A DNA stretch of 64,000 nucleotides, taken from NCBI RefSeq assembly GCF_017355855.1, contig NZ_JAFEWD010000002.1:62001-126000 (forward strand), in the 5' to 3' direction. Below the pieces are notes generated by a model, which had not been told where the DNA came from, made no database searches, and worked only from the letters and a program-made list of their open reading frames with translations. A program made the position numbers and the translations under genes. This document shows, one piece after another, positions 1 to 64,000 of this stretch (position 1 is the first letter of the stretch; each line of letters begins with the position of its first letter). The DNA is from Pedobacter sp. SYSU D00535. Its GTDB lineage: Bacteria; Bacteroidota; Bacteroidia; Sphingobacteriales; Sphingobacteriaceae.

Positions 1-2
1 AC

Positions 3-323
3 CTGTTCTATAAAAAATCCTACGATTTAAAGTACGACGCTGTTATCGGCAACGATTACAGGAGGGATTCGAGAAACGCGCAGGATTATCTGCATAATAT
101 TCAGAAGGATATTAACGGATTAAAGCGCTATCGTCGCGTATGGTTGGTTTATGAAAAAGATTATTGGGTGGATATTGGCGACTACGACGGAGTGCCCAAT
201 TGGTATTTCAAAAATTATTTACTGCGGGAGAAAGTGAATGAGCGATTTGGTGCTTTGGGTCCGCAGGCTGATATGCTGGATACCAAGCAGGCGAGGGTAG
301 TTCTATTAAATCTGGAGGATTAA
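3..323 (+). CDS. C-terminal fragment of an unidentified protein
   Basis: An open frame enters from the left edge of the window and ends at a TAA at 321-323, giving 106 residues of a C-terminus. The fragment is soluble-looking and rich in Tyr, Trp and charged residues (for example RRVWLVYEKDYW near its middle). I see no membrane segment in the visible part. Such tails occur at the ends of Bacteroidota membrane glycosyltransferases of the GT39/PMT type, but that is a guess. The reading frame and length support a real gene; the function cannot be assigned without the upstream part. It is followed by two terminator-like hairpins. Confidence 0.6.
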   Translation: MFYKKSYDLKYDAVIGNDYRRDSRNAQDYLHNIQKDINGLKRYRRVWLVYEKDYWVDIGDYDGVPNWYFKNYLLREKVNERFGALGPQADMLDTKQARVVLLNLED

Positions 324-375
324 GCGCTAATTTTTTTCCTATTGATAACTTAACCTGGAGTACACATAGTAGCTA

Positions 376-383
376 TACTTTTG
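376..383 (+). promoter_or_regulatory. Bacteroidota-type -7 element
   Basis: The sequence TACTTTTG matches the Bacteroidota -7 consensus TAnnTTTG exactly. A TTG lies at 342-344, but it is too far upstream to be a standard -33 element. No ORF follows before the terminator at 415-436, so if active it would drive a very short transcript. Confidence 0.35.
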
Positions 384-414
384 CGGTGTACCTCGTTCTT
401 TTGATTAATGATTA

Positions 415-436
415 AAGAGGGCTGAAAGGCCCTTTT
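415..436 (+). terminator. Rho-independent terminator
   Basis: The arms agggc (418-422) and gccct (429-433) pair, extended by A-T pairs, and are followed by a run of T. It lies about 95 bases after the stop codon at 323, so it probably ends transcription of that gene. Confidence 0.6.
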
Positions 437-502
437 ATTTCATCTATCAACAAGTTGAATTGCGGTTTTGAAACTTCCACTGAGACAAGAATTATAACAG
501 AG

Positions 503-525
503 AGCTGCTTATGCAGCTTTTTTTA
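503..525 (+). terminator. Second terminator hairpin
   Basis: Perfect arms agctgc (503-508) and gcagct (513-518) with a four-base loop are followed by a T run of about seven bases on the plus strand. No gene lies between this hairpin and the one at 415-436. Confidence 0.6.
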
Positions 526-920
526 TTTCTGCCGCTTGCTCAGCTTTTAATAGCCTCTTTATAGCTGATAGCCCCGCTTGCGCCGCTGAATATAAATCTT
601 CCCCCCTTATTCTATCAATTTCACCCCGCTTATTGCATTCCATTGATTCGATATTGCAGCCAGTATTAACCAAGAAAACCAACCGATACATGAAGTACAT
701 CTTAGACCATTGCCATCTGCCGGCAATTACTATAATTAGATCTCTCGGTACTTTTATAAACCTAAGCTTTTTAATGTACCACCGAAGCAGAGCAGCCGAG
801 TCGCCTTGATGGATTTTTATTCGGACGGACTTGTTTTACACTATCCATGATCCAGTTACAGATATTGATTGACCGCATAACGCCGGTCGAAACTATTGAA
901 CTAACGATTATACAATTAGG

Positions 921-3900
921 ATGAATACATCTTTACTCTTATTTGGAACACATCTCCAAACTATTAAAATCACTTCAACGATGAAATACTCAACTAATGG
1001 TTGGATGTACACCACCATGAAGGGTAGTGTTGCCCCTTTCGTGAGCAAGACAATTTTGCTGACGTTACTGCTCGGACTCTTTTCTTTTTCCCTCTTTGCG
1101 CAAAAGGTACTAACGGGGCGGGTAACGATAGATAACAGCCCGTTGCCAGGAGTAACGATACGGGTAAAAGGAGGAACAACCGCTACACAAACAGACAATG
1201 CAGGCCGCTTTTCTATCACTGCACCCGGGGACGCCACTTTGGTATTTAGCTTTGTTGGATTTGTAACTCAGGAAGTAAAAGTTAATAATCAGTCCGAAAT
1301 AAACGTCCGATTGGAGCCGGTGGCTAGCCAACTTACTGAGGTCGTGGTTAACGTTGGGTATGGCAAGCAAAAACTCCCGACCGTTACCGGTGCGGTGGGA
1401 GTCATTTCTGGTAAAGATTTAACTCAAACGCCTGTTGCTAATATTACCAATATGCTGGTAGGACGCACCTCTGGTATCAGTGCGGTGCAGGCAAGTGGCG
1501 AACCCGGATTAAACGCTACCACTATTCGTATACGAGGTATCGCCACCTTAAACGGGCAAGACCCTCTTATTGTGATTGACGGGGTGCAGCAGCCCGCAGA
1601 GCAGCCCTACGCTATGCTGAATGCGATAGATCCAAATGAGGTGGAAAATATAAGTGTCTTGAAAGATGCTTCTGCCACCGCAGTATACGGAATTAGGGGA
1701 GCGAATGGGGTAATTATCGTGACCACCAAACGCGGGAGGTCCAACCGCCCGCAGTTTAGTTTTTCTGCTAACCAGGGTTTTACCAGAGCAGCCTCTATGT
1801 TCGAAACCTTAGGCTCCTACGATTTTGCCCTGTTAAGGAACGAGGCGATATACAATGCTCAGGCAGCAGGAAACACAAGTTTTAACAGGTTGTTGTTTTC
1901 TGAAGACGAACTGTGGAAGTTTAAAAATAACAGAGACTACACGCCGGCAGAAGTTGATGCCATGTCGCATCTCTCTGACGCGCAAAAGACCGCGTTAAAG
2001 AATAGCCCCGCCCTTTACTATACCGACCATAATTATTATAAAGAGCAATTCGGCGGAACTGGCTTACAGAACCAGTATAACCTTAACGTTTCCGGCGGAA
2101 CTCCCCGGCTCAGATACTTCACTTCGCTGGGGTATTTCAACCAGGACGGGATTTTATCTAATACGTCCTATGGTGGGTCTGATACTAATCCATTCTATAA
2201 GCGGTATAATTTCCGCACCAACCTGGATATCAATATTGCCGAAAACTTTCAATTGAGTTTTAATCTGGGCGGACAGTCGTCTATAAATAAGGTAGCAGGT
2301 AGCGGATCTGCCAGTGATTTCGCCAACAGGTATCAGGGGATCATTCAGAATATTCTGGAAAATAGCCCTTTCTCTGGGCCCGGCATTGTTGAGGGACGTC
2401 TTGTAACCGGGTTCGTAGGTTTGCCGGGAGATCCCACCAATCCCCTCGGGGCAAAAGGAGGGACTGGGTACACGCCGCTCGCCCAGTTACTGACGGGCGG
2501 AACACGCACCATGTACACTACCTTATTAAGTAGCGTTCTGAAGCTCAACCATACGATGGGATACCTAACCAAAGGCTTAGAGTCCCATGTTACTGTCGCA
2601 TACGACAACAATTACGGCAAAGGATATAACCAAACGAACAGCATCCCTCAGTATTCTGCCATGAGAGATCCTTCTAATCCTGCCAGTATTGTTTTTATTG
2701 GAGGACAGGTGAATCCTACCTCTACTGCAGATAATCAGGGTAACGGATTCTGGCGCAAGTTGTATCTGGAAGCTGCTGTGAATTATAGCCGAACGTTCGG
2801 ATCGCACACCGTCTCTGCACTACTACTTGGAAATGCCCAGCGATTTACAGCAAACGGACAGGCCTTTAATACTCCGGCAGGCTTAATGGGAATGGCTGCG
2901 CGGGCTACTTATAACTTCAAGGAGCGCTATCTGGCCGATTTCAGCATGGGAATTAATGGTACAGAAAACTTTGCTGAGGAGCAACGGTTCGGGTATTTTC
3001 CTGCGGTTTCTGCCGGTTGGATTATTTCTAACGAGCCCTTTTTCAAAGACAATAAATGGATCACCTGGGTGAAGCTGCGGGGGTCCTACGGAGAAGTCGG
3101 GAATGACCAGATAGGGGGGAGGCGGTACTTATACCTACCCAATACCTGGGTGACAAACGCTGCAGGTTATCGATTCGGAACCAGCGATGGTTCTACTACC
3201 AATCCCTCTTATTCAGGTGCCGCTGAATCTGCTCTTGGAAACCCGGATGTGACCTGGGAGAGAGCAAGGAAGGTAAACCTCTCTGCTGATCTGAAATTTA
3301 TAAGTAATAAACTATCCATCAGCTCCTCACTTTTCCAGGAAAAGCGTAATAATATCCTGGTTACTTCGGGGATTATCCCCGCAAATTATGGGGTTCCTCA
3401 GAGCTCAACGCCGCCGATAAACATGGGAAGAGTGACCAATAAAGGATTTGAGATAGAACTGGGCTGGGACGACAAGATCGGAGCTGTTGCTTATTTTCTT
3501 AAAGGCAATTATTCCTTAGCGAGAAATAAGATCGAATACCGCGCCGAAGCTCCTTCTCCCTACGAGTGGATGAATCAAACGGGCTACGCGATCGGTCAAT
3601 ACAAAGGCCTGCTAACTGACGGATTTTATAACACCCAGGAAGAGCTTAATAACAGGCCCTTCAACGCGTTCGGCAACAACGCCAGATTAGGCGACCTTAA
3701 GTTCAGAGACGTTACCGGCGACGGAATCATTGATAACAAGGATCTTGTTCCCATCGGTTATTCTAATCTTCCACAAGTTGCTTATAATGTGGCACTCGGT
3801 TTTTCTTATAAAGGCTTCGACCTGAACGCACTTTTCATCGGCACAGACAGAGGTTCTTTCCCTCAGTTCGGTTATATTCTTAGCTCACCTTTTGCCAAGG

Positions 3901-4286
3901 ATGTGGGCGCCGTTCTTCAATACGCATACGATGGGCGCTGGACACCTGAAAAGTACGCAAACGGGGAACCCATTTATTATCCCGCAATTTCTTTTAGCGG
4001 CGGACAAGCCAATAACGGACAGCTAAGCGACTTCTGGCTGAAGTCCAACAATTTTACCAGGTTGAAAAACCTGGAGATCGGCTATTCTTTTCCCCGGTCC
4101 AAATTTTTCGACCGTGCAAGCATTAGAGGAATACGGGTTTACATGAATGGAAACAACCTTTTAACCTGGGGAGCAAAACTAATCGACGGTATCGACCCGG
4201 AACAGGCCGACGCCGGGAAAAATAACATGGGGTACCTGTTCCCTCTTACAAGGACCTACAATCTGGGAGCATCTATTCAATTCTAA
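921..4286 (+). CDS. SusC-like TonB-dependent outer-membrane transporter
   Basis: This is a SusC/RagA-family transporter that imports oligosaccharides across the outer membrane with TonB energy, working with the SusD lipoprotein encoded 17 bases downstream. A signal peptide ends at about Ala60 (LFSFSLFA-QK). It is followed by a carboxypeptidase-regulatory-like beta-sandwich (about 62-145), a TonB-box-like EVVVNVGYGKQK, a plug domain (about 155-270) with VIDGVQQP and GANGVIIVTTK motifs, and a long beta-barrel ending in Phe. At 1121 residues it has normal family length. The ATG at 981 (residue 21) gives a more ordinary signal peptide and may be the true start; neither start has a clear ribosome binding site, which is common in this phylum. 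It is the first gene of a five-gene operon. Confidence 0.95.
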   Translation: MNTSLLLFGTHLQTIKITSTMKYSTNGWMYTTMKGSVAPFVSKTILLTLLLGLFSFSLFAQKVLTGRVTIDNSPLPGVTIRVKGGTTATQTDNAGRFSITAPGDATLVFSFVGFVTQEVKVNNQSEINVRLEPVASQLTEVVVNVGYGKQKLPTVTGAVGVISGKDLTQTPVANITNMLVGRTSGISAVQASGEPGLNATTIRIRGIATLNGQDPLIVIDGVQQPAEQPYAMLNAIDPNEVENISVLKDASATAVYGIRGANGVIIVTTKRGRSNRPQFSFSANQGFTRAASMFETLGSYDFALLRNEAIYNAQAAGNTSFNRLLFSEDELWKFKNNRDYTPAEVDAMSHLSDAQKTALKNSPALYYTDHNYYKEQFGGTGLQNQYNLNVSGGTPRLRYFTSLGYFNQDGILSNTSYGGSDTNPFYKRYNFRTNLDINIAENFQLSFNLGGQSSINKVAGSGSASDFANRYQGIIQNILENSPFSGPGIVEGRLVTGFVGLPGDPTNPLGAKGGTGYTPLAQLLTGGTRTMYTTLLSSVLKLNHTMGYLTKGLESHVTVAYDNNYGKGYNQTNSIPQYSAMRDPSNPASIVFIGGQVNPTSTADNQGNGFWRKLYLEAAVNYSRTFGSHTVSALLLGNAQRFTANGQAFNTPAGLMGMAARATYNFKERYLADFSMGINGTENFAEEQRFGYFPAVSAGWIISNEPFFKDNKWITWVKLRGSYGEVGNDQIGGRRYLYLPNTWVTNAAGYRFGTSDGSTTNPSYSGAAESALGNPDVTWERARKVNLSADLKFISNKLSISSSLFQEKRNNILVTSGIIPANYGVPQSSTPPINMGRVTNKGFEIELGWDDKIGAVAYFLKGNYSLARNKIEYRAEAPSPYEWMNQTGYAIGQYKGLLTDGFYNTQEELNNRPFNAFGNNARLGDLKFRDVTGDGIIDNKDLVPIGYSNLPQVAYNVALGFSYKGFDLNALFIGTDRGSFPQFGYILSSPFAKDVGAVLQYAYDGRWTPEKYANGEPIYYPAISFSGGQANNGQLSDFWLKSNNFTRLKNLEIGYSFPRSKFFDRASIRGIRVYMNGNNLLTWGAKLIDGIDPEQADAGKNNMGYLFPLTRTYNLGASIQF

Positions 4287-4303
4287 CAATAAAAACACTA
4301 GAA

Positions 4304-6028
4304 ATGAAAACTACATATTCATTATTAATTGTGCTTGGCCTCGTTATTCAATTGTGCGCCTGTAAAGATGATTTCCTCGAAATGCCTCTTTCCAGCACTA
4401 CTGTTGCTGATTCAGTGTTTTCCACTTCAACAAAAGCCCAGGGCGCTATCGCTAACGCATATCGAAACATACTTTCCCAGGGACTGCCCCACAGGAACAC
4501 CTGGAATGCGATGATACAGGAGAACCTGTCGGGAGGGATGAATTATAGTCATTCCTGGACCATTGCGAAGGATATTGTGTTAAGTGGACTTAACGCAAGT
4601 CGTACCAACGAAGATATGGACGGTTATGAGGGAAATTTTGCTCCCATCCGGCAGGCTTATCTTGTAAAAGAAAATATTGATAAAGTTCGGGATATGTCGG
4701 CTGCAGACAAAGCCATTGTAAAAGCCGAGATGCAGGCCCTGATTGCATACCGGTACGGCCAGATGTTTATTATCTATGGCGGCGTTCCTATTGTAAGCAG
4801 GAGCTACCTTCCTACGGATGAATTGGCTATTCCAAGAAGTCCCTTAAAAGCTGTTCTTGACTCCATTGTTACCTGGTGTGACCAGGCAGCAGCCGTGCTG
4901 CCCTCGCAATGGCCCGACACCTGGAAGGGCCGAATGACAAAATCGGCAGCACTTGCTATCAAGTCAAAAGCATTATTGTACGCGGCCCGGCCGCTGTTCA
5001 ATGCTGCAGCCCCTTATCTTGATCTCGGCGCCAACAACAACCTGATTAGTCTGGGTAATTATGACCAAAACCGCTGGACGCTTGCTGCACAAGCTGCAGA
5101 TGCGGTTATTGAAGAGGCAGAAGCCCGGGGTGGTGCTTCTATTATTAATACTGGTAATCCCCTGGATGACTATGGGACAGCTACATCGAAGCCAGGAAAC
5201 CCTGAGGTATTGCTTGCCTTTAAGTTTGTAAATACTTATTCAGGAGGAGGAGATAATTGGAGTGAGCTGCCGATGAATGCTTTCTACAACCCGAGGTACT
5301 GGCAAGCGCAAGGTAATGTACTAACCACCAATCAACTTGAGAATTATTACAAAGCGGACGGCACCAATCAAATCTGGCCGGCCACAGGTGCTGTTCTGCC
5401 ATTTTCAGACTATACAGCGAAGATGAACCAGATGGAAGCCAGGTTTAAGGCCGATTTTCAGCCCTGGGAGATGGATGCTCCCAATAATCCCGGCCATGTC
5501 AACTGGAGAAATAATTCTACAGGTACTGGTCCCGGATTTGGTGTCGCCAGAATTACTAAGTTCTATTACAAAGCGGGTGCAAGGTACTGGTTTGAATTCC
5601 CAATATTTCGTCTGGCAGCTGCTTATTTAAGTGCTGCAGAAGCATACAATGAAGCTGGCGAACCTGGAAAAGCCCTGGAGAGGCTGAATAAAATACATCA
5701 GCGGGCGGGGCTGCCAGCGGTGACAGAAACAAACCCGGCAGCACTGCGGGCAATTATACAAAGAGAGTGGGCGGTTGAATTTTTCGATGAGAATTACCGG
5801 CTGCATGATGTCAAACACTGGAAATTACCCAACATCGGCAACGGTATAATAGGGGGAGCCATCAGAGGATTTGCGTTCAATAATAATACTACTGTAAAGC
5901 TCACCGGTAATACCAACTATACAGATAAGGTGATCTATCAGGCCTTCTGGGCACCTAATCAGTATCTTAATCCATTTCCGCAGAATGAGATTAATAAAGG
6001 AATCCTCGTTCAAAATCCTAATTACTAA
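4304..6028 (+). CDS. SusD-like glycan-binding lipoprotein
   Basis: This RagB/SusD-family surface lipoprotein should form the lid of the SusC transporter encoded just upstream. The N-terminus is a lipoprotein signal with Cys20 in the sequence LCAC, followed by the usual KDDFLEMPLS start of mature SusD proteins. The middle shows the alpha-helical TPR-like part (for example ALIAYRYGQMF and GGVPIV). The C-terminus has the conserved REWAVEFFDENYRLHDVKHW block. The length of 574 residues is typical. The substrate cannot be read from the sequence; the neighbouring GH16 and GH43 genes point to a galactan. Confidence 0.95.
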   Translation: MKTTYSLLIVLGLVIQLCACKDDFLEMPLSSTTVADSVFSTSTKAQGAIANAYRNILSQGLPHRNTWNAMIQENLSGGMNYSHSWTIAKDIVLSGLNASRTNEDMDGYEGNFAPIRQAYLVKENIDKVRDMSAADKAIVKAEMQALIAYRYGQMFIIYGGVPIVSRSYLPTDELAIPRSPLKAVLDSIVTWCDQAAAVLPSQWPDTWKGRMTKSAALAIKSKALLYAARPLFNAAAPYLDLGANNNLISLGNYDQNRWTLAAQAADAVIEEAEARGGASIINTGNPLDDYGTATSKPGNPEVLLAFKFVNTYSGGGDNWSELPMNAFYNPRYWQAQGNVLTTNQLENYYKADGTNQIWPATGAVLPFSDYTAKMNQMEARFKADFQPWEMDAPNNPGHVNWRNNSTGTGPGFGVARITKFYYKAGARYWFEFPIFRLAAAYLSAAEAYNEAGEPGKALERLNKIHQRAGLPAVTETNPAALRAIIQREWAVEFFDENYRLHDVKHWKLPNIGNGIIGGAIRGFAFNNNTTVKLTGNTNYTDKVIYQAFWAPNQYLNPFPQNEINKGILVQNPNY

Positions 6029-6072
6029 TTGCTGGTAAAGGGAAATTATAAACCAAAAAATAAAAATTTCAG

Positions 6073-8940
6073 ATGAAAATGCGGAGACATTCTATTTTGG
6101 GTCTATTCCTTGTGTTGGCCGGCTCGTTCTGTCATTACGGTGCAGTAGTACATGCCCAATCCGATACCTCAATCAACCTATCAGAAGTTGAGCGGGGACC
6201 TTTACTAAAAATCAAGAAAGAAAGATCTGTAGCTTCTACCTCATCAGTGAGTGGGGAAACTCTGTACAAAACTCCGGTGGCAAATATCACTAACAGCTTA
6301 TATGGGAGGTTACAGGGCTTGACAGTCAGACAGCGTTCCGGGGAACCCGGTTATGATGATGCTGCTTTATCTATCAGGGGCGTAGGATCGTACGATAATA
6401 CTGGCCTCGTCATCTATGTTGACGGCTTTCAAACCACCAATTCATACTTCTCCTACCTCTCGCCGGTAGAAATAGAAACGATTACGGTGATAAAAGATCC
6501 GGTTGCACTTGCCACGTTTGGGATGAAAGGTGCTAACGGCGTTTTATGGGTTGAAACAAAAAGGAGCAGGCCAGGTCAGCCGAGGGTACAGGCGCAGGTT
6601 GTAACAGGATGGCAGCAGGCAATCAACATTAATAAGCCTTACGGGTCCTACGATTATGCACGGCTTTATAACCAGGCGATCAGTAATGACAACTTCGCTA
6701 TTAACGGATATCAGTTTAACTGGACGCCACAATATACAGAAGCGCAATTGCAAGCCTATCAGAATGGTACCGGCCTCAATGTCGACTGGTATGACCAGGC
6801 CCTTAAGAATAGTGGTTCCTACACGGATGCTAACTTCGTCTTTTCAGGTGGCGACCCTAATACCAGATACGGTGTTATTGTCGACTATATGAAGCAAGGC
6901 GGGATGTATGACGTGGAAACTGATATAAGAACTTCGAATGCGCAGATACAACGCTTCAATCTTCGGTCGAATTTGGATTTTAGCTTTTTTAAGATATTTG
7001 AAGCAAAGATTGACCTGGGAGGCCGGATCGAAGATCGCCGCTACCCTAATTTTAACGGTCCTGCACTATGGGAAAATCTCTCGAAGTATCCCGCAAATAT
7101 TTATCCTGTTCAGGACAATGTTAATGGTGCCTGGTCGGGCACAACCCTTTTTCCTGATAATCCCATCGCCTCGCTTAAAGCACTTGGCTGGACGTCCACG
7201 CATGACCGCACCCTACAGGCTAACTTTAATCTGAAACAAAAACTTGATTTTTTAACCCCGGGCCTGTTCCTGAACGAGGCAGTCTCCTTTAACAGCTGGA
7301 CCAGAAACGCTGCAAGTAAAACGGCTACCTATGCCCGTTTCCTAAATGGAGCAAGAACTACAACTGATTTGACAACCGATATAACCTCTAACGGTTCATC
7401 TCCGGTTAATCAGTACGACTGGAAGCAGGTAAACCTAACTGCAGGGTACGACCGAACTTTTGGAAGCCATGCATTTTCAGGTGCCCTTAATTACTTTATC
7501 AGTAACTACATCGTAGACCAGAATATCAACAATCCGGGCCAGAATACCGGTAATAATATCTTCTATCATTTTCAAAATCTGGGGGGACGTTTCAACTATA
7601 CGTTTGATGCTCGCTATATCCTCGAAGCTGGGTTTGGTTACAGCGGCTCTGATAATTATGCGCCTGGAAACCGTTGGGGATTTTATCCTGCTGTGGCTGC
7701 AGGTTGGCTCATTTCTAATGAGGCCTTTCTGAAAAATAATCCCTTTGTCAGCCTATTGAAACTAAGAGCATCTGCGGGACAGTCGGCAAACGACCAGTCA
7801 AACAGCGGCCGATATTTATATCAGCAATATTTCGTATCCAACGGAACCTATTATACAGGCAATGGTTCACTCACAGGTAATGGCGGGACTATTCAATCAT
7901 ACGCCGCCAATCCCGATATTTTCGCAGAAAAAAGTACCAAGTACAACCTGGGAGTGGACCTTACTCTCCTGAATAAGTTATCTCTTACTGCAGATGTTTT
8001 TCGGGATAATCGCACTGGTATTGTTACTCAGAATAATGACCTGTCAGGAGTGTTTGGCGGGATCGTACCGTATGCTAACATAGGAAAGGTGACTAACAGA
8101 GGCTTTGAAGTAAGTGCTAACTATGCTGATAACATCGGAGCGCTCAATCTTAATCTGGGGGGAATGGTCGCTTATGCAAAGAATAAGATCAATTATCGGG
8201 CTGAAATTCCAACGGTTAATTCATTTAGCAGAACAACCGGTTTGCCAATAGGGGCACAAATGGGTCTGGTTGCTGAAGGCTTTTATGATATAACGGATTT
8301 TAATGCAAATGGAACTTTGAAGGCGGGTATTCCTGTCCCTGCTTTTGGGGCGGTGCAGCCCGGTGACATCAGGTATAAAGACCTGGATAATAATAACCGG
8401 GTAGATCAGACGGATATCACGGAAATTGGCAATCCTAATTATCCTTCTCTTACTTATGCTTTCAATACCGTTTTCGCTTTTAAAGGCTTTGATCTGGCTG
8501 CCTTATTTCAGGGAGCTTCCGGAAATAGTGTTAACCTGCTTTCATCAGCATATTTTCAAACGGTAGCATTTGTAAATAATACGAATGTGTACCCCATTGC
8601 AGGGGATGCCTGGGCCTACTATCCCAATCAGGGTATTGACACCAGGGCGTCTGCCAAATATCCGCGCTTAACAACGAAGGCAAATACTAATAATTATCAA
8701 AACTCATCTTTCTGGATAAAGAATGGAGATTTTTTACGCATACGGAATATTGAGCTCGGGTATACGGTGCCTGCTTCAGCTTTAAGAAGGCTCCATATTG
8801 AAAAATTCAGGGTTTATGTAAATGCTGTGAATCCTGTTTCCTGGTCGTCATTGGATAAACGTTACAACATCGATCCGGAAACCAATTCCGGTTATCCTGG
8901 CCTCAAATCGTTTAATACCGGTATTTCTCTCACTTTTTAG
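6073..8940 (+). CDS. Second SusC-like transporter, lacking the N-terminal beta-sandwich domain
   Basis: This is a TonB-dependent transporter of the SusC family with 955 residues. A signal peptide ends at about Ala28 (VVHA-QS). The plug domain starts almost at once (PVANITNSLYGRLQGL near residues 73-88; KGANGVLWVETKR near 155) and is followed by the barrel, which ends in a terminal Phe. The carboxypeptidase-like domain present in the first SusC is missing, and no clear TonB box is visible between the signal peptide and the plug. ATGs lie at 6073 and 6079, and either could start it. It is in the same operon, 44 bases after susD and 3 bases before the next gene. The short form may be a specialised or partner transporter. 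Confidence 0.93.
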   Translation: MKMRRHSILGLFLVLAGSFCHYGAVVHAQSDTSINLSEVERGPLLKIKKERSVASTSSVSGETLYKTPVANITNSLYGRLQGLTVRQRSGEPGYDDAALSIRGVGSYDNTGLVIYVDGFQTTNSYFSYLSPVEIETITVIKDPVALATFGMKGANGVLWVETKRSRPGQPRVQAQVVTGWQQAININKPYGSYDYARLYNQAISNDNFAINGYQFNWTPQYTEAQLQAYQNGTGLNVDWYDQALKNSGSYTDANFVFSGGDPNTRYGVIVDYMKQGGMYDVETDIRTSNAQIQRFNLRSNLDFSFFKIFEAKIDLGGRIEDRRYPNFNGPALWENLSKYPANIYPVQDNVNGAWSGTTLFPDNPIASLKALGWTSTHDRTLQANFNLKQKLDFLTPGLFLNEAVSFNSWTRNAASKTATYARFLNGARTTTDLTTDITSNGSSPVNQYDWKQVNLTAGYDRTFGSHAFSGALNYFISNYIVDQNINNPGQNTGNNIFYHFQNLGGRFNYTFDARYILEAGFGYSGSDNYAPGNRWGFYPAVAAGWLISNEAFLKNNPFVSLLKLRASAGQSANDQSNSGRYLYQQYFVSNGTYYTGNGSLTGNGGTIQSYAANPDIFAEKSTKYNLGVDLTLLNKLSLTADVFRDNRTGIVTQNNDLSGVFGGIVPYANIGKVTNRGFEVSANYADNIGALNLNLGGMVAYAKNKINYRAEIPTVNSFSRTTGLPIGAQMGLVAEGFYDITDFNANGTLKAGIPVPAFGAVQPGDIRYKDLDNNNRVDQTDITEIGNPNYPSLTYAFNTVFAFKGFDLAALFQGASGNSVNLLSSAYFQTVAFVNNTNVYPIAGDAWAYYPNQGIDTRASAKYPRLTTKANTNNYQNSSFWIKNGDFLRIRNIELGYTVPASALRRLHIEKFRVYVNAVNPVSWSSLDKRYNIDPETNSGYPGLKSFNTGISLTF

Positions 8941-8943
8941 AAG

Positions 8944-10638
8944 ATGTTTATGAAACTACAAACTATTTATAAATCACTTTCTGTATGTATCATCACCGCT
9001 TTTTTAAGCAGTTGTGAGAAGGATTTTCTTGATACCCGGGTCGACACAGCCCAGACGGAGGAAACCCTGAACTCCAACTACAGCACCTTGTTTTCCCTGG
9101 CCAATGCTCCCTATAACTATATACGGAATGAATTTACACTGATTGATAATAATCTCTTCGCCCCAGTGTCGGATGAAGCCGTACAAACCGCTACAGATGC
9201 GAACGTAAGGCTTTTTAATAATGGAAGCTGGAATGCTTATAATAACCCGGATAATTATTACGCGAACTATTATTCAGGGATAAGAGCTGCTAACTATTTT
9301 ATAGAGCAGTCAGGGGATTACAAGAGACGGCTGGCTTTAAACCGGGATATTATCTCCGCCAATGGCAAGATTAATTACGATAATGATGTGTTGAACATGG
9401 CCTGGTACCGGGCAGAAGCAAGAATTTTAAGAGCTTTCTATTATTTTGAGCTTGCCAAGCGCTACGGTGGTGTGCCCCTTGTTACAAAGACACTCCAAAT
9501 TTCAGACAATACCAGGCTGCCAAAAGCTTCTTTCGATGAAATTATAAATTTTATAGCGTCTGAGGTAGACACCTATAAAGATAGCCTGCAGGTAAATTGG
9601 AGGACTTCCGCTTTTACAAGCAACGACGGCAGACTGACAAAAGGGGTGGCCCTTGCATTAAAGGGTCGCGCTTTATTGTTTGCTGCCAGTCCGCTGCATA
9701 ACCCCACCAGCGATCTTTCTAAGTGGCAAAAAGCAGCGGTTGCACTTAACGACGTGATAGTATTCGGGCAAACTGCAGGGAACTACAGTCTCCATAATGA
9801 TTACCTGAACTACTTTCTAGGTACAAACACGCTTACCAGTAATGAAACGATCTGGGCAATCCGCTATCAGGCAAGTAATGGCCTCGAAAGAAGCAATTAT
9901 CCCATCACTACCCCCGGCGGAGCCAGTGGTATAACGCCTACCCATAATCTCGTCTCCGCCTATGAGTACAAGGGAGTTCCTGATCCGCTTAACCCCTATG
10001 CTAACAGGGATCCAAGGTTGGGATTTACCGTAGTGACTAACAACAGTACCTGGAACGGACGTACGATAAATGAAGCTGCGGGCGGAATTGATGATATGGC
10101 TAAAGCGAACACCAGCAGAACCGGATACTACCTGAAGAAATTCCTTAATGCTAATCTCAACCTGGTGCAGAATCAAACCGCAGTTCACAATTGGCCATTG
10201 TTCCGGTATGCCGGAGTTTTGTTGGAATATGCGGAAGCGATGAATGAGGCCTACGGACCGGATAACAACAATGGATTTAGTCTAACTGCCCGCCAGGCTT
10301 TGAATATGGTAAGAAACCGGCCGGGAGTAGCAATGCCTGCTGTAACAGTTACAGATCAGGCGGCTTTCCGATCAGCGGTGAAACATGAGCGCAGAGTCGA
10401 ACTGGCTTTTGAAAACTACCGGTACTGGGATCTATTAAGGTGGAAAGATGCTGCCACTGTACTCAATCAGCCGGTTACTGGAGTCTCCGTTACCAGCAAT
10501 GGAACCGGACAATTTACGTACACGCCGCAAGTGGTTGAAAATAGAGTATTCGATGCTTCCAGGATGTACTTCTATCCCTTCCCACAAGCTGAAATTGCTA
10601 AGTCGCAAGGTGCTCTTGTCCAGAACACCGGGTGGTAA
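8944..10638 (+). CDS. Second SusD-like lipoprotein
   Basis: This SusD/RagB-family lipoprotein is the partner of the second SusC, from which it is separated by only three bases. The signal ends in LSSC with Cys24 as the lipidated residue, followed by EKDFLDTR. Helical TPR-like segments (AEARILRAFYYFELAKRYGG, GGVPLV) and the C-terminal block HERRVELAFENYRYWDLLRWK are typical. At 564 residues it has normal length. An alternative ATG two codons in (8950) is possible. Two SusC/D pairs in one operon suggest two different oligosaccharides, or a division of labour on one branched glycan. Confidence 0.95.
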   Translation: MFMKLQTIYKSLSVCIITAFLSSCEKDFLDTRVDTAQTEETLNSNYSTLFSLANAPYNYIRNEFTLIDNNLFAPVSDEAVQTATDANVRLFNNGSWNAYNNPDNYYANYYSGIRAANYFIEQSGDYKRRLALNRDIISANGKINYDNDVLNMAWYRAEARILRAFYYFELAKRYGGVPLVTKTLQISDNTRLPKASFDEIINFIASEVDTYKDSLQVNWRTSAFTSNDGRLTKGVALALKGRALLFAASPLHNPTSDLSKWQKAAVALNDVIVFGQTAGNYSLHNDYLNYFLGTNTLTSNETIWAIRYQASNGLERSNYPITTPGGASGITPTHNLVSAYEYKGVPDPLNPYANRDPRLGFTVVTNNSTWNGRTINEAAGGIDDMAKANTSRTGYYLKKFLNANLNLVQNQTAVHNWPLFRYAGVLLEYAEAMNEAYGPDNNNGFSLTARQALNMVRNRPGVAMPAVTVTDQAAFRSAVKHERRVELAFENYRYWDLLRWKDAATVLNQPVTGVSVTSNGTGQFTYTPQVVENRVFDASRMYFYPFPQAEIAKSQGALVQNTGW

Positions 10639-10673
10639 CCACTTAACTGATCGTAAATTCAAAAAAGAATATC

Positions 10674-11783
10674 ATGAAGTTCAATAATATAATAAGTATA
10701 AAGTTCTTCCTCTCAATCGTCTTGCTTTTATCTCTGGGCGCATGCAGCAAGGACGATCCTAAGCTGGAATATGGATTTTCGAAGGTGTATATGCCACAGG
10801 CGATCAATAAATCAGGGGGAGTCAATAATCAATATCCTGTGCCTTCCGGTACTGATTCTTCCACCTATAACTACGTGTTGAAGGAGAGCGAAAGTAAAAT
10901 TAATGTGGTTCTGGGAGCAGCTTTATCAGGCCCCGGTGCAGAAGCCTATTCCGTAGATGTCAGCGTAGATAATGATACCATTCAAGAACTGTTTGCCAAC
11001 AATACCTTTGATCCTGCCCGGTATAAATTAATGCCGGCGTCCATGTACACACTTCCCTCCAGGTTAGAGGTGCCCAAGGGTAGTAAGGCGGCAACATTCT
11101 ATTTAGGTATAGATATATCTCAACTTAAATCTAATACTTATGCCGGTAAATATCTTTTATTAGCGGTTAAGGTATCCAATCCAAGCAATTATGAACTAAA
11201 CAGCGCTTTAAGTACCACCCTTGTTGTTTTAGATGTAGATGCATTGGTAATTGGACCAGCGGTTAATATAACGAGTAAATACATCCTCAATCCCGGCGAT
11301 CCTTTTATTGCAACAGCCCGAAATGGTAAATGGGGAACGCTGAAAGATTGGGTTGCTAGTCCCGGAGCCCTTAGCCATGGAGGAGTCGGGGGATTTGTTC
11401 AGGATGGGGACGGAATGACCATGAATATGGAGTCGGGATGGGGCTCTCCGCTTATTTCTAATGGTAAAATATATCAAACTATAACATTGCCTCCAGGTAC
11501 CTACTCCTTTGATCCTTCCGGCGGAGCCTGGAAGTGGCAGGGGACTAAAGATCCGGCTTATGCTGTTGTTGCTCTTAATGCCGATGTTCTTCCTGATTAC
11601 AGTAATATCGTGAATAATACTTCTATAGTTTACCAGAGAATTGCGCAGCCACAGCCGCACGTCACTTTTAAGCTGACGGCTACAACAAAGGTTACTGTCG
11701 GAGTGGTGGTTAATTATGTGCAAAATGAACAAGGTTTTAAAAGTACGAAGGTCAGCTTGTTTAGCTATCCCAAACATTTGTAA
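10674..11783 (+). CDS. DUF1735-type surface glycan-binding lipoprotein
   Basis: This 369-residue lipoprotein closes the SusC/D operon. The signal peptide ends in LGAC with Cys24 lipidated. Residues of about 30-190 look like the DUF1735 beta-sandwich found in Bacteroidota PUL binding proteins. Residues of about 205-365 form a second beta-rich domain with many aromatic and Gly residues, similar in layout to DUF5013-type carbohydrate-binding C-terminal domains. No catalytic motif is visible, so a surface glycan-binding protein is the likely role. It lies 35 bases after the second SusD and is followed by a weak terminator. Confidence 0.8.
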   Translation: MKFNNIISIKFFLSIVLLLSLGACSKDDPKLEYGFSKVYMPQAINKSGGVNNQYPVPSGTDSSTYNYVLKESESKINVVLGAALSGPGAEAYSVDVSVDNDTIQELFANNTFDPARYKLMPASMYTLPSRLEVPKGSKAATFYLGIDISQLKSNTYAGKYLLLAVKVSNPSNYELNSALSTTLVVLDVDALVIGPAVNITSKYILNPGDPFIATARNGKWGTLKDWVASPGALSHGGVGGFVQDGDGMTMNMESGWGSPLISNGKIYQTITLPPGTYSFDPSGGAWKWQGTKDPAYAVVALNADVLPDYSNIVNNTSIVYQRIAQPQPHVTFKLTATTKVTVGVVVNYVQNEQGFKSTKVSLFSYPKHL

Positions 11784-11827
11784 AACCTGCTACAGTTAAT
11801 ATATTGGTTAGTTTATATAATAGGGGC

Positions 11828-11853
11828 GGGACGAAAGTTCTGTCCCTTAACTT
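11828..11853 (+). terminator. Probable terminator of the SusC/D operon
   Basis: The arms gggac (11828-11832) and gtccc (11842-11846) flank a nine-base loop and are followed by ttaactttt. The stem is short and the T tract is broken, so some read-through into the regulator gene is possible. Confidence 0.4.
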
Positions 11854-11954
11854 TTAAATCGTTTCAGATCAAACTTGAATGGTCCATTTGCAGAAGGGAT
11901 CGAGCTAAGACGCCGGAGTTCGTATCCTAAATAGGTATTGGAGTTGGGGTACTA

Positions 11955-11985
11955 ATTGGTTAACTTAGCTTACTAACTAACCAAT
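11955..11985. repeat. Inverted repeat just before the regulator gene
   Basis: attggtta at 11955-11962 is repeated in inverse as taaccaat at 11978-11985. A third copy, attggttagtt, lies at 11803-11813 and is an exact inverse match to 11975-11985. The pair sits about 25 bases before the ATG at 12009 and may be an operator or a leader hairpin. Confidence 0.4.
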
Positions 11986-12008
11986 AACCCATCTCATTCT
12001 GCTATCTG

Positions 12009-15000
12009 ATGAAGCATTTACTGTTTTTTTCGCTGTTTCTTTCCGGGCTTTTTTCTGTTCATGCAGTGGAGAACCCACCCCTGGACTATTTGGGAATAGA
12101 ACATGGACTTTCGAATAACGCCGTTACTTCTATCTACCAGGATCGCAACGGCTTTATGTGGTTCGGTACGTATGAAGGGCTGAACCGGTACGACGGATAT
12201 AGTTTCAAAGTTTTCCGTAACAGACTAAATGATTCGACTTCGTTAATCCATAATTGGGTAGTGGCCCTAGCCGAAGACGATCGCAATAATATCTGGATAG
12301 GAACCAAACAAGGAGCTTCCGTTTACGATCCAATTACTGCCCGGTTTTCTTTCTTGTACTATAAACCCACTAACAGCACTGGATTAGAAAGATTTATTAA
12401 TGCCGTAAACGATTTTGAAGTTGATTTGCATGGGAACGTGTTCATCGCAACAGGGGGAAAGGGCTTGTTGATCAAAGGGACAAAAATCAAGCACGCCAGG
12501 CAGATACCATTTAAAGGCAAAACAGGTACCAGTGCAGATTACCATGTCCAGGGGATTACCATTGATGAGCAACAGCGGGTTTGGTTGTTTATACAGGGCG
12601 AGGGTTTGGCCAGATACGACTATAAAACGCAGAAGATTTGTTTAATAAATAATTCTGTTACCGCTGCTAAATGTTTGCAGGCGGATCAGAAAGGGGGGAT
12701 CTGGATCGGAACTGAAGAAGGTCTTCGCTGCTATAATTTTAAAAGCAAAGCTTTAAAAAGTTATAGGGAAAGGGATGGTGCAATAAGTAACGACAACATA
12801 CATGGCCTCAGCCTGATTAAAAAAGAAGCAATCTGGGTTGCAACCGACGGAGGTGGAATAAATATTATCAGGCCGGGAGCGGATAAAATTGAGCGTCTGC
12901 TGCCCGGAAAAGAGAAAGGAAGTTTAACCAGCGGGGCGGTAAATGCCGTTTTTGAAGATAAGGATAAACGAATCTGGATAGGAACACTAAGGGGAGGAAT
13001 CAATATTCTGGATGAAAGGAAAACCAGGTTTAAAACAATAAGTCACAATCCCTTTAATCATAAAAGCCTCATAAATAATTTTATCCTTTCATTTTGTGAA
13101 GATGAGAATGGAAATATCTGGATTGGTACGGATGGTGAAGGGCTTAGCTTTTGGAACAGGAAAAGTAATTCCTATACTAACTATAGGCATAGATTTAATG
13201 ATAACTCCTCACTCAGTAATAATAACGTTGCCGGTATTGTTAAGGACTATAAAAACGACATATGGGTGGCGACCTACGGAGGGGGAGTTAATAAATTTAA
13301 TAAAAGGACAAATCAGTTTGAAACTTTTCCCCTTTTCAACTACGCATTTAAATACAACGACCGGAATGCCTGGAGTTTGTACCAGGACAGGTCCAAAACC
13401 TTATGGGTAGGTACCTGCACAAACGGAGGTTTATATTATTTCAATCGCTCCCTAAATAAGTTTCAGTTATTCGATCCTAACTTAAGGGACGCAATCTCTA
13501 TAACAGAAGACCGCCAGGGAAACTTCTGGCTTGGTACTTTTACTCAGTTGATCAAAGTTGATAGAAAACAGAAGAAACACAAGGTTTATGATATAAACTT
13601 TGCCGTGAGATCTATTTATGAGGATCGTTATAATAACTTCTGGATCGGTACAGAGGGCGGTGGGCTTTTAAATTTCAACAGAAAGACTGGACAGTTTAAA
13701 ACCTATACCGTGGATGACGGTCTTCCTGCTAACTCCATTTTAAATATAATTGAAGACAAGGCTGGAGAGCTTTGGCTAAGCACTTTCAACGGGCTTTCCA
13801 GGTTCAACGTGAAGACAAGGAAGTTTAAAAATTTCTTTGAATCGGATGGCTTGCAAAGCAATCAGTTCAATTATAATGCTGCCCTGCGTCTGAGCTCCGG
13901 CGAATTTCTTTTCGGTGGAATCAAAGGCTTTAATATCTTCTTTCCCGAGCAGATAAAATCCTACAACTGTGCCCCTAATCTTCTAATTACCGGCCTGAGA
14001 ATAAACAATCTTCCTTACGAATCAGATGACTCTTTCAAGGATAAACAAAGCCTTTATGCATTAAAAGAACTTACTCTTCCCTACGATAAGGCAGTTATTT
14101 CTGTAGATTTTGCCAGCCTCGATTATTCATCTTCCGATAAAATTGTGTACAAATATTATCTGGAAGGTTGGGATAATGACTGGATATACGCAGGTCGCTC
14201 AAGGGTGGCCAATTATTCCAGATTGAGGGAAGGTAAATATCTGCTAAGGATCAAGGCTACAAACGCCGAAGGGGTGTGGATGCCAAATGAAAAATTGCTT
14301 CAGTTAACTATTCTTCCGCCCTGGTGGCGTTCCTGGTGGGCCTATAGTTTTTATGCCTGCTTCGTTATAGGCGTACTCTATGCTTACAACAATTATCAAA
14401 AACGACAGCAAAAATTGAAGTATCAGGTTCAGCTTGCGCACCTGAAAGTGGAGCAGGAAAAAGAACTGAATGAAAAAAAACTATCGTTTTTTACACACAT
14501 ATCTCATGAGTTCAGAACTCCATTAACCCTCATCATCAGTCCTGTTAAAGAGTTTTTAAATAGCAGGGATAGCCAGGTGGATCCAAAGGAGCTTATTGTG
14601 GTATACAGGAATGCCCGCAGATTATTAAGTCTGGTTGACCAGCTACTTCATTTCAGAAAGTCGGATACTGAGGAGCTTAAGATCACCAGGTTCAATATGG
14701 TGACATTTTGCAAGGAGGTTTATTTATGTTTTCAGCAGCAGGCAAAGTCAAAGAACATCGACTTTCAATTTTTATGTGAAGATGCAGAAGTGACAATCTA
14801 TGCCGATAAGGAAAAAATGGAAATAGTTCTATTTAATCTGCTATCAAATGCTTTCAAATACACTCCCGAAGGAGGAATGATTCGATTGGCAATAGAAGCG
14901 TTCTCTTCGCACGTCCGAATAAAAGTAACGGATACCGGATCCGGAATATCAGAGGAGGAAGGCACACGTCTATTTGATAAGTTTTACCAGGCAGGATGCA

Positions 15001-16085
15001 AAGACGCTGCTAACAAAGCGGGATTCGGTATTGGCCTTTACCTGGTGAAGAGTTACGTAGAAAGTCATAAGGGGAACGTGTCCTACTCAAGTAAGGTTGG
15101 TGAAGGCACCGAGTTTAAGGTAGAGCTGCTCACCGGAAAAGAGCATTTTGATTCTCATATTGTTTATGAACACGTGGGAGAAACTCCTGTCTTCCTGGAA
15201 GAACTTGTAGAGGAGTTGCTTGAAGAGCCAAAACCTAAAGAAGAGCAACTCGCCGTACCTGAATCCGCTATTGTCTCAGATAAACCGACAATGCTTATCG
15301 TTGATGACAACGCCGAAATAAGGAATTATGTAAAGCGCATTTTTCAGCAATCTTATTTAATCTACGAATCTGAAAGTGCAGAGGCGGGACTGGATATTAT
15401 CAATAAATATGTTCCGGACATCATAATAACCGACGTTGTGATGGGTGAGATGAGCGGGGTAGATCTGTGTATGAAGGTGAAGGAAGATCCGGCTTTAAGT
15501 CACATTCCGGTTATTTTATTAACCTCCAGTTCTTCTGCTGAGATAAAGTTGAAAGGTATTGAAGGAGGCGCAGATGATTATATTACCAAACCTTTTGATA
15601 AAGATATCTTAATTGCCAGGGTCTCTAATCTTCTGAAAAGCAGAAATAATCTGCAGCGGTATTTTTATAATCAGATCACCTTTAAATCCGATAACTCAAA
15701 GGTCTCACCGGAATATAAGGAGTTCCTCGAAAAATGTATTTCAATAACCGAGAAGCATTTGGATAATGACGATTTCAACGTTAAGATCCTTGCGGATGAA
15801 GTTGGAATGAGTCATTCAGCACTTTACAAAAAAGTAAAATCGATCTCCGGTAAGTCGGTGAACGAATTCATCCGTTTTATCAGGTTGAGGAAGGCGGCAG
15901 AGTTATTCATTAATACAGATTGTAATGTGAACGAGGGAGCGTTTCAGGCTGGGTTTAACGATATCAAATATTTCCGGGAACAGTTCAGTAAGCTTTACGG
16001 AATGAAGCCTTCGGAGTTTATAAAAGCTTTCCGACAGCCGTTTAATAAAACTTATAAATTGAATAAGAACATCAGTAAAATGTAA
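12009..16085 (+). CDS. Hybrid two-component system regulator (HTCS)
   Basis: This is a one-protein sensor kinase and transcription factor of 1358 residues in the inner membrane. Domains in order are: a signal peptide (about 1-20); a long periplasmic ligand sensor with repeated reg_prop propeller motifs such as GLSNNAVTSIYQD and IWIGT (about 25-680); a Y_Y_Y domain (about 690-765); a membrane helix (about 776-795); a HisKA domain with His833 in SHEFRTP; a HATPase with FNLLSNAFKYTP and GFGIGLYLVK; a receiver with phospho-acceptor Asp1142 in IITDVVMG and the KPFD lysine; and a C-terminal AraC-type HTH (about 1245-1340). Such proteins sense an oligosaccharide and switch on the adjacent utilisation genes. 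A perfect 14-base palindrome, aggtgtcgacacct (16085-16098), starts at the last base of the stop codon. Confidence 0.96.
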   Translation: MKHLLFFSLFLSGLFSVHAVENPPLDYLGIEHGLSNNAVTSIYQDRNGFMWFGTYEGLNRYDGYSFKVFRNRLNDSTSLIHNWVVALAEDDRNNIWIGTKQGASVYDPITARFSFLYYKPTNSTGLERFINAVNDFEVDLHGNVFIATGGKGLLIKGTKIKHARQIPFKGKTGTSADYHVQGITIDEQQRVWLFIQGEGLARYDYKTQKICLINNSVTAAKCLQADQKGGIWIGTEEGLRCYNFKSKALKSYRERDGAISNDNIHGLSLIKKEAIWVATDGGGINIIRPGADKIERLLPGKEKGSLTSGAVNAVFEDKDKRIWIGTLRGGINILDERKTRFKTISHNPFNHKSLINNFILSFCEDENGNIWIGTDGEGLSFWNRKSNSYTNYRHRFNDNSSLSNNNVAGIVKDYKNDIWVATYGGGVNKFNKRTNQFETFPLFNYAFKYNDRNAWSLYQDRSKTLWVGTCTNGGLYYFNRSLNKFQLFDPNLRDAISITEDRQGNFWLGTFTQLIKVDRKQKKHKVYDINFAVRSIYEDRYNNFWIGTEGGGLLNFNRKTGQFKTYTVDDGLPANSILNIIEDKAGELWLSTFNGLSRFNVKTRKFKNFFESDGLQSNQFNYNAALRLSSGEFLFGGIKGFNIFFPEQIKSYNCAPNLLITGLRINNLPYESDDSFKDKQSLYALKELTLPYDKAVISVDFASLDYSSSDKIVYKYYLEGWDNDWIYAGRSRVANYSRLREGKYLLRIKATNAEGVWMPNEKLLQLTILPPWWRSWWAYSFYACFVIGVLYAYNNYQKRQQKLKYQVQLAHLKVEQEKELNEKKLSFFTHISHEFRTPLTLIISPVKEFLNSRDSQVDPKELIVVYRNARRLLSLVDQLLHFRKSDTEELKITRFNMVTFCKEVYLCFQQQAKSKNIDFQFLCEDAEVTIYADKEKMEIVLFNLLSNAFKYTPEGGMIRLAIEAFSSHVRIKVTDTGSGISEEEGTRLFDKFYQAGCKDAANKAGFGIGLYLVKSYVESHKGNVSYSSKVGEGTEFKVELLTGKEHFDSHIVYEHVGETPVFLEELVEELLEEPKPKEEQLAVPESAIVSDKPTMLIVDDNAEIRNYVKRIFQQSYLIYESESAEAGLDIINKYVPDIIITDVVMGEMSGVDLCMKVKEDPALSHIPVILLTSSSSAEIKLKGIEGGADDYITKPFDKDILIARVSNLLKSRNNLQRYFYNQITFKSDNSKVSPEYKEFLEKCISITEKHLDNDDFNVKILADEVGMSHSALYKKVKSISGKSVNEFIRFIRLRKAAELFINTDCNVNEGAFQAGFNDIKYFREQFSKLYGMKPSEFIKAFRQPFNKTYKLNKNISKM

Positions 16086-16422
16086 GGTGTCGACACCTGG
16101 GTTACAACTTGACCGGCGACAGCGGTGGAAAGGGCTATTGTTCGTTGTTTTTTTGGGTTTTGTTAAGTCACCCCTCTCTTTTTCAGATTTTACCCCTCAA
16201 GGATGGAGTCGGTTTAGCTAATATTTGAACCAAAATTAGTATAAGCGGTGATTCTTAGGTCCTTAATGATACTTCTGCTACTGCCCTGTTTGTTTGCAGG
16301 GCGGGAACGTTCAATTAGCGGTATTCACTTCCGCTTCATCCGTGTATGCTCAAAGGTTGGCGTCTGAGGGCGTTCGAGAAACCCCGCCGGTAATTTAGTG
16401 ATAACGTCTAAAAGAACATAAA
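16086..16422. other. Regulatory gap before the GH43 gene
   Basis: This stretch has no gene. It holds the 14-base palindrome at 16085-16098, the direct repeat of acccctc at 16170 and 16192, a -7-like TAATATTTG at 16219-16227, and a leader hairpin with arms gccctg (16283-16288) and cagggc (16297-16302). The layout resembles an activated promoter with a structured 5' leader of about 190 bases. Confidence 0.4.
16170..16198 (+). promoter_or_regulatory. Direct repeat, candidate HTCS binding site
   Basis: acccctc occurs at 16170-16176 and again at 16192-16198, a start-to-start distance of 22 bases, or two helical turns. The second copy ends 20 bases before the -7-like TAATATTTG. AraC-type DNA-binding domains commonly bind direct repeats with such spacing upstream of the promoters they activate, so the HTCS encoded next door is the natural candidate. 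Confidence 0.35.
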
Positions 16423-17442
16423 ATGAAGAACTTGTTTGTCTGCTTATTCTTCCTGGTGGGGATTACCGGAAGTTGCCTTGCTCAAAATACCAAACGCGGT
16501 ACTTCCTATGACAGGTTTTCGCCTGCTGCGGTCTGGACAGATACCAAGGGCGAGGTAATCAATGCACACGGTGGCGGAGTAATTTTTGATAATAAAAAGT
16601 ATTACTGGTTTGGTGAGAAGCGAGGACGAGGTGCATCAGAAGGAGTGAATGTGTACTCTTCATCAGATCTTTATAACTGGACTTTTGAGGGACTGGCACT
16701 AGCCCCGGACGACGCGGATCCTGAAAGCGATATCGCCCGAGGGTGCATAATGGAACGTCCTAAGGTGCTCTATAACGAAAAGACTAAAAAATACGTGATG
16801 TGGTTCCACCTGGAATTGAAAGGGCAGGGCTACAAAGCGGCAAGGGCAGGAGTAGCAATAAGCGACAACGCGACGGGGCCCTATAAGTTTGTGAGCAGTT
16901 TCCGCCCTAATGGGAATATGTCGAGGGATATGACTTTGTTTAAGGATGATAACGGCGACGCATATCATATCTACTCGTCCCGGGAGAATTATGACCTGCG
17001 TGTCAGTAAACTCAGTGATGATTACCTGACTCCGACAGCTCAGGATACGTTGTTATTTAGCAAACACCGGGAAGCGCCGGCTATCTTCAGGTATAAAGAC
17101 AAGTATTATTTGGTCACCAGCGGATGTACCGGCTGGGCCCCGAACAAAGCAAGCGTTCATGTATCTAAATCGTTGTTCGGCCCATGGCAGTACATCGGCG
17201 ATCCGATGATAGGACCTCAGTCAGAATTAACCTTTGGCGGTCAGTCAACTTATGTGCTCCCGATTCAGGGCAAGAAGGATCAATTTATTTTCATGGCGGA
17301 TAAGTGGAACCCCAAAGATTTAAAGGATAGTCGCTATATATGGCTACCGGTGTCGATAAAGGATGATGCTGTTCAAATTAAATGGCAGGATCAATGGGAT
17401 TTGAAATCGCTCAACAATAAACGACGATCCCCAGGCTCCTGA
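16423..17442 (+). CDS. GH43 family enzyme, exo-beta-1,3-galactanase-like
   Basis: This is a secreted five-bladed propeller glycosidase of 339 residues with a signal peptide ending at about Ala20 (GSCLA-QN). The sequence contains AHGGGVI, YYWFGE, MERPKV, REAPAIF, SGCTGWAPN, FGGQSTYVLP and FMADKWNPK. These are hallmarks of the GH43 branch that contains exo-beta-1,3-galactanases (subfamily 24 and relatives). In characterised members the key residues are two Glu and a Gln that replaces the usual Asp base. Here Glu111, Glu217 and Gln274 occupy matching positions with nearly the same spacing. Release of galactose from beta-1,3-galactan ends is therefore the best guess; subfamily and substrate are inference. 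It is followed at a distance by the GH16 gene. Confidence 0.85.
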   Translation: MKNLFVCLFFLVGITGSCLAQNTKRGTSYDRFSPAAVWTDTKGEVINAHGGGVIFDNKKYYWFGEKRGRGASEGVNVYSSSDLYNWTFEGLALAPDDADPESDIARGCIMERPKVLYNEKTKKYVMWFHLELKGQGYKAARAGVAISDNATGPYKFVSSFRPNGNMSRDMTLFKDDNGDAYHIYSSRENYDLRVSKLSDDYLTPTAQDTLLFSKHREAPAIFRYKDKYYLVTSGCTGWAPNKASVHVSKSLFGPWQYIGDPMIGPQSELTFGGQSTYVLPIQGKKDQFIFMADKWNPKDLKDSRYIWLPVSIKDDAVQIKWQDQWDLKSLNNKRRSPGS

Positions 17443-17557
17443 ACCGAACAGTGCTTGCCTGCGAATCTTTTAAAGCTGGTCAGCAGTTAAAAGCGGATTG
17501 TCTCACCAGGGAAGGGGAACCCGACTATTTTAATAAGGATGCATCTTGATAACTCAA

Positions 17558-18448
17558 ATGAATAACTATAACAAAATGCCACAAAAAGCGACTTTCGTTC
17601 TCCTCGCAACATGCCTTGCAATTCTATTGAACAGTTGCTGGCTTCGCCGAGGAACAAACGCCGGCCGCAAGTACGTTAAAGAGGGATACAAGCTGGTTTG
17701 GTCGGACGAGTTTAACAGACCGGGACCGCCGGATAGTAGTAAATGGAGATATGAAAAAGGCTTCGTGCGGAATCAGGAGTTGCAGTGGTATCAGGAGGAG
17801 AATGCATGGTGTGAAAATGGGCTTCTAATTATTGAGGCGCGTAAAGAATCGAAGCCCAATCCTAATTATTCAATACTTAGCAGCGACTGGCGTCGGGCAG
17901 CTAAGGATGTGCAATATACTTCGTCCAGTATCAATACATCCGGAAAACATGCGTGGCAGTATGGGCGCTTCGAGATGCGGGGCAGGATCAATACCAGCGC
18001 CGGCCTCTGGCCAGCCTGGTGGACTTTGGGTGTATCTGGTCGCTGGCCAGCTAACGGTGAGATAGATATTATGGAGTACTACAGGAATATGATTCTGGCT
18101 AATGTCGCTTGTATCGGACCGGATAAAAAGGCCGAATGGTACAGCAAAACGTATAATCTCGATAGCCTCGGCGGGAAGAAATGGGCGGACAAATTTCACG
18201 TTTGGCGGATGGACTGGGATGAGGAGTGGATAGCGCTATTCGTAGACGATCAGCTGCTGAACAAGGTGGAAGTGAGTAAGCTCGTAAATAAAGATGGCTC
18301 AGGCATAAATCCTTTTAAACAGCCTCATTACATGCTTCTCAACCTTGCTATGGGAGGAATGAATGGCGGTAAGTTAGGAGATACCGCGTTTCCAAACCGC
18401 TTTGAGGTAGACTATGTCAGAGTGTATCAAAAGAAGCCTGAACAATAA
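17558..18448 (+). CDS. GH16 family endo-beta-glycanase lipoprotein
   Basis: This is a surface lipoprotein (Cys27 in LLNSC) with a GH16 jelly-roll domain from about residue 43 to the end. The catalytic motif is GEIDIMEYY, with Glu168 as nucleophile, Asp170 and Glu173 as acid/base. The motif lacks an extra residue before the second Glu in the manner of kappa-carrageenases, so it fits the laminarinase/galactanase side of the family. Beside the exo-galactanase-like GH43, an endo-beta-1,3-galactanase role is attractive; laminarinase (beta-1,3-glucan) is the main alternative. I chose the ATG at 17558, because the in-frame TTG at 17546 is only four codons earlier and less likely. The protein has 296 residues. 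Confidence 0.88.
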   Translation: MNNYNKMPQKATFVLLATCLAILLNSCWLRRGTNAGRKYVKEGYKLVWSDEFNRPGPPDSSKWRYEKGFVRNQELQWYQEENAWCENGLLIIEARKESKPNPNYSILSSDWRRAAKDVQYTSSSINTSGKHAWQYGRFEMRGRINTSAGLWPAWWTLGVSGRWPANGEIDIMEYYRNMILANVACIGPDKKAEWYSKTYNLDSLGGKKWADKFHVWRMDWDEEWIALFVDDQLLNKVEVSKLVNKDGSGINPFKQPHYMLLNLAMGGMNGGKLGDTAFPNRFEVDYVRVYQKKPEQ

Positions 18449-18640
18449 AAATTAGCAGATAGCTTCGGCGGAAGTATCGGGCAGCAAGATCCACTCGGCG
18501 CAGACTGTAAGGTGTTGATTTGTAGTGTAAATGTGACGATAAAATTCACAGTGTTTATCTAAAGTATACTATTATTTCTTGCCTTAAACATCCGTTTTTC
18601 TTGCTTGTTGCCTGTTTAGTAAACTATAATCTTTTACGCT

Positions 18641-19219
18641 ATGAAAAAGTTTATTTTAACTATTCTGTTAACAGCATTCATGCTGGTTGACATGAAAGCT
18701 CAGATTTCCGAAGGCAACGTAATGATCGGAGGAAACATTTCTAATCTGTCTTTAGGGCTCGACGAGCCTAACGTCTTTACCCTTTCTTTAAATCCCAAGG
18801 CGGCTTGGTTTGTCTCTGATGGAGTGGCCCTGGGAGGAGAGCTTTCCTTCGGTCTCGCGACTGCAAAGGACGCAGGAACCGACCTTAATTATGGAATTGG
18901 GGCTTTAGGCAGATACTATGGGACAAGAGGTGCCAACACGGTATTGAATAATTCCCGTTTTTTTGGCGAGGCAACTGTTGGGATTTCAGGAGTAAACCCG
19001 GCCTTTGGTGATAATACAAACGGCTTAGGCTTTAGCTTCGGACCGGGATTCAGCTATTTCGTAACCCCTTCTGTAGGTTTGGAAGCACTGGTAAAATACA
19101 ACGGAGTGCTTGGTTTCGGAAGCAGCGCTTACGGTCATAATCTCGGGTTGAATTTTGGGTTACAAGTTTATCTACCGGGCAGAAGGACTGCTGCGACTAT
19201 CGAAAGGGATACGCGCTAG
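18641..19219 (+). CDS. Small outer-membrane beta-barrel protein
   Basis: This 192-residue protein has a signal peptide (about 1-20, VDMKA-QI) followed by alternating hydrophobic and polar strands rich in Gly, Phe and Tyr. It ends with LGLNFGLQVYLPGRRT and a charged tail. This is the pattern of OmpA-like or OmpW-like eight-stranded barrels of the PF13505 type, common in Bacteroidota. No enzyme motif is visible. It has its own 190-base upstream region, so it is probably not part of the GH16 transcript, and a link to glycan use is not shown. A strong bidirectional terminator follows. Confidence 0.75.
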   Translation: MKKFILTILLTAFMLVDMKAQISEGNVMIGGNISNLSLGLDEPNVFTLSLNPKAAWFVSDGVALGGELSFGLATAKDAGTDLNYGIGALGRYYGTRGANTVLNNSRFFGEATVGISGVNPAFGDNTNGLGFSFGPGFSYFVTPSVGLEALVKYNGVLGFGSSAYGHNLGLNFGLQVYLPGRRTAATIERDTR

Positions 19220-19234
19220 TAGTTTATTGAAATA

Positions 19235-19285
19235 AAAAGATGTTGCAGCGAATGGTTGATTACCGGTTCCGCTGCAACATCTTTT
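19235..19285. terminator. Bidirectional terminator between convergent genes
   Basis: gatgttgcagcg (19239-19250) pairs perfectly with cgctgcaacatc (19270-19281). An A run on the left and a T run on the right extend the stem to about 16 pairs. It sits between the plus-strand barrel gene and the minus-strand GH43 operon and can stop transcription from both sides. Confidence 0.85.
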
Positions 19286-19290
19286 CGTTG

Positions 19291-21237
19291 TTAATTTTTT
19301 TCCCTTACCGGCTGAACCCCTTCCGTCGTCATCACCACTCTTTTCAACGTTCCGTCGGTATTGTAGTTCAGGCTGTCGATACAAATAGAACGGCTGTAGC
19401 TACCACCATCCGTCTGAATGCCACCGTTATGATAGATGAAATAGGGCTGCCCTTTGAATTCTATAATAGCCTGGTGATTCGTATTGCTGTTTCCCGCGAT
19501 TTCGTTAAGAATCCCTTTGTATTCATAGGGCCCCTCAATCTTATCCGCCGTAGCGTAGGCAATTTTTTCAGGAAATCCGGTGGCATAAGATAAATAATAT
19601 TTCCCATTCCGCTTATGGACCCAGGGTGCCTCGGTAAAGTCGAAGCCTTCAAAAGTAAGCTGTTTTACCGGACCGTCCAGTTCAATCATATTATCTTTCA
19701 GCTTCGCGTAATAACAATGCCGGTTCCCCCAGAATATCCAGGCCTGTCCATCGTCGTCACTAAATATTGCGGGATCAATACAAGCCCAGGAGTGTGTAGA
19801 TGCAAAGCAGTCTTTATTAGTTAACAACGGTTTTCCTAGGGCATCTTTATAAGGACCTTCAGGGCGATCGGCCACTGCCACTCCAATGCCCGACCAATTT
19901 GTACTGATGTACCAGTAGTACTTTCCGTTTCGCTCGGTGACATGCCCCGCATAAGCGTCGCCACTTTTTGCCCAGCTGAAGTCCTTTATTTTCAGGGGGA
20001 CCGGGTACTCCGTCCAATTTTTTAAATCGGTGGTCGAATAAACCAGCCAATCTTTCATTTTGTAATTTTTTTGTCCCCCGGTAGAATCATGGCCTGCAAA
20101 CAGCCAAAGTGTATCTCCTTTCACAAGCGCAGCAGGGTCAGCCGTGTAATGATGAGTAATCACCGGATTACCGGTAGAAGTGAAGCGGTATCGGTCGGAT
20201 AGTGATTGTGGCTGCAATAACGATCCGGGAACTCCTCCCCATTTAGCGTTCAGGCGGCGGGCTTCTTCCTTAGTAATCCCAATTACACTTCCGTGCCGTG
20301 GATTAAAGTTCTTAGTGAAGGACTCCGGCTTTTGTGTGAAATTATATAGATCCTTGCTTCGCTGAAATTCATAGCGAAGATTGGTGTAAAGGTCGTACAT
20401 CAAAATATACTCGTCTGAATTATTTAGCTTGAATACACTGGAGCCTTCAACCACAACACGCTTGTCTGAGTAAGCATCGAGATACTTCTCATCTTCCAGC
20501 CAGGGTCCTTGCAACGATTCGCCGGTCGCCTTTTGAATGCCGTTTTTAATTTCCTTGCCGTCTTTATCTTTCGTGTTTCCCTTGTAGAAAAAATGGTAGG
20601 TGCCGTCTTTGTAAATGATGTCGCCGTCGATTGCTCCATATTTTGCGCGGAACATCAACTGCGGCTCTCTCTCGAAACCACTAAAATCTTTCGTGGCATA
20701 AGCCGAGTAAAAGTCGAGCTTGTCGTCTCCCTTAAAGCGCACCGTGAAGTAGACGAGATATTTTTTTGCTTTTGGGTCGTAGATGGTTTGGGGTGCCCAT
20801 ACCCATTTTACCTGCCCGAAGGTTTTGGGATAAGCCTTTGCCACGTCGATGATACTGTGCTTCCAATTAATGAGGTCATTAGAATGAAGCATAACGATTC
20901 CCGGGTTGCTATCCCAACCATTCTTGTGGACGAACATATCGGTAGCAGTCATGTAAAAGTCTTTACCACCTTCTCCCCGTAGGATGTGAGGATCACGAAT
21001 TCCGCCTGTTTGAGAAATCTGGGCAGAGGGAATAATTGGCTCATTGTTATTAAGCGCAAACCAGTTCACTGCGTTTGCACTTACGCCGAATCGAAGCTGT
21101 TCCTGCTTAGTTTTATCTCCCGACCCTTCAAAATAAGCAAAGAGATAGCCTTCAAAATTAGGTGCGGGTGCTTTTTTCTGAGCGTACAGTTGGAGCGAAA
21201 GAAAAATGCAAATCGCAGCTGTTGTAAACTTTATCAT
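19291..21237 (-). CDS. Two GH43 domains in one secreted protein
   Basis: This is a 648-residue secreted protein with a signal peptide ending at Ala19 (QLYA-QK) and two consecutive GH43 propellers. The first covers about 25-325, with IRDPHI (Asp82), GAIDGDI (about Asp204) and VVEGSSVFK (Glu264). The second covers about 355-648, with DPAAL (Asp367), CIDPAIF (Asp488) and TEAPWV (Glu536). Both carry the Asp/Asp/Glu set expected of active GH43, so both may cleave. The second domain most resembles arabinofuranosidase/xylosidase members; the first resembles the single-domain GH43 encoded at the start of this operon. It is the third gene of the minus-strand operon, 22 bases after the GH97 gene. Confidence 0.87.
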   Translation of the reverse strand: MIKFTTAAICIFLSLQLYAQKKAPAPNFEGYLFAYFEGSGDKTKQEQLRFGVSANAVNWFALNNNEPIIPSAQISQTGGIRDPHILRGEGGKDFYMTATDMFVHKNGWDSNPGIVMLHSNDLINWKHSIIDVAKAYPKTFGQVKWVWAPQTIYDPKAKKYLVYFTVRFKGDDKLDFYSAYATKDFSGFEREPQLMFRAKYGAIDGDIIYKDGTYHFFYKGNTKDKDGKEIKNGIQKATGESLQGPWLEDEKYLDAYSDKRVVVEGSSVFKLNNSDEYILMYDLYTNLRYEFQRSKDLYNFTQKPESFTKNFNPRHGSVIGITKEEARRLNAKWGGVPGSLLQPQSLSDRYRFTSTGNPVITHHYTADPAALVKGDTLWLFAGHDSTGGQKNYKMKDWLVYSTTDLKNWTEYPVPLKIKDFSWAKSGDAYAGHVTERNGKYYWYISTNWSGIGVAVADRPEGPYKDALGKPLLTNKDCFASTHSWACIDPAIFSDDDGQAWIFWGNRHCYYAKLKDNMIELDGPVKQLTFEGFDFTEAPWVHKRNGKYYLSYATGFPEKIAYATADKIEGPYEYKGILNEIAGNSNTNHQAIIEFKGQPYFIYHNGGIQTDGGSYSRSICIDSLNYNTDGTLKRVVMTTEGVQPVREKN

Positions 21238-21259
21238 ACGTGGTTTTTTTGGGAGAGAT

Positions 21260-23239
21260 TTAGTTGCCTGTTAATATAATTGCGCCTTGCGGCTGAATTT
21301 GGATAATGAGCTTACCTTTTTTGTCCAGCTTTAAATGTTGCATTTGAGGTTGCCGGCTTTTGTTATCCGAATACAAAACCAGGTTCTTGTTCACCAACAT
21401 GGGGAGATCCAGCGTTAACTCTTTCGTTTTCTTTTCCGCATTTATACCCGCCACATACCATTTGTTCTGATGGCGGCGGGCTAACACTACATATTTGCCG
21501 GGGTAGCCGTCAATGAATACTGTTTCCTCCCAGACAGTAGGGACGTTTTTCATAAAATCAATTACGAAGGCTGGATATTCTTTCAAATTGTTAGGCGTAA
21601 TGCCGAAGTTCTGCACCGGAGTCTGAAACAGAACGGAGGTGGCCAGCTGGAAGGTCTCGGTCGTTTTGCGAGTAGTCCCGCCGTTATTATTCCGGTTATG
21701 GCGCTTATTTAGCAGGACCGGACCAAAATCCATGGAAGCCACCGTGTTACGGATAAAAGGATGCAGCGTGGCATTAAAGGCTTCGTTATCATTTGCTTTT
21801 TGAGTAAAGATTAAATTTTCAGAGGCAAGGACCGCTTCACTTCCTACGAAATTAGGAAACATGCGCTCCCAACCGCGGGGGAGGGTACAGCCATGGAAAA
21901 TCACTACCAAGCCGTAATCGTTTGCATCTGATAAGATATCTTCGTAGAGCTGCATGGTCTCTTGCTTATCGCCACCAAAGAAATCTACTTTGATCCCTTT
22001 AATCCCGATGCTTTTCATCCATTCCATTTCCTTTTTGCGGGCAACCGAAGTGTTCATCTTGTTCTTCGGGCCCTGGGGAGCATCGCTCCAGAAACCGTTG
22101 GAGTTATACCACAAGCAGAGGTTTACATTTTTCGACCTGGCATATTGCACCAGCTCCTCAATCTTATTTTTTCCGATGCGGGTATCCCACCAGTTATCTA
22201 TCAGAACGAATTCGTAACCCATTGCCGCGGATAAATCCACAAAGGTTTTCTGGTCTTCGTAATTGATACTGTTGTCCTGCCATTCGAGCCAGCTCCAAGT
22301 AGAACGACCAAACTTATAATCGGTAGAGGGTGTATACAAGGGCTCTACAAGGTCGAAAGGGATCGTTGTTTCGACAATTGGTTTTAAATTTTCTCCAATG
22401 GTGATGGTTCGCCATGGGGTAGATCCGGGTAAAGGAATTGCAGGAGTGGCGCTCCCGAGACCGTTGTTTTCTCCTGGTTCGGGAAATGAAATGGTGTAAA
22501 GGCCATCTTTGGTTCCCTCGCTCAGTTTAGAGCCACAGTAGGAGCTTTGAACCCCTGTTTCTGAAATTAACACCCATCCACTGCTTCCAATGCGGAAGAG
22601 ACCAGGAAATGTATAACCGATGCCGTACTGAGAAACTGTTCCGATCCGCTCATCCGGAACATATTCTTCCTCATAACTCGGTTTGGTATGTTCCCAGCCA
22701 ATCATAGGTGTAGCCTGAGAGCTGAGGAAGGTGGTTGTATTTGAGGGAAAGTCAAAGCCGCTGAGTTCCTTTTCGACAATACAACGCGCCGTAGAATTTA
22801 TTTGAGGGATGAAATACCGGAACGCAATATCATTATTGCTTACCCGGAAGATGATTTCCAGCCGCTCCTTCTTGCCGGTTTCTAAAGAAATCGTCTTTTC
22901 GTTGGCAGTATAAGTAACCTGCGACTTCTTAATTCTATTTTCTGTATAGCTTTTATTTACCAGGGAGTCTTTCTGGCCCACAAGTTTCAGACCCGATGAA
23001 AGGTCGGAGACGTTCGTGATCAGTCCTAAAGGAGATTTCTCCAATAATATTTTACCGTTGTAATTCACTGCGTAAAATGGCCGGCCACGTTCCAATATCA
23101 ATTTTACCGACGCTTTCCTATCAGGACTCGTGATCTCGATGTCCTGTGCAGAGGCTGAGAGAGTATGAAACAGGCAGTAGATTAAACAGGCAAGGATAAG
23201 CTTATTCTCGCCTTTTATATTATTGATGAAGCGTGTCAT
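21260..23239 (-). CDS. GH97 family glycosidase, retaining type
   Basis: This is a secreted GH97 enzyme of 659 residues: an N-terminal beta-sandwich (about 33-290), a (beta/alpha)8 barrel (about 295-570) and a C-terminal beta domain. GH97 contains inverting alpha-glucosidases (SusB type) and retaining alpha-galactosidases or beta-L-arabinopyranosidases. Retaining members use an Asp nucleophile in a VDFF-type strand. Here Asp419 in GIKVDFFGGD fits that, and Glu468 in GSEAV is a candidate acid/base. So alpha-galactosidase or beta-L-arabinopyranosidase activity is more likely than SusB-type glucosidase. It needs calcium in known members. It lies 14 bases after the upstream GH43 gene and 22 bases before the fused GH43 gene, so it is co-transcribed. 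Confidence 0.88.
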   Translation of the reverse strand: MTRFINNIKGENKLILACLIYCLFHTLSASAQDIEITSPDRKASVKLILERGRPFYAVNYNGKILLEKSPLGLITNVSDLSSGLKLVGQKDSLVNKSYTENRIKKSQVTYTANEKTISLETGKKERLEIIFRVSNNDIAFRYFIPQINSTARCIVEKELSGFDFPSNTTTFLSSQATPMIGWEHTKPSYEEEYVPDERIGTVSQYGIGYTFPGLFRIGSSGWVLISETGVQSSYCGSKLSEGTKDGLYTISFPEPGENNGLGSATPAIPLPGSTPWRTITIGENLKPIVETTIPFDLVEPLYTPSTDYKFGRSTWSWLEWQDNSINYEDQKTFVDLSAAMGYEFVLIDNWWDTRIGKNKIEELVQYARSKNVNLCLWYNSNGFWSDAPQGPKNKMNTSVARKKEMEWMKSIGIKGIKVDFFGGDKQETMQLYEDILSDANDYGLVVIFHGCTLPRGWERMFPNFVGSEAVLASENLIFTQKANDNEAFNATLHPFIRNTVASMDFGPVLLNKRHNRNNNGGTTRKTTETFQLATSVLFQTPVQNFGITPNNLKEYPAFVIDFMKNVPTVWEETVFIDGYPGKYVVLARRHQNKWYVAGINAEKKTKELTLDLPMLVNKNLVLYSDNKSRQPQMQHLKLDKKGKLIIQIQPQGAIILTGN

Positions 23240-23253
23240 TCGGGTAAGGATGT

Positions 23254-24408
23254 TTAGTTTTTTGCATGGTAGTTTTTCAACTTCTTCGCCTCTTTTCTGG
23301 TGAGATGAATTACCGAGCCGTGTTTAGGAGTAGTGAAGTTGGTGGTTTTCATGACACCCTCGTTAAAGCGCTTCAGGTTAGTGAAATTCTTGAAATCGGA
23401 TGTTTCACTAAAACCGAAATTATGCGGTTTGACACTGAACACATCGTACATCAACACCCATTTATCCTGGCCGAGTCGCTTGAAGACATTAGGTGCTTCG
23501 CAGGATCCGCGCTCGAAATCCACCTGCTGTGGAAGATACTGGTAGCCGCTGTTAATCTTATCAGAAAAGGCCATTTTGATACCTCCCGGGTTTTCCTGCG
23601 CGACATACATCATGCAAAAACGGCCGTCAGGCAGCCGTGTAATATCAGCATCAAGTACCTGCCTGGTGCTGTCCGGGTACTCAAACAGAAGCTTTGGCTC
23701 GGTTTCAAATTTTGAAAAGTCGTCGTCCATATAGGAGTAGTAAAGCTTGGTTCGCCCTTTACCCTTACGCATCGTGAAATAGATCATTATTTTTTTCAGC
23801 TGCTCATCATAGATCAGCTGAGGAGCCCAGGCACAGGCAACGTTTAGCTCGGGATAAGCTTTGTGAACATCGAATACAGTATGTGACCAGTTGATTAAAT
23901 CCTTTGATTTCATCAGGACAAAACCACGGTTGTTTCCCCAGTCATATAGTTCAGCCGGTCGCTCCCAATCTGTGGTTCGGTAACCTTTCTGTTTACCGAA
24001 AATATGAAGATCGGTCATTGCAATATAGAAGTAACCATCATTGCCCCGCATAATATGTGGGTCCCGGATTCCTTTCTGTTCAGCTATTGTGTCACCTGCT
24101 ATAATCGGCTTACCCTCGTTTACATCACTGAAGGTATACCCGTCGTTGCTTAAGGCAAAGTAGAGACTATGGGTGTCGTCTTTAAAGTAAGCCAACAGAT
24201 AAGTTGCGAGTTTCTTCTCTTCGCGGGAAGCTTTTTTGCTTTGGGCTTTCAATGGCCCATGCACAATAAATGCTAATATAAAGATACATAGCCTTTTAGT
24301 GTAATTAGCACAGCCGGGTAAACAATAGATGGGACACCGGGAAGAGGATAGGATTTGCCGGAACCAGGACCTACAGGCTGTAGTGCTTCCTGTCGTTTCA
24401 GTTTTCAT
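23254..24408 (-). CDS. GH43 family glycosidase
   Basis: This single-domain GH43 protein of 384 residues is the first gene of the minus-strand operon. Family motifs are IRDPHIMRG (Asp116), VLDADITRLPDG (Asp253 or Asp255) and GSCEAPNVFK (Glu304). The hydrophobic secretion segment is RLCIFILAFIVHGPLKA at about residues 39-55. That leaves an unusually long, Cys-containing stretch before it, so the true start may be a non-ATG codon further in; no internal ATG is available. Its propeller resembles the first half of the fused GH43-GH43 protein in the same operon. Arabinofuranosidase or galactosidase activity on side chains is likely, but the exact substrate is unknown. Confidence 0.85.
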   Translation of the reverse strand: MKTETTGSTTACRSWFRQILSSSRCPIYCLPGCANYTKRLCIFILAFIVHGPLKAQSKKASREEKKLATYLLAYFKDDTHSLYFALSNDGYTFSDVNEGKPIIAGDTIAEQKGIRDPHIMRGNDGYFYIAMTDLHIFGKQKGYRTTDWERPAELYDWGNNRGFVLMKSKDLINWSHTVFDVHKAYPELNVACAWAPQLIYDEQLKKIMIYFTMRKGKGRTKLYYSYMDDDFSKFETEPKLLFEYPDSTRQVLDADITRLPDGRFCMMYVAQENPGGIKMAFSDKINSGYQYLPQQVDFERGSCEAPNVFKRLGQDKWVLMYDVFSVKPHNFGFSETSDFKNFTNLKRFNEGVMKTTNFTTPKHGSVIHLTRKEAKKLKNYHAKN

Positions 24409-24427
24409 TATTGGGTTAGTTTAGATT

Positions 24428-24458
24428 CAAACTAACAAAATAATTGTCAGTATGACAA
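24428..24458 (-). promoter_or_regulatory. Promoter and overlapping operator palindrome of the GH43-GH97 operon
   Basis: Read on the minus strand, TTG (24458-24456) is followed after 20 bases by TTAGTTTG (24435-24428). This is close to the Bacteroidota -33/-7 consensus with allowed spacing. The -33 element lies inside a perfect palindrome, ttgtca-gta-tgacaa (24444-24458), which could be a repressor or activator site. The predicted leader before the ATG at 24408 is only about 10-15 bases long. Confidence 0.45.
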
Positions 24459-24915
24459 GTACGATATTTTGATGTTCAACAGGTTTGATTTTATTTCAAC
24501 AATCAGAAACTCCACAGCTTCTTGGAACGAAAGATTGTGTGAATAAACTTTCTGGTTATTAGAGGACGAAAAGATGCTGCGCTAGACGTGAAGAACGATG
24601 TGAACCTCTTTACACAGCACCAAGTCGGCGGGAGGAACTTAACTGCTGGATGCTTGCATTGCTGAAGAGAATTGTCAAGGAGACTGGTAGTAAATAGGGC
24701 TTCAAAGGAGACCGATAGGAAATTGTAAAGAAGAGCGACGTCGCTTTAAAAATCAGCAGTTTGTTACGTTCTTCAAGCGCTATGCTTTACACGTTGGAGA
24801 GCACAGTGCCTGGCTCTCAATGCGTTTGAAAGCCTTTTCTTCCAGCAGGATTGGGAAAAAGGTTCACACATTTTACATTTTTTTCTTAATTAAAAAAAAA
24901 CAACAAAGTATTAAT
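24459..24915. other. Gap without a recognised gene
   Basis: This stretch separates the minus-strand glycosidase operon from the exopolysaccharide locus. I found no ORF with coding character, no terminator with a clear T run, and no recognised RNA. The end (about 24870-24905) is strongly A/T-rich and leads into the promoter of the small ORF. Confidence 0.5.
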
Positions 24916-24923
24916 TACTTTTA
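24916..24923 (+). promoter_or_regulatory. -7-like element before the small Tyr-rich ORF
   Basis: TACTTTTA differs from the TAnnTTTG consensus only in the last base and lies 18 bases before the ATG at 24942. The preceding 40 bases are A/T-rich. It could drive both the small ORF and the helix-turn-helix gene. Confidence 0.35.
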
Positions 24924-24941
24924 CTTAAATCTACATCAAAT

Positions 24942-25085
24942 ATGAAAGCTGTTTACAACACCTACACCGAAAACTGCTTAACCTACCCTGATTCAGCAGC
25001 CATTTTCTACTACACTAGCGCCCGAACGCGAACTCCTCTTGTGTACAATTTGCAATACTACGTGATCCTGTACAAACCGAAATAG
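24942..25085 (+). CDS. Small Tyr-rich ORF, possible leader peptide
   Basis: This ATG-started ORF of 47 codons ends in TAG and lies 56 bases before the helix-turn-helix gene. Nine of the 47 residues are Tyr (for example IFYYTS and LQYYVILY). There is no signal peptide and no recognised domain. A -7-like box just upstream and the short distance to the regulator favour translation. It could be a leader peptide for the regulator, a small protein of its own, or chance. I recognise no family. Confidence 0.4.
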   Translation: MKAVYNTYTENCLTYPDSAAIFYYTSARTRTPLVYNLQYYVILYKPK

Positions 25086-25141
25086 CGAGCTATTTCCTAA
25101 GGATAAGTATTAATTGAAAAAGTTGAATTTTTTAAAAAGAT

Positions 25142-25489
25142 ATGAATACTGGAGAAATAGTGGAGCTTGTAATTCGCCGAGATAATGTTAGTATCAGCGA
25201 GCTCTCAAGAAAGCTACGAGTAAGCAGAAGGTCTATCTATAATTGGTTCAATCGACAACATTTGAGTAAGGATGTTATTTGTAAAATTGGCGATGTTTTA
25301 GGCCACGATTTTTCAGCAGAATTACCGGAGGTTTTTAACAATAACAATAGTGAACATAATGTTTCTTACCCGGATTTAGATGAAGCCGACGTTTCTGATA
25401 AACCCGACAGCGCGCAATATTGGAGAACCAAGTATATTAAGCTACTCGAAAAGCACAACGACTACCTTAGCAGAAGGTCGGTTCAATAA
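25142..25489 (+). CDS. Small helix-turn-helix regulator (first of a flanking pair)
   Basis: This 115-residue protein has an N-terminal XRE/resolvase-like helix-turn-helix (about 14-50: VSISELSRKLRVSRRSIYNW). A short linker follows, and then a C-terminal helix YWRTKYIKLLEKHNDYL (about 97-113). The same layout and many of the same residues occur in the gene at 57537-57944, at the other end of the polysaccharide locus. The C-terminal helix may mediate dimerisation or binding of a partner. It is the first gene of the locus and is followed by a terminator, so it probably forms its own transcript and may control the locus. The target is inference. Confidence 0.8.
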   Translation: MNTGEIVELVIRRDNVSISELSRKLRVSRRSIYNWFNRQHLSKDVICKIGDVLGHDFSAELPEVFNNNNSEHNVSYPDLDEADVSDKPDSAQYWRTKYIKLLEKHNDYLSRRSVQ

Positions 25490-25517
25490 CTGATCTCTTA
25501 AGTCTGACTCACCCACC

Positions 25518-25575
25518 AGGGACTTTATTACTCCTTCGTTTTATCTGACGGCGGAGGTAGTAGAGTCCCTTTTTT
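25518..25575 (+). terminator. Terminator after the helix-turn-helix gene
   Basis: agggact (25518-25524) pairs with agtccct (25564-25570). An inner stem ctcc/ggag continues it, and a T run of six follows. It separates the regulator gene from the export genes. Confidence 0.75.
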
Positions 25576-25743
25576 GCAAGTACTACACTGAAAATCAGCC
25601 CCTTTTCTTGCTGTGTCAATTGTTCTGTCAGGCAGTTTTATCACATGTAAAGCAACCTTTCAGGAAATGTGAACGAGTTTGTAAACGCTTTACAATCAGT
25701 GTCACATATTGAAAAAACTGCACTTTTTTTCGAGAACAGCGTA

Positions 25744-25751
25744 TAATTTTG
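25744..25751 (+). promoter_or_regulatory. Promoter -7 element of the export genes
   Basis: TAATTTTG matches the TAnnTTTG consensus fully, 47 bases before the ATG of the Wza-like gene. A clear -33 TTG at the usual distance is not visible; the only TTG (25709-25711) is 32 bases away. Confidence 0.45.
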
Positions 25752-25797
25752 ACCTGTACATCAACCGTATTTATTTGCTCCAAACACTGACTGCCCT

Positions 25798-26562
25798 ATG
25801 AAAAATTTATACGTTGTAACTGGCCTTTGTATCATCCTCACAAGTGCTTGTGCGCCCCGGAGAGATTTAGTTTATTTCAGCGATCTTTCCAGGAAGACCG
25901 CCACTGAGAGGAGTATCAGTAATCAATTTGAGCCCCGGATACAGAATGGTGATGTACTCACCATTACAGTAAGTACCCAAAGCGCAGAGTCTAATGTTTT
26001 ATTTGCGTCTAATACGAATGCTACCCGATACAATGCAATGGAGCGGGATGGCTACCGGGTAGATAGAAGCGGTCTCATAAATTTCCCTGTCATTGGAGCT
26101 ATGAAAGTAGAAGGCTACACACTTGAAGAGGCGCAGCAGAAGTTATCCCACGAGATTGACAAGTATGCGAAAGAACCGATTGTGAATGTGCAGTTCGCTA
26201 ACTTTAAAATTACGGTAATGGGCGAAGTTAACAGGCCCTCCAGCTTCACAGTGACAAGTGAAAGAATAAACCTTTTGGAGGCTCTGGGGATGGCTGGAGA
26301 TATGACGGTGTACGGCAAAAGAGAAAATGTGTTACTGATACGGGAGGTAGCCGGAAAGCGAACCGTCATAAGAATGAACCTGAACAAACAGGATGTACTT
26401 AACTCGCCCTATTTCTACCTGAAGCAAAATGACATCGTATACGTTGAACCGGATAAAGCAAAAGCGGTAGAATATAGTCCTAATAACCGGCTGATGCCAC
26501 TGCTGGTTGCTACCATCTCGGCTGTTGCCGTCCTTGCAACCACATTTATCGGAAGAAACTAA
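25798..26562 (+). CDS. Polysaccharide export lipoprotein, Wza/BexD family
   Basis: This 254-residue lipoprotein has Cys18 in LTSAC. It contains the Poly_export domain (about 45-130: IQNGDVLTITV, YRVDRSGLINFPVIGAMKVEGYTLEEAQQKL) and an SLBB-type segment (about 137-215: FKITVMGEVNRPSSF, NLLEALGMAGDMT). It ends with a hydrophobic helix LMPLLVATISAVAVLATTFI, as in Bacteroidota-type Wza homologues. It should form the outer-membrane channel through which the polymer leaves, coupled to the Wzc-like protein encoded 23 bases downstream. It is shorter than E. coli Wza, as is usual in this phylum. Confidence 0.92.
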   Translation: MKNLYVVTGLCIILTSACAPRRDLVYFSDLSRKTATERSISNQFEPRIQNGDVLTITVSTQSAESNVLFASNTNATRYNAMERDGYRVDRSGLINFPVIGAMKVEGYTLEEAQQKLSHEIDKYAKEPIVNVQFANFKITVMGEVNRPSSFTVTSERINLLEALGMAGDMTVYGKRENVLLIREVAGKRTVIRMNLNKQDVLNSPYFYLKQNDIVYVEPDKAKAVEYSPNNRLMPLLVATISAVAVLATTFIGRN

Positions 26563-26585
26563 GTTGTCCCTCTATCTTATTTGCC

Positions 26586-28844
26586 ATGAAAAACCTGAGT
26601 GAACTAAAAAAATACCTGCAATACTGGTATGTGTTTCTGCTGACAGTAGGCTTAAGCCTGACCGCGGCGTATTTCTATCTGCAAACCACTCCGGCAAAGT
26701 ACAGGGTTAGCAGCACCTTGTTGATAGAGGATGACCCGAAAGGTGATGGCATGTTTAAAGGTACCGCTTTTAGTGATCTGGAAATGTTTAAATCGAATAA
26801 AACAGTAGAAAGCGAGATGGAAGTGTTGCGTTCCCGGGATCTCCTGAAGAAGGTGTTGCACGACCTCCCTCTTCATACCAGCTATTTTGTGAAACGCCAG
26901 TTTAAAACACTTGAGCTCTACGGAGATAACCTTCCGGTCAACATTAGCATCGATACGCTCAGTACCCCCACGTTTTCCAGAAACTTTTCTATAGAAATTC
27001 TGGACAGGTACTCGTTCGCCTGGACGGATAATGACAAAACTACGATCTACGATTTTGGAGACATGATTACCACGCCCGCTTATCGCATCACCGTTCAAAG
27101 GGGACCGGCCTTTCGGAAGGAAGTAGGAAATATCATCGCGATAAAGTTTAATAATGTAGACCGTATGGCCGAAAGTTACAGTAAGTCGAGACTGAGTATT
27201 TTGCCCATCGCTAAAGACGCAAATACAATTGTACTCAGTCTGGTTGACGCTGTGCCCGAGCGGGCTGTAGACATTCTCACCCGGCTAATTCAAACCTACA
27301 ATACGGAGAATATTTATAACAAAAGTCAGATGGCTAGAAATACGATAAAGTTTATCGACGAACGTCTTGACTATCTCAGTACTGATCTTTCCAGCGTGGA
27401 AAAGGACGTGGAGGATTATAAACAGGTAAATCAAATTGTGGATGTTAATGCTGATGCGCAGATGAACATGCAAAGTTCAGGTATTTACGAGCAGCAATTA
27501 GCCGAGTCAAGGGTACAGCTGGAAATCATACGCAGTTTGGAAACCTATCTCCGGAAAGCTGACAACAACTCAGCGCTTGTACCCAGTACCTTGGGTATTA
27601 AAGACGCAACGCTGGAAGGGCTGACAATGAAATACAACGAACTCCAATTGGAAAAACAGCGGCTCTTGCGTAGCGCCAGACCGAACAATCCCTTAATCGT
27701 AAATCTGAATGAGCAGTTGCTGAGTTTGAAGCTGAACATGCAGGAGAATCTAAAAAACGTTAAACGCGGCTTATTACATCAGGTAAATAATCTGAGTGCC
27801 AAATCTTCACAGTTTGAATCTCGTATTCGGGAAGTGCCAGCTATAGAGCGGGGGCTTCTGGAGAGGAACCGGGAACAGGGCGTAAAGCTCAGCCTATATC
27901 ACTACCTGCTGCAAAAGCGGGAGGAAACCGCCTTGTATATGAGCAGCACCATTCCAACTTCCCAGGTAATAGACCGCCCAGCCGCGGCATCAATACCGGA
28001 AAGTCCCAAAGGCGACCTGATCTATTTATGCTCCTTTCTCTTTGGACTGATACTACCGGCAGGGGTAATTTACTGTAAACATTTGCTGAATACAAAGGTG
28101 CAGGAAGCTGGCGACTTGAAATTTATTAAGGAGGCAAATGTGCTGGGCGAGCTGGCTAATAAGGGTAAGCAGGGTACGGTAGTGGTTCAGAAAGAAAGTA
28201 GAACTACGATTTCCGAGCTATTCCGGTATATCCGAAATAACCTGAGTATGATGGACCATGACGGACGTAACCAAGTATTACTAATCACCTCCAGCATGAA
28301 GGGAGAAGGTAAAACCTTCTTCAGTATCAATCTGGGTGTGACACTTTCCCTGGTGAATAAAAAGGTAGTTTTACTGGAATTCGACCTCCGCAAACCCGAC
28401 CTGCTGAAGGGCATCAATCTTAACAGCAAACAGGGTATAACTGATTATTTGCGTAAGGATTTAGTCCTTAACGAGCTTATACACCCTTCTGGATTGTCAC
28501 CCAATTTGTATGCTATAGGCTGTGGCACTTTGCCCGAAGATCCGGCAGAGCTGCTGCTAAATCCGAAGTTAAGACTGATGTTTGAACGTCTGAGACAGCA
28601 GTTCGACTACGTCATCGTAGATACATCTCCGGTAGGACAGGTAGCCGATGCCTTTAGTCTTGCCCCTTTTACCGATGCAAGCATTTACCTGGTCAGGTAT
28701 AACTTCACGAATAAAATGCAGCTGCACATTCTGGAGGATATTTATGAGAATAAGAAGTTAAAAAAACCGCTGGTGGTGTTTAACGATGCCCGCAGGAACA
28801 AAAATGCATATACCTATGGATATGGCAGTGAATACGGCTATTGA
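26586..28844 (+). CDS. Wzc-like chain-length regulator and tyrosine autokinase
   Basis: This 752-residue inner-membrane protein controls polymer length and export. TM1 lies at about 14-33 and is followed by a Wzz domain, long periplasmic coiled coils (about 235-440) and a GNVR-like segment. TM2 lies at about 479-497, and a cytoplasmic bacterial tyrosine kinase domain follows. Walker A is SSMKGEGKT with Lys576; Walker A' is VVLLEFDLRKPD (about 596-607); the later YVIVDTSP is Walker B. The tail is a Tyr cluster, AYTYGYGSEYGY, the expected autophosphorylation site. It is co-transcribed with the Wza-like gene, and a long non-coding leader follows. Confidence 0.95.
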   Translation: MKNLSELKKYLQYWYVFLLTVGLSLTAAYFYLQTTPAKYRVSSTLLIEDDPKGDGMFKGTAFSDLEMFKSNKTVESEMEVLRSRDLLKKVLHDLPLHTSYFVKRQFKTLELYGDNLPVNISIDTLSTPTFSRNFSIEILDRYSFAWTDNDKTTIYDFGDMITTPAYRITVQRGPAFRKEVGNIIAIKFNNVDRMAESYSKSRLSILPIAKDANTIVLSLVDAVPERAVDILTRLIQTYNTENIYNKSQMARNTIKFIDERLDYLSTDLSSVEKDVEDYKQVNQIVDVNADAQMNMQSSGIYEQQLAESRVQLEIIRSLETYLRKADNNSALVPSTLGIKDATLEGLTMKYNELQLEKQRLLRSARPNNPLIVNLNEQLLSLKLNMQENLKNVKRGLLHQVNNLSAKSSQFESRIREVPAIERGLLERNREQGVKLSLYHYLLQKREETALYMSSTIPTSQVIDRPAAASIPESPKGDLIYLCSFLFGLILPAGVIYCKHLLNTKVQEAGDLKFIKEANVLGELANKGKQGTVVVQKESRTTISELFRYIRNNLSMMDHDGRNQVLLITSSMKGEGKTFFSINLGVTLSLVNKKVVLLEFDLRKPDLLKGINLNSKQGITDYLRKDLVLNELIHPSGLSPNLYAIGCGTLPEDPAELLLNPKLRLMFERLRQQFDYVIVDTSPVGQVADAFSLAPFTDASIYLVRYNFTNKMQLHILEDIYENKKLKKPLVVFNDARRNKNAYTYGYGSEYGY

Positions 28845-29278
28845 TGGAAAATAAACTGTAGTAGCGATCCAAGCAATATTACTGCTATACAAATCCCTGA
28901 GCTAATGAATCCGTTGCTAAGGGGACTGAAAGATAAGGAAGCACTTCTGCTTCAGACAAACTAAAAGAATATCGGGGACGAGTCCCTGCAACTAAACGAA
29001 GGCAATTTTAAAAACAATCATGTAAGTGAAATAGCGAAGCTGTATCCGTTTCGCCTGGCTTACACAAAAAAAGCGGCGTTTGTCCCGCAACCAAACAAAA
29101 ACAATTTTAAAACGCAGTCATGTAAGTGAGATAGCGAAGCTGCGTCTTGAGTGCAGAAAGCCCAGGACTGGTACTGCAACTCACCGCAAGCACTTAAAAA
29201 AGCAATCATGTAAGTGAGATAGCGAAGCTGTGTTCGCTGCTTCCAAAACATCCAATAGCTCATCCCCCTACATCTACT
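28845..29278. other. 434-base leader between wzc and the antiterminator gene
   Basis: Apart from the three direct repeats, this stretch holds a small hairpin, ggga-cgag-tccc (about 28975-28986). It also has a possible alternative stem, tgtaag (29021-29026) with cttaca (29059-29064). No ORF on the plus strand is credible. Its length and structure fit an untranslated leader of the long glycosyltransferase operon. Confidence 0.55.
28982..29231 (+). repeat. Three direct repeats in the leader of the polysaccharide operon
   Basis: Three units of about 62 bases start at 28982, 29082 and 29171. Each begins with gtcc/gtac followed by (c)tgcaac or gcaacc. Each then has an A-rich stretch around aattttaaaa (degenerate in copy 3), and ends with a highly conserved core: tcatgtaagtga then Ratagcgaagctg (cores at 29018-29042, 29118-29142 and 29206-29230). 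The core contains GCGAAGC, a sequence known to form an unusually stable mini-hairpin in DNA. In the third copy agcgaa also pairs with ttcgct (29234-29239). The spacing is 100 and 89 bases, so this is not a CRISPR. Its place just before a NusG paralogue suggests a recruitment or pause element. Confidence 0.75.
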
Positions 29279-29800
29279 ATGAAAACAACATTTACCTCCA
29301 ATTCCCTTAAAAGCTGGCTTGTAGTATATACCCGGCCGCGGTGGGAGAAAAAAGTAGATCAGCTGCTGCAATTGCAGGAGATTGAATCTTTTTGTCCGAC
29401 CCGAAAAGTGGTCAACCAATGGGCCGACAGGAAAAAAACCGTCGAGGTGCCTCTTTTTAGTTCCTATGTATTCGTGAATATCAACATGAAAGACGAGTTC
29501 AAAGTGCGACAAACCCTTGGTGTAATGAATTTTATTTATTTCATGGGAAAGCCCGCATCCGTAAGGGATTCAGAAATCGTGCATATTAAGAACTACCTGC
29601 TAAGTCATTCCGATTTAGAAGTGATGGATATTAAGAGCCTCTCTTCCGGCGATCGGGTAAAAATCAGGAACGGCGCTTTTTTCAATCAGGAAGGACGGGT
29701 GCTGGAGATTCAGGGAAAAAAAGTGCTGTTGGTGCTTGATAAGCTAGACTGTGCCCTGGTAACTAAAGTAGAAGCTTCGAACCTTGCCTTAATCAGTTAA
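29279..29800 (+). CDS. NusG-like transcription antiterminator, UpxY family
   Basis: This 173-residue NusG paralogue has an NGN domain (about 11-105: [29 protein letters not shown]) and a C-terminal KOW domain (about 122-170: [21 protein letters not shown]). In Bacteroides, UpxY proteins bind RNA polymerase early in a capsule operon and prevent premature termination in its long leader; RfaH and LoaP do the same elsewhere. Being the first gene after a 434-base leader with three direct repeats, it most likely acts on its own operon (29279 onward). It is followed after 11 bases by the UDP-sugar dehydrogenase. Confidence 0.93.
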
Positions 29801-29811
29801 AATCCCTCTAT

Positions 29812-31113
29812 ATGAATAGTCAACTAGTTGAAAATGTAAAACTTGCCGTTATCGGAATGGGATATGTCGGCCTTCCTCTCGCTGTTGAATTTGCCAAAAA
29901 GTATAAAGTGTTCGGATTTGACATTAATCGGGACAGGGTTGAGGATTTGAAGAACGGCCATGACCATACCAGAGAGATCAGCCGGGAAAACCTGCTGAAG
30001 GTATTAACCCAAGACTGCACTAAGCCAACAGGGTTGTATTGCACCGATGAAATTGATAAGATTCGGAGTTGCAATATTTACATTATCACTGTTCCAACAC
30101 CGGTTGATAAGAATAAGCGCCCCGATCTGACTCCGCTTTACAAAGCGAGTGCATTGGTTGGAAAGGTGCTTAAAGAGGGCGACATCGTTGTATATGAATC
30201 GACCGTTTACCCCGGCGTGACGGAAGAGGAGTGCGTGCCAGTACTTGAAAAAGCCTCAGGACTGCGATTCAATATTGACTTTTTCGCGGGGTACTCGCCC
30301 GAGCGGATCAACCCCGGAGATAAGGAGCATACCGTCGCGAATATTTTGAAAATAACTTCAGGTTCGACGCAAAAAGTGGCGGATGTGGTTGACAGGTTAT
30401 ATGGCTCGGTAATTATTGCCGGAACGCATAAAGCGACTTCCATAAAAGTGGCAGAAGCCGCCAAAGTAATTGAAAATGCTCAACGCGATATCAACATTGC
30501 TTTTGTAAATGAATTGGCAATGATTTTTAACAGACTGGGTATAGACACGCAGGAAGTTTTAAAAGCGGCAGGTACTAAGTGGAACTTTCTGAAGTTTCAG
30601 CCCGGACTGGTGGGCGGTCATTGTATCGGGGTAGATCCGTACTACCTTGCTCAAAAAGCACAGGAGGCAGGTTATCATCCTGAAATTATTCTTGCAGGGC
30701 GCAGAGTAAACGACGGTATGGGGGCCTATGTTGCTGATCAATTAGTTAAGCGAATGCTTTCCAACGGGATTAATATCATTAGTAGCGATGTGCTGGTGCT
30801 TGGCTTCACCTTCAAAGAAAACTGTCCCGACGTACGTAATACTAAAGTGATTGATATTGTCAAAAAGCTGGAAGAGTACAAAATCAATGTGTGTATTCAT
30901 GATCCCTGGGCTGATCCGATACAGGTAAAACATGAATACGGAGTAATCTGCCAGAATGGAGAGTCCAAACGAAGAAAGTACGATGCTGTCCTGCTTGCCG
31001 TGGCACATTCAGATTTTATGGATCTCGATATAAGCAGCCTGTTGAAAGACAATGCCGTAGTTTACGATATCAAATCGATGCTTCCTCAGGCAATGGTACA
31101 TGCCCGCCTATAA
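29812..31113 (+). CDS. UDP-sugar 6-dehydrogenase (WbpO/TviB type)
   Basis: This is a 433-residue NAD-dependent nucleotide-sugar dehydrogenase. The N-terminal Rossmann motif is [12 protein letters not shown] (about 13-24); YESTVYPG and SPERINPGD follow. Catalytic Cys271 lies in [12 protein letters not shown], and the C-terminal UDP-binding domain contains [15 protein letters not shown]. Residue patterns are closer to the WbpO/TviB/WbpA group, which oxidises UDP-GlcNAc or UDP-GalNAc to the uronic acid, than to UDP-glucose dehydrogenase, though this is not certain. It supplies an acidic sugar for the polymer and fits with the amidotransferases and the uronate epimerase later in the locus. Confidence 0.92.
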
Positions 31114-31149
31114 AAATAATCCGGCGCCGTTGCAGCACTGGAATTTAAG

Positions 31150-32595
31150 ATGATGAGCTTAAAAGAAAAAACGGTAAGTGGACTGCTTTGGTCGTTTACC
31201 GAACAGGCAGGAGGGAAGTTCCTGAGCTTTGGCATTAACATCTTCCTGGCCCGAATCCTCGTTCCCGAAGAGTTTGGATTGATCGCAATGCTTTCGGTTT
31301 TTGTCGCGATCGGTACCTCCTTGCTTGATTGCGGACTGAACTCCTCCCTGATCAGATCCAGTGAGGCCGATGAAAAAGACTACTCAACTGTTTTTTTCTT
31401 CAACCTCGTCGGCAGCGTCATCATTTACTTTTTGATGTTCTTACTGGCTCCTTATATAGCCAGTTTTTACAAGCAGGAAGTTTTGGTGAATATCATCCGC
31501 GTATACGGGATCTCGTTTGTAATTAATGCTTTCTTCAGTATCCAGAGCACGCGTCTCAGCAAGGAGATGGATTTTAAAACACAGACGGCTATCAATATTC
31601 CCGCTGTACTAGGAGGCGGTATTGTCGGCATTCTGCTAGCAAAGGGGGGCTACGGCGTATGGAGCCTGGTTTGGATGAGCCTTGTTAACTCTCTGCTGTC
31701 TACCATCATGCACTGGAAATATTCTAACTGGAAACCCCAATTGATTTTTGATATGACCAGTTTCCGGAATCACTTCTTTTTCGGTTACAAAATGACCATC
31801 TCCAGTTTGATTGACACCTTATACCGGAATATTTATGTCCTGATAATCGGTAAATACTACTCGGCAGCCCAGCTCGGCTTTTATTCCAGGGCCGAAGCAA
31901 TAAGTCAGCTACCCATATCTAATGTGGCTGCAGCAATTAATAAGGTCACTTACCCAATGTTTGCCACTATTTCCGGGGACGACGAGAAGCTGAAAGCAGT
32001 TTACAGGAAGTTGTTGAAGCAAGTTATTTTTTGGAACGCCCCGGTACTGATTCTTCTCGCGGTAATCGCCGAACCGCTGTTCACCTTTTTGATCACCGAG
32101 AAGTGGCTGCCGGCAGTCCCCTATTTTCAGATTCTGTGTATCGCGGGAATAATGTATCCCTTACATTCATACAACCTCAATATTTTGAAGGTAAAAGGTA
32201 GAAGCGACCTTTTTCTGAAGCTGGAAGTTGCGAAAAAAGTAGTAAGCCTTATAGGTATCGCCTCCGTACTCCCTCTGGGTATCTATGGCTTACTATACTT
32301 TCAGCTTGGCTTTAGTTTCGCTGCCTATTTCATCAATTCTTTTTACAGCGGCAAAATGATCAACTATCCCGTAAGGGAACAAATAGCAGACATCTTGCCC
32401 ATGCTGCTCCTTGCTGTCCTGATCGGCGGCACTTGTTACGTTGTCGATCAGTACTTTTTTCATCTCCTTCAGCTGATCGATCTGGGTCGGATAAGCTTGC
32501 TGGGACTGCTGTACTTTCTTATCTATCTCAGTTGCAGCTACCTGATAAAACTAAGCGCATTTACTGATTTTAAACATCTAATCCTACGAAAATGA
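31150..32595 (+). CDS. Wzx-type polysaccharide flippase
   Basis: This is a 481-residue polytopic membrane protein of the MATE/MVF-like polysaccharide transporter family. The start (EKTVSGLLWSFTEQAGGKFLSFGINIFLARILVPEEFGLIAM, here only described) is typical of the WzxC/PST branch, and about 12 to 14 hydrophobic helices follow. It should flip the lipid-linked repeat unit to the periplasmic side for polymerisation. The stop codon overlaps the ATG of the next gene by four bases, showing translational coupling. Confidence 0.92.
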   Translation: MMSLKEKTVSGLLWSFTEQAGGKFLSFGINIFLARILVPEEFGLIAMLSVFVAIGTSLLDCGLNSSLIRSSEADEKDYSTVFFFNLVGSVIIYFLMFLLAPYIASFYKQEVLVNIIRVYGISFVINAFFSIQSTRLSKEMDFKTQTAINIPAVLGGGIVGILLAKGGYGVWSLVWMSLVNSLLSTIMHWKYSNWKPQLIFDMTSFRNHFFFGYKMTISSLIDTLYRNIYVLIIGKYYSAAQLGFYSRAEAISQLPISNVAAAINKVTYPMFATISGDDEKLKAVYRKLLKQVIFWNAPVLILLAVIAEPLFTFLITEKWLPAVPYFQILCIAGIMYPLHSYNLNILKVKGRSDLFLKLEVAKKVVSLIGIASVLPLGIYGLLYFQLGFSFAAYFINSFYSGKMINYPVREQIADILPMLLLAVLIGGTCYVVDQYFFHLLQLIDLGRISLLGLLYFLIYLSCSYLIKLSAFTDFKHLILRK

Positions 32596-33743
32596 TACCA
32601 GTAACAAAGCCTTTTCTTCCCAGCTTCCGGGAATACGAAGAGTATTTAAGTAGCATTTGGGAGCGCCAGTGGTTAACTAACAACGGTCCTTTGTTGAACG
32701 AATTTGAGTTGAAGCTGAAAGAATACCTGGATGTGAAGCATATGCTGTATGTTACCAACGGCACTGTTGCACTCCAGCTAGCCATAAGGGCCCTGGATTT
32801 GAAAGGAGAGATCATTACAACGCCTTTCTCCTACGTAGCAACTACCAGCAGCATTGTATGGGAAGGCTGTAAGCCGGTTTTTGTAGATATAGAGGAAGAC
32901 ACCTTTAATATTGATCCTACAAAGATCGAGGCAGCAATCACTCCACGTACCAGTGCCATCCTGGCTACGCATGTGTTCGGTAACCCTTGTGATATTGACG
33001 CAATTCAGGCAATAGCGGATAAGTACAACTTAAAGGTGATTTATGATGGTGCACACTGCTTCGGCACAAAATACAAGAACAGGTCTGTTTTTGAGTACGG
33101 CGACATCTGCACCACCAGCTTTCATGCAACGAAACTTTTCCATACCATAGAAGGCGGGGCCGTGTTTACACAATCGCCCGAGCTTTTGAAGAAACTGGTG
33201 TTCATGCGCAACTTCGGGCATAACGGTCCCGAGGACTTTGTTGAAGTAGGCATAAATGCGAAAAACTGCGAATTTCGAGCTGCTATGGGGCTTTGTAACT
33301 TAGCTCATGCCGACGAGGTGCTGGAAAAGCGAAAAACGCTTTCTATGCATTATTTCGAAAAGCTTAAAAATCTTAAAGCAGCATTTCCCCGACTCAATGC
33401 CAGTAAAGACTACAATTATGCCTACTTTCCGGTTCTCTTCGACTCTGAAGAAATGTTGCAGAAAACCATCCGCGAATTGTCACTAGAGAAGGTTTACTGT
33501 CGGCGCTATTTTTACCCTGCCTTGTCGACCTTGCCCTATGTTACTGCCCAGGAAATGCCAGTCTGCGATTCTGTCGTCAAACGAATTGTTTGTCTGCCAC
33601 TGTACCACACCCTGACTTTTTCAGACCTGGATATGATATGCCGGGTAATTCTTCGCGTGCAAAATTACGGTATGACAACCGAAGCAGAAGAAGCAGCAGC
33701 TGCACTAGAAAACCAGATCAAATCAATTTTAACCGTCGCCTAA
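32592..33743 (+). CDS. DegT/DnrJ/EryC1-family sugar aminotransferase
   Basis: This 383-residue PLP enzyme transfers an amino group to a keto nucleotide sugar. The family pattern is clear: TNGTVALQLAIRAL, TTPFSYVATTSS, HVFGNPCDI, YDGAHCFG (Asp binding the pyridine nitrogen) and FHATKLFHTIEGG with PLP-binding Lys181. It resembles VioA/FdtB-like enzymes, but the product cannot be told. The expected substrate could be the 4-keto sugar made by the CapD/PglF-like dehydratase at 55501, or a 3-keto sugar. It is translationally coupled to the Wzx gene and lies 19 bases before a GT2 gene. Confidence 0.92.
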   Translation: MIPVTKPFLPSFREYEEYLSSIWERQWLTNNGPLLNEFELKLKEYLDVKHMLYVTNGTVALQLAIRALDLKGEIITTPFSYVATTSSIVWEGCKPVFVDIEEDTFNIDPTKIEAAITPRTSAILATHVFGNPCDIDAIQAIADKYNLKVIYDGAHCFGTKYKNRSVFEYGDICTTSFHATKLFHTIEGGAVFTQSPELLKKLVFMRNFGHNGPEDFVEVGINAKNCEFRAAMGLCNLAHADEVLEKRKTLSMHYFEKLKNLKAAFPRLNASKDYNYAYFPVLFDSEEMLQKTIRELSLEKVYCRRYFYPALSTLPYVTAQEMPVCDSVVKRIVCLPLYHTLTFSDLDMICRVILRVQNYGMTTEAEEAAAALENQIKSILTVA

Positions 33744-33762
33744 AATCAATTTTCCCAGATCT

Positions 33763-34629
33763 ATGACTAACACAAATTCACCTGAAATACTGGTCAGCGT
33801 TTGCTGTATCACTTACAATCATGAGAATTTTATAAGGGATGCAATGGAAGGCTTCCTTATGCAACGAACCAATTTCAAGTACGAAGTCATCATCGGAGAA
33901 GATTGTTCTACTGACAATACCCGGAAAATCGTTCAGGAATATTGCGATAAGTATCCCGAAATGGTTCACCTGGTTTATTCAGATAAAAATGTAGGCGGTC
34001 ATCGCAATATCGTGCGGGTGCTCGACCAGGCAAAGGGGAAGTACATTGCTTTTTGCGATGGAGACGACTTTTGGACCAGTCCCGACAAACTGCAAAAGCA
34101 GGTGGACTTTCTGGAGAATAACCCTGATTACGTTATCTGCTGTCACTATACGCGTGAAATTGACTTTTCGGGCAACCTGCTGTATGTGAATGAAAACCCT
34201 GTAAGTTTAAAATACGAATACGGCGACCTTGTCATTAATAAACAGGCTGAAACATGTACCGCTACCATGGTTGTGCGCGGCCGTGAGATGTTGAAAGATC
34301 TCTATAAAAAGCATTGGTTTTTGAATTGTCATGCAGTGGATAAGTTCATGAAGCTATTTGCCACTTCCACTACCGGAAAAAAGATCTATGTGTTGCCCGA
34401 GGTAATGAGTTCCTACAGAAAACATCCCGGTGGAGTATGGAGCATGGTGCCGCAGGAAGTTTTACGACAAAAGCAACTGAATGATTTCAATCTCATTATC
34501 AATCATTTCGAGCATAATCTGCAGCAAAAGGTATCCCTGTTGATCTTCTATATCCGGCGATATTTCCTGTTCCAGCTTCGTAAGTATACGATCACCCATG
34601 TGTTTAGTACCATACGGGCAATCTTATAG
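33763..34629 (+). CDS. Family 2 glycosyltransferase
   Basis: This 288-residue GT-A glycosyltransferase contains VSVCCITYNHENFI (about 10-23), GEDCSTDNT, NVGGHRNIVRVL and the metal-binding FCDGDDFW (about 100-107). The C-terminal part is helical with an aromatic-rich end (RRYFLFQLRKYT) and may touch the membrane. It should add one sugar of the repeat unit on the cytoplasmic side. Donor and acceptor are unknown. Confidence 0.9.
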   Translation: MTNTNSPEILVSVCCITYNHENFIRDAMEGFLMQRTNFKYEVIIGEDCSTDNTRKIVQEYCDKYPEMVHLVYSDKNVGGHRNIVRVLDQAKGKYIAFCDGDDFWTSPDKLQKQVDFLENNPDYVICCHYTREIDFSGNLLYVNENPVSLKYEYGDLVINKQAETCTATMVVRGREMLKDLYKKHWFLNCHAVDKFMKLFATSTTGKKIYVLPEVMSSYRKHPGGVWSMVPQEVLRQKQLNDFNLIINHFEHNLQQKVSLLIFYIRRYFLFQLRKYTITHVFSTIRAIL

Positions 34630-34690
34630 ATCATTCTTCAAGAAAGATCAGTCTTCTTTCTTCCATTTTTCTGACGATAAGTGAATTAGT

Positions 34691-35791
34691 ATGAAGCCAA
34701 AGCTGTTTTTTGTAATTAATACCTTGCAGGGTGGTGGAGCCGAGCGGGTAGTCACAACCCTGGCTAATCACTTCAACAGAAAAGGTTATCGGGTGTTCAT
34801 CGTTTGCCTTAATTACGCTCCGGCTTCCTACATTCCGGATGCGGGGGTAGAAGTGCTGTTTCTGGTTAGGCGGGATAAGTCTCACCATATCGTCAACCGT
34901 CTCCTATATGCTTTCCTTACGTTCTTTAGACTATTACAACTCCTTAAAAAGGAGAAGCCTACTTGCGTCGTATCGTTTATGACGTCTGTAAACCTCTGGA
35001 CTGGTCTTACCTGTTCTTTACTCAAGATCCCATTCATGGTTTCAGAAAGAACAACGCCGGATGATACCATTCATAAGCTTAACTACTTTTTGAAGCATGT
35101 CTCCTTCCTGGTCTACCGTCAGTCAAAGGCGGTGGTGTTACCCTCAGAGGGGATGATAAACTGCTTCAAAAAGAACAAATCATTCAGCACGCTGGAGAAT
35201 TTCAGGATCATCCGAAATCCGGTGATGACTTTCAATTCAGCTTCCTCTAACCTGGTTTACCCAAGGAAGTTCATACTGGCGGTAGGTCGCCTGGATCCGA
35301 TTAAGGGATTTGATCTGCTGATTGAAGCTTTCGCCAAGCTGAAAGGTCTGGATATCGATCTGCTGATTTCAGGAGAAGGAACAGAGCGAGACTTTCTTTG
35401 TCGCCTAATCGAGCGCTTCGACTTGGCTGATAAAGTCAAACTGATCGGCTTTAAGGAGAATCTGCAGGACTACTATCAGCAGGCAGAGCTTTTTGTGTTG
35501 TCATCTCGAAATGAAGGATATCCCAACGCGTTGATTGAAGCCATGAGCCTGGGATGCCCCTGTATCGCCACCGATTGCGAATTTGGTCCTTCTGAAATTA
35601 TTGAAGACGGGCAGAACGGGATATTGATCCCAACAAATAACCCGGACGCTATCGCGGACGCTGTTCTTAATGTACTTACCAACCCTATACTCAAAGAGAG
35701 GATCTCCAGAAGGGCCCGGCTTATCACCCGGACTAACTCGATAGAACGTATTTCTTCCAAATGGGAGAATTTAATACTTAGCCATGTTTAA
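34691..35791 (+). CDS. Family 4 glycosyltransferase
   Basis: This 366-residue GT-B enzyme contains NTLQGGGAERVVTTLANHF near the N-terminus. The C-terminal nucleotide-sugar site includes AVGRLDPIKGFDLLIEA and EGYPNALIEAMSLGCP (the family's E-x7-E region). It is a retaining transferase for assembly of the repeat unit; the sugar is unknown. Its end overlaps the start of the polymerase gene by eight bases. Confidence 0.92.
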   Translation: MKPKLFFVINTLQGGGAERVVTTLANHFNRKGYRVFIVCLNYAPASYIPDAGVEVLFLVRRDKSHHIVNRLLYAFLTFFRLLQLLKKEKPTCVVSFMTSVNLWTGLTCSLLKIPFMVSERTTPDDTIHKLNYFLKHVSFLVYRQSKAVVLPSEGMINCFKKNKSFSTLENFRIIRNPVMTFNSASSNLVYPRKFILAVGRLDPIKGFDLLIEAFAKLKGLDIDLLISGEGTERDFLCRLIERFDLADKVKLIGFKENLQDYYQQAELFVLSSRNEGYPNALIEAMSLGCPCIATDCEFGPSEIIEDGQNGILIPTNNPDAIADAVLNVLTNPILKERISRRARLITRTNSIERISSKWENLILSHV

Positions 35792-36992
35792 GAGAGCCTG
35801 TATATTCCTGCTGTTATTTTTGTACTTGTACACGCTGACTTTTAATGTCTTCATGACGGGAGTATTCCGAGTTCCGGCACCTTTTCTAGCGGTTCCATTG
35901 GTGTTCTTTTTCTACGATGAACCGCTGAACGGATTCAAATACACGAAGGAATTAGTGGTACTTTTCCTTGCGGCGCTATTTTATTATCTGATAGGTCAGG
36001 CAAATATCATCACTTTCATCTCCGTGATGATTACGTTTACCTGCTGTGCACTCTTTTTTAACTATTTCATCGGAAATAATTTGAAGAGGCTTCAACTGTC
36101 AGTTTTCCTGTTTTTCTTTTTCCTAGTTTGTTCAGCGCTGGTAATGCTTCTAAATCATCATTATAGAATAGAGGATATTAGATCTATGCTTGTGGGTGAG
36201 ACCGTGCAGCAGTCGCCATCCGGCATATCCACCTACATTTTTAGTTTCGGCTACCAATTATCCGCCCTTGTTGCGTTTCTTGCCGTTTTTATAACGGCTG
36301 CCAGAAAGGGTGTTATCCTCAGTATTTTAGTGATCGCGATATGCGGTGTACTGATCTTTTATGGCCTGCAACGATCTGTGTTGATGACTTTCTCCATCTG
36401 TCTGTTATTATTTCTTACCATATGGTACCGTTTCCGCGCAGTGCTGCTCTTCAGCTTTATTTTCATCATTGCGGTCTCTTTTAAATCCTCTGTGGAAGGA
36501 CTGTCTTCAGGAGCCCAGCAAAATATTTTAACCAAAAATGAACGCAGTAAAAACGAAGGGGAAAACCGGGAAGCACTGGTTACGGAAAATCTAAAAGTTA
36601 TTGCTGATCACCCCTTTGGTCTCATTCTTTCCGGGATGGATTGGAAAGATGTAGTGAAACATAATGTTTTTTATAAGAGCGGAACTGGCGTGATCACCTC
36701 GCACAACGCCTATCTGATGTTTCTCACGTACCTGGGTATAATACCGGGACTCCTATTCCTCTATTTAATTTACGCTAGGGTCGTTAGGATTACCTGGTCT
36801 GTCCTGAAGCACGCGAAAGACAAGAAAAACACCTTGTTGATTGCACTCTGTATGTCGTTTTTAGGAATTTCCTTGAACGCGTGTTTTCATAACGAATGGC
36901 TTCTCGCTGCCAGCGGTCCAACACTTTTTTTATATTTCTGCATACTCCAGCTTTCCCGCATAAAAGCAAACCAGGCATCGATAGATAACTGA
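35784..36992 (+). CDS. Wzy-like O-antigen/capsule polymerase
   Basis: This 402-residue integral membrane protein has about ten to twelve hydrophobic helices and a larger hydrophilic loop (about 240-310). The loop contains NERSKNEGENREALVTENLKV and then TSHNAYLMFLTYLG, the typical SHN motif of the O-antigen ligase/polymerase superfamily (Wzy_C-like). It should link repeat units in the periplasm. Sequence conservation of Wzy proteins is low, so the assignment rests on topology, the SHN motif and the position among transferases. Confidence 0.85.
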   Translation: MFKRACIFLLLFLYLYTLTFNVFMTGVFRVPAPFLAVPLVFFFYDEPLNGFKYTKELVVLFLAALFYYLIGQANIITFISVMITFTCCALFFNYFIGNNLKRLQLSVFLFFFFLVCSALVMLLNHHYRIEDIRSMLVGETVQQSPSGISTYIFSFGYQLSALVAFLAVFITAARKGVILSILVIAICGVLIFYGLQRSVLMTFSICLLLFLTIWYRFRAVLLFSFIFIIAVSFKSSVEGLSSGAQQNILTKNERSKNEGENREALVTENLKVIADHPFGLILSGMDWKDVVKHNVFYKSGTGVITSHNAYLMFLTYLGIIPGLLFLYLIYARVVRITWSVLKHAKDKKNTLLIALCMSFLGISLNACFHNEWLLAASGPTLFLYFCILQLSRIKANQASIDN

Positions 36993-37041
36993 TCTTAGTG
37001 ATCGTGCCTGAAATTATCTACCATCATCTAAAACTATACCT

Positions 37042-38295
37042 ATGAATATCCCATTTTCACCCCCTTTTATTGATCAGGCGGTAATTGATCAGGTTGTGGA
37101 TACCCTAAAATCCAATTGGATTACTACGGGTCCGAAAGTGAAAGCTTTAGAGCAGGAAATAGTTAAGCTGACAGGTACGCAAGCAGCAGTTTGCGTTAAT
37201 TCCTGGACTTCAGGTGCCATTTTAACGCTGAAATGGTTTGGGATTAAGGAGGGTGACGAGGTGATTTTGCCCGCCTATACGTATTCGGCAACTGCCTTAA
37301 GCGTTCTTCACTGCGGTGCTACGCCAGTGATGGTTGATATAAAAGATGATTTTACGATTGACCCTGAAGAAGTTAGAAAGGCAATTACCACCAGAACAAA
37401 AGCTATTCTTGCCGTAGATATTGCCGGTTGGCCCTGCGATTACAATGCCTTGGCTGAAATAGTGAACGATCCACTAATCAAAGAAGAGTTTGTCCCTGCA
37501 TCAAATACCCAGCGGATGCTTGGAAGGATTTTGCTGATTGCTGATGCTGCTCATTCTATCGGAGCAAAATACGATGAGAGGGCCGCGGCATTAAAATCGG
37601 ACATCGCCATCTTCTCTTTTCATGCGGTAAAAAATATAACCACTGCCGAGGGTGGATGTATTTGTCTGAACCTTCCAGAACCGTTCAATACAGCAGCAGA
37701 GTATAGTTTCTTGAAAGTATTTTCCTTGAACGGTCAGAATAAGGATGCTTTTGCCAAATCCATGGGAACAGGGTGGCGATACGATATTCTTTTTCAGGGA
37801 TACAAAATGAACATGCCGGATTTATGTGCGGCGGTCGGTCTTGCTCAACTATTGCAGTATGGCGACAAATTGTTGCCATCGAGAAAGGCCATCGCGTTGA
37901 AATACCTAAATGCTTTCATTAATTGTCCCTGGGCCATATTGCCGACTTTGCAGGATGAAAGGCGGGAATCCTCATATCACCTGTTTCCACTTCGGATAAA
38001 AGGCATCACCGAGGCGAAACGAGATCATATAATTGATTACCTGGCGAAAGCAGGAATTAACGTAAACGTTCATTTTATTCCGATGCCCATGTTTACGCTT
38101 TTCAAGAGTTTGGGGTATGATATCAAGAACTATCCTAATGCCTATAAGCAGTATGCCGCGGAAATCTCGCTTCCGATTTATCCTCAGCTTACGGATGCGG
38201 AGATCGACTTCATTGTGGAGTCGATGATTGAGGCCGTTCAGTTAGAAGTGGAAATGGAGAAATCCGTTCAGATGGCAGCTCAAATTCCGGCGTGA
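37042..38295 (+). CDS. DegT/DnrJ/EryC1-family sugar aminotransferase (second copy)
   Basis: This is a 417-residue PLP aminotransferase of the same fold as the gene at 32592 but clearly a different subgroup. It contains WITTGPKVKALEQEI, NSWTSGAILTLKWFG, PAYTYSATALSVLHCGA, ADAAHSIGAKYD and FSFHAVKNITTAEGG with PLP Lys197. It resembles the ArnB/WbpE/PglE group that aminates UDP-4-keto or 3-keto sugars. It overlaps the initiating sugar transferase gene by four bases. That fits a PglE-PglC type pair in which the aminated sugar is the first sugar loaded on the lipid carrier. Confidence 0.92.
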   Translation: MNIPFSPPFIDQAVIDQVVDTLKSNWITTGPKVKALEQEIVKLTGTQAAVCVNSWTSGAILTLKWFGIKEGDEVILPAYTYSATALSVLHCGATPVMVDIKDDFTIDPEEVRKAITTRTKAILAVDIAGWPCDYNALAEIVNDPLIKEEFVPASNTQRMLGRILLIADAAHSIGAKYDERAAALKSDIAIFSFHAVKNITTAEGGCICLNLPEPFNTAAEYSFLKVFSLNGQNKDAFAKSMGTGWRYDILFQGYKMNMPDLCAAVGLAQLLQYGDKLLPSRKAIALKYLNAFINCPWAILPTLQDERRESSYHLFPLRIKGITEAKRDHIIDYLAKAGINVNVHFIPMPMFTLFKSLGYDIKNYPNAYKQYAAEISLPIYPQLTDAEIDFIVESMIEAVQLEVEMEKSVQMAAQIPA

Positions 38296-38885
38296 TGAAA
38301 AGATCCTTTGATCTGTTCTTTTCGGTACTGGGGCTTTTGCTCTTTCTGCCGTTGTTCATCGTATTCTCGCTGATGATAGTGATAGATTCTCCCGGCGGGG
38401 TGTTTTATAAACAAACTCGCGTGGGAAGAAACCGGCTGAACTTTAAGCTTTATAAGTTCCGAACGATGCATGTGACTTCCTCACAAACCTTGCAATTAAC
38501 GGTGGGAGACCGAGATCCGCGCATCACCAAAGTGGGCTACTGGCTTCGGAAATATAAGTTGGACGAGCTGCCGCAACTCCTTAATATCCTGAAAGGCGAG
38601 ATGAGCCTGGTAGGGCCGCGGCCGGAAGTTGAAAAGTATGTAAACATGTATACGGCGGCACAACAACGGGTTTTATCGGTTAAACCGGGAATTACGGATT
38701 GGGCCTCGATCAAGTTCTGCCAGGAAAGTGAGCTTTTAGCCAGTGTCGCTGATCCTGAAAATTTCTATATCACGGAAATTATCCCTTCAAAAATTGCCTA
38801 TAGCCTCGCGTATATTGATGATCACGACATCTGGGTGGATATGAAAATTTTGATGCTCACGGTCATCCGGATCTTCCGGAACTGA
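38292..38885 (+). CDS. Initiating phosphoglycosyl transferase (PglC/WcaJ C-terminal type)
   Basis: This 197-residue monotopic phosphoglycosyl transferase transfers a sugar-phosphate to undecaprenyl phosphate. It has an N-terminal re-entrant hydrophobic helix (about 5-28), then FYKQTRVGRN, FKLYKFRTM, DPRITKVGYWLRKYKLDELPQLLNILKGEMSLVGPRPEV (given as markers only) and PGITDWASIKF. It lacks the large N-terminal membrane part of WcaJ/WbaP and so belongs to the small PglC-like class. Coupling to the upstream aminotransferase suggests an amino sugar such as a bacillosamine-like residue as first sugar. Confidence 0.93.
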   Translation: MMKRSFDLFFSVLGLLLFLPLFIVFSLMIVIDSPGGVFYKQTRVGRNRLNFKLYKFRTMHVTSSQTLQLTVGDRDPRITKVGYWLRKYKLDELPQLLNILKGEMSLVGPRPEVEKYVNMYTAAQQRVLSVKPGITDWASIKFCQESELLASVADPENFYITEIIPSKIAYSLAYIDDHDIWVDMKILMLTVIRIFRN

Positions 38886-38916
38886 GATTGCCAACGCTGA
38901 ATTTAAACATCTTGAA

Positions 38917-39600
38917 ATGATTGTATCAGAAAGTGAGATCAAAAAAGAGATCATCCGCTGGGATGTAATCAATTGGTCTAAAGCTCTCGACTTTTGGAGA
39001 GAAAACGTGGAGCTGAAGGGTAAGAAATACCAGTGCCTGGAGCTTGGAGCTAGTTTTGGAGGGCTTTCCTTATGGTTGGCTTTGGGTGAAAACTATGTGG
39101 TTTGTACGGATGTAGACGGGCCTGAGCCTGATGCCCGGCTCATACACGCCAAATACAACTGTCAGCAAAACATCACCTATCATGCGATGGACGCCACAAA
39201 TATTCCTTATGAAAGCTTTTTCGACATCGTCACTTTCAAGTCTATCCTCGGTGGAATCAGCGCAAACAGGAATGACAATAAAAAGAAGGTTGCCGACGAG
39301 ATTTATAAAGCCTTGAAGCCCGGAGGAAAGCTGCTGTTCGCAGAGAATCTGGAAGGCTGCTTTCTTCATAAAGCGTTGCGTCGCAAGTTTGGAACAAAAG
39401 GCTGGAATTACTTGCAGATAGATGAGCTGAACGAGGTCTTCTCATCCTACAAAAGCATCAAGTACAAAAGCATTGGTTTCCTTGGTTGTATGGGAAGAAA
39501 TGAAAAACAACGATCTGTTTTCGGGAAAGTAGATACGGTGCTTGATAACATCTTACCCCAACGATCCAAATATATTCTGGTTGGAGTGGCAGTTAAATAA
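38917..39600 (+). CDS. SAM-dependent methyltransferase
   Basis: This 227-residue class I methyltransferase has the SAM-binding motif CLELGASFGGLSLWLAL (about 42-58), the acidic VCTDVDGP and a KPGGKLLFAENLEG strand typical of the Methyltransf_11/25 group. Within this locus it probably methylates a sugar of the polymer or of a precursor. There is no membrane segment. The acceptor is unknown. Confidence 0.85.
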   Translation: MIVSESEIKKEIIRWDVINWSKALDFWRENVELKGKKYQCLELGASFGGLSLWLALGENYVVCTDVDGPEPDARLIHAKYNCQQNITYHAMDATNIPYESFFDIVTFKSILGGISANRNDNKKKVADEIYKALKPGGKLLFAENLEGCFLHKALRRKFGTKGWNYLQIDELNEVFSSYKSIKYKSIGFLGCMGRNEKQRSVFGKVDTVLDNILPQRSKYILVGVAVK

Positions 39601-39611
39601 TTGATCTGAAC

Positions 39612-40397
39612 ATGTTGTTTTCTGTAGTGATTCCTACTTATAACCGCGCTTTGAAAGTGAAGCGGGCTATTGATAGCGTACTGAATCAGGCTGAAGATCT
39701 GTCGCTTGTCGAAATCATCGTTGTAGATGACGGCTCAACTGATCATACCGTCCGATTTCTGCAGCCCTATATAAAAGCCGGGAAGATTAAGTACGTTAAG
39801 CATTCGGTAAACCAGGGAGTTGCGGTCGCAAAAAATACTGGAATATTAACTGCACAGAACGAGTATGTAATGCTGCTGGATTCAGATGATTTGCTGGACA
39901 AAGGCGGAATGGCACACCTGATCCGCTTGGTAGAGGACAAGCGGTACGACATCGTTTTTTCCGGTTCGAAGGTGTTGTCGAACGGAGCTTTGATGTTCAA
40001 CTCATCCTTTAGGGGTGAAAAAAATTATACAGACCTGCTCAAAAATAGCATTGGTGAATATTTACCGATCTGCCGCACCAGTGTTTTAAAGCAGTATTTG
40101 CTCCGCAATCTTAGAGGATATGAAAGTGTGACCTGGCTAACTATCGCCCGTGCCGGGTATAAAATTTTTTACGATCCTCATCCAGTGCGCTTGTATGACG
40201 ACGAGGGGGAAGACCGCCTGTCCAATCGCCTCGGCCTGATCAGGAATTCGGGGGACATGAAGGACGGTTATTCCATTTATCTCAGAGAGTTTGGGAAAGA
40301 CTTGTTACGAGCCAATCCGAAAGCCTACCTCACCGTAAAGGCGAAACTGTTTTGCTATTCTTTTATCCATCGCTTGAAGCAGAGTCGGGCTAACTAA
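39612..40397 (+). CDS. Family 2 glycosyltransferase
   Basis: This is a 261-residue GT-A transferase with FSVVIPTYNRALKVKRAIDSVL at the start (given as a marker), VVDDGSTDHT and MLLDSDDLLDKGG with the DXD-type metal site (about 93-95). It is soluble throughout. It adds one sugar of the repeat unit, and its specificity cannot be read from sequence. Confidence 0.9.
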   Translation: MLFSVVIPTYNRALKVKRAIDSVLNQAEDLSLVEIIVVDDGSTDHTVRFLQPYIKAGKIKYVKHSVNQGVAVAKNTGILTAQNEYVMLLDSDDLLDKGGMAHLIRLVEDKRYDIVFSGSKVLSNGALMFNSSFRGEKNYTDLLKNSIGEYLPICRTSVLKQYLLRNLRGYESVTWLTIARAGYKIFYDPHPVRLYDDEGEDRLSNRLGLIRNSGDMKDGYSIYLREFGKDLLRANPKAYLTVKAKLFCYSFIHRLKQSRAN

Positions 40398-40435
40398 GCC
40401 CGTGCTGTTGGTCAAATGATGTAAACCTTCCGCAG

Positions 40436-41491
40436 ATGAAGAAAAAGGTATATTTCATTCTAAGTTCGCTAAGGGCGGGCGGGTCTGAGCGGGTTTTCTG
40501 GCTGCTTTCGCAGTATTTCGACAAGTCGCAATATGATGTCAGCCTCATTCTCCTGGACTCCCGTGATCCGTTCTTTTCACCACAGCTCGAAGGCATCAGA
40601 ACTGTACATCTTAATACCATCCGGGTTTCCCGGTCATTTTTTAAACTATTCCGGCTGATAAAAAAGGAGAAACCGCATGCTGTGTTCACGACTGGCGGTC
40701 ACATCAACGCGCTTCTTTCATTCATCTCACTTTTTGTAAAAATTCCCTTCTTAATCGGCAGGGAAGCTAACGTACTGGAACTGATGGTAACATTTGAAGG
40801 CTCAAAAGGAAAATTACTAGACATGCTAATTGGGACAGCCTATAAACGAATTGATGTTGGCGTGTGCCAGTCGGACGAAGTGAAAAGGTCGCTAAGCAAC
40901 AGGTATCGTATCCCGAACGATAAATTAGTGGTAATTCCAAATCCTGTGATTCCTGTCCAGATCATCAAAGCCAGCAAAGCTGGGCGACAAAAACGCCTGA
41001 TCGTAGTAGCCCGCCTTGCCCGGGAAAAAGGGCTTCTTCGTTTGCTTGAGATCATGAAGGAGCTTCCCGAGAATTATTCACTAAACATTGTGGGAGAGGG
41101 ACCGTTGCGGGAGGAGCTCGAAACGAGGATCGGGGCATTGGGATTGAGACATCGGGTAGAATTGTGTGGACAGGTAGCTCGTATCACTGATTTTATTGCC
41201 GGTCATGACTTGATGCTGCTCACTTCTTTTACAGAGGGATTTCCCAATGCTGTGGTAGAAGCTCTTTCTGTAGGAGTTCCGGTCGTTTCATTTAGGGTAA
41301 GCGGCATATCTGCCATCATCACTAATGGCTTTAACGGCTACATCATCGAGCAAAATGACCTGGATGACTTTCGGGTGAAAACCATAATAGCTGGCAACCA
41401 ATGTTGGGACAACCGGGCCATCAGGGAAGATGTTATCGCCAGGTTCGGGATTGATAAGGTGGTGGCGAAGTATGAAAGCCTGATCGCTTAA
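40436..41491 (+). CDS. Family 4 glycosyltransferase
   Basis: This 351-residue GT-B enzyme contains LSSLRAGGSERVFWLLSQYF, GREANVLE, VVARLAREKGLLRLLE and EGFPNAVVEALSVGVPVVS. The last is the donor-binding region of GT4. It resembles the enzyme at 34691 but is a distinct protein. Its role is one step of repeat-unit assembly. Confidence 0.92.
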   Translation: MKKKVYFILSSLRAGGSERVFWLLSQYFDKSQYDVSLILLDSRDPFFSPQLEGIRTVHLNTIRVSRSFFKLFRLIKKEKPHAVFTTGGHINALLSFISLFVKIPFLIGREANVLELMVTFEGSKGKLLDMLIGTAYKRIDVGVCQSDEVKRSLSNRYRIPNDKLVVIPNPVIPVQIIKASKAGRQKRLIVVARLAREKGLLRLLEIMKELPENYSLNIVGEGPLREELETRIGALGLRHRVELCGQVARITDFIAGHDLMLLTSFTEGFPNAVVEALSVGVPVVSFRVSGISAIITNGFNGYIIEQNDLDDFRVKTIIAGNQCWDNRAIREDVIARFGIDKVVAKYESLIA

Positions 41492-41543
41492 GCCCTACGT
41501 TTCCTTCTGTTAAATAATCACTGCTCATTTTTATCTCATCTAT

Positions 41544-43382
41544 ATGTGTGGTATCTACGGTTCTACAATTTTGTATCCTGAAGAGGTAGTTAAAGAAAAG
41601 CTACAAAGAATAAGGTTCAGAGGGCCAGACTATTCTGCGTATGAATATATGCCGGATCTGGTTCTTGGGCATAACCGGCTGGCCATTATCGATCTGGACG
41701 AACGTTCAGGGCAGCCTTTCAGCTACGAGCATCTTAAAATTGTTTTTAACGGGGAGATCTATAATTACAGGGAGATCAGAAAACAGCTGGAGCTGGCTGG
41801 TTACCCCTTCAGGACCAATTCCGACACGGAGGTTATCTGCGCGGCCTATCTGAAATACGGCGAGTCATGTTTGGAGTATTTCAACGGAATGTTCGCGTTT
41901 GTGATTTATGACAGTCGCAAGAAGACCTTGTTCGGCGCCCGCGACAGATTCGGTAAAAAGCCTTTTTATTACCACCAACAGGGCGGCGAGTTCGAGTTTG
42001 CCAGTCAGCCCTCTCAGTTAACTATTGGTCAGCACTTTACTTTAGATCAGCAGGCGGTTAACGCCTACTTCTTCTGGGGATATGTTCCAGATCCCTGCTG
42101 CATCTGGTCTGAGGTGAAAAAGCTTTCGGCGGGTCATTACTTCATTTATGATCTGTATTCCAAAGACTTCCGGATTAAAAAATACTGGGACATCGATCAT
42201 GAATGGAGCAACAGGTATACGGGCAGCTATTATGAGGCAAAAGCTACACTGGAAAATTTGCTGCAAGACGCCGTAAAAATTCGTTTGAATGCAGACGTGC
42301 CCCTCGGTGTTTTTCTTTCAGGTGGTATTGATTCGTCTCTGGTGGCTGCCCTTGCTTCCCGAATGGTGGACCGCGTGAAAACGTTCTCCATCAAATTCAA
42401 CGAGAAAGGGTTCGACGAAAGTCTTTATGCCGCAAAGGTAGCCAAACATCTGGGCACAGATCATCACACCATCGAGTGCAACTACGACGAGGGAATTGAG
42501 CTGATCAAAAACTTTTCTTACTACTATGATGAACCCTTTGCCGACTCAAGCGGTATTCCGAGTTTGCTGCTCAGCAAGTATACCCGTTCACATGTAACGG
42601 TTGCCCTTAGCGGGGATGGGGGAGACGAGGGGTTCATTGGATATTCCAGGTACAATTGGGTGAAACTGGTCTCTCCTCTTTTCCGATTACCAGCTTCTTT
42701 TCGGGGCGGCATGGCCTCTCTGATAAAGCTCTCGCCTAATTATACCCATAAACTTATCGCCCTGGGTATTTCGATTGAGAAGATAGAGATGCTGTATATG
42801 AAGATGTTCAGCGGCATTGAGAATTCCTGGGTGTTGAATCAAAACTCGGGTTTGCAAAACGAATTCAGCTATTTGCTCCGGAATCCAAAAAAGCCGCTGC
42901 TTGAGCAAATGAGCGATTTTGATATCAAAACCTACCTTAACGGCGATATAAATACCAAAGTGGACCGAGCTTCTATGGCTTTTTCTTTAGAGTCGAGAGC
43001 CCCCCTGATGGATTATCGGGTGATCGAGTTTAGTCGCTCGCTTCCCACCCGGTTCAAATTTAAGAACGACGTTCAAAAGAGGATACTGAAGGATATACTG
43101 TATCAGTATGTTCCAGCAGTTTTGTTCGATCGTCCAAAAGCGGGTTTCACGATGCCCTTTAAAGACTGGTTCAGGAACGAGCTCAAAGAGTATGTGCTGG
43201 ATAATCTCTGCGATAGCGAGCTCAGGAATATCCCGGGTATAAATATTTATCGCACCAAAGAAATCATACAGGAACATATGACCGGGAAGTGGAACCGCTA
43301 TCCGCAAATCTGGAAGCTATTGGTTTTGTCTCAATGGTTAAAGCAGCAAAAGCAACAAGTGAGGGAACTCTCCCTTGTCTGA
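41544..43382 (+). CDS. AsnB-like glutamine amidotransferase (first copy)
   Basis: This 612-residue protein has the complete asparagine synthetase B layout: an N-terminal glutaminase domain with Cys2 exposed after Met removal (MCGIYGS), GHNRLAIIDL and FNGEIYNY, then an ATP-pyrophosphatase domain with LSGGIDSS at 259-264 and SGDGGDEGF. In polysaccharide loci such enzymes often turn the carboxylate of a uronic acid into an amide, as WbpS is thought to do, rather than making asparagine. The nearby dehydrogenase and uronate epimerase support that reading. A second AsnB-like gene of equal length lies one gene further on. Confidence 0.9.
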   Translation: MCGIYGSTILYPEEVVKEKLQRIRFRGPDYSAYEYMPDLVLGHNRLAIIDLDERSGQPFSYEHLKIVFNGEIYNYREIRKQLELAGYPFRTNSDTEVICAAYLKYGESCLEYFNGMFAFVIYDSRKKTLFGARDRFGKKPFYYHQQGGEFEFASQPSQLTIGQHFTLDQQAVNAYFFWGYVPDPCCIWSEVKKLSAGHYFIYDLYSKDFRIKKYWDIDHEWSNRYTGSYYEAKATLENLLQDAVKIRLNADVPLGVFLSGGIDSSLVAALASRMVDRVKTFSIKFNEKGFDESLYAAKVAKHLGTDHHTIECNYDEGIELIKNFSYYYDEPFADSSGIPSLLLSKYTRSHVTVALSGDGGDEGFIGYSRYNWVKLVSPLFRLPASFRGGMASLIKLSPNYTHKLIALGISIEKIEMLYMKMFSGIENSWVLNQNSGLQNEFSYLLRNPKKPLLEQMSDFDIKTYLNGDINTKVDRASMAFSLESRAPLMDYRVIEFSRSLPTRFKFKNDVQKRILKDILYQYVPAVLFDRPKAGFTMPFKDWFRNELKEYVLDNLCDSELRNIPGINIYRTKEIIQEHMTGKWNRYPQIWKLLVLSQWLKQQKQQVRELSLV

Positions 43383-43409
43383 CTATCTGCTCATCTGATC
43401 TTATCTGCT

Positions 43410-44504
43410 ATGAAAAACCGAATTTTATTTATCACCCCCGCTTTAACGAAAGCAGGGGCAGAGACGCAACTTATCAAGCTGGCTCAGTTTTTAAAGTCAG
43501 AAATGAATGATGTGCTTGTCATATCCCTGTTGCCTCAGGGTACTTGTGATATTAATATGGATAGGGCGGGTCTGGATGCGGTCTATCTGAAGAGCTGGAG
43601 AACCAACTTTTTTTCCAATCTCCTCCAATTACACCGCGAAGTGAAGGCTTTCAACCCTGAAGTTACTGTGGCGTTTATGTTTATTGCCATCATTTTTGCC
43701 CGTCTTTTAAAGCTCTTCTTCAACTTTAGCCTCGTGTCCTCTATCCGGGCTGCAGAGATTCCCAAAAAATGGCTTATTCCGTTCCGGCTCACTTCCAGAT
43801 TTGATGATGCGGTAGTCTACAACTCAAAGTTCTCGAAGAAGTCCTTCGAAGAGCAGAAGTTAATTCGCAAGGGGGGCTTCGTAATAAACAACGCCATCAC
43901 GATTCCCGCTGGAAGTGTGCATTTATCCAGGGAGGCTGCTGATCCTTTTCATTGGGTTTGTATTGCACATTTCCGGATCGAGAAAGACTATCAGACCTTG
44001 TTCAAGGCCGTCGCTCTGTTGAAAAAAGAGAATTTTGTGGTTGATATTGTCGGTCATTTGTACGATCAGCAGTGGCCAAAAGAGATGTTAAGGGATCTTC
44101 AGATCGAGGATAAGGTGTTCCTGCAGGGTTTTAGAACAAACGCCACGGATTACTTGCAGAAGGCGGATGGTTTTGTGATGTCTTCATTCACTGAAAGTAC
44201 ACCTAATGCGGTACTGGAGGCTATGGCTCATGCAAAACCAGTGGTCGCTACCGGAGTGGGAGGGGTTAAAGACCTTGTCAGATCATCCAACTGCGGATTC
44301 TGCACCAATTTGAGAGATCCGTATTGCATGGCAATAAGAATGGCCGAACTGATGAAAATGCCGTCGGCCGAACGGGAAGAACTGGGTCAGAACGGAAGGA
44401 AATACGTAGAACAGAACTTCTCCGAACGGATTGTAATGAATTCGTGGCTGAGCGTTATCAACCGGTTTAGAAAGATCGATCTTCCGGCTGCTCATGTGGC
44501 TTAA
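43410..44504 (+). CDS. Family 4 glycosyltransferase
   Basis: This 364-residue GT-B enzyme contains ITPALTKAGAETQLIKLAQFL, HFRIEKDYQTLFKAVALL and ESTPNAVLEAMAHAKPVVATGVGG. It sits between the two AsnB-like genes, 27 bases after the first and 40 bases before the second. It may transfer the sugar on which those enzymes act. Donor unknown. Confidence 0.92.
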   Translation: MKNRILFITPALTKAGAETQLIKLAQFLKSEMNDVLVISLLPQGTCDINMDRAGLDAVYLKSWRTNFFSNLLQLHREVKAFNPEVTVAFMFIAIIFARLLKLFFNFSLVSSIRAAEIPKKWLIPFRLTSRFDDAVVYNSKFSKKSFEEQKLIRKGGFVINNAITIPAGSVHLSREAADPFHWVCIAHFRIEKDYQTLFKAVALLKKENFVVDIVGHLYDQQWPKEMLRDLQIEDKVFLQGFRTNATDYLQKADGFVMSSFTESTPNAVLEAMAHAKPVVATGVGGVKDLVRSSNCGFCTNLRDPYCMAIRMAELMKMPSAEREELGQNGRKYVEQNFSERIVMNSWLSVINRFRKIDLPAAHVA

Positions 44505-44544
44505 AGGTCGAGCTCTGACTATACAACCTTTTTAACCAACCAAT

Positions 44545-46383
44545 ATGTGTGGGATATTCGGAACGCTAAATCATAAAGTTTCTCCTCAAAGGGCAGAAAT
44601 TTTCGACGGTCTTTTTCATCGCGGTCCTGATGAGCAGGCCTCCATAAGCTGTGACAACACGGAATTGTTTCATACGCGCCTGGCCATTCAGGATCTGGGC
44701 CTGGGGGGGAAGCAGCCGATGGAGTATAACGGCCTTTACCTCGTCTTCAACGGCGAGATATATAATCACCTGGAGTTGCGTGACAAGTACGGTTTGAAAT
44801 CCGAATCGAATTCCGACACGAGAACCATCCTGCTGTTGTTTGAACTTTTGGGCATCAGAATGCTGGACGATTTTGACGGCATGTTTGCCTTCGCACTGTA
44901 CGATTCACGCAATCATAGTTTGTATCTGGCTCGTGACCGGGCAGGGAAAAAGCCGCTTTATGTTTACAACGATGGGAAAAAGCTTGCCTTTTCTTCGGAA
45001 CTAAATATCCTTTATCGGGTGATGAAACCGCAGATCAACTATGAATCTGTTGCTGATTATTTATACCTCGGCTATTATTATCGTAAAGCTACTCCCTATA
45101 TCCACGTCAAAGAGCTGGAGAATGGACACTACCTGAAAGTGGATACCACAACCGGTCATTCTACTGATATTCAATGGTACAGCATTGAGAACAGCTATAA
45201 TAAGAAGCACAACATCTCCTACCATGAGGCTCTTGATCAACTTGATCATAAACTGAATATCGCGGTAAAGCGGCGATTGGACAGTTCAGATCTTGACGTA
45301 GGTTCTTTTCTAAGCGGGGGTATTGACAGTGGATTGGTTACTGCAATTGCAGCCGCTAACAGCAGGTCGTTGAAAACCTTTACGGTTCGGATGGAGGGCG
45401 CTTATGATGAGTCGTCCCTTGCGCAGAAAGTTTCGGAGAGATATGGAACGGATCATACTGTTGTCGACATCTCTTTTTCTGATCTTCAGAATGAAATCGA
45501 AGAGCTGCTGATAAATTATGGAGAACCTTTTTGTGATAATTCAGCCATACCGAGTTATTATGTGGCAAAGGCTGCTAAAAAGCATATCACCGTGGTTTTA
45601 AACGGAGATGGAGCTGATGAGCTTTTCGGAGGATACAGGAGGTATGTACCCTTCCGGCATTTTGATTTTTTTAAGTCATCCTCTATCACTCATCTTGCTG
45701 CAAAAACGCTGATAAAGTTTCTACCTGTGGCCAATGAAAAGAAAAGCCGGTACAACTATATGTATCGCTTGTTAAAGTTTGCAGGGTTTTCAGATCCGTT
45801 AAAACTCTACAGCTCAGCCTCCTCTGATATTTTTGTTGGCTTTGAGAATCAATTTATCTACCGGCCTGCTTTGCACGACATTACTCAAAACCTAACCGGC
45901 GTAAATAACCTTTCCGTGTCTTCCCTGGATAAGTTGTTGCTGATGGATTTTCAAACAATCCTGTTCAGCGGTCTACTGCCCAAGATGGACATTGCCACTA
46001 TGGCTAACTCGCTGGAGGGCCGCAGCCCCTTTTTATCAAAGGAACTGTTAGAGTTTGCGCCGGGTCTGGATGAATCCTATAAAATCAATTCGATCACTAC
46101 CAAGTACATCCTCAGGGACCTTGCAAAAAGATATTTGCCAGCAGAGCTGATACAACAACCTAAACGGGGATTTGAGGTGCCATTGAAACAATGGGTTGAT
46201 ACCTCTTTGAAGGAAATTATTGAGTCTTACCTACTCAGTTCCAATACTTTGTACGAGAAAATTATCAAGAAAGACTTCATCAAAGCGCTGCTAACAAAAA
46301 AGGTTCCAGTATCTGCAGAGAAAAGGGCCAAGATGATCTTCTGTGTTTTTGCTCTGGAGGTCTGGTACAAAAATCTTCAGTAA
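44545..46383 (+). CDS. AsnB-like glutamine amidotransferase (second copy)
   Basis: This is the second 612-residue class II amidotransferase, beginning MCGIFGT with Cys2. Motifs include HTRLAIQDLGLGGKQP, FNGEIYNHLELRD, LSGGIDSG at 256-262 and NGDGADELFGGYRRY. It is clearly diverged from the copy at 41544, so it is not a recent duplication. It probably has a different acceptor. A true asparagine synthetase is the alternative, but the location argues for sugar amidation. It is followed by a 120-base gap before the epimerase gene. Confidence 0.9.
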   Translation: MCGIFGTLNHKVSPQRAEIFDGLFHRGPDEQASISCDNTELFHTRLAIQDLGLGGKQPMEYNGLYLVFNGEIYNHLELRDKYGLKSESNSDTRTILLLFELLGIRMLDDFDGMFAFALYDSRNHSLYLARDRAGKKPLYVYNDGKKLAFSSELNILYRVMKPQINYESVADYLYLGYYYRKATPYIHVKELENGHYLKVDTTTGHSTDIQWYSIENSYNKKHNISYHEALDQLDHKLNIAVKRRLDSSDLDVGSFLSGGIDSGLVTAIAAANSRSLKTFTVRMEGAYDESSLAQKVSERYGTDHTVVDISFSDLQNEIEELLINYGEPFCDNSAIPSYYVAKAAKKHITVVLNGDGADELFGGYRRYVPFRHFDFFKSSSITHLAAKTLIKFLPVANEKKSRYNYMYRLLKFAGFSDPLKLYSSASSDIFVGFENQFIYRPALHDITQNLTGVNNLSVSSLDKLLLMDFQTILFSGLLPKMDIATMANSLEGRSPFLSKELLEFAPGLDESYKINSITTKYILRDLAKRYLPAELIQQPKRGFEVPLKQWVDTSLKEIIESYLLSSNTLYEKIIKKDFIKALLTKKVPVSAEKRAKMIFCVFALEVWYKNLQ

Positions 46384-46503
46384 AAGCAACGATCAAAAAT
46401 TTCACACTTGATTGTAGGAAACATCTACACTTTGTAGCATTTCACAACCAAATTCTGTCTGTTTTTTTATTCATGCCAATCTTTTAAAAACCAGGAAAAA
46501 ACT

Positions 46504-47595
46504 ATGAAAATTTTAGTGACCGGAAGTGCCGGCTTTATCGGCTACCATTTAGTAAAACGCCTGATAGAACGAGGTGATCAGGTAGTAGGCCTAGACAATA
46601 TCAATGATTATTATGATGTCGAATTAAAGTATGGCCGTCTGGCTGATACCGGAATCGTCCGAAATCAGATTGCGTATGGTAAGGAGCAGCAGAGTTTTTA
46701 CCATCCCAACTATAAATTCATTAAGCTTGACTTGACGGATAGGGAAGGCTTGTCATCCTTGTTTATCAAGAGTGAATTTGACGTAGTATGCAACCTGGCA
46801 GCTCAGGCGGGGGTTCGCTACAGCCTCCAAAATCCACAAGCCTATATCGACTCCAATATTAATGGATTTATGAACATTCTTGAATGCAGTAGGCATCACA
46901 GGATCAAACATTTGGTGTACGCCAGCTCTTCGAGCGTATATGGATTGAATGGAAAAATGCCTTTTTCTACGCATGATAACGTCGATCACCCCGTGTCTCT
47001 CTATGCTGCCACAAAGAAGAGTAACGAGCTTATGGCTCACTGTTACAGCCATTTATTCAATTTACCGACAACAGGACTCCGGTTTTTTACTGTTTACGGT
47101 CCTTGGGGAAGGCCGGATATGGCGCTCTTTATTTTTACTAAGGCAATCCTTGAAGGTAGGCCTATCGAGATCTTCAATAATGGTAAAATGATGCGTGATT
47201 TTACGTATGTAGACGATATCGTTAAAGGGATTGTAAAGGTTTTCGAGAATCCGGCTACCAGCAATACCGAGTGGAATAGGGAAGATCCAGATCCGGCGTC
47301 TTCGACCGCACCTTACCGGGTCTTCAATATCGGCCGGGGCAGGTCGGTTAATTTGATGGACTTTATCGGAGAGCTGGAAAAGAAGCTCGGTATTCAGGCA
47401 ATAAAAGTTTTCAAACCACTTCAGGATGGGGACGTTTCAGCAACCTGGGCAGACGTTTCTGAACTTGAGCGGGTGTTGGATTACCGCCCTTCAGTTTCTG
47501 TAAACTCCGGAATCAAAAGTTTTGTCGAGTGGTATGTAAATTTTTACGCCGAGAGCGCCAAAAAAGAGAAACTGGCATCTCCAATTTCTGCCTAA
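46504..47595 (+). CDS. UDP-glucuronate 4-epimerase-like SDR enzyme
   Basis: This 363-residue extended short-chain dehydrogenase has the NAD-binding GSAGFIGYHLVKRL (from residue 7) and LDNINDYYDVELKYGRL, which is characteristic of UDP-GlcA 4-epimerases. The catalytic Tyr167 and Lys171 lie in SLYAATKKSNE, and TVYGPWGRPDMALF follows. It should convert UDP-glucuronate into UDP-galacturonate. That would supply galacturonic acid to the polymer and makes the pectate-lyase-like protein encoded next especially interesting. It ends the first block of the locus. Confidence 0.92.
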   Translation: MKILVTGSAGFIGYHLVKRLIERGDQVVGLDNINDYYDVELKYGRLADTGIVRNQIAYGKEQQSFYHPNYKFIKLDLTDREGLSSLFIKSEFDVVCNLAAQAGVRYSLQNPQAYIDSNINGFMNILECSRHHRIKHLVYASSSSVYGLNGKMPFSTHDNVDHPVSLYAATKKSNELMAHCYSHLFNLPTTGLRFFTVYGPWGRPDMALFIFTKAILEGRPIEIFNNGKMMRDFTYVDDIVKGIVKVFENPATSNTEWNREDPDPASSTAPYRVFNIGRGRSVNLMDFIGELEKKLGIQAIKVFKPLQDGDVSATWADVSELERVLDYRPSVSVNSGIKSFVEWYVNFYAESAKKEKLASPISA

Positions 47596-48011
47596 ATGGA
47601 GTAAAAGTGTCTAGAAAAACAGATGCGAAATGTTTGAGAAGTTTTTTCCCGCAACTTTAGCCTTTTTGAAAAAACTATACACTGTTGAAAATCAGCATTT
47701 TATGGTAGAATCTTAAGGAAAAAAGCAAGAATTAGTAAAAATGGGAATTTGTCATAGAAACATTACAAATTCCTGTTTGTAAACTGACGTTAGTATGACA
47801 CAAAGCTGGGTTGATCGCGCTTATTCGTTAGCAAACATGGATGTTTGAACAAGTATTTTGAACTTTTTTTAAAAAAAATTGAAGAAAAAATATTTTTAAG
47901 AGTAGGTGCTTCTGTCTTAATTATTTCAATACTAAATGAAGTATAGTATATCAAATCTGTTACAATTGTTTAAGATTTTTTCTAACATCGAAATTAATTA
48001 AACATTAAACT
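47596..48011. other. Long upstream region of the lyase gene
   Basis: This 416-base stretch is A/T-rich with no credible ORF. It has several poly-A and poly-T runs (around 47855-47895). A weak -7-like TACAATTG occurs near 47962-47969. Its far end leads into the structured leader listed next. No clear terminator follows the epimerase gene. Confidence 0.4.
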
Positions 48012-48121
48012 CCCGGTTTTACTTTCAATACCGGGTCTGTTCATACGAAAAAAGTACGAGTAATTCAAGATTCTCCAATATATCCTTTTGGAAAATCGCT
48101 GCGTTACAGGGTCGTACTTTT
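48012..48121 (+). promoter_or_regulatory. Structured 5' leader of the lyase gene
   Basis: A hairpin cccggt/accggg (48012-48017 with 48030-48035) is followed by a 10-pair stem joining aaaagtacga (48050-48059) to tcgtactttt (48112-48121). Inside it, gattctcc (48069-48076) nearly pairs with ggaaaatc (48090-48097). The closing stem ends 11 bases before the ATG. The nested layout resembles a riboswitch or RNA thermometer. I recognise no known class. Confidence 0.5.
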
Positions 48122-48132
48122 AAAAAACAAAC

Positions 48133-49542
48133 ATGAACAGAAAGAATTTCGTAAAGAAAATTTCATCAATGACTTTATTACTCGCAACAGTAATTCTATT
48201 TAGTCAGTGTCAAAAAAATGAAGGGGAGGAGTTAACATTAGAACCTGCTATCGATCAAACCGAAACAGCAGTTTCAGCAACTACGCTGGCAGCTGGCGAG
48301 ATGGTGCTGAATGTAACGAAAGCGTACAAGGATGCAGGATATTCTTATGAGCTTGTTCAAGATTTAAAAACAACCGCCGATTCTGAAAAACAGCCTACGG
48401 CCTCTGTTGTGAGGATTTTTGAGAACGGAAAAGAACTAGGCCCGGGACATGCCAGTCACAAAGAGATCAGGAATACCGGAAAGGGCCGTTTCAGCCATTG
48501 GGGCACTAGTCTGTACTTCTCTGCTTCAGACAACACTGACCCGAGAACGAACGGACGCAGGTATACCTACACAATCGGAACTGCTTTAGCTACTCCCGCA
48601 CCGGCTGCTCCCGCACCGGCACCGACAGCTCCTTCAACACCAATAGCTACTAATTCGCCAATCGGCTATGCTATGGTAGATGGAAAAACTACGGGCGGGC
48701 AAGGCGGACAGACTGTTACTGTTTCCAGCTTATCTGCTTTGAAAACTGCAGCTGCTTCCTCTGCTCCAATGATCATCCAGGTATCAGGAACGATCACCGG
48801 AACCGGCAGCGTACAGGTGAAATCTAATAAATCTATAATCGGCCTGAAAGGCGCTACTCTCAACGGTGTTGGAATCAAAGTGTTTGGGGTGTCGAATGTG
48901 ATCATTCAGAATTTGAAAATTCAAAATGTACGGGTAGGTACAGATGACAATGACGGTATCAACGTGAAATTTGCATCTCATCACGTTTGGATCGACCATT
49001 GCGAACTTTCTGCCGACAGAAATCACGGCTGGGAGTATTACGACGGCTTAATCGATATTACCAGAGAATCGAACTATGTTACTGTATCCTGGACGAAGTT
49101 CCGCGATAGTCATATTCCTCTTCTGATTGGTGGTGGTATCGCAGGACATGAGAGTGACAGGGGCAAGCTGAAAATTACCTTGCATAACAACCACTTTTAT
49201 AACATCTCTGAAAGAGCACCTGATATGAAATATGGTTACGTCCACATGTTCAACAATTATATCCAGAATAACAGCGGATATGGTGTAGCGGCTCTTGCGG
49301 GCGGTACAGTACGGATGGATAATAACTACTTCGCTAACAGCAATCGCCCGATCACTACTACTTACAAAGGTTATCCGGCTGGTTACATTAGTGGTGCAAA
49401 CACTAATATTTACAGCGGCAGCGGTAGCAATAACATTACTACTTCTGCTTCAACGTGGCTTCCTCCGTATGAGTACAAGAGCGTGCTAGTTGCGGCTGCT
49501 AATGTTCCTCAGGTAGTATCTGCAGGTGCTGGTCCACGCTAA
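48133..49542 (+). CDS. Pectate-lyase-like (PL1) lipoprotein
   Basis: This 469-residue secreted protein has a lipoprotein-like signal with Cys26 (FSQC, an atypical lipobox). An N-terminal domain (about 50-150) and a Pro/Ala linker (about 156-175) precede a parallel beta-helix of the polysaccharide lyase family 1 type. PL1 hallmarks are HHVWIDHCELS, DGLIDITRESNYVTVSW and ERAPDMKYGYVHMFNNY. The first Arg of the usual RxPxxR (Arg361) is present, while the second is Lys366. It should cleave a galacturonan-like chain by beta-elimination. Within a biosynthesis locus it may trim or release the cell's own polymer, as alginate lyases do in alginate operons. Pectin use is the alternative. Confidence 0.88.
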   Translation: MNRKNFVKKISSMTLLLATVILFSQCQKNEGEELTLEPAIDQTETAVSATTLAAGEMVLNVTKAYKDAGYSYELVQDLKTTADSEKQPTASVVRIFENGKELGPGHASHKEIRNTGKGRFSHWGTSLYFSASDNTDPRTNGRRYTYTIGTALATPAPAAPAPAPTAPSTPIATNSPIGYAMVDGKTTGGQGGQTVTVSSLSALKTAAASSAPMIIQVSGTITGTGSVQVKSNKSIIGLKGATLNGVGIKVFGVSNVIIQNLKIQNVRVGTDDNDGINVKFASHHVWIDHCELSADRNHGWEYYDGLIDITRESNYVTVSWTKFRDSHIPLLIGGGIAGHESDRGKLKITLHNNHFYNISERAPDMKYGYVHMFNNYIQNNSGYGVAALAGGTVRMDNNYFANSNRPITTTYKGYPAGYISGANTNIYSGSGSNNITTSASTWLPPYEYKSVLVAAANVPQVVSAGAGPR

Positions 49543-49600
49543 TTCTTAGTAGCCGATATCTTCAAGGAAGTAATTCCTTTATTCAAATCTTATTTTGTTT

Positions 49601-49640
49601 CTAAAGCTATCCGGTGTTCCGGGTAGCTTTAGTAGTTTTT
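49601..49640 (+). terminator. Terminator after the lyase gene
   Basis: ctaaagctatccgg (49601-49614) pairs with ccgggtagctttag (49619-49632), one G-T pair aside, with a four-base loop. A short T-rich tail (tagttttt) follows. It isolates the lyase as its own transcript within the locus. Confidence 0.75.
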
Positions 49641-49663
49641 GAACCTCTAACTTTAGTAAACCT

Positions 49664-50806
49664 ATGGAAGCTTCAGGAAAAAAAATACTGATAGCCTGCG
49701 ACTCGTCGCGCTCTCTTTTAGATTTCCGTGGAAAGCTGATTGAGGCCTTGGCTGAACGGAACAAAGTCTACGTGTTTACTCCTAAAATCCACCAGGAACA
49801 CGTAAGAGCAAAGTTGCTTGATTCCGGGGTAGGGATTTATGAGAACGACCTGCATGGCAGCAATGTCAGCATAGCTTCTGATCTTAAATACATCTACAAC
49901 CTGTACCAGGTGATCCGCTCCATTAAACCCGATGTGTTTTTTCCTTATACCTTCAAGCCGGTTATTTATGGGGCCTTGGTTGCCAGGCTCTGCAAAATCA
50001 ATCGCATAACGCCGATGCTTACCGGCCTTGGGTATAACTTCCTGGACTTGAGTTCGAGAGCCGGGCTTGTCAAAATGATCACCAAAAAACTCCTTAAGCT
50101 GAGTTTAGGAAGCAGCACGCTGCGTGTGATCTTTCAAAATCGAGACGATTACCAAACGCTTTTAACTTCCAAGATTATTGGTAAAAGTACTCAGGCCTTT
50201 GTTGTTAATGGCTCAGGAGTAGACCTATCGCACTACGACTATTCGCCGCCTGACATTCGCAATGCTAGCTTTTTGATGATCTCAAGATTGATTAACGCAA
50301 AAGGCATACGCGAGTATTATGAGGCTGCCAAGGCCATCAAAATGAAATATCCAGGAGCGGAGTTCAAGTTGGTAGGATCTTACGATGATAACATTGATTC
50401 GATCAGCCGGGAGCTTTATGATCAGATTAAAAACGACGGCACGATTAATTACCTTGGAGAAATTGATGATGTTCGGCCAGAGATCAGAGCTTCCTCTGTA
50501 GTAGTGTTGCCCTCTTATTACGGAGAGGGAATACCGAGGTGTATGCTGGAAGCGATGGCTATGGGAAGGCCAATTATTACCTCTAACTCAGTAGGTTGCA
50601 AAGAAACCGTTAATCCGGACGATAGTAAGCAGAACGGATTTTTAGTGCCTGTCAAGAATGTCAGTGCCCTAAAAGATCACATGGAGTACTTCATCAATAA
50701 CCGCCACGATATCTTAATCTTCGGACTGAATAGTAGAAGTTATGCGGAAGACAGGTTTGATGTCCATAAAGTGAATAACCAGATGCTTGCGATACTAGAG
50801 GAATAA
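49664..50806 (+). CDS. Family 4 glycosyltransferase
   Basis: This 380-residue GT-B enzyme begins with ILIACDSSRSLLDFRGKLIEAL and contains MLTGLGYNFLD. It has the donor-binding region GEGIPRCMLEAMAMGRPIITSNSVGCKE. It resembles the PglA/WbtD-like GT4 subgroup that adds HexNAc to a lipid-linked amino sugar, which would make it an early step of repeat-unit assembly. It is the first gene after the terminator and probably opens a new transcript that includes the decoration genes. Confidence 0.9.
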   Translation: MEASGKKILIACDSSRSLLDFRGKLIEALAERNKVYVFTPKIHQEHVRAKLLDSGVGIYENDLHGSNVSIASDLKYIYNLYQVIRSIKPDVFFPYTFKPVIYGALVARLCKINRITPMLTGLGYNFLDLSSRAGLVKMITKKLLKLSLGSSTLRVIFQNRDDYQTLLTSKIIGKSTQAFVVNGSGVDLSHYDYSPPDIRNASFLMISRLINAKGIREYYEAAKAIKMKYPGAEFKLVGSYDDNIDSISRELYDQIKNDGTINYLGEIDDVRPEIRASSVVVLPSYYGEGIPRCMLEAMAMGRPIITSNSVGCKETVNPDDSKQNGFLVPVKNVSALKDHMEYFINNRHDILIFGLNSRSYAEDRFDVHKVNNQMLAILEE

Positions 50807-50879
50807 TATCCTCCTGCCTGGGCTACATTTAGCTGGCCCTACAACCCTGCCTAAAGTCACCAAACCAACAACTATTACA

Positions 50880-51929
50880 ATGCTTCAACAGGAATTTATC
50901 ATTTCGACCAAGGAGAAATGGAACCACTTCATTTCCCGGAGTCTCCACACGGAGCTGTATCACAGCTGGAACTATCATGTTTTGGATAAAAGTGGAGAAC
51001 CTTTGCTTTATGTGTATGGGGAAGAGGAAGTGTTTATAGCCCTGCCTCTTATTAAGCGCAAAATTAAAGATTCCCCTTTCTTTGATTTTTCTTCTGTGTA
51101 CGGTTACGCCGGACCTGTTAGTAATGTAAGTTTTGAAAGCTTGCCCGAAAGCACGATGGAGAACTTTAAAGCTGCTTTTATCAGTTTCATGAAACATGAA
51201 AAGTGCATTTGTGTGTTTTCCCGTTTAAATCCTTTCATCAATCAGAGGAAACTTCTTGAAAGGATAGGCGGAATCTATGAAAATGGAAAAACCATCTACA
51301 TGGATCTTTCCACTCCCCAGGAAGAACAGTATGCTAATTACGAGAAACGCCTGCTGCGACAGGTGAAACAGCTGCGCAAGAAAAATTATGTGATAAAGGA
51401 AACAATGACGCAGGACGATATCCGGTGTTTCTGCGAAATGTACTGGGATAATATGAAGCGGGTAAACGCTTCAAACCATTATTTTTTTACCCGCGAGTAT
51501 TTTACCACCTTGTTGGATACGACGGCAGAAAACTCGAAACTGTTGATGATTTACGACAGTGCAACTCCCATATGTGGCGCTATTGTCTTTTATTCAAAGG
51601 ATGTAATCAGAAATCATCTTTCGGCCACCTCAGAAGCCTACCTGAAAGATTCGCCGAGTAAGTTGCTGACAGACGAGATTAGTCAGATCGGGAGGCGTTT
51701 GGGTGTTAAATACTTTCACCTTGGGGGAGGTGTGGGCGGCCGGGAAGACTCTCTGTTTCAGTTTAAATCTTACTTTTCACATACCAGCATGCTTGACTTT
51801 ACCTGGCGGTTCATCGGCGATCAGGAGGCTTATAACAGCCTCGTGGAGATATGTGGATTGAAGCAGGCTGATAAAACTAACTTTTTCCCACTGTACAGAA
51901 GTGCTCAGCTGGCCGACGCCATTTCCTAA
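50880..51929 (+). CDS. FemAB-like GNAT-fold transferase (first copy)
   Basis: This is a 349-residue protein of the FemAB/GNAT superfamily. The segments ELYHSWNYHVLDKSGEPLL, VYGYAGPVSN, VKQLRKKNY and YFHLGGGVGGREDSLFQFK match the layout of the FemAB-like/acetyltransferase_6 group. The last is the acyl-CoA or aminoacyl binding region. FemAB enzymes move amino acids from tRNA to a peptidoglycan bridge; relatives in polysaccharide loci may acylate amino sugars. It is clearly paralogous to the protein at 54365 (same length, many shared blocks such as PLIKRKI). The acceptor is unknown. Confidence 0.8.
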   Translation: MLQQEFIISTKEKWNHFISRSLHTELYHSWNYHVLDKSGEPLLYVYGEEEVFIALPLIKRKIKDSPFFDFSSVYGYAGPVSNVSFESLPESTMENFKAAFISFMKHEKCICVFSRLNPFINQRKLLERIGGIYENGKTIYMDLSTPQEEQYANYEKRLLRQVKQLRKKNYVIKETMTQDDIRCFCEMYWDNMKRVNASNHYFFTREYFTTLLDTTAENSKLLMIYDSATPICGAIVFYSKDVIRNHLSATSEAYLKDSPSKLLTDEISQIGRRLGVKYFHLGGGVGGREDSLFQFKSYFSHTSMLDFTWRFIGDQEAYNSLVEICGLKQADKTNFFPLYRSAQLADAIS

Positions 51930-51985
51930 ACCCTGTATTTAAAGTTTGAATTGTCGAGATCTCTCATTAAACCTGTTAACAAATA

Positions 51986-52795
51986 ATGACGATGGAAAAT
52001 AAACTTAACTACTCAGAAGCTACGACCGAGAACTTCAATCGTTTAATCTACAAGTACGGTTGGGTCGTCTATGAAAATGTACTTGACGCTCCTTTACTCG
52101 AGGAAATAAACAATTCGCTGGAAGAAGCCTATCTGGTGCGCAGGCATATCCAGGTAATGAACGGGATAGGAGCCAATACCGACGGGACGCTGCACCATCT
52201 GATAGACAAGGATAATTTTGCGTTGAATTTTTTGAAAAAAATGTATTTCGATGAGGAGATGAAGTGTTTTTTCAATGGCAACTATGTGTTGAATTCATTC
52301 GGAGGAGTGATGGTTAGTAAAGGCTCCGACCAGTACGTTCAAAAGATCCACCGCGATGTCAGAAGTTTTACCGGCGATCTAAAGATGATGATCCAAATGA
52401 TCGTTCTTCTTGATGATTTTACAGAAGATAACGGTGCAACCTATTTGTTGAACGGCTCTCACCTAAAGGACGAAAGGCCTGACGACGACTATTTTTATCA
52501 GAATGCTTCCAGGGCAATCGCAAAAAAAGGCAGCATCATTCTTTTTGATTCGCACCTATGGCATGCTGCAGGAGTAAACTTCACCGATATCCCTCGACGA
52601 GCCTTAACTATTGGCTTCTCCAGACCTTTCATGAAACAGCAGCTCGACTATCCACGCTACCTGGGATATGAATACGGCGAAGGTTTGGACGAAGAACTAA
52701 GACAGGTGCTGGGCTATAACGCACGAGTGCCCGCCAACCTTTATGAGTTCTATCAGCCTCCACACAAAAGAATGTACATGCCTGGTCAGGGCTAA
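51986..52795 (+). CDS. Phytanoyl-CoA dioxygenase (PhyH) family protein
   Basis: This 269-residue Fe(II)/2-oxoglutarate dioxygenase fold has metal ligands His122 and Asp124 (IHRDVRSF), a distal His193 in SHLWHAAG and 2-oxoglutarate-binding Arg205 (PRRALTIGF). All iron-site residues are present, so it should be active. PhyH-type enzymes hydroxylate small molecules. In a polysaccharide locus it might hydroxylate a sugar, an acyl group or an amino-acid substituent. An alternative ATG lies two codons downstream (51992). It sits between a FemAB-like gene and a PLP-fold gene, suggesting a joint modification path. Confidence 0.83.
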   Translation: MTMENKLNYSEATTENFNRLIYKYGWVVYENVLDAPLLEEINNSLEEAYLVRRHIQVMNGIGANTDGTLHHLIDKDNFALNFLKKMYFDEEMKCFFNGNYVLNSFGGVMVSKGSDQYVQKIHRDVRSFTGDLKMMIQMIVLLDDFTEDNGATYLLNGSHLKDERPDDDYFYQNASRAIAKKGSIILFDSHLWHAAGVNFTDIPRRALTIGFSRPFMKQQLDYPRYLGYEYGEGLDEELRQVLGYNARVPANLYEFYQPPHKRMYMPGQG

Positions 52796-52823
52796 CTGTT
52801 TTCCTTTTTGATACCTGGGTAAG

Positions 52824-53795
52824 ATGAGAAATATTGAGTTAAAGGAAAAGCCGATAGGGGGATATATTGAACTTCAGTTGCCTCCCGGCGAAGAATATTA
52901 TCCCTCCTTGCTGGGGGTGAATACAGGCAGGAACTGTCTGGAATACATTCTGCGTGTGAAGGGTTACGAGACGATATATCTTCCGTATTTCACCTGCGAT
53001 GTGCTGCTGGAACCTATTAAAAAGCTGAATGTAGAGTTGAAGTACTACCATATCGACCCCAACCTCGATCCTATAATTGATTTTGATGTCGGAGAGAAAG
53101 AGTGCTTTGTTTATACCAACTACTTTGGATTAAAGGATAAAACAGTAGCGAAACTAACTTCGGAAGTGAAGAATCTGATAATTGACAATAGTCAGGCTTT
53201 CTTTTCTAACCCGCATTCTCATATTGATACGTTTTATTCTTGTAGGAAGTTTTTTGGAGTACCTGATGGGGCTTACCTTCATTTGACGGGCTTAATCCGC
53301 TTGGCCTTAAAAGCGGACACCTCCATTAACAGGTTCTCCCATCTGATTAAAAGTATTGACGTAGGAATTGAAGAAGGATATACCGATTTCGTGAATAACA
53401 ATCGTGTCCTTTTCAATAACAATATCCGGGAGATGTCTTCACTGACAAAACGAATCCTCTCTGGGATTGACTACCAGTATTGTAGGAAAAGAAGAGAAGA
53501 TAATTTCAGATATCTGCACGAGTTTCTGAAGGATCGGAATCAGCTACGCATAGAAGCCGACGAAATCAACGGACCTATGGCCTATCCTTTTCTGTATTAT
53601 AAGTCCGATTTGAAACAGCAGTTAATCAGCAGGAAAGTTTTCGTTCCAACGTACTGGCCTAATGTATTCGAGTGGACGACGAAGGATATGTTCGAATACG
53701 GGCTGGCCGACAACCTTGTCGCACTGCCAATTGACCATCGCTACACAGAAGCAGATATGAAAAGGATTTTAACCTGTATAAACCAACTATTGTGA
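52824..53795 (+). CDS. Diverged PLP-dependent aminotransferase-fold protein
   Basis: This 323-residue protein is a distant member of the DegT/aspartate aminotransferase fold. TGRNCLEYIL, the strand YLPYFTCDVLLEPI, LIIDNSQAFF (Asp121 in the pyridine-binding place) and FYSCRKFFGVPDGAYL (Lys142 in the PLP-lysine place) follow the order of the DegT family. It is shorter than a standard family member, mainly in the C-terminal domain. It may act on a nucleotide sugar or on a small substituent. Its stop overlaps the next gene by four bases. I know no characterised close relative. Confidence 0.7.
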   Translation: MRNIELKEKPIGGYIELQLPPGEEYYPSLLGVNTGRNCLEYILRVKGYETIYLPYFTCDVLLEPIKKLNVELKYYHIDPNLDPIIDFDVGEKECFVYTNYFGLKDKTVAKLTSEVKNLIIDNSQAFFSNPHSHIDTFYSCRKFFGVPDGAYLHLTGLIRLALKADTSINRFSHLIKSIDVGIEEGYTDFVNNNRVLFNNNIREMSSLTKRILSGIDYQYCRKRREDNFRYLHEFLKDRNQLRIEADEINGPMAYPFLYYKSDLKQQLISRKVFVPTYWPNVFEWTTKDMFEYGLADNLVALPIDHRYTEADMKRILTCINQLL

Positions 53796-54313
53796 TGAAT
53801 GCTATTTATTTAAGACCGCTTTCAGTCGAAGACGCCAAAACTTCCTACCGCTGGCGAAATAATCCGGAGGTATGGTCGTATACCAAATTCAAAGCGGAGG
53901 AGCAGATAAGTGTCGAGGTGGAAACGGAGTGGTTGCAGAACGTGCTCAAGCGGAAAAATGAAAAGCGCTTTGCTATTTGCCTGAAGAATACCAATCAGTA
54001 TGTGGGGAATATTCAGCTTTTGAACATTGCAGACAGAAGCGCAGAGTTTCATATCTTCATCGGTGAGCCTTCTTTATGGGGAAAGGGGATAGGCAAGGCG
54101 GCAACCAGCTTGCTAATGAATTATGCCTTTAATAAGATTAAACTTTCCAGAATCAGCCTTGAAGTAAAACCCGACAATTTACCAGGAGTAGCCGTCTACA
54201 CCCGGATGGGTTTTGAACCTACCGGAGAGCATGATGGTTTCATTGTTATGGAACTTACCCGGGTTAGATTTAGGGACGCCTATAAGCGCTACAAACTGGT
54301 AGAGCAATATTGA
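53792..54313 (+). CDS. GNAT-family N-acetyltransferase (RimJ/RimL-like)
   Basis: This 173-residue acetyltransferase begins with YLRPLSVEDAKTSYRWRNNPEVW. The acetyl-CoA loop is GEPSLWGKGIGKAATSLLM (about 90-108, given as marker), and KLSRISLEVKPDNLPGVAVYTRMGF follows. It resembles sugar N-acetyltransferases of the PseH/WecD type more than ribosomal ones in this context. A likely role is N-acetylation of the amino sugar made by the dehydratase and aminotransferases of this locus. It overlaps the PLP-fold gene by four bases. Confidence 0.87.
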   Translation: MMNAIYLRPLSVEDAKTSYRWRNNPEVWSYTKFKAEEQISVEVETEWLQNVLKRKNEKRFAICLKNTNQYVGNIQLLNIADRSAEFHIFIGEPSLWGKGIGKAATSLLMNYAFNKIKLSRISLEVKPDNLPGVAVYTRMGFEPTGEHDGFIVMELTRVRFRDAYKRYKLVEQY

Positions 54314-54364
54314 TTAGTCCGGATTTCCTTTCCTCCAATTCCTTGCAACAGCAACTTTAAATTT

Positions 54365-55402
54365 ATGATACAGATCGTTACGATTCTCGAGCCGGAGAAA
54401 TGGCAGAAGTATGTGACAAGTTGCAGCCAGTATGATTTTTATCATACCTGGACTTACCACTCGCTAAATAAGTGCGGAGAACCCTTTCTCTTTGTTTTTG
54501 AAGAGAAAGAACTCCTCGTCGTGTTTCCGCTTATTAAAAGGAAAATTTATAATACCGGACTATTTGATCTTACCTCCGTTTACGGCTATTCTGGGCCCAT
54601 TTCTGATCGAGCACTGGAAAAATTGAGCGCCGCCGAACTCAAAAGGTTCCGCGATGCTTTTCTGGACTTCCTACATGAGGGCAACTATGTCTCGGTGTTC
54701 TCCAGGTTGAACCCTTTCTTCAACCAAATCCCGTTACTCGAAAGGCTGGGTGGAATTCACAGCAACGGCGAAATAGTCGCAATCGACCTGAGCAGCAGCT
54801 ATAAAGACCAGGCAGGCAAATACAGGAAAAATGTTTCTGTTGCTGTCAAGCAACTGCGGCAAAAAGGATATCAGGTGAAAGAGGCCTCCTCCATTGGAGA
54901 GGTCGCTACTTTTATCAGGATTTACACCGAAAATATGGAAAGGCTGCAGGCTGCAGACCAATACTATTTTGATGAAAATTATTTTTTAAGATTCCTGAGT
55001 GCCGAGGATTATAAAAGCAAACTGTACCTCGTGTACGCCGGGCAGGAGGCAATATCCGGCACACTTGTAACCTTCACCAACGGGATTATTCAGGGGCATC
55101 TCATCGGCACCAAAGCGGCTTATCTCAGCGAGTCTCCGGCTAAGCTTCTTGTAGATGAGGTGTCGATCATCGGGAGGGAACTGAAAATGGATTTCTACCA
55201 TTTAGGCGGTGGACTGGGTTTTAAAAAAGACTCATTGTTCCACTGGAAGATAGGTTTCTCTGATTACTGTCTGCCCTATTACAGCTGGAGGTATATTGCC
55301 GACCGTACTGCTTACAAGAATTTAGTGAGCGCCCACAGTCTTCTTGACGAGAGCACTGTGGATTACTTCCCTTTATATCGCTACGAGAAAGTGACAAAAT
55401 AA
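54365..55402 (+). CDS. FemAB-like GNAT-fold transferase (second copy)
   Basis: This 345-residue paralogue of the protein at 50880 shares blocks at matching positions: FYHTWTYHSLNKCGEPFL, PLIKRKI, VYGYSGPISD, VKQLRQKGYQ and FYHLGGGLGFKKDSLFHWK. Divergence is considerable, so the two probably act on different acceptors or transfer different groups. There is no signal peptide or membrane helix, so it works in the cytoplasm before export. See the first copy for family background. Confidence 0.8.
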   Translation: MIQIVTILEPEKWQKYVTSCSQYDFYHTWTYHSLNKCGEPFLFVFEEKELLVVFPLIKRKIYNTGLFDLTSVYGYSGPISDRALEKLSAAELKRFRDAFLDFLHEGNYVSVFSRLNPFFNQIPLLERLGGIHSNGEIVAIDLSSSYKDQAGKYRKNVSVAVKQLRQKGYQVKEASSIGEVATFIRIYTENMERLQAADQYYFDENYFLRFLSAEDYKSKLYLVYAGQEAISGTLVTFTNGIIQGHLIGTKAAYLSESPAKLLVDEVSIIGRELKMDFYHLGGGLGFKKDSLFHWKIGFSDYCLPYYSWRYIADRTAYKNLVSAHSLLDESTVDYFPLYRYEKVTK

Positions 55403-55500
55403 CTATCGGATACCCCCTGTGGTTCCGGTTTCCTGAAATGGGAGTTCCCTACATCTAACCTTAGAATTTTTATTATTTCCGCATCTATAATCTCTTACCT

Positions 55501-57468
55501 ATGATACCTTCCATACTATTCAAAAGAGCACAAAGCCGCTGGCTTATCTTGTTGGTTGACCTTGCTATTATAGCTTGGGCCTTTTCAACGGCTTTTTTAG
55601 TGACCAGGCAGTTTGATTTTCCTCAATTGCTTAGCTACAGTTTTCAACTCCATCTAGCGGGGTACTGTACCACGGCTATGCTGGTTTTTGTATTGATGAG
55701 GATCCATACCGGTATCATCAGGTTTTCCAATACTGAAGATATCATCCGTATTTTTTCATCTACGCTGCTTGCTAATATCTCGTATTCACTTATTCTCCAG
55801 TGGAGTTTGAGAGATATCAGATCAGAGACGCCTTCTTTCAAGGAAGTAATTATCTTGAACTTCTTTATTTCCTCAACCTTGCTGATAATGCTTCGTCTGT
55901 TTGTGAAAAGTGCCTACAATTTCTATAAAGGCTATAAAAAGGTGGATGTAAAACCTATATTGATCTATGGATCCGGAAAGCCAGCAGTGTTAATTAAACA
56001 AGCTTTTGAGTCTCACCCCGAAATTAAGTACGAGGTGCTGGGATTTTTAGATCACGACGCTGACAAGTTGGGCAAATACATCGAACGGAAGCGGGTTTAC
56101 AACGATTCTGCCGTTCGTTACCTGAAAGAGAAATATGGGTTGGCTGAATTAATAATAAGCAGTAACAGTCTCAATACTGAGGAAAAGAAGCGGACGGTGG
56201 AAACTTGCATCAACTTATCCATAAAGGTGCTCACAGTTCCGCCAGCTAACGAATGGCTTCACGGTCATCTTAACCTAAACCAAGTGTCAAACTTAAAAAT
56301 TGAAGATCTGTTGGAGCGGGAGCCCATTCTCCTTGATAAGAAGAAAATAATGGGAAAGCTGGCAGGGAAGCGGATTTTGATAACTGGTGCAGCCGGCTCT
56401 ATCGGATCGGAGATTGTGCGGCAGGTGATGGGCTATAACCCCGAAAAGGTGATTTTGGTGGACCAGGCGGAATCGCCCATGCATGAACTGCAGCTCGAGT
56501 TGGAAGATAAGAATATGGGAGCGAAAGTGAAACTTTGTATCGCCAATATTCAAAATTATAGGTCCATGCATGCTATTTTTCATACCTATCGACCCCAGGT
56601 GGTATTTCATGCAGCGGCTTACAAACATGTGCCGATGATGGAAAATAATCCTCGAGAAGCTATTCTTGACAATGTTTTGGGTACAAAAAACCTAGCCGAA
56701 ATAGCAGTAGAATTTTACGTGGAAAGATTTATCATGATTTCTACTGATAAAGCAGTCAACCCAACAAACGTTATGGGTGCCTCAAAACGACTCGCGGAGA
56801 TGTATATTCAATCTTTAAACTGCCATTTAGATGCAATGAACAGCAGTTTGATGTTAGGCGGACAATCGCTTTTTGTTAAAGGCGGCATTCGTCGGGGGCA
56901 TACCAAATTTATCACCACCCGTTTTGGTAATGTACTGGGCTCTAACGGTTCCGTGCTGCATCGGTTTAAAGCACAAATTGAGCGGGGCGGTCCTGTCACT
57001 GTTACGCACCCGGAGATAACCAGATATTTCATGACCATCCCCGAATCGGTTCAACTAGTGCTGGAGGCAAGTGCGATGGGTAGAGGTGGAGAAATTCTTA
57101 TTTTTGATATGGGAAAACCAGTCAAGATTGTCGACCTGGCGGCGAATATGATCAGGCTATCGGGATACGTTCCATACAAAGATATCCAGATTGCTTTTTC
57201 TGGCTTACGACCGGGGGAGAAATTATATGAGGAGCTCTTGAATAAAGAAGAGCTGAGCGTACCTACCCATCATCATAAAATTAAGATATCCAAGGTGATC
57301 GTATACCCTTACGACTATGTTCAGGGAAAAGTAAACGAGCTGCTGAAGTTGAATGAGAGCGGGGATGAATTCAAAATCGTTGCGAAAATCAAAGAGATTA
57401 TCCCAGAGTACAAAAGCAATAATTCAAGATTTAAAGAGCTCGATCAGCAACTACAGGCAGTTTCTTAA
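55501..57468 (+). CDS. Nucleotide-sugar 4,6-dehydratase, CapD/PglF/WbpM type
   Basis: This is a 655-residue membrane-anchored SDR enzyme. Four hydrophobic helices (about 12-150) are followed by a first nucleotide-binding region (about 155-260, ILIYGSGKPAVL) and the catalytic domain with ITGAAGSIGSEIVRQV (about 294-309). VFHAAAYKHVPMME, STDKAVNPTNVMGASKRLAEM and FITTRFGNVLGSNGSV follow. It makes a UDP-4-keto-6-deoxy-HexNAc for amination. Between QSLN and TKFIT there is an insertion of about 27 residues (around 440-466) that the standard family lacks. It is the last enzyme of the locus. Confidence 0.92.
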   Translation: MIPSILFKRAQSRWLILLVDLAIIAWAFSTAFLVTRQFDFPQLLSYSFQLHLAGYCTTAMLVFVLMRIHTGIIRFSNTEDIIRIFSSTLLANISYSLILQWSLRDIRSETPSFKEVIILNFFISSTLLIMLRLFVKSAYNFYKGYKKVDVKPILIYGSGKPAVLIKQAFESHPEIKYEVLGFLDHDADKLGKYIERKRVYNDSAVRYLKEKYGLAELIISSNSLNTEEKKRTVETCINLSIKVLTVPPANEWLHGHLNLNQVSNLKIEDLLEREPILLDKKKIMGKLAGKRILITGAAGSIGSEIVRQVMGYNPEKVILVDQAESPMHELQLELEDKNMGAKVKLCIANIQNYRSMHAIFHTYRPQVVFHAAAYKHVPMMENNPREAILDNVLGTKNLAEIAVEFYVERFIMISTDKAVNPTNVMGASKRLAEMYIQSLNCHLDAMNSSLMLGGQSLFVKGGIRRGHTKFITTRFGNVLGSNGSVLHRFKAQIERGGPVTVTHPEITRYFMTIPESVQLVLEASAMGRGGEILIFDMGKPVKIVDLAANMIRLSGYVPYKDIQIAFSGLRPGEKLYEELLNKEELSVPTHHHKIKISKVIVYPYDYVQGKVNELLKLNESGDEFKIVAKIKEIIPEYKSNNSRFKELDQQLQAVS

Positions 57469-57536
57469 AGCGAAAATTGCATGAATCTTAGCTTGAGTCA
57501 AACCCGGCTACTGCCACAATTACCAAAAAATATGGG

Positions 57537-57944
57537 ATGGAAATGGATCAGATTCCAAAAACAATGAATATGGATATTCATGTTGGTGAAATGATTGAAG
57601 AATTAGTTCGTGTCAATCAAGTAAGCATTACAGAGATAGCCAGAAAAACCCACGTTAACCGGCGATCGGTGTACAACTGGTTTAAACAGAAAACACTGCG
57701 ACCTTACACACTGCACCGGATTTGCGAAGTGCTAGCGTCCGATTTTTCTATTGAGTTGCCGGGGATTTTCCAGGAGAAGCAGCAGAGTTTTAAAAAACAG
57801 GCAGAGCAAGAGCACGAGTCCGCAGGAAAGGAATCTGGAGACGTTTTTTATTGGATGAATAAGTATATTTTCTTGTTGGAAAAATACAATGAGCTGCTGG
57901 ACCGGATCAGCCGGAAAGAAGAGGAGCCTGTTGGCAGGCACTAG
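57537..57944 (+). CDS. Small helix-turn-helix regulator (second of the flanking pair)
   Basis: This 135-residue paralogue of the gene at 25142 has a helix-turn-helix at about 31-65 (VSITEIARKTHVNRRSVYNWFK), shared residues DFSIELPGIF, a charged linker, and a C-terminal helix YWMNKYIFLLEKYNELL. The first nine residues have no match in the paralogue. The ATG at 57564 (MNMDIHVGE) may therefore be the true start. It lies 68 bases after the dehydratase gene and so probably belongs to the same transcript. A regulatory role in the locus is inferred from the flanking arrangement. Confidence 0.8.
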   Translation: MEMDQIPKTMNMDIHVGEMIEELVRVNQVSITEIARKTHVNRRSVYNWFKQKTLRPYTLHRICEVLASDFSIELPGIFQEKQQSFKKQAEQEHESAGKESGDVFYWMNKYIFLLEKYNELLDRISRKEEEPVGRH

Positions 57945-58033
57945 CATAACCGGCCACTGGGCAAAGGGATCTGTTTGGACGACTAATTAATTTACTATGA
58001 TACTGCCCTGCCCGTTTTTTCGAAGCCTGAAAG

Positions 58034-58450
58034 CTAGTAATTTACTGAGACCTTATGCGGTTTATCTGTTACAGCACTAAGAAAACCAGTCATAGAAAGA
58101 TGCCTGTCCAATGTTGCAAGTAGTTTCGATACCTGGAGGGGCTTTCGAACGCACTCTCTTACTGACAGTCCAACGTGCCGTAAGTCCACGTCCTCGTCAC
58201 TAAGTAGAATTATCGGAACATCTGCTCCTGCCGCATTCGCCGGATAGAAAATAATTTCTGATTTTTCGCCAAGCTGCAGGGTCGGCTGATCCAGAATGAG
58301 TAAATCTGGACTGAAATTGTGTACAAAATTTGGAACATCGGCCATTTTTGAACACAGGTACGTCTCATAGCCTTCAAAAGTCAAAAGTTCATCCAAGCTT
58401 TCAGAAAGCTGCGTATCATGTCCTACAATCAGTATCTTTTCCCTCATCAA
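58034..58450 (-). CDS. Stand-alone response-regulator receiver protein
   Basis: This 138-residue protein consists only of a receiver domain. Asp54 in DLLILDQP is the phospho-acceptor candidate, Ser84 in ILLSD and Lys103 in VRKPL fit the switch residues. The N-terminal acidic pair is replaced by VGHD (one acidic residue), so metal binding may be weakened. There is no DNA-binding domain and no kinase nearby. It may be a phosphate sink or signal a partner protein. It is convergent with the helix-turn-helix gene. Confidence 0.75.
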   Translation of the reverse strand: MMREKILIVGHDTQLSESLDELLTFEGYETYLCSKMADVPNFVHNFSPDLLILDQPTLQLGEKSEIIFYPANAAGADVPIILLSDEDVDLRHVGLSVRECVRKPLQVSKLLATLDRHLSMTGFLSAVTDKPHKVSVNY

Positions 58451-58840
58451 TCAAAACTTTCCAGATATGCTGCAAAAGTTGTGCCTGTAAAGGAGGACTA
58501 GAAGTTGGGGGTAGGGAGGTTTGTGCAGGAGAATACCTGTCTTTTTCTTCAATAAAAGCGGAAGCTATTTCCGTTTCCAACGTTTTAAATTAGCCTCTTT
58601 TTTAAGTGCAGATACAAGACGGATTATGTCCCTTATTATTCTACTATTCAAACTAATTTGCGAGAACATCTAGGTGCCATTTAATCGTATTTGTTTAGAT
58701 ACTCCATACCATATTCTACTTGCTTCGCTTCGTCATGATAAACGAGGATTAGAAAGAGGCTGTCTAAAGATTGAAAAAAAAATTCGTAACTATCTCTTTT
58801 CTAGTTCGTAAAACCTTTAACATTACCAAGTTGAAAGACC
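58451..58840. other. Gap upstream of the 52-residue ORF
   Basis: This 390-base stretch has no supported ORF. It contains the divergent upstream regions of the receiver gene (minus strand) and of the small ORF (plus strand). No clear -7/-33 pair, terminator or recognised RNA is visible. Confidence 0.45.
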
Positions 58841-58999
58841 ATGAATTCAGAAAGAGCATTCATCCTTTTCGAAGGATTTTTACACCAAATCTTCAGACGC
58901 AATAAAGAAGTCGTTGTAATATTAAACAATGGAAGTCAAATAACAATCCCGGCAGACAGGGTTCGGTTTTGTTCACTTTCAGATTTCCTACCAAAGTAG
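58841..58999 (+). CDS. Small 52-residue protein of unknown function
   Basis: This ATG-started ORF of 52 codons ends in TAG and is followed after about 34 bases by a strong terminator. The protein is balanced in charge, with an amphipathic start (ERAFILFEGFLHQIFRR) and a beta-like part (EVVVILNNGSQITIPADRV). That order loosely recalls the helix-strand pattern of Sm/Hfq-like folds, but it is shorter than Hfq and the signature is incomplete. No signal peptide or membrane helix is present. Terminator, codon usage and composition favour a real gene. Confidence 0.55.
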   Translation: MNSERAFILFEGFLHQIFRRNKEVVVILNNGSQITIPADRVRFCSLSDFLPK

Positions 59000-59033
59000 T
59001 TTTCATAGTTAGTTTGAGTATAGGTTGATTGAG

Positions 59034-59059
59034 AAAAAGGAGCTTTTAGCTCCTTTTTT
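59034..59059 (+). terminator. Terminator of the small ORF
   Basis: aaaaaggagc (59034-59043) pairs fully with gctccttttt (59049-59058) around a five-base loop, and the right arm itself forms the T run. This is a textbook intrinsic terminator. Confidence 0.9.
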
Positions 59060-59131
59060 GCTGTTATATAGCTATTCCCATTTTGCAAAACCGACGCTTC
59101 TCTGGTATCTTAGCTCCAAAATCGTCGGACT

Positions 59132-59587
59132 ATGCGATCTTCCGCTCTTACCCCCCAGCAATATCTTGCAGAACTACCAGAAGAGAGACTTTCATCCATA
59201 ACCGAACTGCGAAAGGTCTTGCTTGAAAATCTTCCCCAAGGCTTTGAAGAAGTTATCAGTTACGGCATGCTCGCCTATGTTGTTCCTCATTCCATCTATC
59301 CTAATGGCTATCATTGCGACCCTAGTCAGCCCCTTCCCTTTATCAGTATTGCTGCTCAGAAAAACTTTGTTGCCCTTTATCATATGGGCTTGTACGCCAA
59401 TCCGGATCTATTGAAGTGGTTTGAGGAGGAATATCCTAAGCACAGCAAAACTAAGCTGGATATGGGGAAAAGCTGTATCCGGTTCAAAAAACGGGAAGAT
59501 ATTCCCTATGACTTGATTGCTCACCTGGCCGCAAAGATTAGTCCGGCGCAGTGGATCGAGACCTATGAGAAGGTCCTGAAAAAATAA
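59132..59587 (+). CDS. DUF1801 (YdhG-like) domain protein
   Basis: This 151-residue protein matches the DUF1801/YdhG pattern: LAELPEERLSSITELRKVLLENLP, EVISYGMLAYVVP, PLPFISIAAQKNFVALYHMGLY and MGKSCIRFKKREDIPYDLI. Members are small single-domain alpha/beta proteins, and their function is not established. It has no signal peptide. It is a single gene, with 92 bases to the next one on the same strand. Confidence 0.88.
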   Translation: MRSSALTPQQYLAELPEERLSSITELRKVLLENLPQGFEEVISYGMLAYVVPHSIYPNGYHCDPSQPLPFISIAAQKNFVALYHMGLYANPDLLKWFEEEYPKHSKTKLDMGKSCIRFKKREDIPYDLIAHLAAKISPAQWIETYEKVLKK

Positions 59588-59679
59588 TTAGATATTTTGC
59601 TCGTCCTGTAAAAGCTGTTGACATACTGCTGTCATTGGCCCATGCTTTCTTTGTATAGAAAATCAACAACTAACAAGTT

Positions 59680-60186
59680 ATGGAAAGCAATCCAATCACA
59701 GAAACCGCAGTAGTAATCAGCGAAGCACAGTTATTAGAGCACTGGCAGGGGCACCGGGCACTTACCCGCAAAATGATAGAAGCATTTCCTGAAGACAAGT
59801 TTTACAACTATTCGGTAGGAGGCATGCGACCTTTTGTTGAATTGATCATGGAGATGATTGACATGGCAGACGGGGGCATTGACGGAATTGCAAGCCGCGA
59901 GTGGAAGTCAATCGACGATTCGTCGCACATCACCCGGAACTACCCCGGCTCTAAGCAGGAGGTGTTGGCTATCTGGGATCGGGTGACCGCTAAGATCAAT
60001 GCAACATGGCCCTCCATCCCCGAGGGACGCTTTCAGGAAGTAGACAAGGCTTTCGGCGTTTACGAAAATCCTGTCTATGCCACTCTTTTTTATTTTATTG
60101 ATAACGAAATTCATCACCGGGGACAAGCGTATGTCTACCTTCGTTCGCTGGGTATCACGCCACCTCCATTTTGGGAAAGAGCTTAG
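59680..60186 (+). CDS. DinB/YfiT-like four-helix-bundle protein
   Basis: This 168-residue DinB-superfamily protein has LLEHWQGHRALTRKMIEAFPEDKFYNY, PFVELIMEMIDMADGGI and IDNEIHHRGQAYVYLRSLGI. The last carries the His residues that, with an N-terminal His, usually bind a divalent metal. Many members are thiol transferases or unknown metal-dependent enzymes; the DNA-damage link is only by name. It is followed at once by a strong terminator. Confidence 0.88.
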   Translation: MESNPITETAVVISEAQLLEHWQGHRALTRKMIEAFPEDKFYNYSVGGMRPFVELIMEMIDMADGGIDGIASREWKSIDDSSHITRNYPGSKQEVLAIWDRVTAKINATWPSIPEGRFQEVDKAFGVYENPVYATLFYFIDNEIHHRGQAYVYLRSLGITPPPFWERA

Positions 60187-60190
60187 TGCT

Positions 60191-60226
60191 AAAAAGGCTG
60201 TCCGGATTATTCGGACAGCCTTTTTT
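60191..60226. terminator. Bidirectional terminator
   Basis: aaaaaggctgtccg (60191-60204) pairs with cggacagccttttt (60212-60225) around a short loop, with A and T runs on either side. It lies between the convergent dinB-like and oxidoreductase genes and can serve both. Confidence 0.92.
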
Positions 60227-60228
60227 CT

Positions 60229-61224
60229 TTAGATGATGTTCACCCATTTACTGTCCCTGTTACTTTCGAGAACTGCTTCAATAACTTTCATGTTGTTAAT
60301 AGCATCCAGAAATGGTGTAGGAACTTCAGTGTTCTCGATAATTGCTTTTGAAAATAGATCTCCCTGCAGGGTATACTGATTGACCGGTTCAAAACTGATT
60401 TCTTTTGTAGGATTCCCGGCTTTATGAAGCAAAATCCGGGCGGCCTGATCAGGAGCGGCATTTACAGGAATTTCAATTTCCAGGCTGCCTTCTGTGCCGA
60501 AAATATGGAAACGTTGAAAAGGATTTAGCTGGGTAGAGCAGGTGAAAGTAGCCGTTCCGTTGCCAAAATCAAGTGTTCCGGAAGTTAGACGATCTGTTTG
60601 TGTGGACGGGTCATAATCCACAATTCCATGAACCCGGAAGGGCTCCACGCCGAAAATAAATCTTGACTGCGAGATGCAGTAACAGCCGATATCCATTAAC
60701 GCTCCGCCGCCTGCAGCCTTGATGTTGCGGATATTCTCCTTGTTAACATTGTAGTAGGAAAAGAAAGCCTGAATAGTTCTCAGCGTGCCGATCGCTCCGC
60801 TGTCTACCAGTTGTTTTGCTTCCTGCCATTGGGGATGAAAACGATACATGAATGCTTCCATCAGTTTAAGCTGAGGGTTACGCAGAGAAGTTTCCTGAAG
60901 TCGCTCCGCTTCAGCTACGTTCATGGCAACTGGCTTTTCACAAAGTACATGCTTGCCGCTTTCCAATGCTTTTTCAGCCCATTCAACGTGTAAATGGTTG
61001 GGCAGCGGAATATAAACTGCTTCGATCTCCGGGTTCTGAAGTAACTCTTCATAAGAGCCGTAAGCGTTCCTTATTCCTGTTTTCGATGCGGCTTCCTGGG
61101 CTTTTGCCAAATTTCTTGACGCAATCGCCGTAATTTCACAAAATGCTCCTGCCTGCATCGCCGGAATTACTTTCTGAACTGCAATGTTAGCGGCCCCAAG
61201 CACACCCCATCTTATTTTTTTCAT
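60229..61224 (-). CDS. Gfo/Idh/MocA-family oxidoreductase
   Basis: This 331-residue NAD(P)-dependent oxidoreductase has the Rossmann motif GVLGAANIAVQKVIPAM at the N-terminus. YIPLPNHLHVEWAEKAL and the conserved HVLCEKPVAMN with catalytic Lys97 follow, and then the beta-sheet C-terminal domain (KAAGGGALMDIGCYCI). Members act on sugars, inositols or trans-dihydrodiols. This one resembles the 1,5-anhydro-D-fructose reductase/xylose dehydrogenase-like group, but the substrate is not clear. It is cytoplasmic, with no obvious operon partner. Confidence 0.9.
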   Translation of the reverse strand: MKKIRWGVLGAANIAVQKVIPAMQAGAFCEITAIASRNLAKAQEAASKTGIRNAYGSYEELLQNPEIEAVYIPLPNHLHVEWAEKALESGKHVLCEKPVAMNVAEAERLQETSLRNPQLKLMEAFMYRFHPQWQEAKQLVDSGAIGTLRTIQAFFSYYNVNKENIRNIKAAGGGALMDIGCYCISQSRFIFGVEPFRVHGIVDYDPSTQTDRLTSGTLDFGNGTATFTCSTQLNPFQRFHIFGTEGSLEIEIPVNAAPDQAARILLHKAGNPTKEISFEPVNQYTLQGDLFSKAIIENTEVPTPFLDAINNMKVIEAVLESNRDSKWVNII

Positions 61225-61305
61225 ACAAGCGAATATAAAACTTGCCGGGCAGGATTCCGATTATGTTTTGGAAAAGGACTTGCCGCTGGCCATGTGGCTA
61301 AAAGC

Positions 61306-61333
61306 AAAAAGGCGTTGATGTAACACCAACGCC
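61306..61333 (-). terminator. Terminator of the NTF2-like gene
   Basis: On the minus strand ggcgttgg and ccaacgcc-type arms (plus-strand ggcgttg at 61311-61317 and caacgcc at 61327-61333) enclose a nine-base loop and are followed by five T. It ends the gene transcribed from 61782. Confidence 0.8.
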
Positions 61334-61356
61334 GGATAAAAGCCTGTTTTTTGTTG

Positions 61357-61782
61357 TTACTCGAAAGAGCTTGTTACGTTTGTTATCTTCCAACCTTTAG
61401 TGGTATTTGCCATACTTACTATACTTACTTTGTTGAAAGAATCGTATTGCTGGCTGATTTTAACTACTGCCTGCGTTGCATTTACATCTACCAGCTGGTA
61501 ATTAGTTTTGCAGTTTTGCTGGATATTTTTCAGACCTTTAATAAAGTTCAGCATTTCTTGCCGATCATAATTCAGGATTTTTTGCCCCTGCACAAGGGTG
61601 AATTTTACTTCTGTATCCAGGACCTCTGCCACACCTTGAACTTTTCCATGAGAAATAGCATCAATGTAAGTAGTAAGGGCGTAGTCCATTTTGAACTTCC
61701 TGTTGTTGGTGTCGTCATTAGCGAAAGCAGTGATCGATAGAACGATTAGAAATGTTGCGGTGAGGGTTTTTAGAGTTTTCAT
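61357..61782 (-). CDS. Secreted NTF2-like (lumazine-binding type) protein
   Basis: This 141-residue protein has a clear signal peptide (LKTLTATFLIVLSITAFA-ND, cleavage at about residue 22). A compact domain follows: an N-terminal helix (ALTTYIDAISHGKVQGVAEVL) and a curved sheet (VKFTLVQGQKILNYDRQEMLNFIKGL, KVSIVSMANTTKGWKITNV). This is the SnoaL/NTF2-like fold of the Lumazine_bd_2 family, which is frequent in Bacteroidota. No catalytic residue can be named; a binding role in the periplasm is likely. Confidence 0.8.
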   Translation of the reverse strand: MKTLKTLTATFLIVLSITAFANDDTNNRKFKMDYALTTYIDAISHGKVQGVAEVLDTEVKFTLVQGQKILNYDRQEMLNFIKGLKNIQQNCKTNYQLVDVNATQAVVKISQQYDSFNKVSIVSMANTTKGWKITNVTSSFE

Positions 61783-62073
61783 ATCTTTTATTTTTAAGCC
61801 GTTGTTCTTGTTTGTTGATTCAAAAGTAGGGCGCGTTACCGCGCGGGGAAAGGCTTAATAGGCTGGCGATAGGAACTTCTCGGTGAATGGCCGCATTTTT
61901 CAGGCGAAAATTTTTGAAGGATGATTTACCGATATTAAAATGCCGAGTTGAAATACTGCCGGCGTTATTTAAACCCGGCAAAAGCGGATACCGGCCAGTG
62001 GCTAAAGCCGTGGCAAGGGATGGTGGTTGGAGAAGGAGTATGAGCGGATGACGGGACTGCAGGTGAGTAAAGA

Positions 62074-63091
62074 GTGCCTGCTCGTTTCAAAAAAATAATA
62101 ATTGGCATATTCTTGGGTTTTTGTACTAGCATGTTAAGGTGGATCGACATCATTAAATTTTCCCGCGATGGGAATCCCGAGCCTGAGCGTCGGGTGGACA
62201 AGAGCGAAGAAGAGTGGCGGCAGGAACTGAGCGAAGAGGAGTTCCGTGTGACGCGGCTCAAAGGGACAGAAAAGCCCTATTCGGGATCGTATTGCCGTTC
62301 GTATGAAGCTGGGCAGTATGTTTGCGTGTGCTGTGGAAGTCTGCTGTTTGACTGGACTGAGAAGTATAACTCTTTGTCCGGGTGGCCTAGCTTCACACAG
62401 CCATTCAATAAAGCGGCGATCAAGTATGTGGTGGATAATAGTTTCGGCATGAAGCGGGTTGAAACGTTTATGCAATGTCTGCGATGCCCATTTGGGACAC
62501 GTGTTTCCGGACGGGCCAGAACCGTCGGGCCTCAGATACTGCATTAATTCCGTAAGTATCCGACGATTGGATGACCCCAATGAGTTGGCTGTTTTTGGAG
62601 GCGGTTGCTTCTGGTGCGTAGAGGCGCTGATTCAACAGCTGGACGGCGTTTTAACGGTAGAATCGGGCTATAGTGGAGGCAAAGGTTTTAACCCAACTTA
62701 CAGGGAAGTGGCCAGTGGCTTAACGGGACACGCGGAAATGGTGCGAGTGAAGTTTAATCCTCGGTCGATCAGTTACGAGCAGCTTTTGAAGCTTTTCTTT
62801 TCCATTCATGATGGCAGTTCTATCGATCCCGAAGGAGGAAATTATACGCAGTACCGGTCTATCATACTGTACTATAATGAAGGACAAAAGGAGGTTGCAG
62901 AAGCCGTGAAGGCAAAGATGGAAGCAGCGCAGGGAAAGGTGTTGCACACCGAAATTGCGCCTTTCAAGGCTTTCTACAAGGCTGAAGAAAAGCATCAGAA
63001 CTACTTTCAAAAGAATCCGGAGGCGCCCTACTGTACACAGGTAATTGTCCCAAAACTGGAAAAGCTAAAAGCGAGACTGAAAGGAGTCTAG
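62074..63091 (+). pseudogene. msrBA: msrB-msrA fusion broken by a one-base frameshift
   Basis: The first frame (GTG at 62074, or ATG at 62131) encodes a hydrophobic segment and the N-terminal half of methionine sulfoxide reductase B, with zinc-type CVCC and SLSGWPSF. At about 62467-62470 the frame is lost. The rest of MsrB ([18 protein letters not shown], active site RYCINS) and a complete MsrA ([25 protein letters not shown]) continue in the next frame to 63091. Four bases (ttta) stand where three are expected between ACG (Thr) and TGC (Cys). A TTG at 62459 opens the second frame. It could be a real mutation, a sequencing error or recoding. The MsrA part alone may still be made. Confidence 0.85.
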
Positions 63092-63465
63092 CCCTTAACG
63101 TACTTCAATGCCTCTTGGTTGATGCAATATCTAAGCTGAGTAGGTGTGTCAGGATGTTCAAAAAGGTGTCCGAGGTGTTTACTGCAACCGCTGCAAACGA
63201 CTTGCGTGCGAATCCTTCCGTAACTTGTTAAGGGTTTTAATTCTACACCTTCAGCAACATGCAACCAGAAGCTTGGGAACCCGCAATGAGCTTCGAAACG
63301 CTTATCCCCTTCAAATAAAGGCTGCGCGCAGGATGAGCAGAGGTATGTCCCCTCGTCTGAAGCGAATTTCTGCATGTCCGTTTTGTGGCCGAATGGCATC
63401 TTGTACAAACGATTTCGAGCTTTTTTTATTCTGCTATTCTTCAAACAAACTATCCGAGTGGACAT
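63088..63465 (-). CDS. msrB: Methionine-R-sulfoxide reductase B (single domain)
   Basis: This is a 125-residue SelR-domain protein. Zinc-binding Cys pairs are CSSC and CSGC, CGFPSFW and [24 protein letters not shown] follow, with the catalytic Cys in RYCIN. It reduces methionine-R-sulfoxide. The likely start is ATG at 63399 ([21 protein letters not shown]), because the first 22 residues from 63465 show no family match. Its 3' end overlaps the msrBA frame by four bases in a convergent arrangement. With the upstream fusion frameshifted, this may be the working MsrB of the region. Confidence 0.88.
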
Positions 63466-63497
63466 TGAATAGGGAAGTAGGTTTTAAGGAAAAAGTA

Positions 63498-63914
63498 ATG
63501 TCGGGAACAAAAGTTATTGCAATTGCCGAAGCCGAAAACAAGGGCGGCGTGTACCAAACAGATATTCGGGTTCATCAGCACGAGTTTTTAGTGGATGAGC
63601 CAGTGGATTTGGGCGGACAAGATAGAGCCCCATCACCCGGAGACTATGTTTGTGCAGCTCTAGCTTCCTGTAAAGCGATTACCCTGCGGATGTACGCGCA
63701 GCGTAAAGGCTGGCAGGTGGATTTGATCAGGGTAAACGTAAAACTGGTGAAGGCAGACGATATTAACACCAACACTTTTTTTTGCACCCTCGAGTTGGAG
63801 GGTGACCTGACCGAAGAGCAGAAGGAGCGAATGCTTGCTATCTCAAAAGCTTGTCCGATACAAAAGCTCCTGGAAAGGCCGGCAGAGGTGGTTACGGTAG
63901 AAAATTTGAAATAG
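63498..63914 (+). CDS. OsmC-family protein
   Basis: This 138-residue protein belongs to the OsmC/Ohr superfamily. It contains HEFLVDEPVDLGGQDRAPSPGDYVCAALASCKAITLRMYAQRKG (marker only), including the typical SPGDYVCAALASCKA block, and ISKACPIQKLL with the second Cys. The two Cys (in LASCKA and KACPI) are the peroxidatic and resolving residues in Ohr/OsmC proteins. I chose the ATG at 63498 because a purine-rich AAGGA lies eight bases upstream and the family match begins there; the frame is open much further left (from 63144) without similarity. Detoxification of organic peroxides fits the neighbouring Msr genes. Confidence 0.88.
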   Translation: MSGTKVIAIAEAENKGGVYQTDIRVHQHEFLVDEPVDLGGQDRAPSPGDYVCAALASCKAITLRMYAQRKGWQVDLIRVNVKLVKADDINTNTFFCTLELEGDLTEEQKERMLAISKACPIQKLLERPAEVVTVENLK

Positions 63915-64000
63915 CCAGACCTGGTTGTCAACGAGCTTCCCTTCATTGAAAAAGCGGGCTCAGATCGACATCTTGGCGTACGGGCTTTTAAATAAAACTT

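Follow-up and report, generated by a model that had tools for sequence, protein, structure and literature searches.

A bipartite tandem element in the leader of a Pedobacter upxY gene, a probable loading site for the NusG paralogue encoded downstream

The way in which NusG paralogues find their target operons has been worked out for RfaH and, in part, for the UpxY proteins of Bacteroides (Chatzidaki-Livanis 2009; Saba 2024, doi 10.1038/s41467-024-55215-9). The latter reportedly act by antitermination of capsule operons and are said to use both non-template DNA contacts and nascent RNA hairpins; hallmarks of these UpxY/UpxZ loci are a upxZ gene beside upxY and an invertible promoter with inverted repeats. 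According to the account of Saba 2024 given in PMC12691694, Bacteroides UpxY contacts upstream duplex DNA. At a consensus pause, the non-template strand forms a hairpin that recruits RfaH; in ops, this hairpin consists of a C3:G8 pair with the loop G4-A7 (PMC5995543). LoaP of Bacillus is recruited by a leader signal as well, the RNA hairpin of the dfn leader.

Here we describe a short repeated element before a upxY gene in a 64,000-nt stretch of Pedobacter sp. SYSU D00535 DNA (the window). As with RfaH and ops in the JUMPstart leaders of E. coli, a NusG paralogue is found together with a short element in transcribed polysaccharide leaders, action in trans is possible and a small non-template-strand hairpin is proposed. 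The element differs from ops in most conserved positions, with only TRGCG shared by eye (the pentamer TAGCG is common to both). Its hairpin, RGC-GAA-GCY, occupies another position than the C3:G8 hairpin, it has an additional upstream half that is long and conserved, two to four copies can stand in tandem, and the partner is UpxY rather than RfaH. The protein family and the position in a polysaccharide-operon leader are those of the Bacteroides UpxY systems. What apparently differs is that no upxZ directly follows upxY in the window, that no flanking inverted repeats of note were seen in 28300-30000, and that arrangements in trans and downstream of upxY occur. From LoaP the system is set apart by the paralogue family and by the DNA reading that we favor for its signal. 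Recruitment elements for NusG paralogues are known as a kind; to our knowledge, the sequence, the bipartite build, the tandem arrays, the use in trans and the second clade are new. We found no description of this element in the literature searched, and an Rfam covariance-model search with the repeats gave zero matches.

The repeat array and upxY gene of the window

An earlier note on this DNA had claimed three direct repeats directly before a UpxY-like gene, and three repeats are present, in register and at spacings of 100 and 88 nt (Table 1). Its description of near-identical 25-base cores is also borne out: the core, TCATGTAAGTGARATAGCGAAGCTG, starts at 29018, 29118 and 29206 on the + strand, varies at a single base (A/G) and has a chance expectation of 0.00 (100 shuffles). 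The repeat unit of about 62 bases given in the note was, however, overstated, as the conserved unit comprises about 26 nt, TCATGTAAGTGARATAGCGAAGCTGT. Among relatives with several copies, neighboring copies are 0.89 identical in the core versus 0.37 in the flanks (17 pairs), which argues that tandem copies are maintained by selection and do not stem from recent duplication. The three copies of the window are the only strong ones in their own genome (4.9 Mb, 20 contigs), where a covariance model assigns them E values of 3e-8 to 2e-6 versus 0.015 for the next best hit. Two further genome matches, at 3 mismatches, are apparently coding and have no upxY nearby.

The gene that follows the repeats is a true member of the UpxY family of NusG paralogues. 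Its product scores 136.2 bits against NF033644 (curated cut-off 100) and stays below the cut-offs for RfaH (TIGR01955, 77 bits versus 144.5) and for LoaP-type proteins (NF033641). An AF2 model (mean pLDDT 79) matches NusG and RfaH structures, including RfaH in ops-paused complexes. The gene sits within or beside a polysaccharide operon, and the proposal that it opens a long operon is inexact. A long same-strand run of glycan genes does follow, in which the gene directly after upxY resembles a nucleotide-sugar dehydrogenase and the whole comprises, as read from the sequence by eye, a sugar-nucleotide dehydrogenase, a flippase, aminotransferases, glycosyltransferases and two asnB-like genes. However, wza-like and wzc-like genes precede upxY on the same strand. 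Upstream of the first copies, 7 sites of the Bacteroidota promoter type (TAnnTTTG) were found versus 15.9 expected from a simple shuffle; the -33 box is absent from all of them, so that a promoter is not placeable, and a scan for E. coli-type promoters found nothing. Because no promoter was recognized upstream of the element, transcription of the window's own copies is something we can only infer.

Table 1. Positions of the repeats, their parts and the surrounding genes in the window
Feature	Position	Strand	Remarks
Direct repeat, copy 1	28986-29048		63 nt
Direct repeat, copy 2	29086-29148		63 nt; 67% identical to copy 1
Direct repeat, copy 3	29174-29236		63 nt; 83% identical to copy 1
Element, copy 1	29018-29043	+	TCATG-TAAGTGAAATAGCGAAGCTGT; model R1 46.9 bits, E 1.7e-9
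Element, copy 2	29118-29143	+	TCATG-TAAGTGAGATAGCGAAGCTGC; model R1 39.6 bits
Element, copy 3	29206-29231	+	TCATG-TAAGTGAGATAGCGAAGCTGT; model R1 43.7 bits
Upstream arm, copy 1	29018-29029	+	TCAT-GTAA-GTGA, weak inverted repeat
Upstream arm, copy 2	29118-29129	+	as copy 1
Upstream arm, copy 3	29206-29217	+	as copy 1
GNA mini-hairpin, copy 1	29033-29041	+	AGC-GAA-GCT
GNA mini-hairpin, copy 2	29133-29141	+	as copy 1
GNA mini-hairpin, copy 3	29221-29229	+	as copy 1
Small HTH protein gene	25142-25489		start of the cluster
wza-like gene	25798-26562	+	cluster just upstream of the array; Pfam Poly_export, SLBB, GNVR, AAA_31 (jointly with the wzc-like gene)
wzc-like gene	26586-28844	+	just upstream of the array; Pfam domains as given for the wza-like gene (jointly)
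upxY	29279-29800	+	UpxY-family NusG paralogue (NGN and KOW), proposed partner of the element; NF033644; Pfam NusG, KOW
Downstream polysaccharide cluster	29812-46383	+	proposed antitermination target; ORFs, functions read by eye

Distribution of the element among UpxY loci

The earlier note proposed to look for the core upstream of upxY-like genes in relatives, and it is indeed found there. In 45 of 47 upxY loci, collected by protein search alone with the motif ignored and mostly from Pedobacter, Mucilaginibacter and Sphingobacterium, the element lies on the sense strand upstream of upxY in one to three copies, although this and all other counts are inflated by kinship among the sequences. In the remaining two loci (L082, L083) it stands on the other strand and heads a divergent gene. 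The closest relative of the window, Desertivirga xinjiangensis (L040), shows 65% identity, and the two other genomes sampled from the genus have two copies each. The tandem arrangement, for which the note knew no precedent, is recurrent, with two or three copies in 16 of the 47 leaders (28 with one, 15 with two, 1 with three and 3 with none by this count). The highest number met is four, at spacings of 60-84 nt before the upxY of locus L027 (1293-1503, reverse strand), the first of which has the sole broken outer stem pair (A-C).

Wide scatter of the repeat, unlinked to NusG paralogues, would have spoken against a role in loading, and the genomes of the family display the opposite pattern. Scanning 301 of them with up to 2 mismatches gave 66 matches in 46 genomes (about 3 for a reversed-pattern control). 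Sorted by hand, 61 of the 66 are intergenic, in sense orientation and at polysaccharide or glycosyltransferase loci; the other 5 lie inside unrelated ORFs and were set aside as chance. Of the intergenic matches, 47 precede upxY, 11 belong to operons whose neighbor is a divergent upxY and 3 have no upxY within 8 kb. These last three head wza or glycosyltransferase operons, and their genomes encode a clade UpxY 16-31 kb away, itself without the element. Mucilaginibacter has the element at the head of wza-wzc operons, with upxY divergent or 16-31 kb distant. Such arrangements indicate that the element marks the target operon and that UpxY can act in trans. The orientation is always into the operon; a general pattern applied to the surroundings of 70 upxY genes of the phylum gave 10 forward and 0 reverse occurrences. 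In Chitinophagales the element lies anywhere from a few to a few tens of bases away from the start codon, and with such proximity in several species it must be transcribed.

Two clusters have a pair of co-directional elements about 7 kb apart (L092, at 13655 and 6398; L094, at 14925 and 8018; all on the - strand), the first heading two very large genes and the second wza-wzc, suggesting re-loading or two operons. Additionally, in two related genomes a more distant upxY is preceded, at about 580 nt, by a conserved AACGGCGAAGCCGT hairpin (L184, near 989; L188, near 916).

In a tree of 132 UpxY proteins, all carriers of an upstream or divergent element fall into one clade (68 rows, support 96/92). 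The element accompanies 66 of these 68 members, and the two exceptions (L085, L167) have GCGGAGY variants; within 450 nt upstream of upxY, it was found at none of the 64 rows outside the clade. A divergent match outside the clade (L162) was taken as chance. The idea that the element is confined to this one clade was nevertheless rejected, since a scan downstream of upxY revealed a variant in a second clade as well as in two further families. In this second Sphingobacteriaceae clade, the sister variant TGTGACTKAnnnGGCGAAGCTGTG stands just downstream of upxY, before asnB-like or glycosyltransferase genes, and about 35-40 nt before many asnB genes. It was found in 32 of 101 genomes, representing 11 of 25 genera, and the control gave 0 matches. 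One genome (G022) has both types, a clade member with the element upstream and another UpxY with the sister variant downstream. At loci L132 and L148, from other families, related elements lie downstream of upxY. Outside these groups, most of the sampled Bacteroidota UpxYs are without such an element.

The L148 element (1403-1438, - strand, between upxY and the next gene) has an identical upstream half, ATGTAAGTGA, with the hairpin GGC-ATT-GCC, a preserved stem under a different loop, in place of GGC-GAA-GCC. At L232 and L233, where upxY is absent within 1.5 kb, an element of the second-clade type heads a glycosyltransferase-like gene; these are candidates for further trans targets.

Element anatomy and its proposed reading by UpxY

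With the T of TAAGTGA as position 0, the 88 copies before upxY show little or no variation at positions 2, 5, 9, 11-13 and 15-17, and 95% of them have T at position 20, where copy 2 of the window has C. The downstream half contains the stem RGC-GAA-GCY (10-12 with 16-18), which is paired in 99.3% of cells across 46 distinct sequences. Its outer pair is G-T in 20, A-T in 13, G-C in 12 and broken in 1; stem covariation comes from this pair alone, with many G-T, and the other two pairs never vary. GNA loops closed by two G-C pairs follow the rule for ultra-stable DNA mini-hairpins, of which GCGAAGC melts at about 78 C (PMC4686876), and the loops of the element (126 GAA, 3 GGA, 1 ATT) fit this rule. 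The upstream arm, TCAY..GTGA, has variants that include CCAC..GTGG and TCGC..GCGA and is paired in 72.8% of cells. Its left and right halves are coupled (0 of 500 shuffles of the halves as good), and 5 sequences show double changes from U-A to C-G. We discarded an extended hairpin, GATATRGC-GAA-GCYRTATC, seen in Pedobacter copies, as its pairs outside the inner three show hardly any coupling (30-31 of 500 shuffles did equally well), and a downstream RNA hairpin (GCGAA..TTCGC) present in copies 1 and 3 and not evident among the relatives' copies listed.

Strand specificity, the transcription that closeness to the start codon makes necessary in several species and the partner protein together point to a loading site on elongating polymerase as the best explanation of the element, which is strand-specific and placed in the leader of its target operon as ops-like loading elements are. 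We therefore consider it likely that the three repeats are cis-acting loading elements for the UpxY of the gene that follows them. While transcribing the leader, RNA polymerase would pause at the element, and UpxY would recognize the paused complex, bind the polymerase and remain on it, carrying transcription through the long polysaccharide operon. Most likely, RGCGAAGCY would be recognized as a small hairpin that the exposed non-template DNA strand forms, and TCATGTAAGTGA would be recognized as duplex DNA upstream, act behind the pause as a weak hairpin of the nascent RNA, or both. With several copies per leader, there may be repeated opportunities for the same scarce protein to load. Conservation suggests a pause register with the RNA 3' end at T20, two bases after RGCGAAGCY, and the hairpin in the bubble; TCATGTAAGTGAnn would then lie in the upstream duplex, and the weak RNA hairpin would trail the 3' end by about 14 nt. 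The match to the elemental-pause consensus (G-10 Y-1 G+1) is only loose. Binding by UpxY, pausing of the polymerase and additive action of the copies are what we infer from these sequences.

The conserved stem fits DNA or RNA alike, and sequence cannot separate the two kinds of hairpin. A nascent-RNA signal, in which two small leader RNA hairpins bind UpxY or a partner while the DNA strand plays no part, would account for the G-U tolerated at the outer stem pair, for the coupling in the upstream arm and for the favorable folding of some copies (for example, GAUAUAGCGAAGCUGUAUC at -7.3 kcal/mol, z -5.7). We nonetheless regard it as rather unlikely, since a short stem with an A-U outer pair is predicted to be unstable as RNA (0 kcal/mol), the extended stem hardly beats shuffles, the loop obeys a DNA rule and, in the account of Bacteroides UpxY cited above, DNA contacts are reported. 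It is improbable that the element is instead a duplex-DNA site through which a classical transcription factor controls polysaccharide promoters. The small HTH protein near upxY would be the candidate factor, as its gene adjoins upxY in several loci and is present in the window, and TCAC..GTGA is a weak inverted repeat. Against this, the element keeps strictly to a single orientation, in some species lies inside the transcript, a few to some tens of bases from start codons, and follows the UpxY clade in sequence, and its best-conserved part is the asymmetrically placed GCGAAGC.

A leader position and silence in Rfam are equally what one would expect of a new attenuator or other leader RNA structure that is independent of UpxY and merely co-inherited with polysaccharide operons. 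This is quite improbable, as no terminator-like structure was found on the sense strand, the element and the UpxY clade stay in the same genome even in trans arrangements, and the element is absent from most other UpxY clades sampled. Tandem copies could also suggest a mobile or structural repeat without regulatory role. The probability of this is negligible, and the distribution effectively refutes it: only three strong copies exist in the genome, the core is conserved where the flanks are not, and the element is kept at orthologous and paralogous operons across genera.

Beyond the loading of UpxY in this leader, we tentatively raise the prospect, somewhat less likely than not, of a second class of loading elements for NusG paralogues, of a build unlike that of ops. 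It would be a bipartite 26-nt module that joins an upstream duplex or pause-hairpin half to an ultra-stable GNA DNA mini-hairpin half, used in tandem and in trans by at least two Bacteroidota UpxY clades, with copy number tuning conversion to the processive state. With a short conserved element that has natural variants, natural copy-number differences and cognate clades, the specificity of UpxY can be put directly to the test. Should the DNA mini-hairpin reading hold, nature would here be employing a structure familiar so far mainly from nucleic-acid chemistry.

Neighboring HTH genes

Small HTH proteins (114-136 aa) are encoded in the window, at L089 (9222-9632) and at L092 (14595-14939). Those of the window and of the Mucilaginibacter loci have a common N-terminal motif, and in Mucilaginibacter the gene is directly downstream of upxY; the protein is a possible conserved partner. 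About 45 nt before the HTH gene of the window is a palindrome, GAAATAGC-GA-GCTATTTC (25078-25098), which matches the element model weakly (12.6 bits) without the GAA loop and the upstream half.
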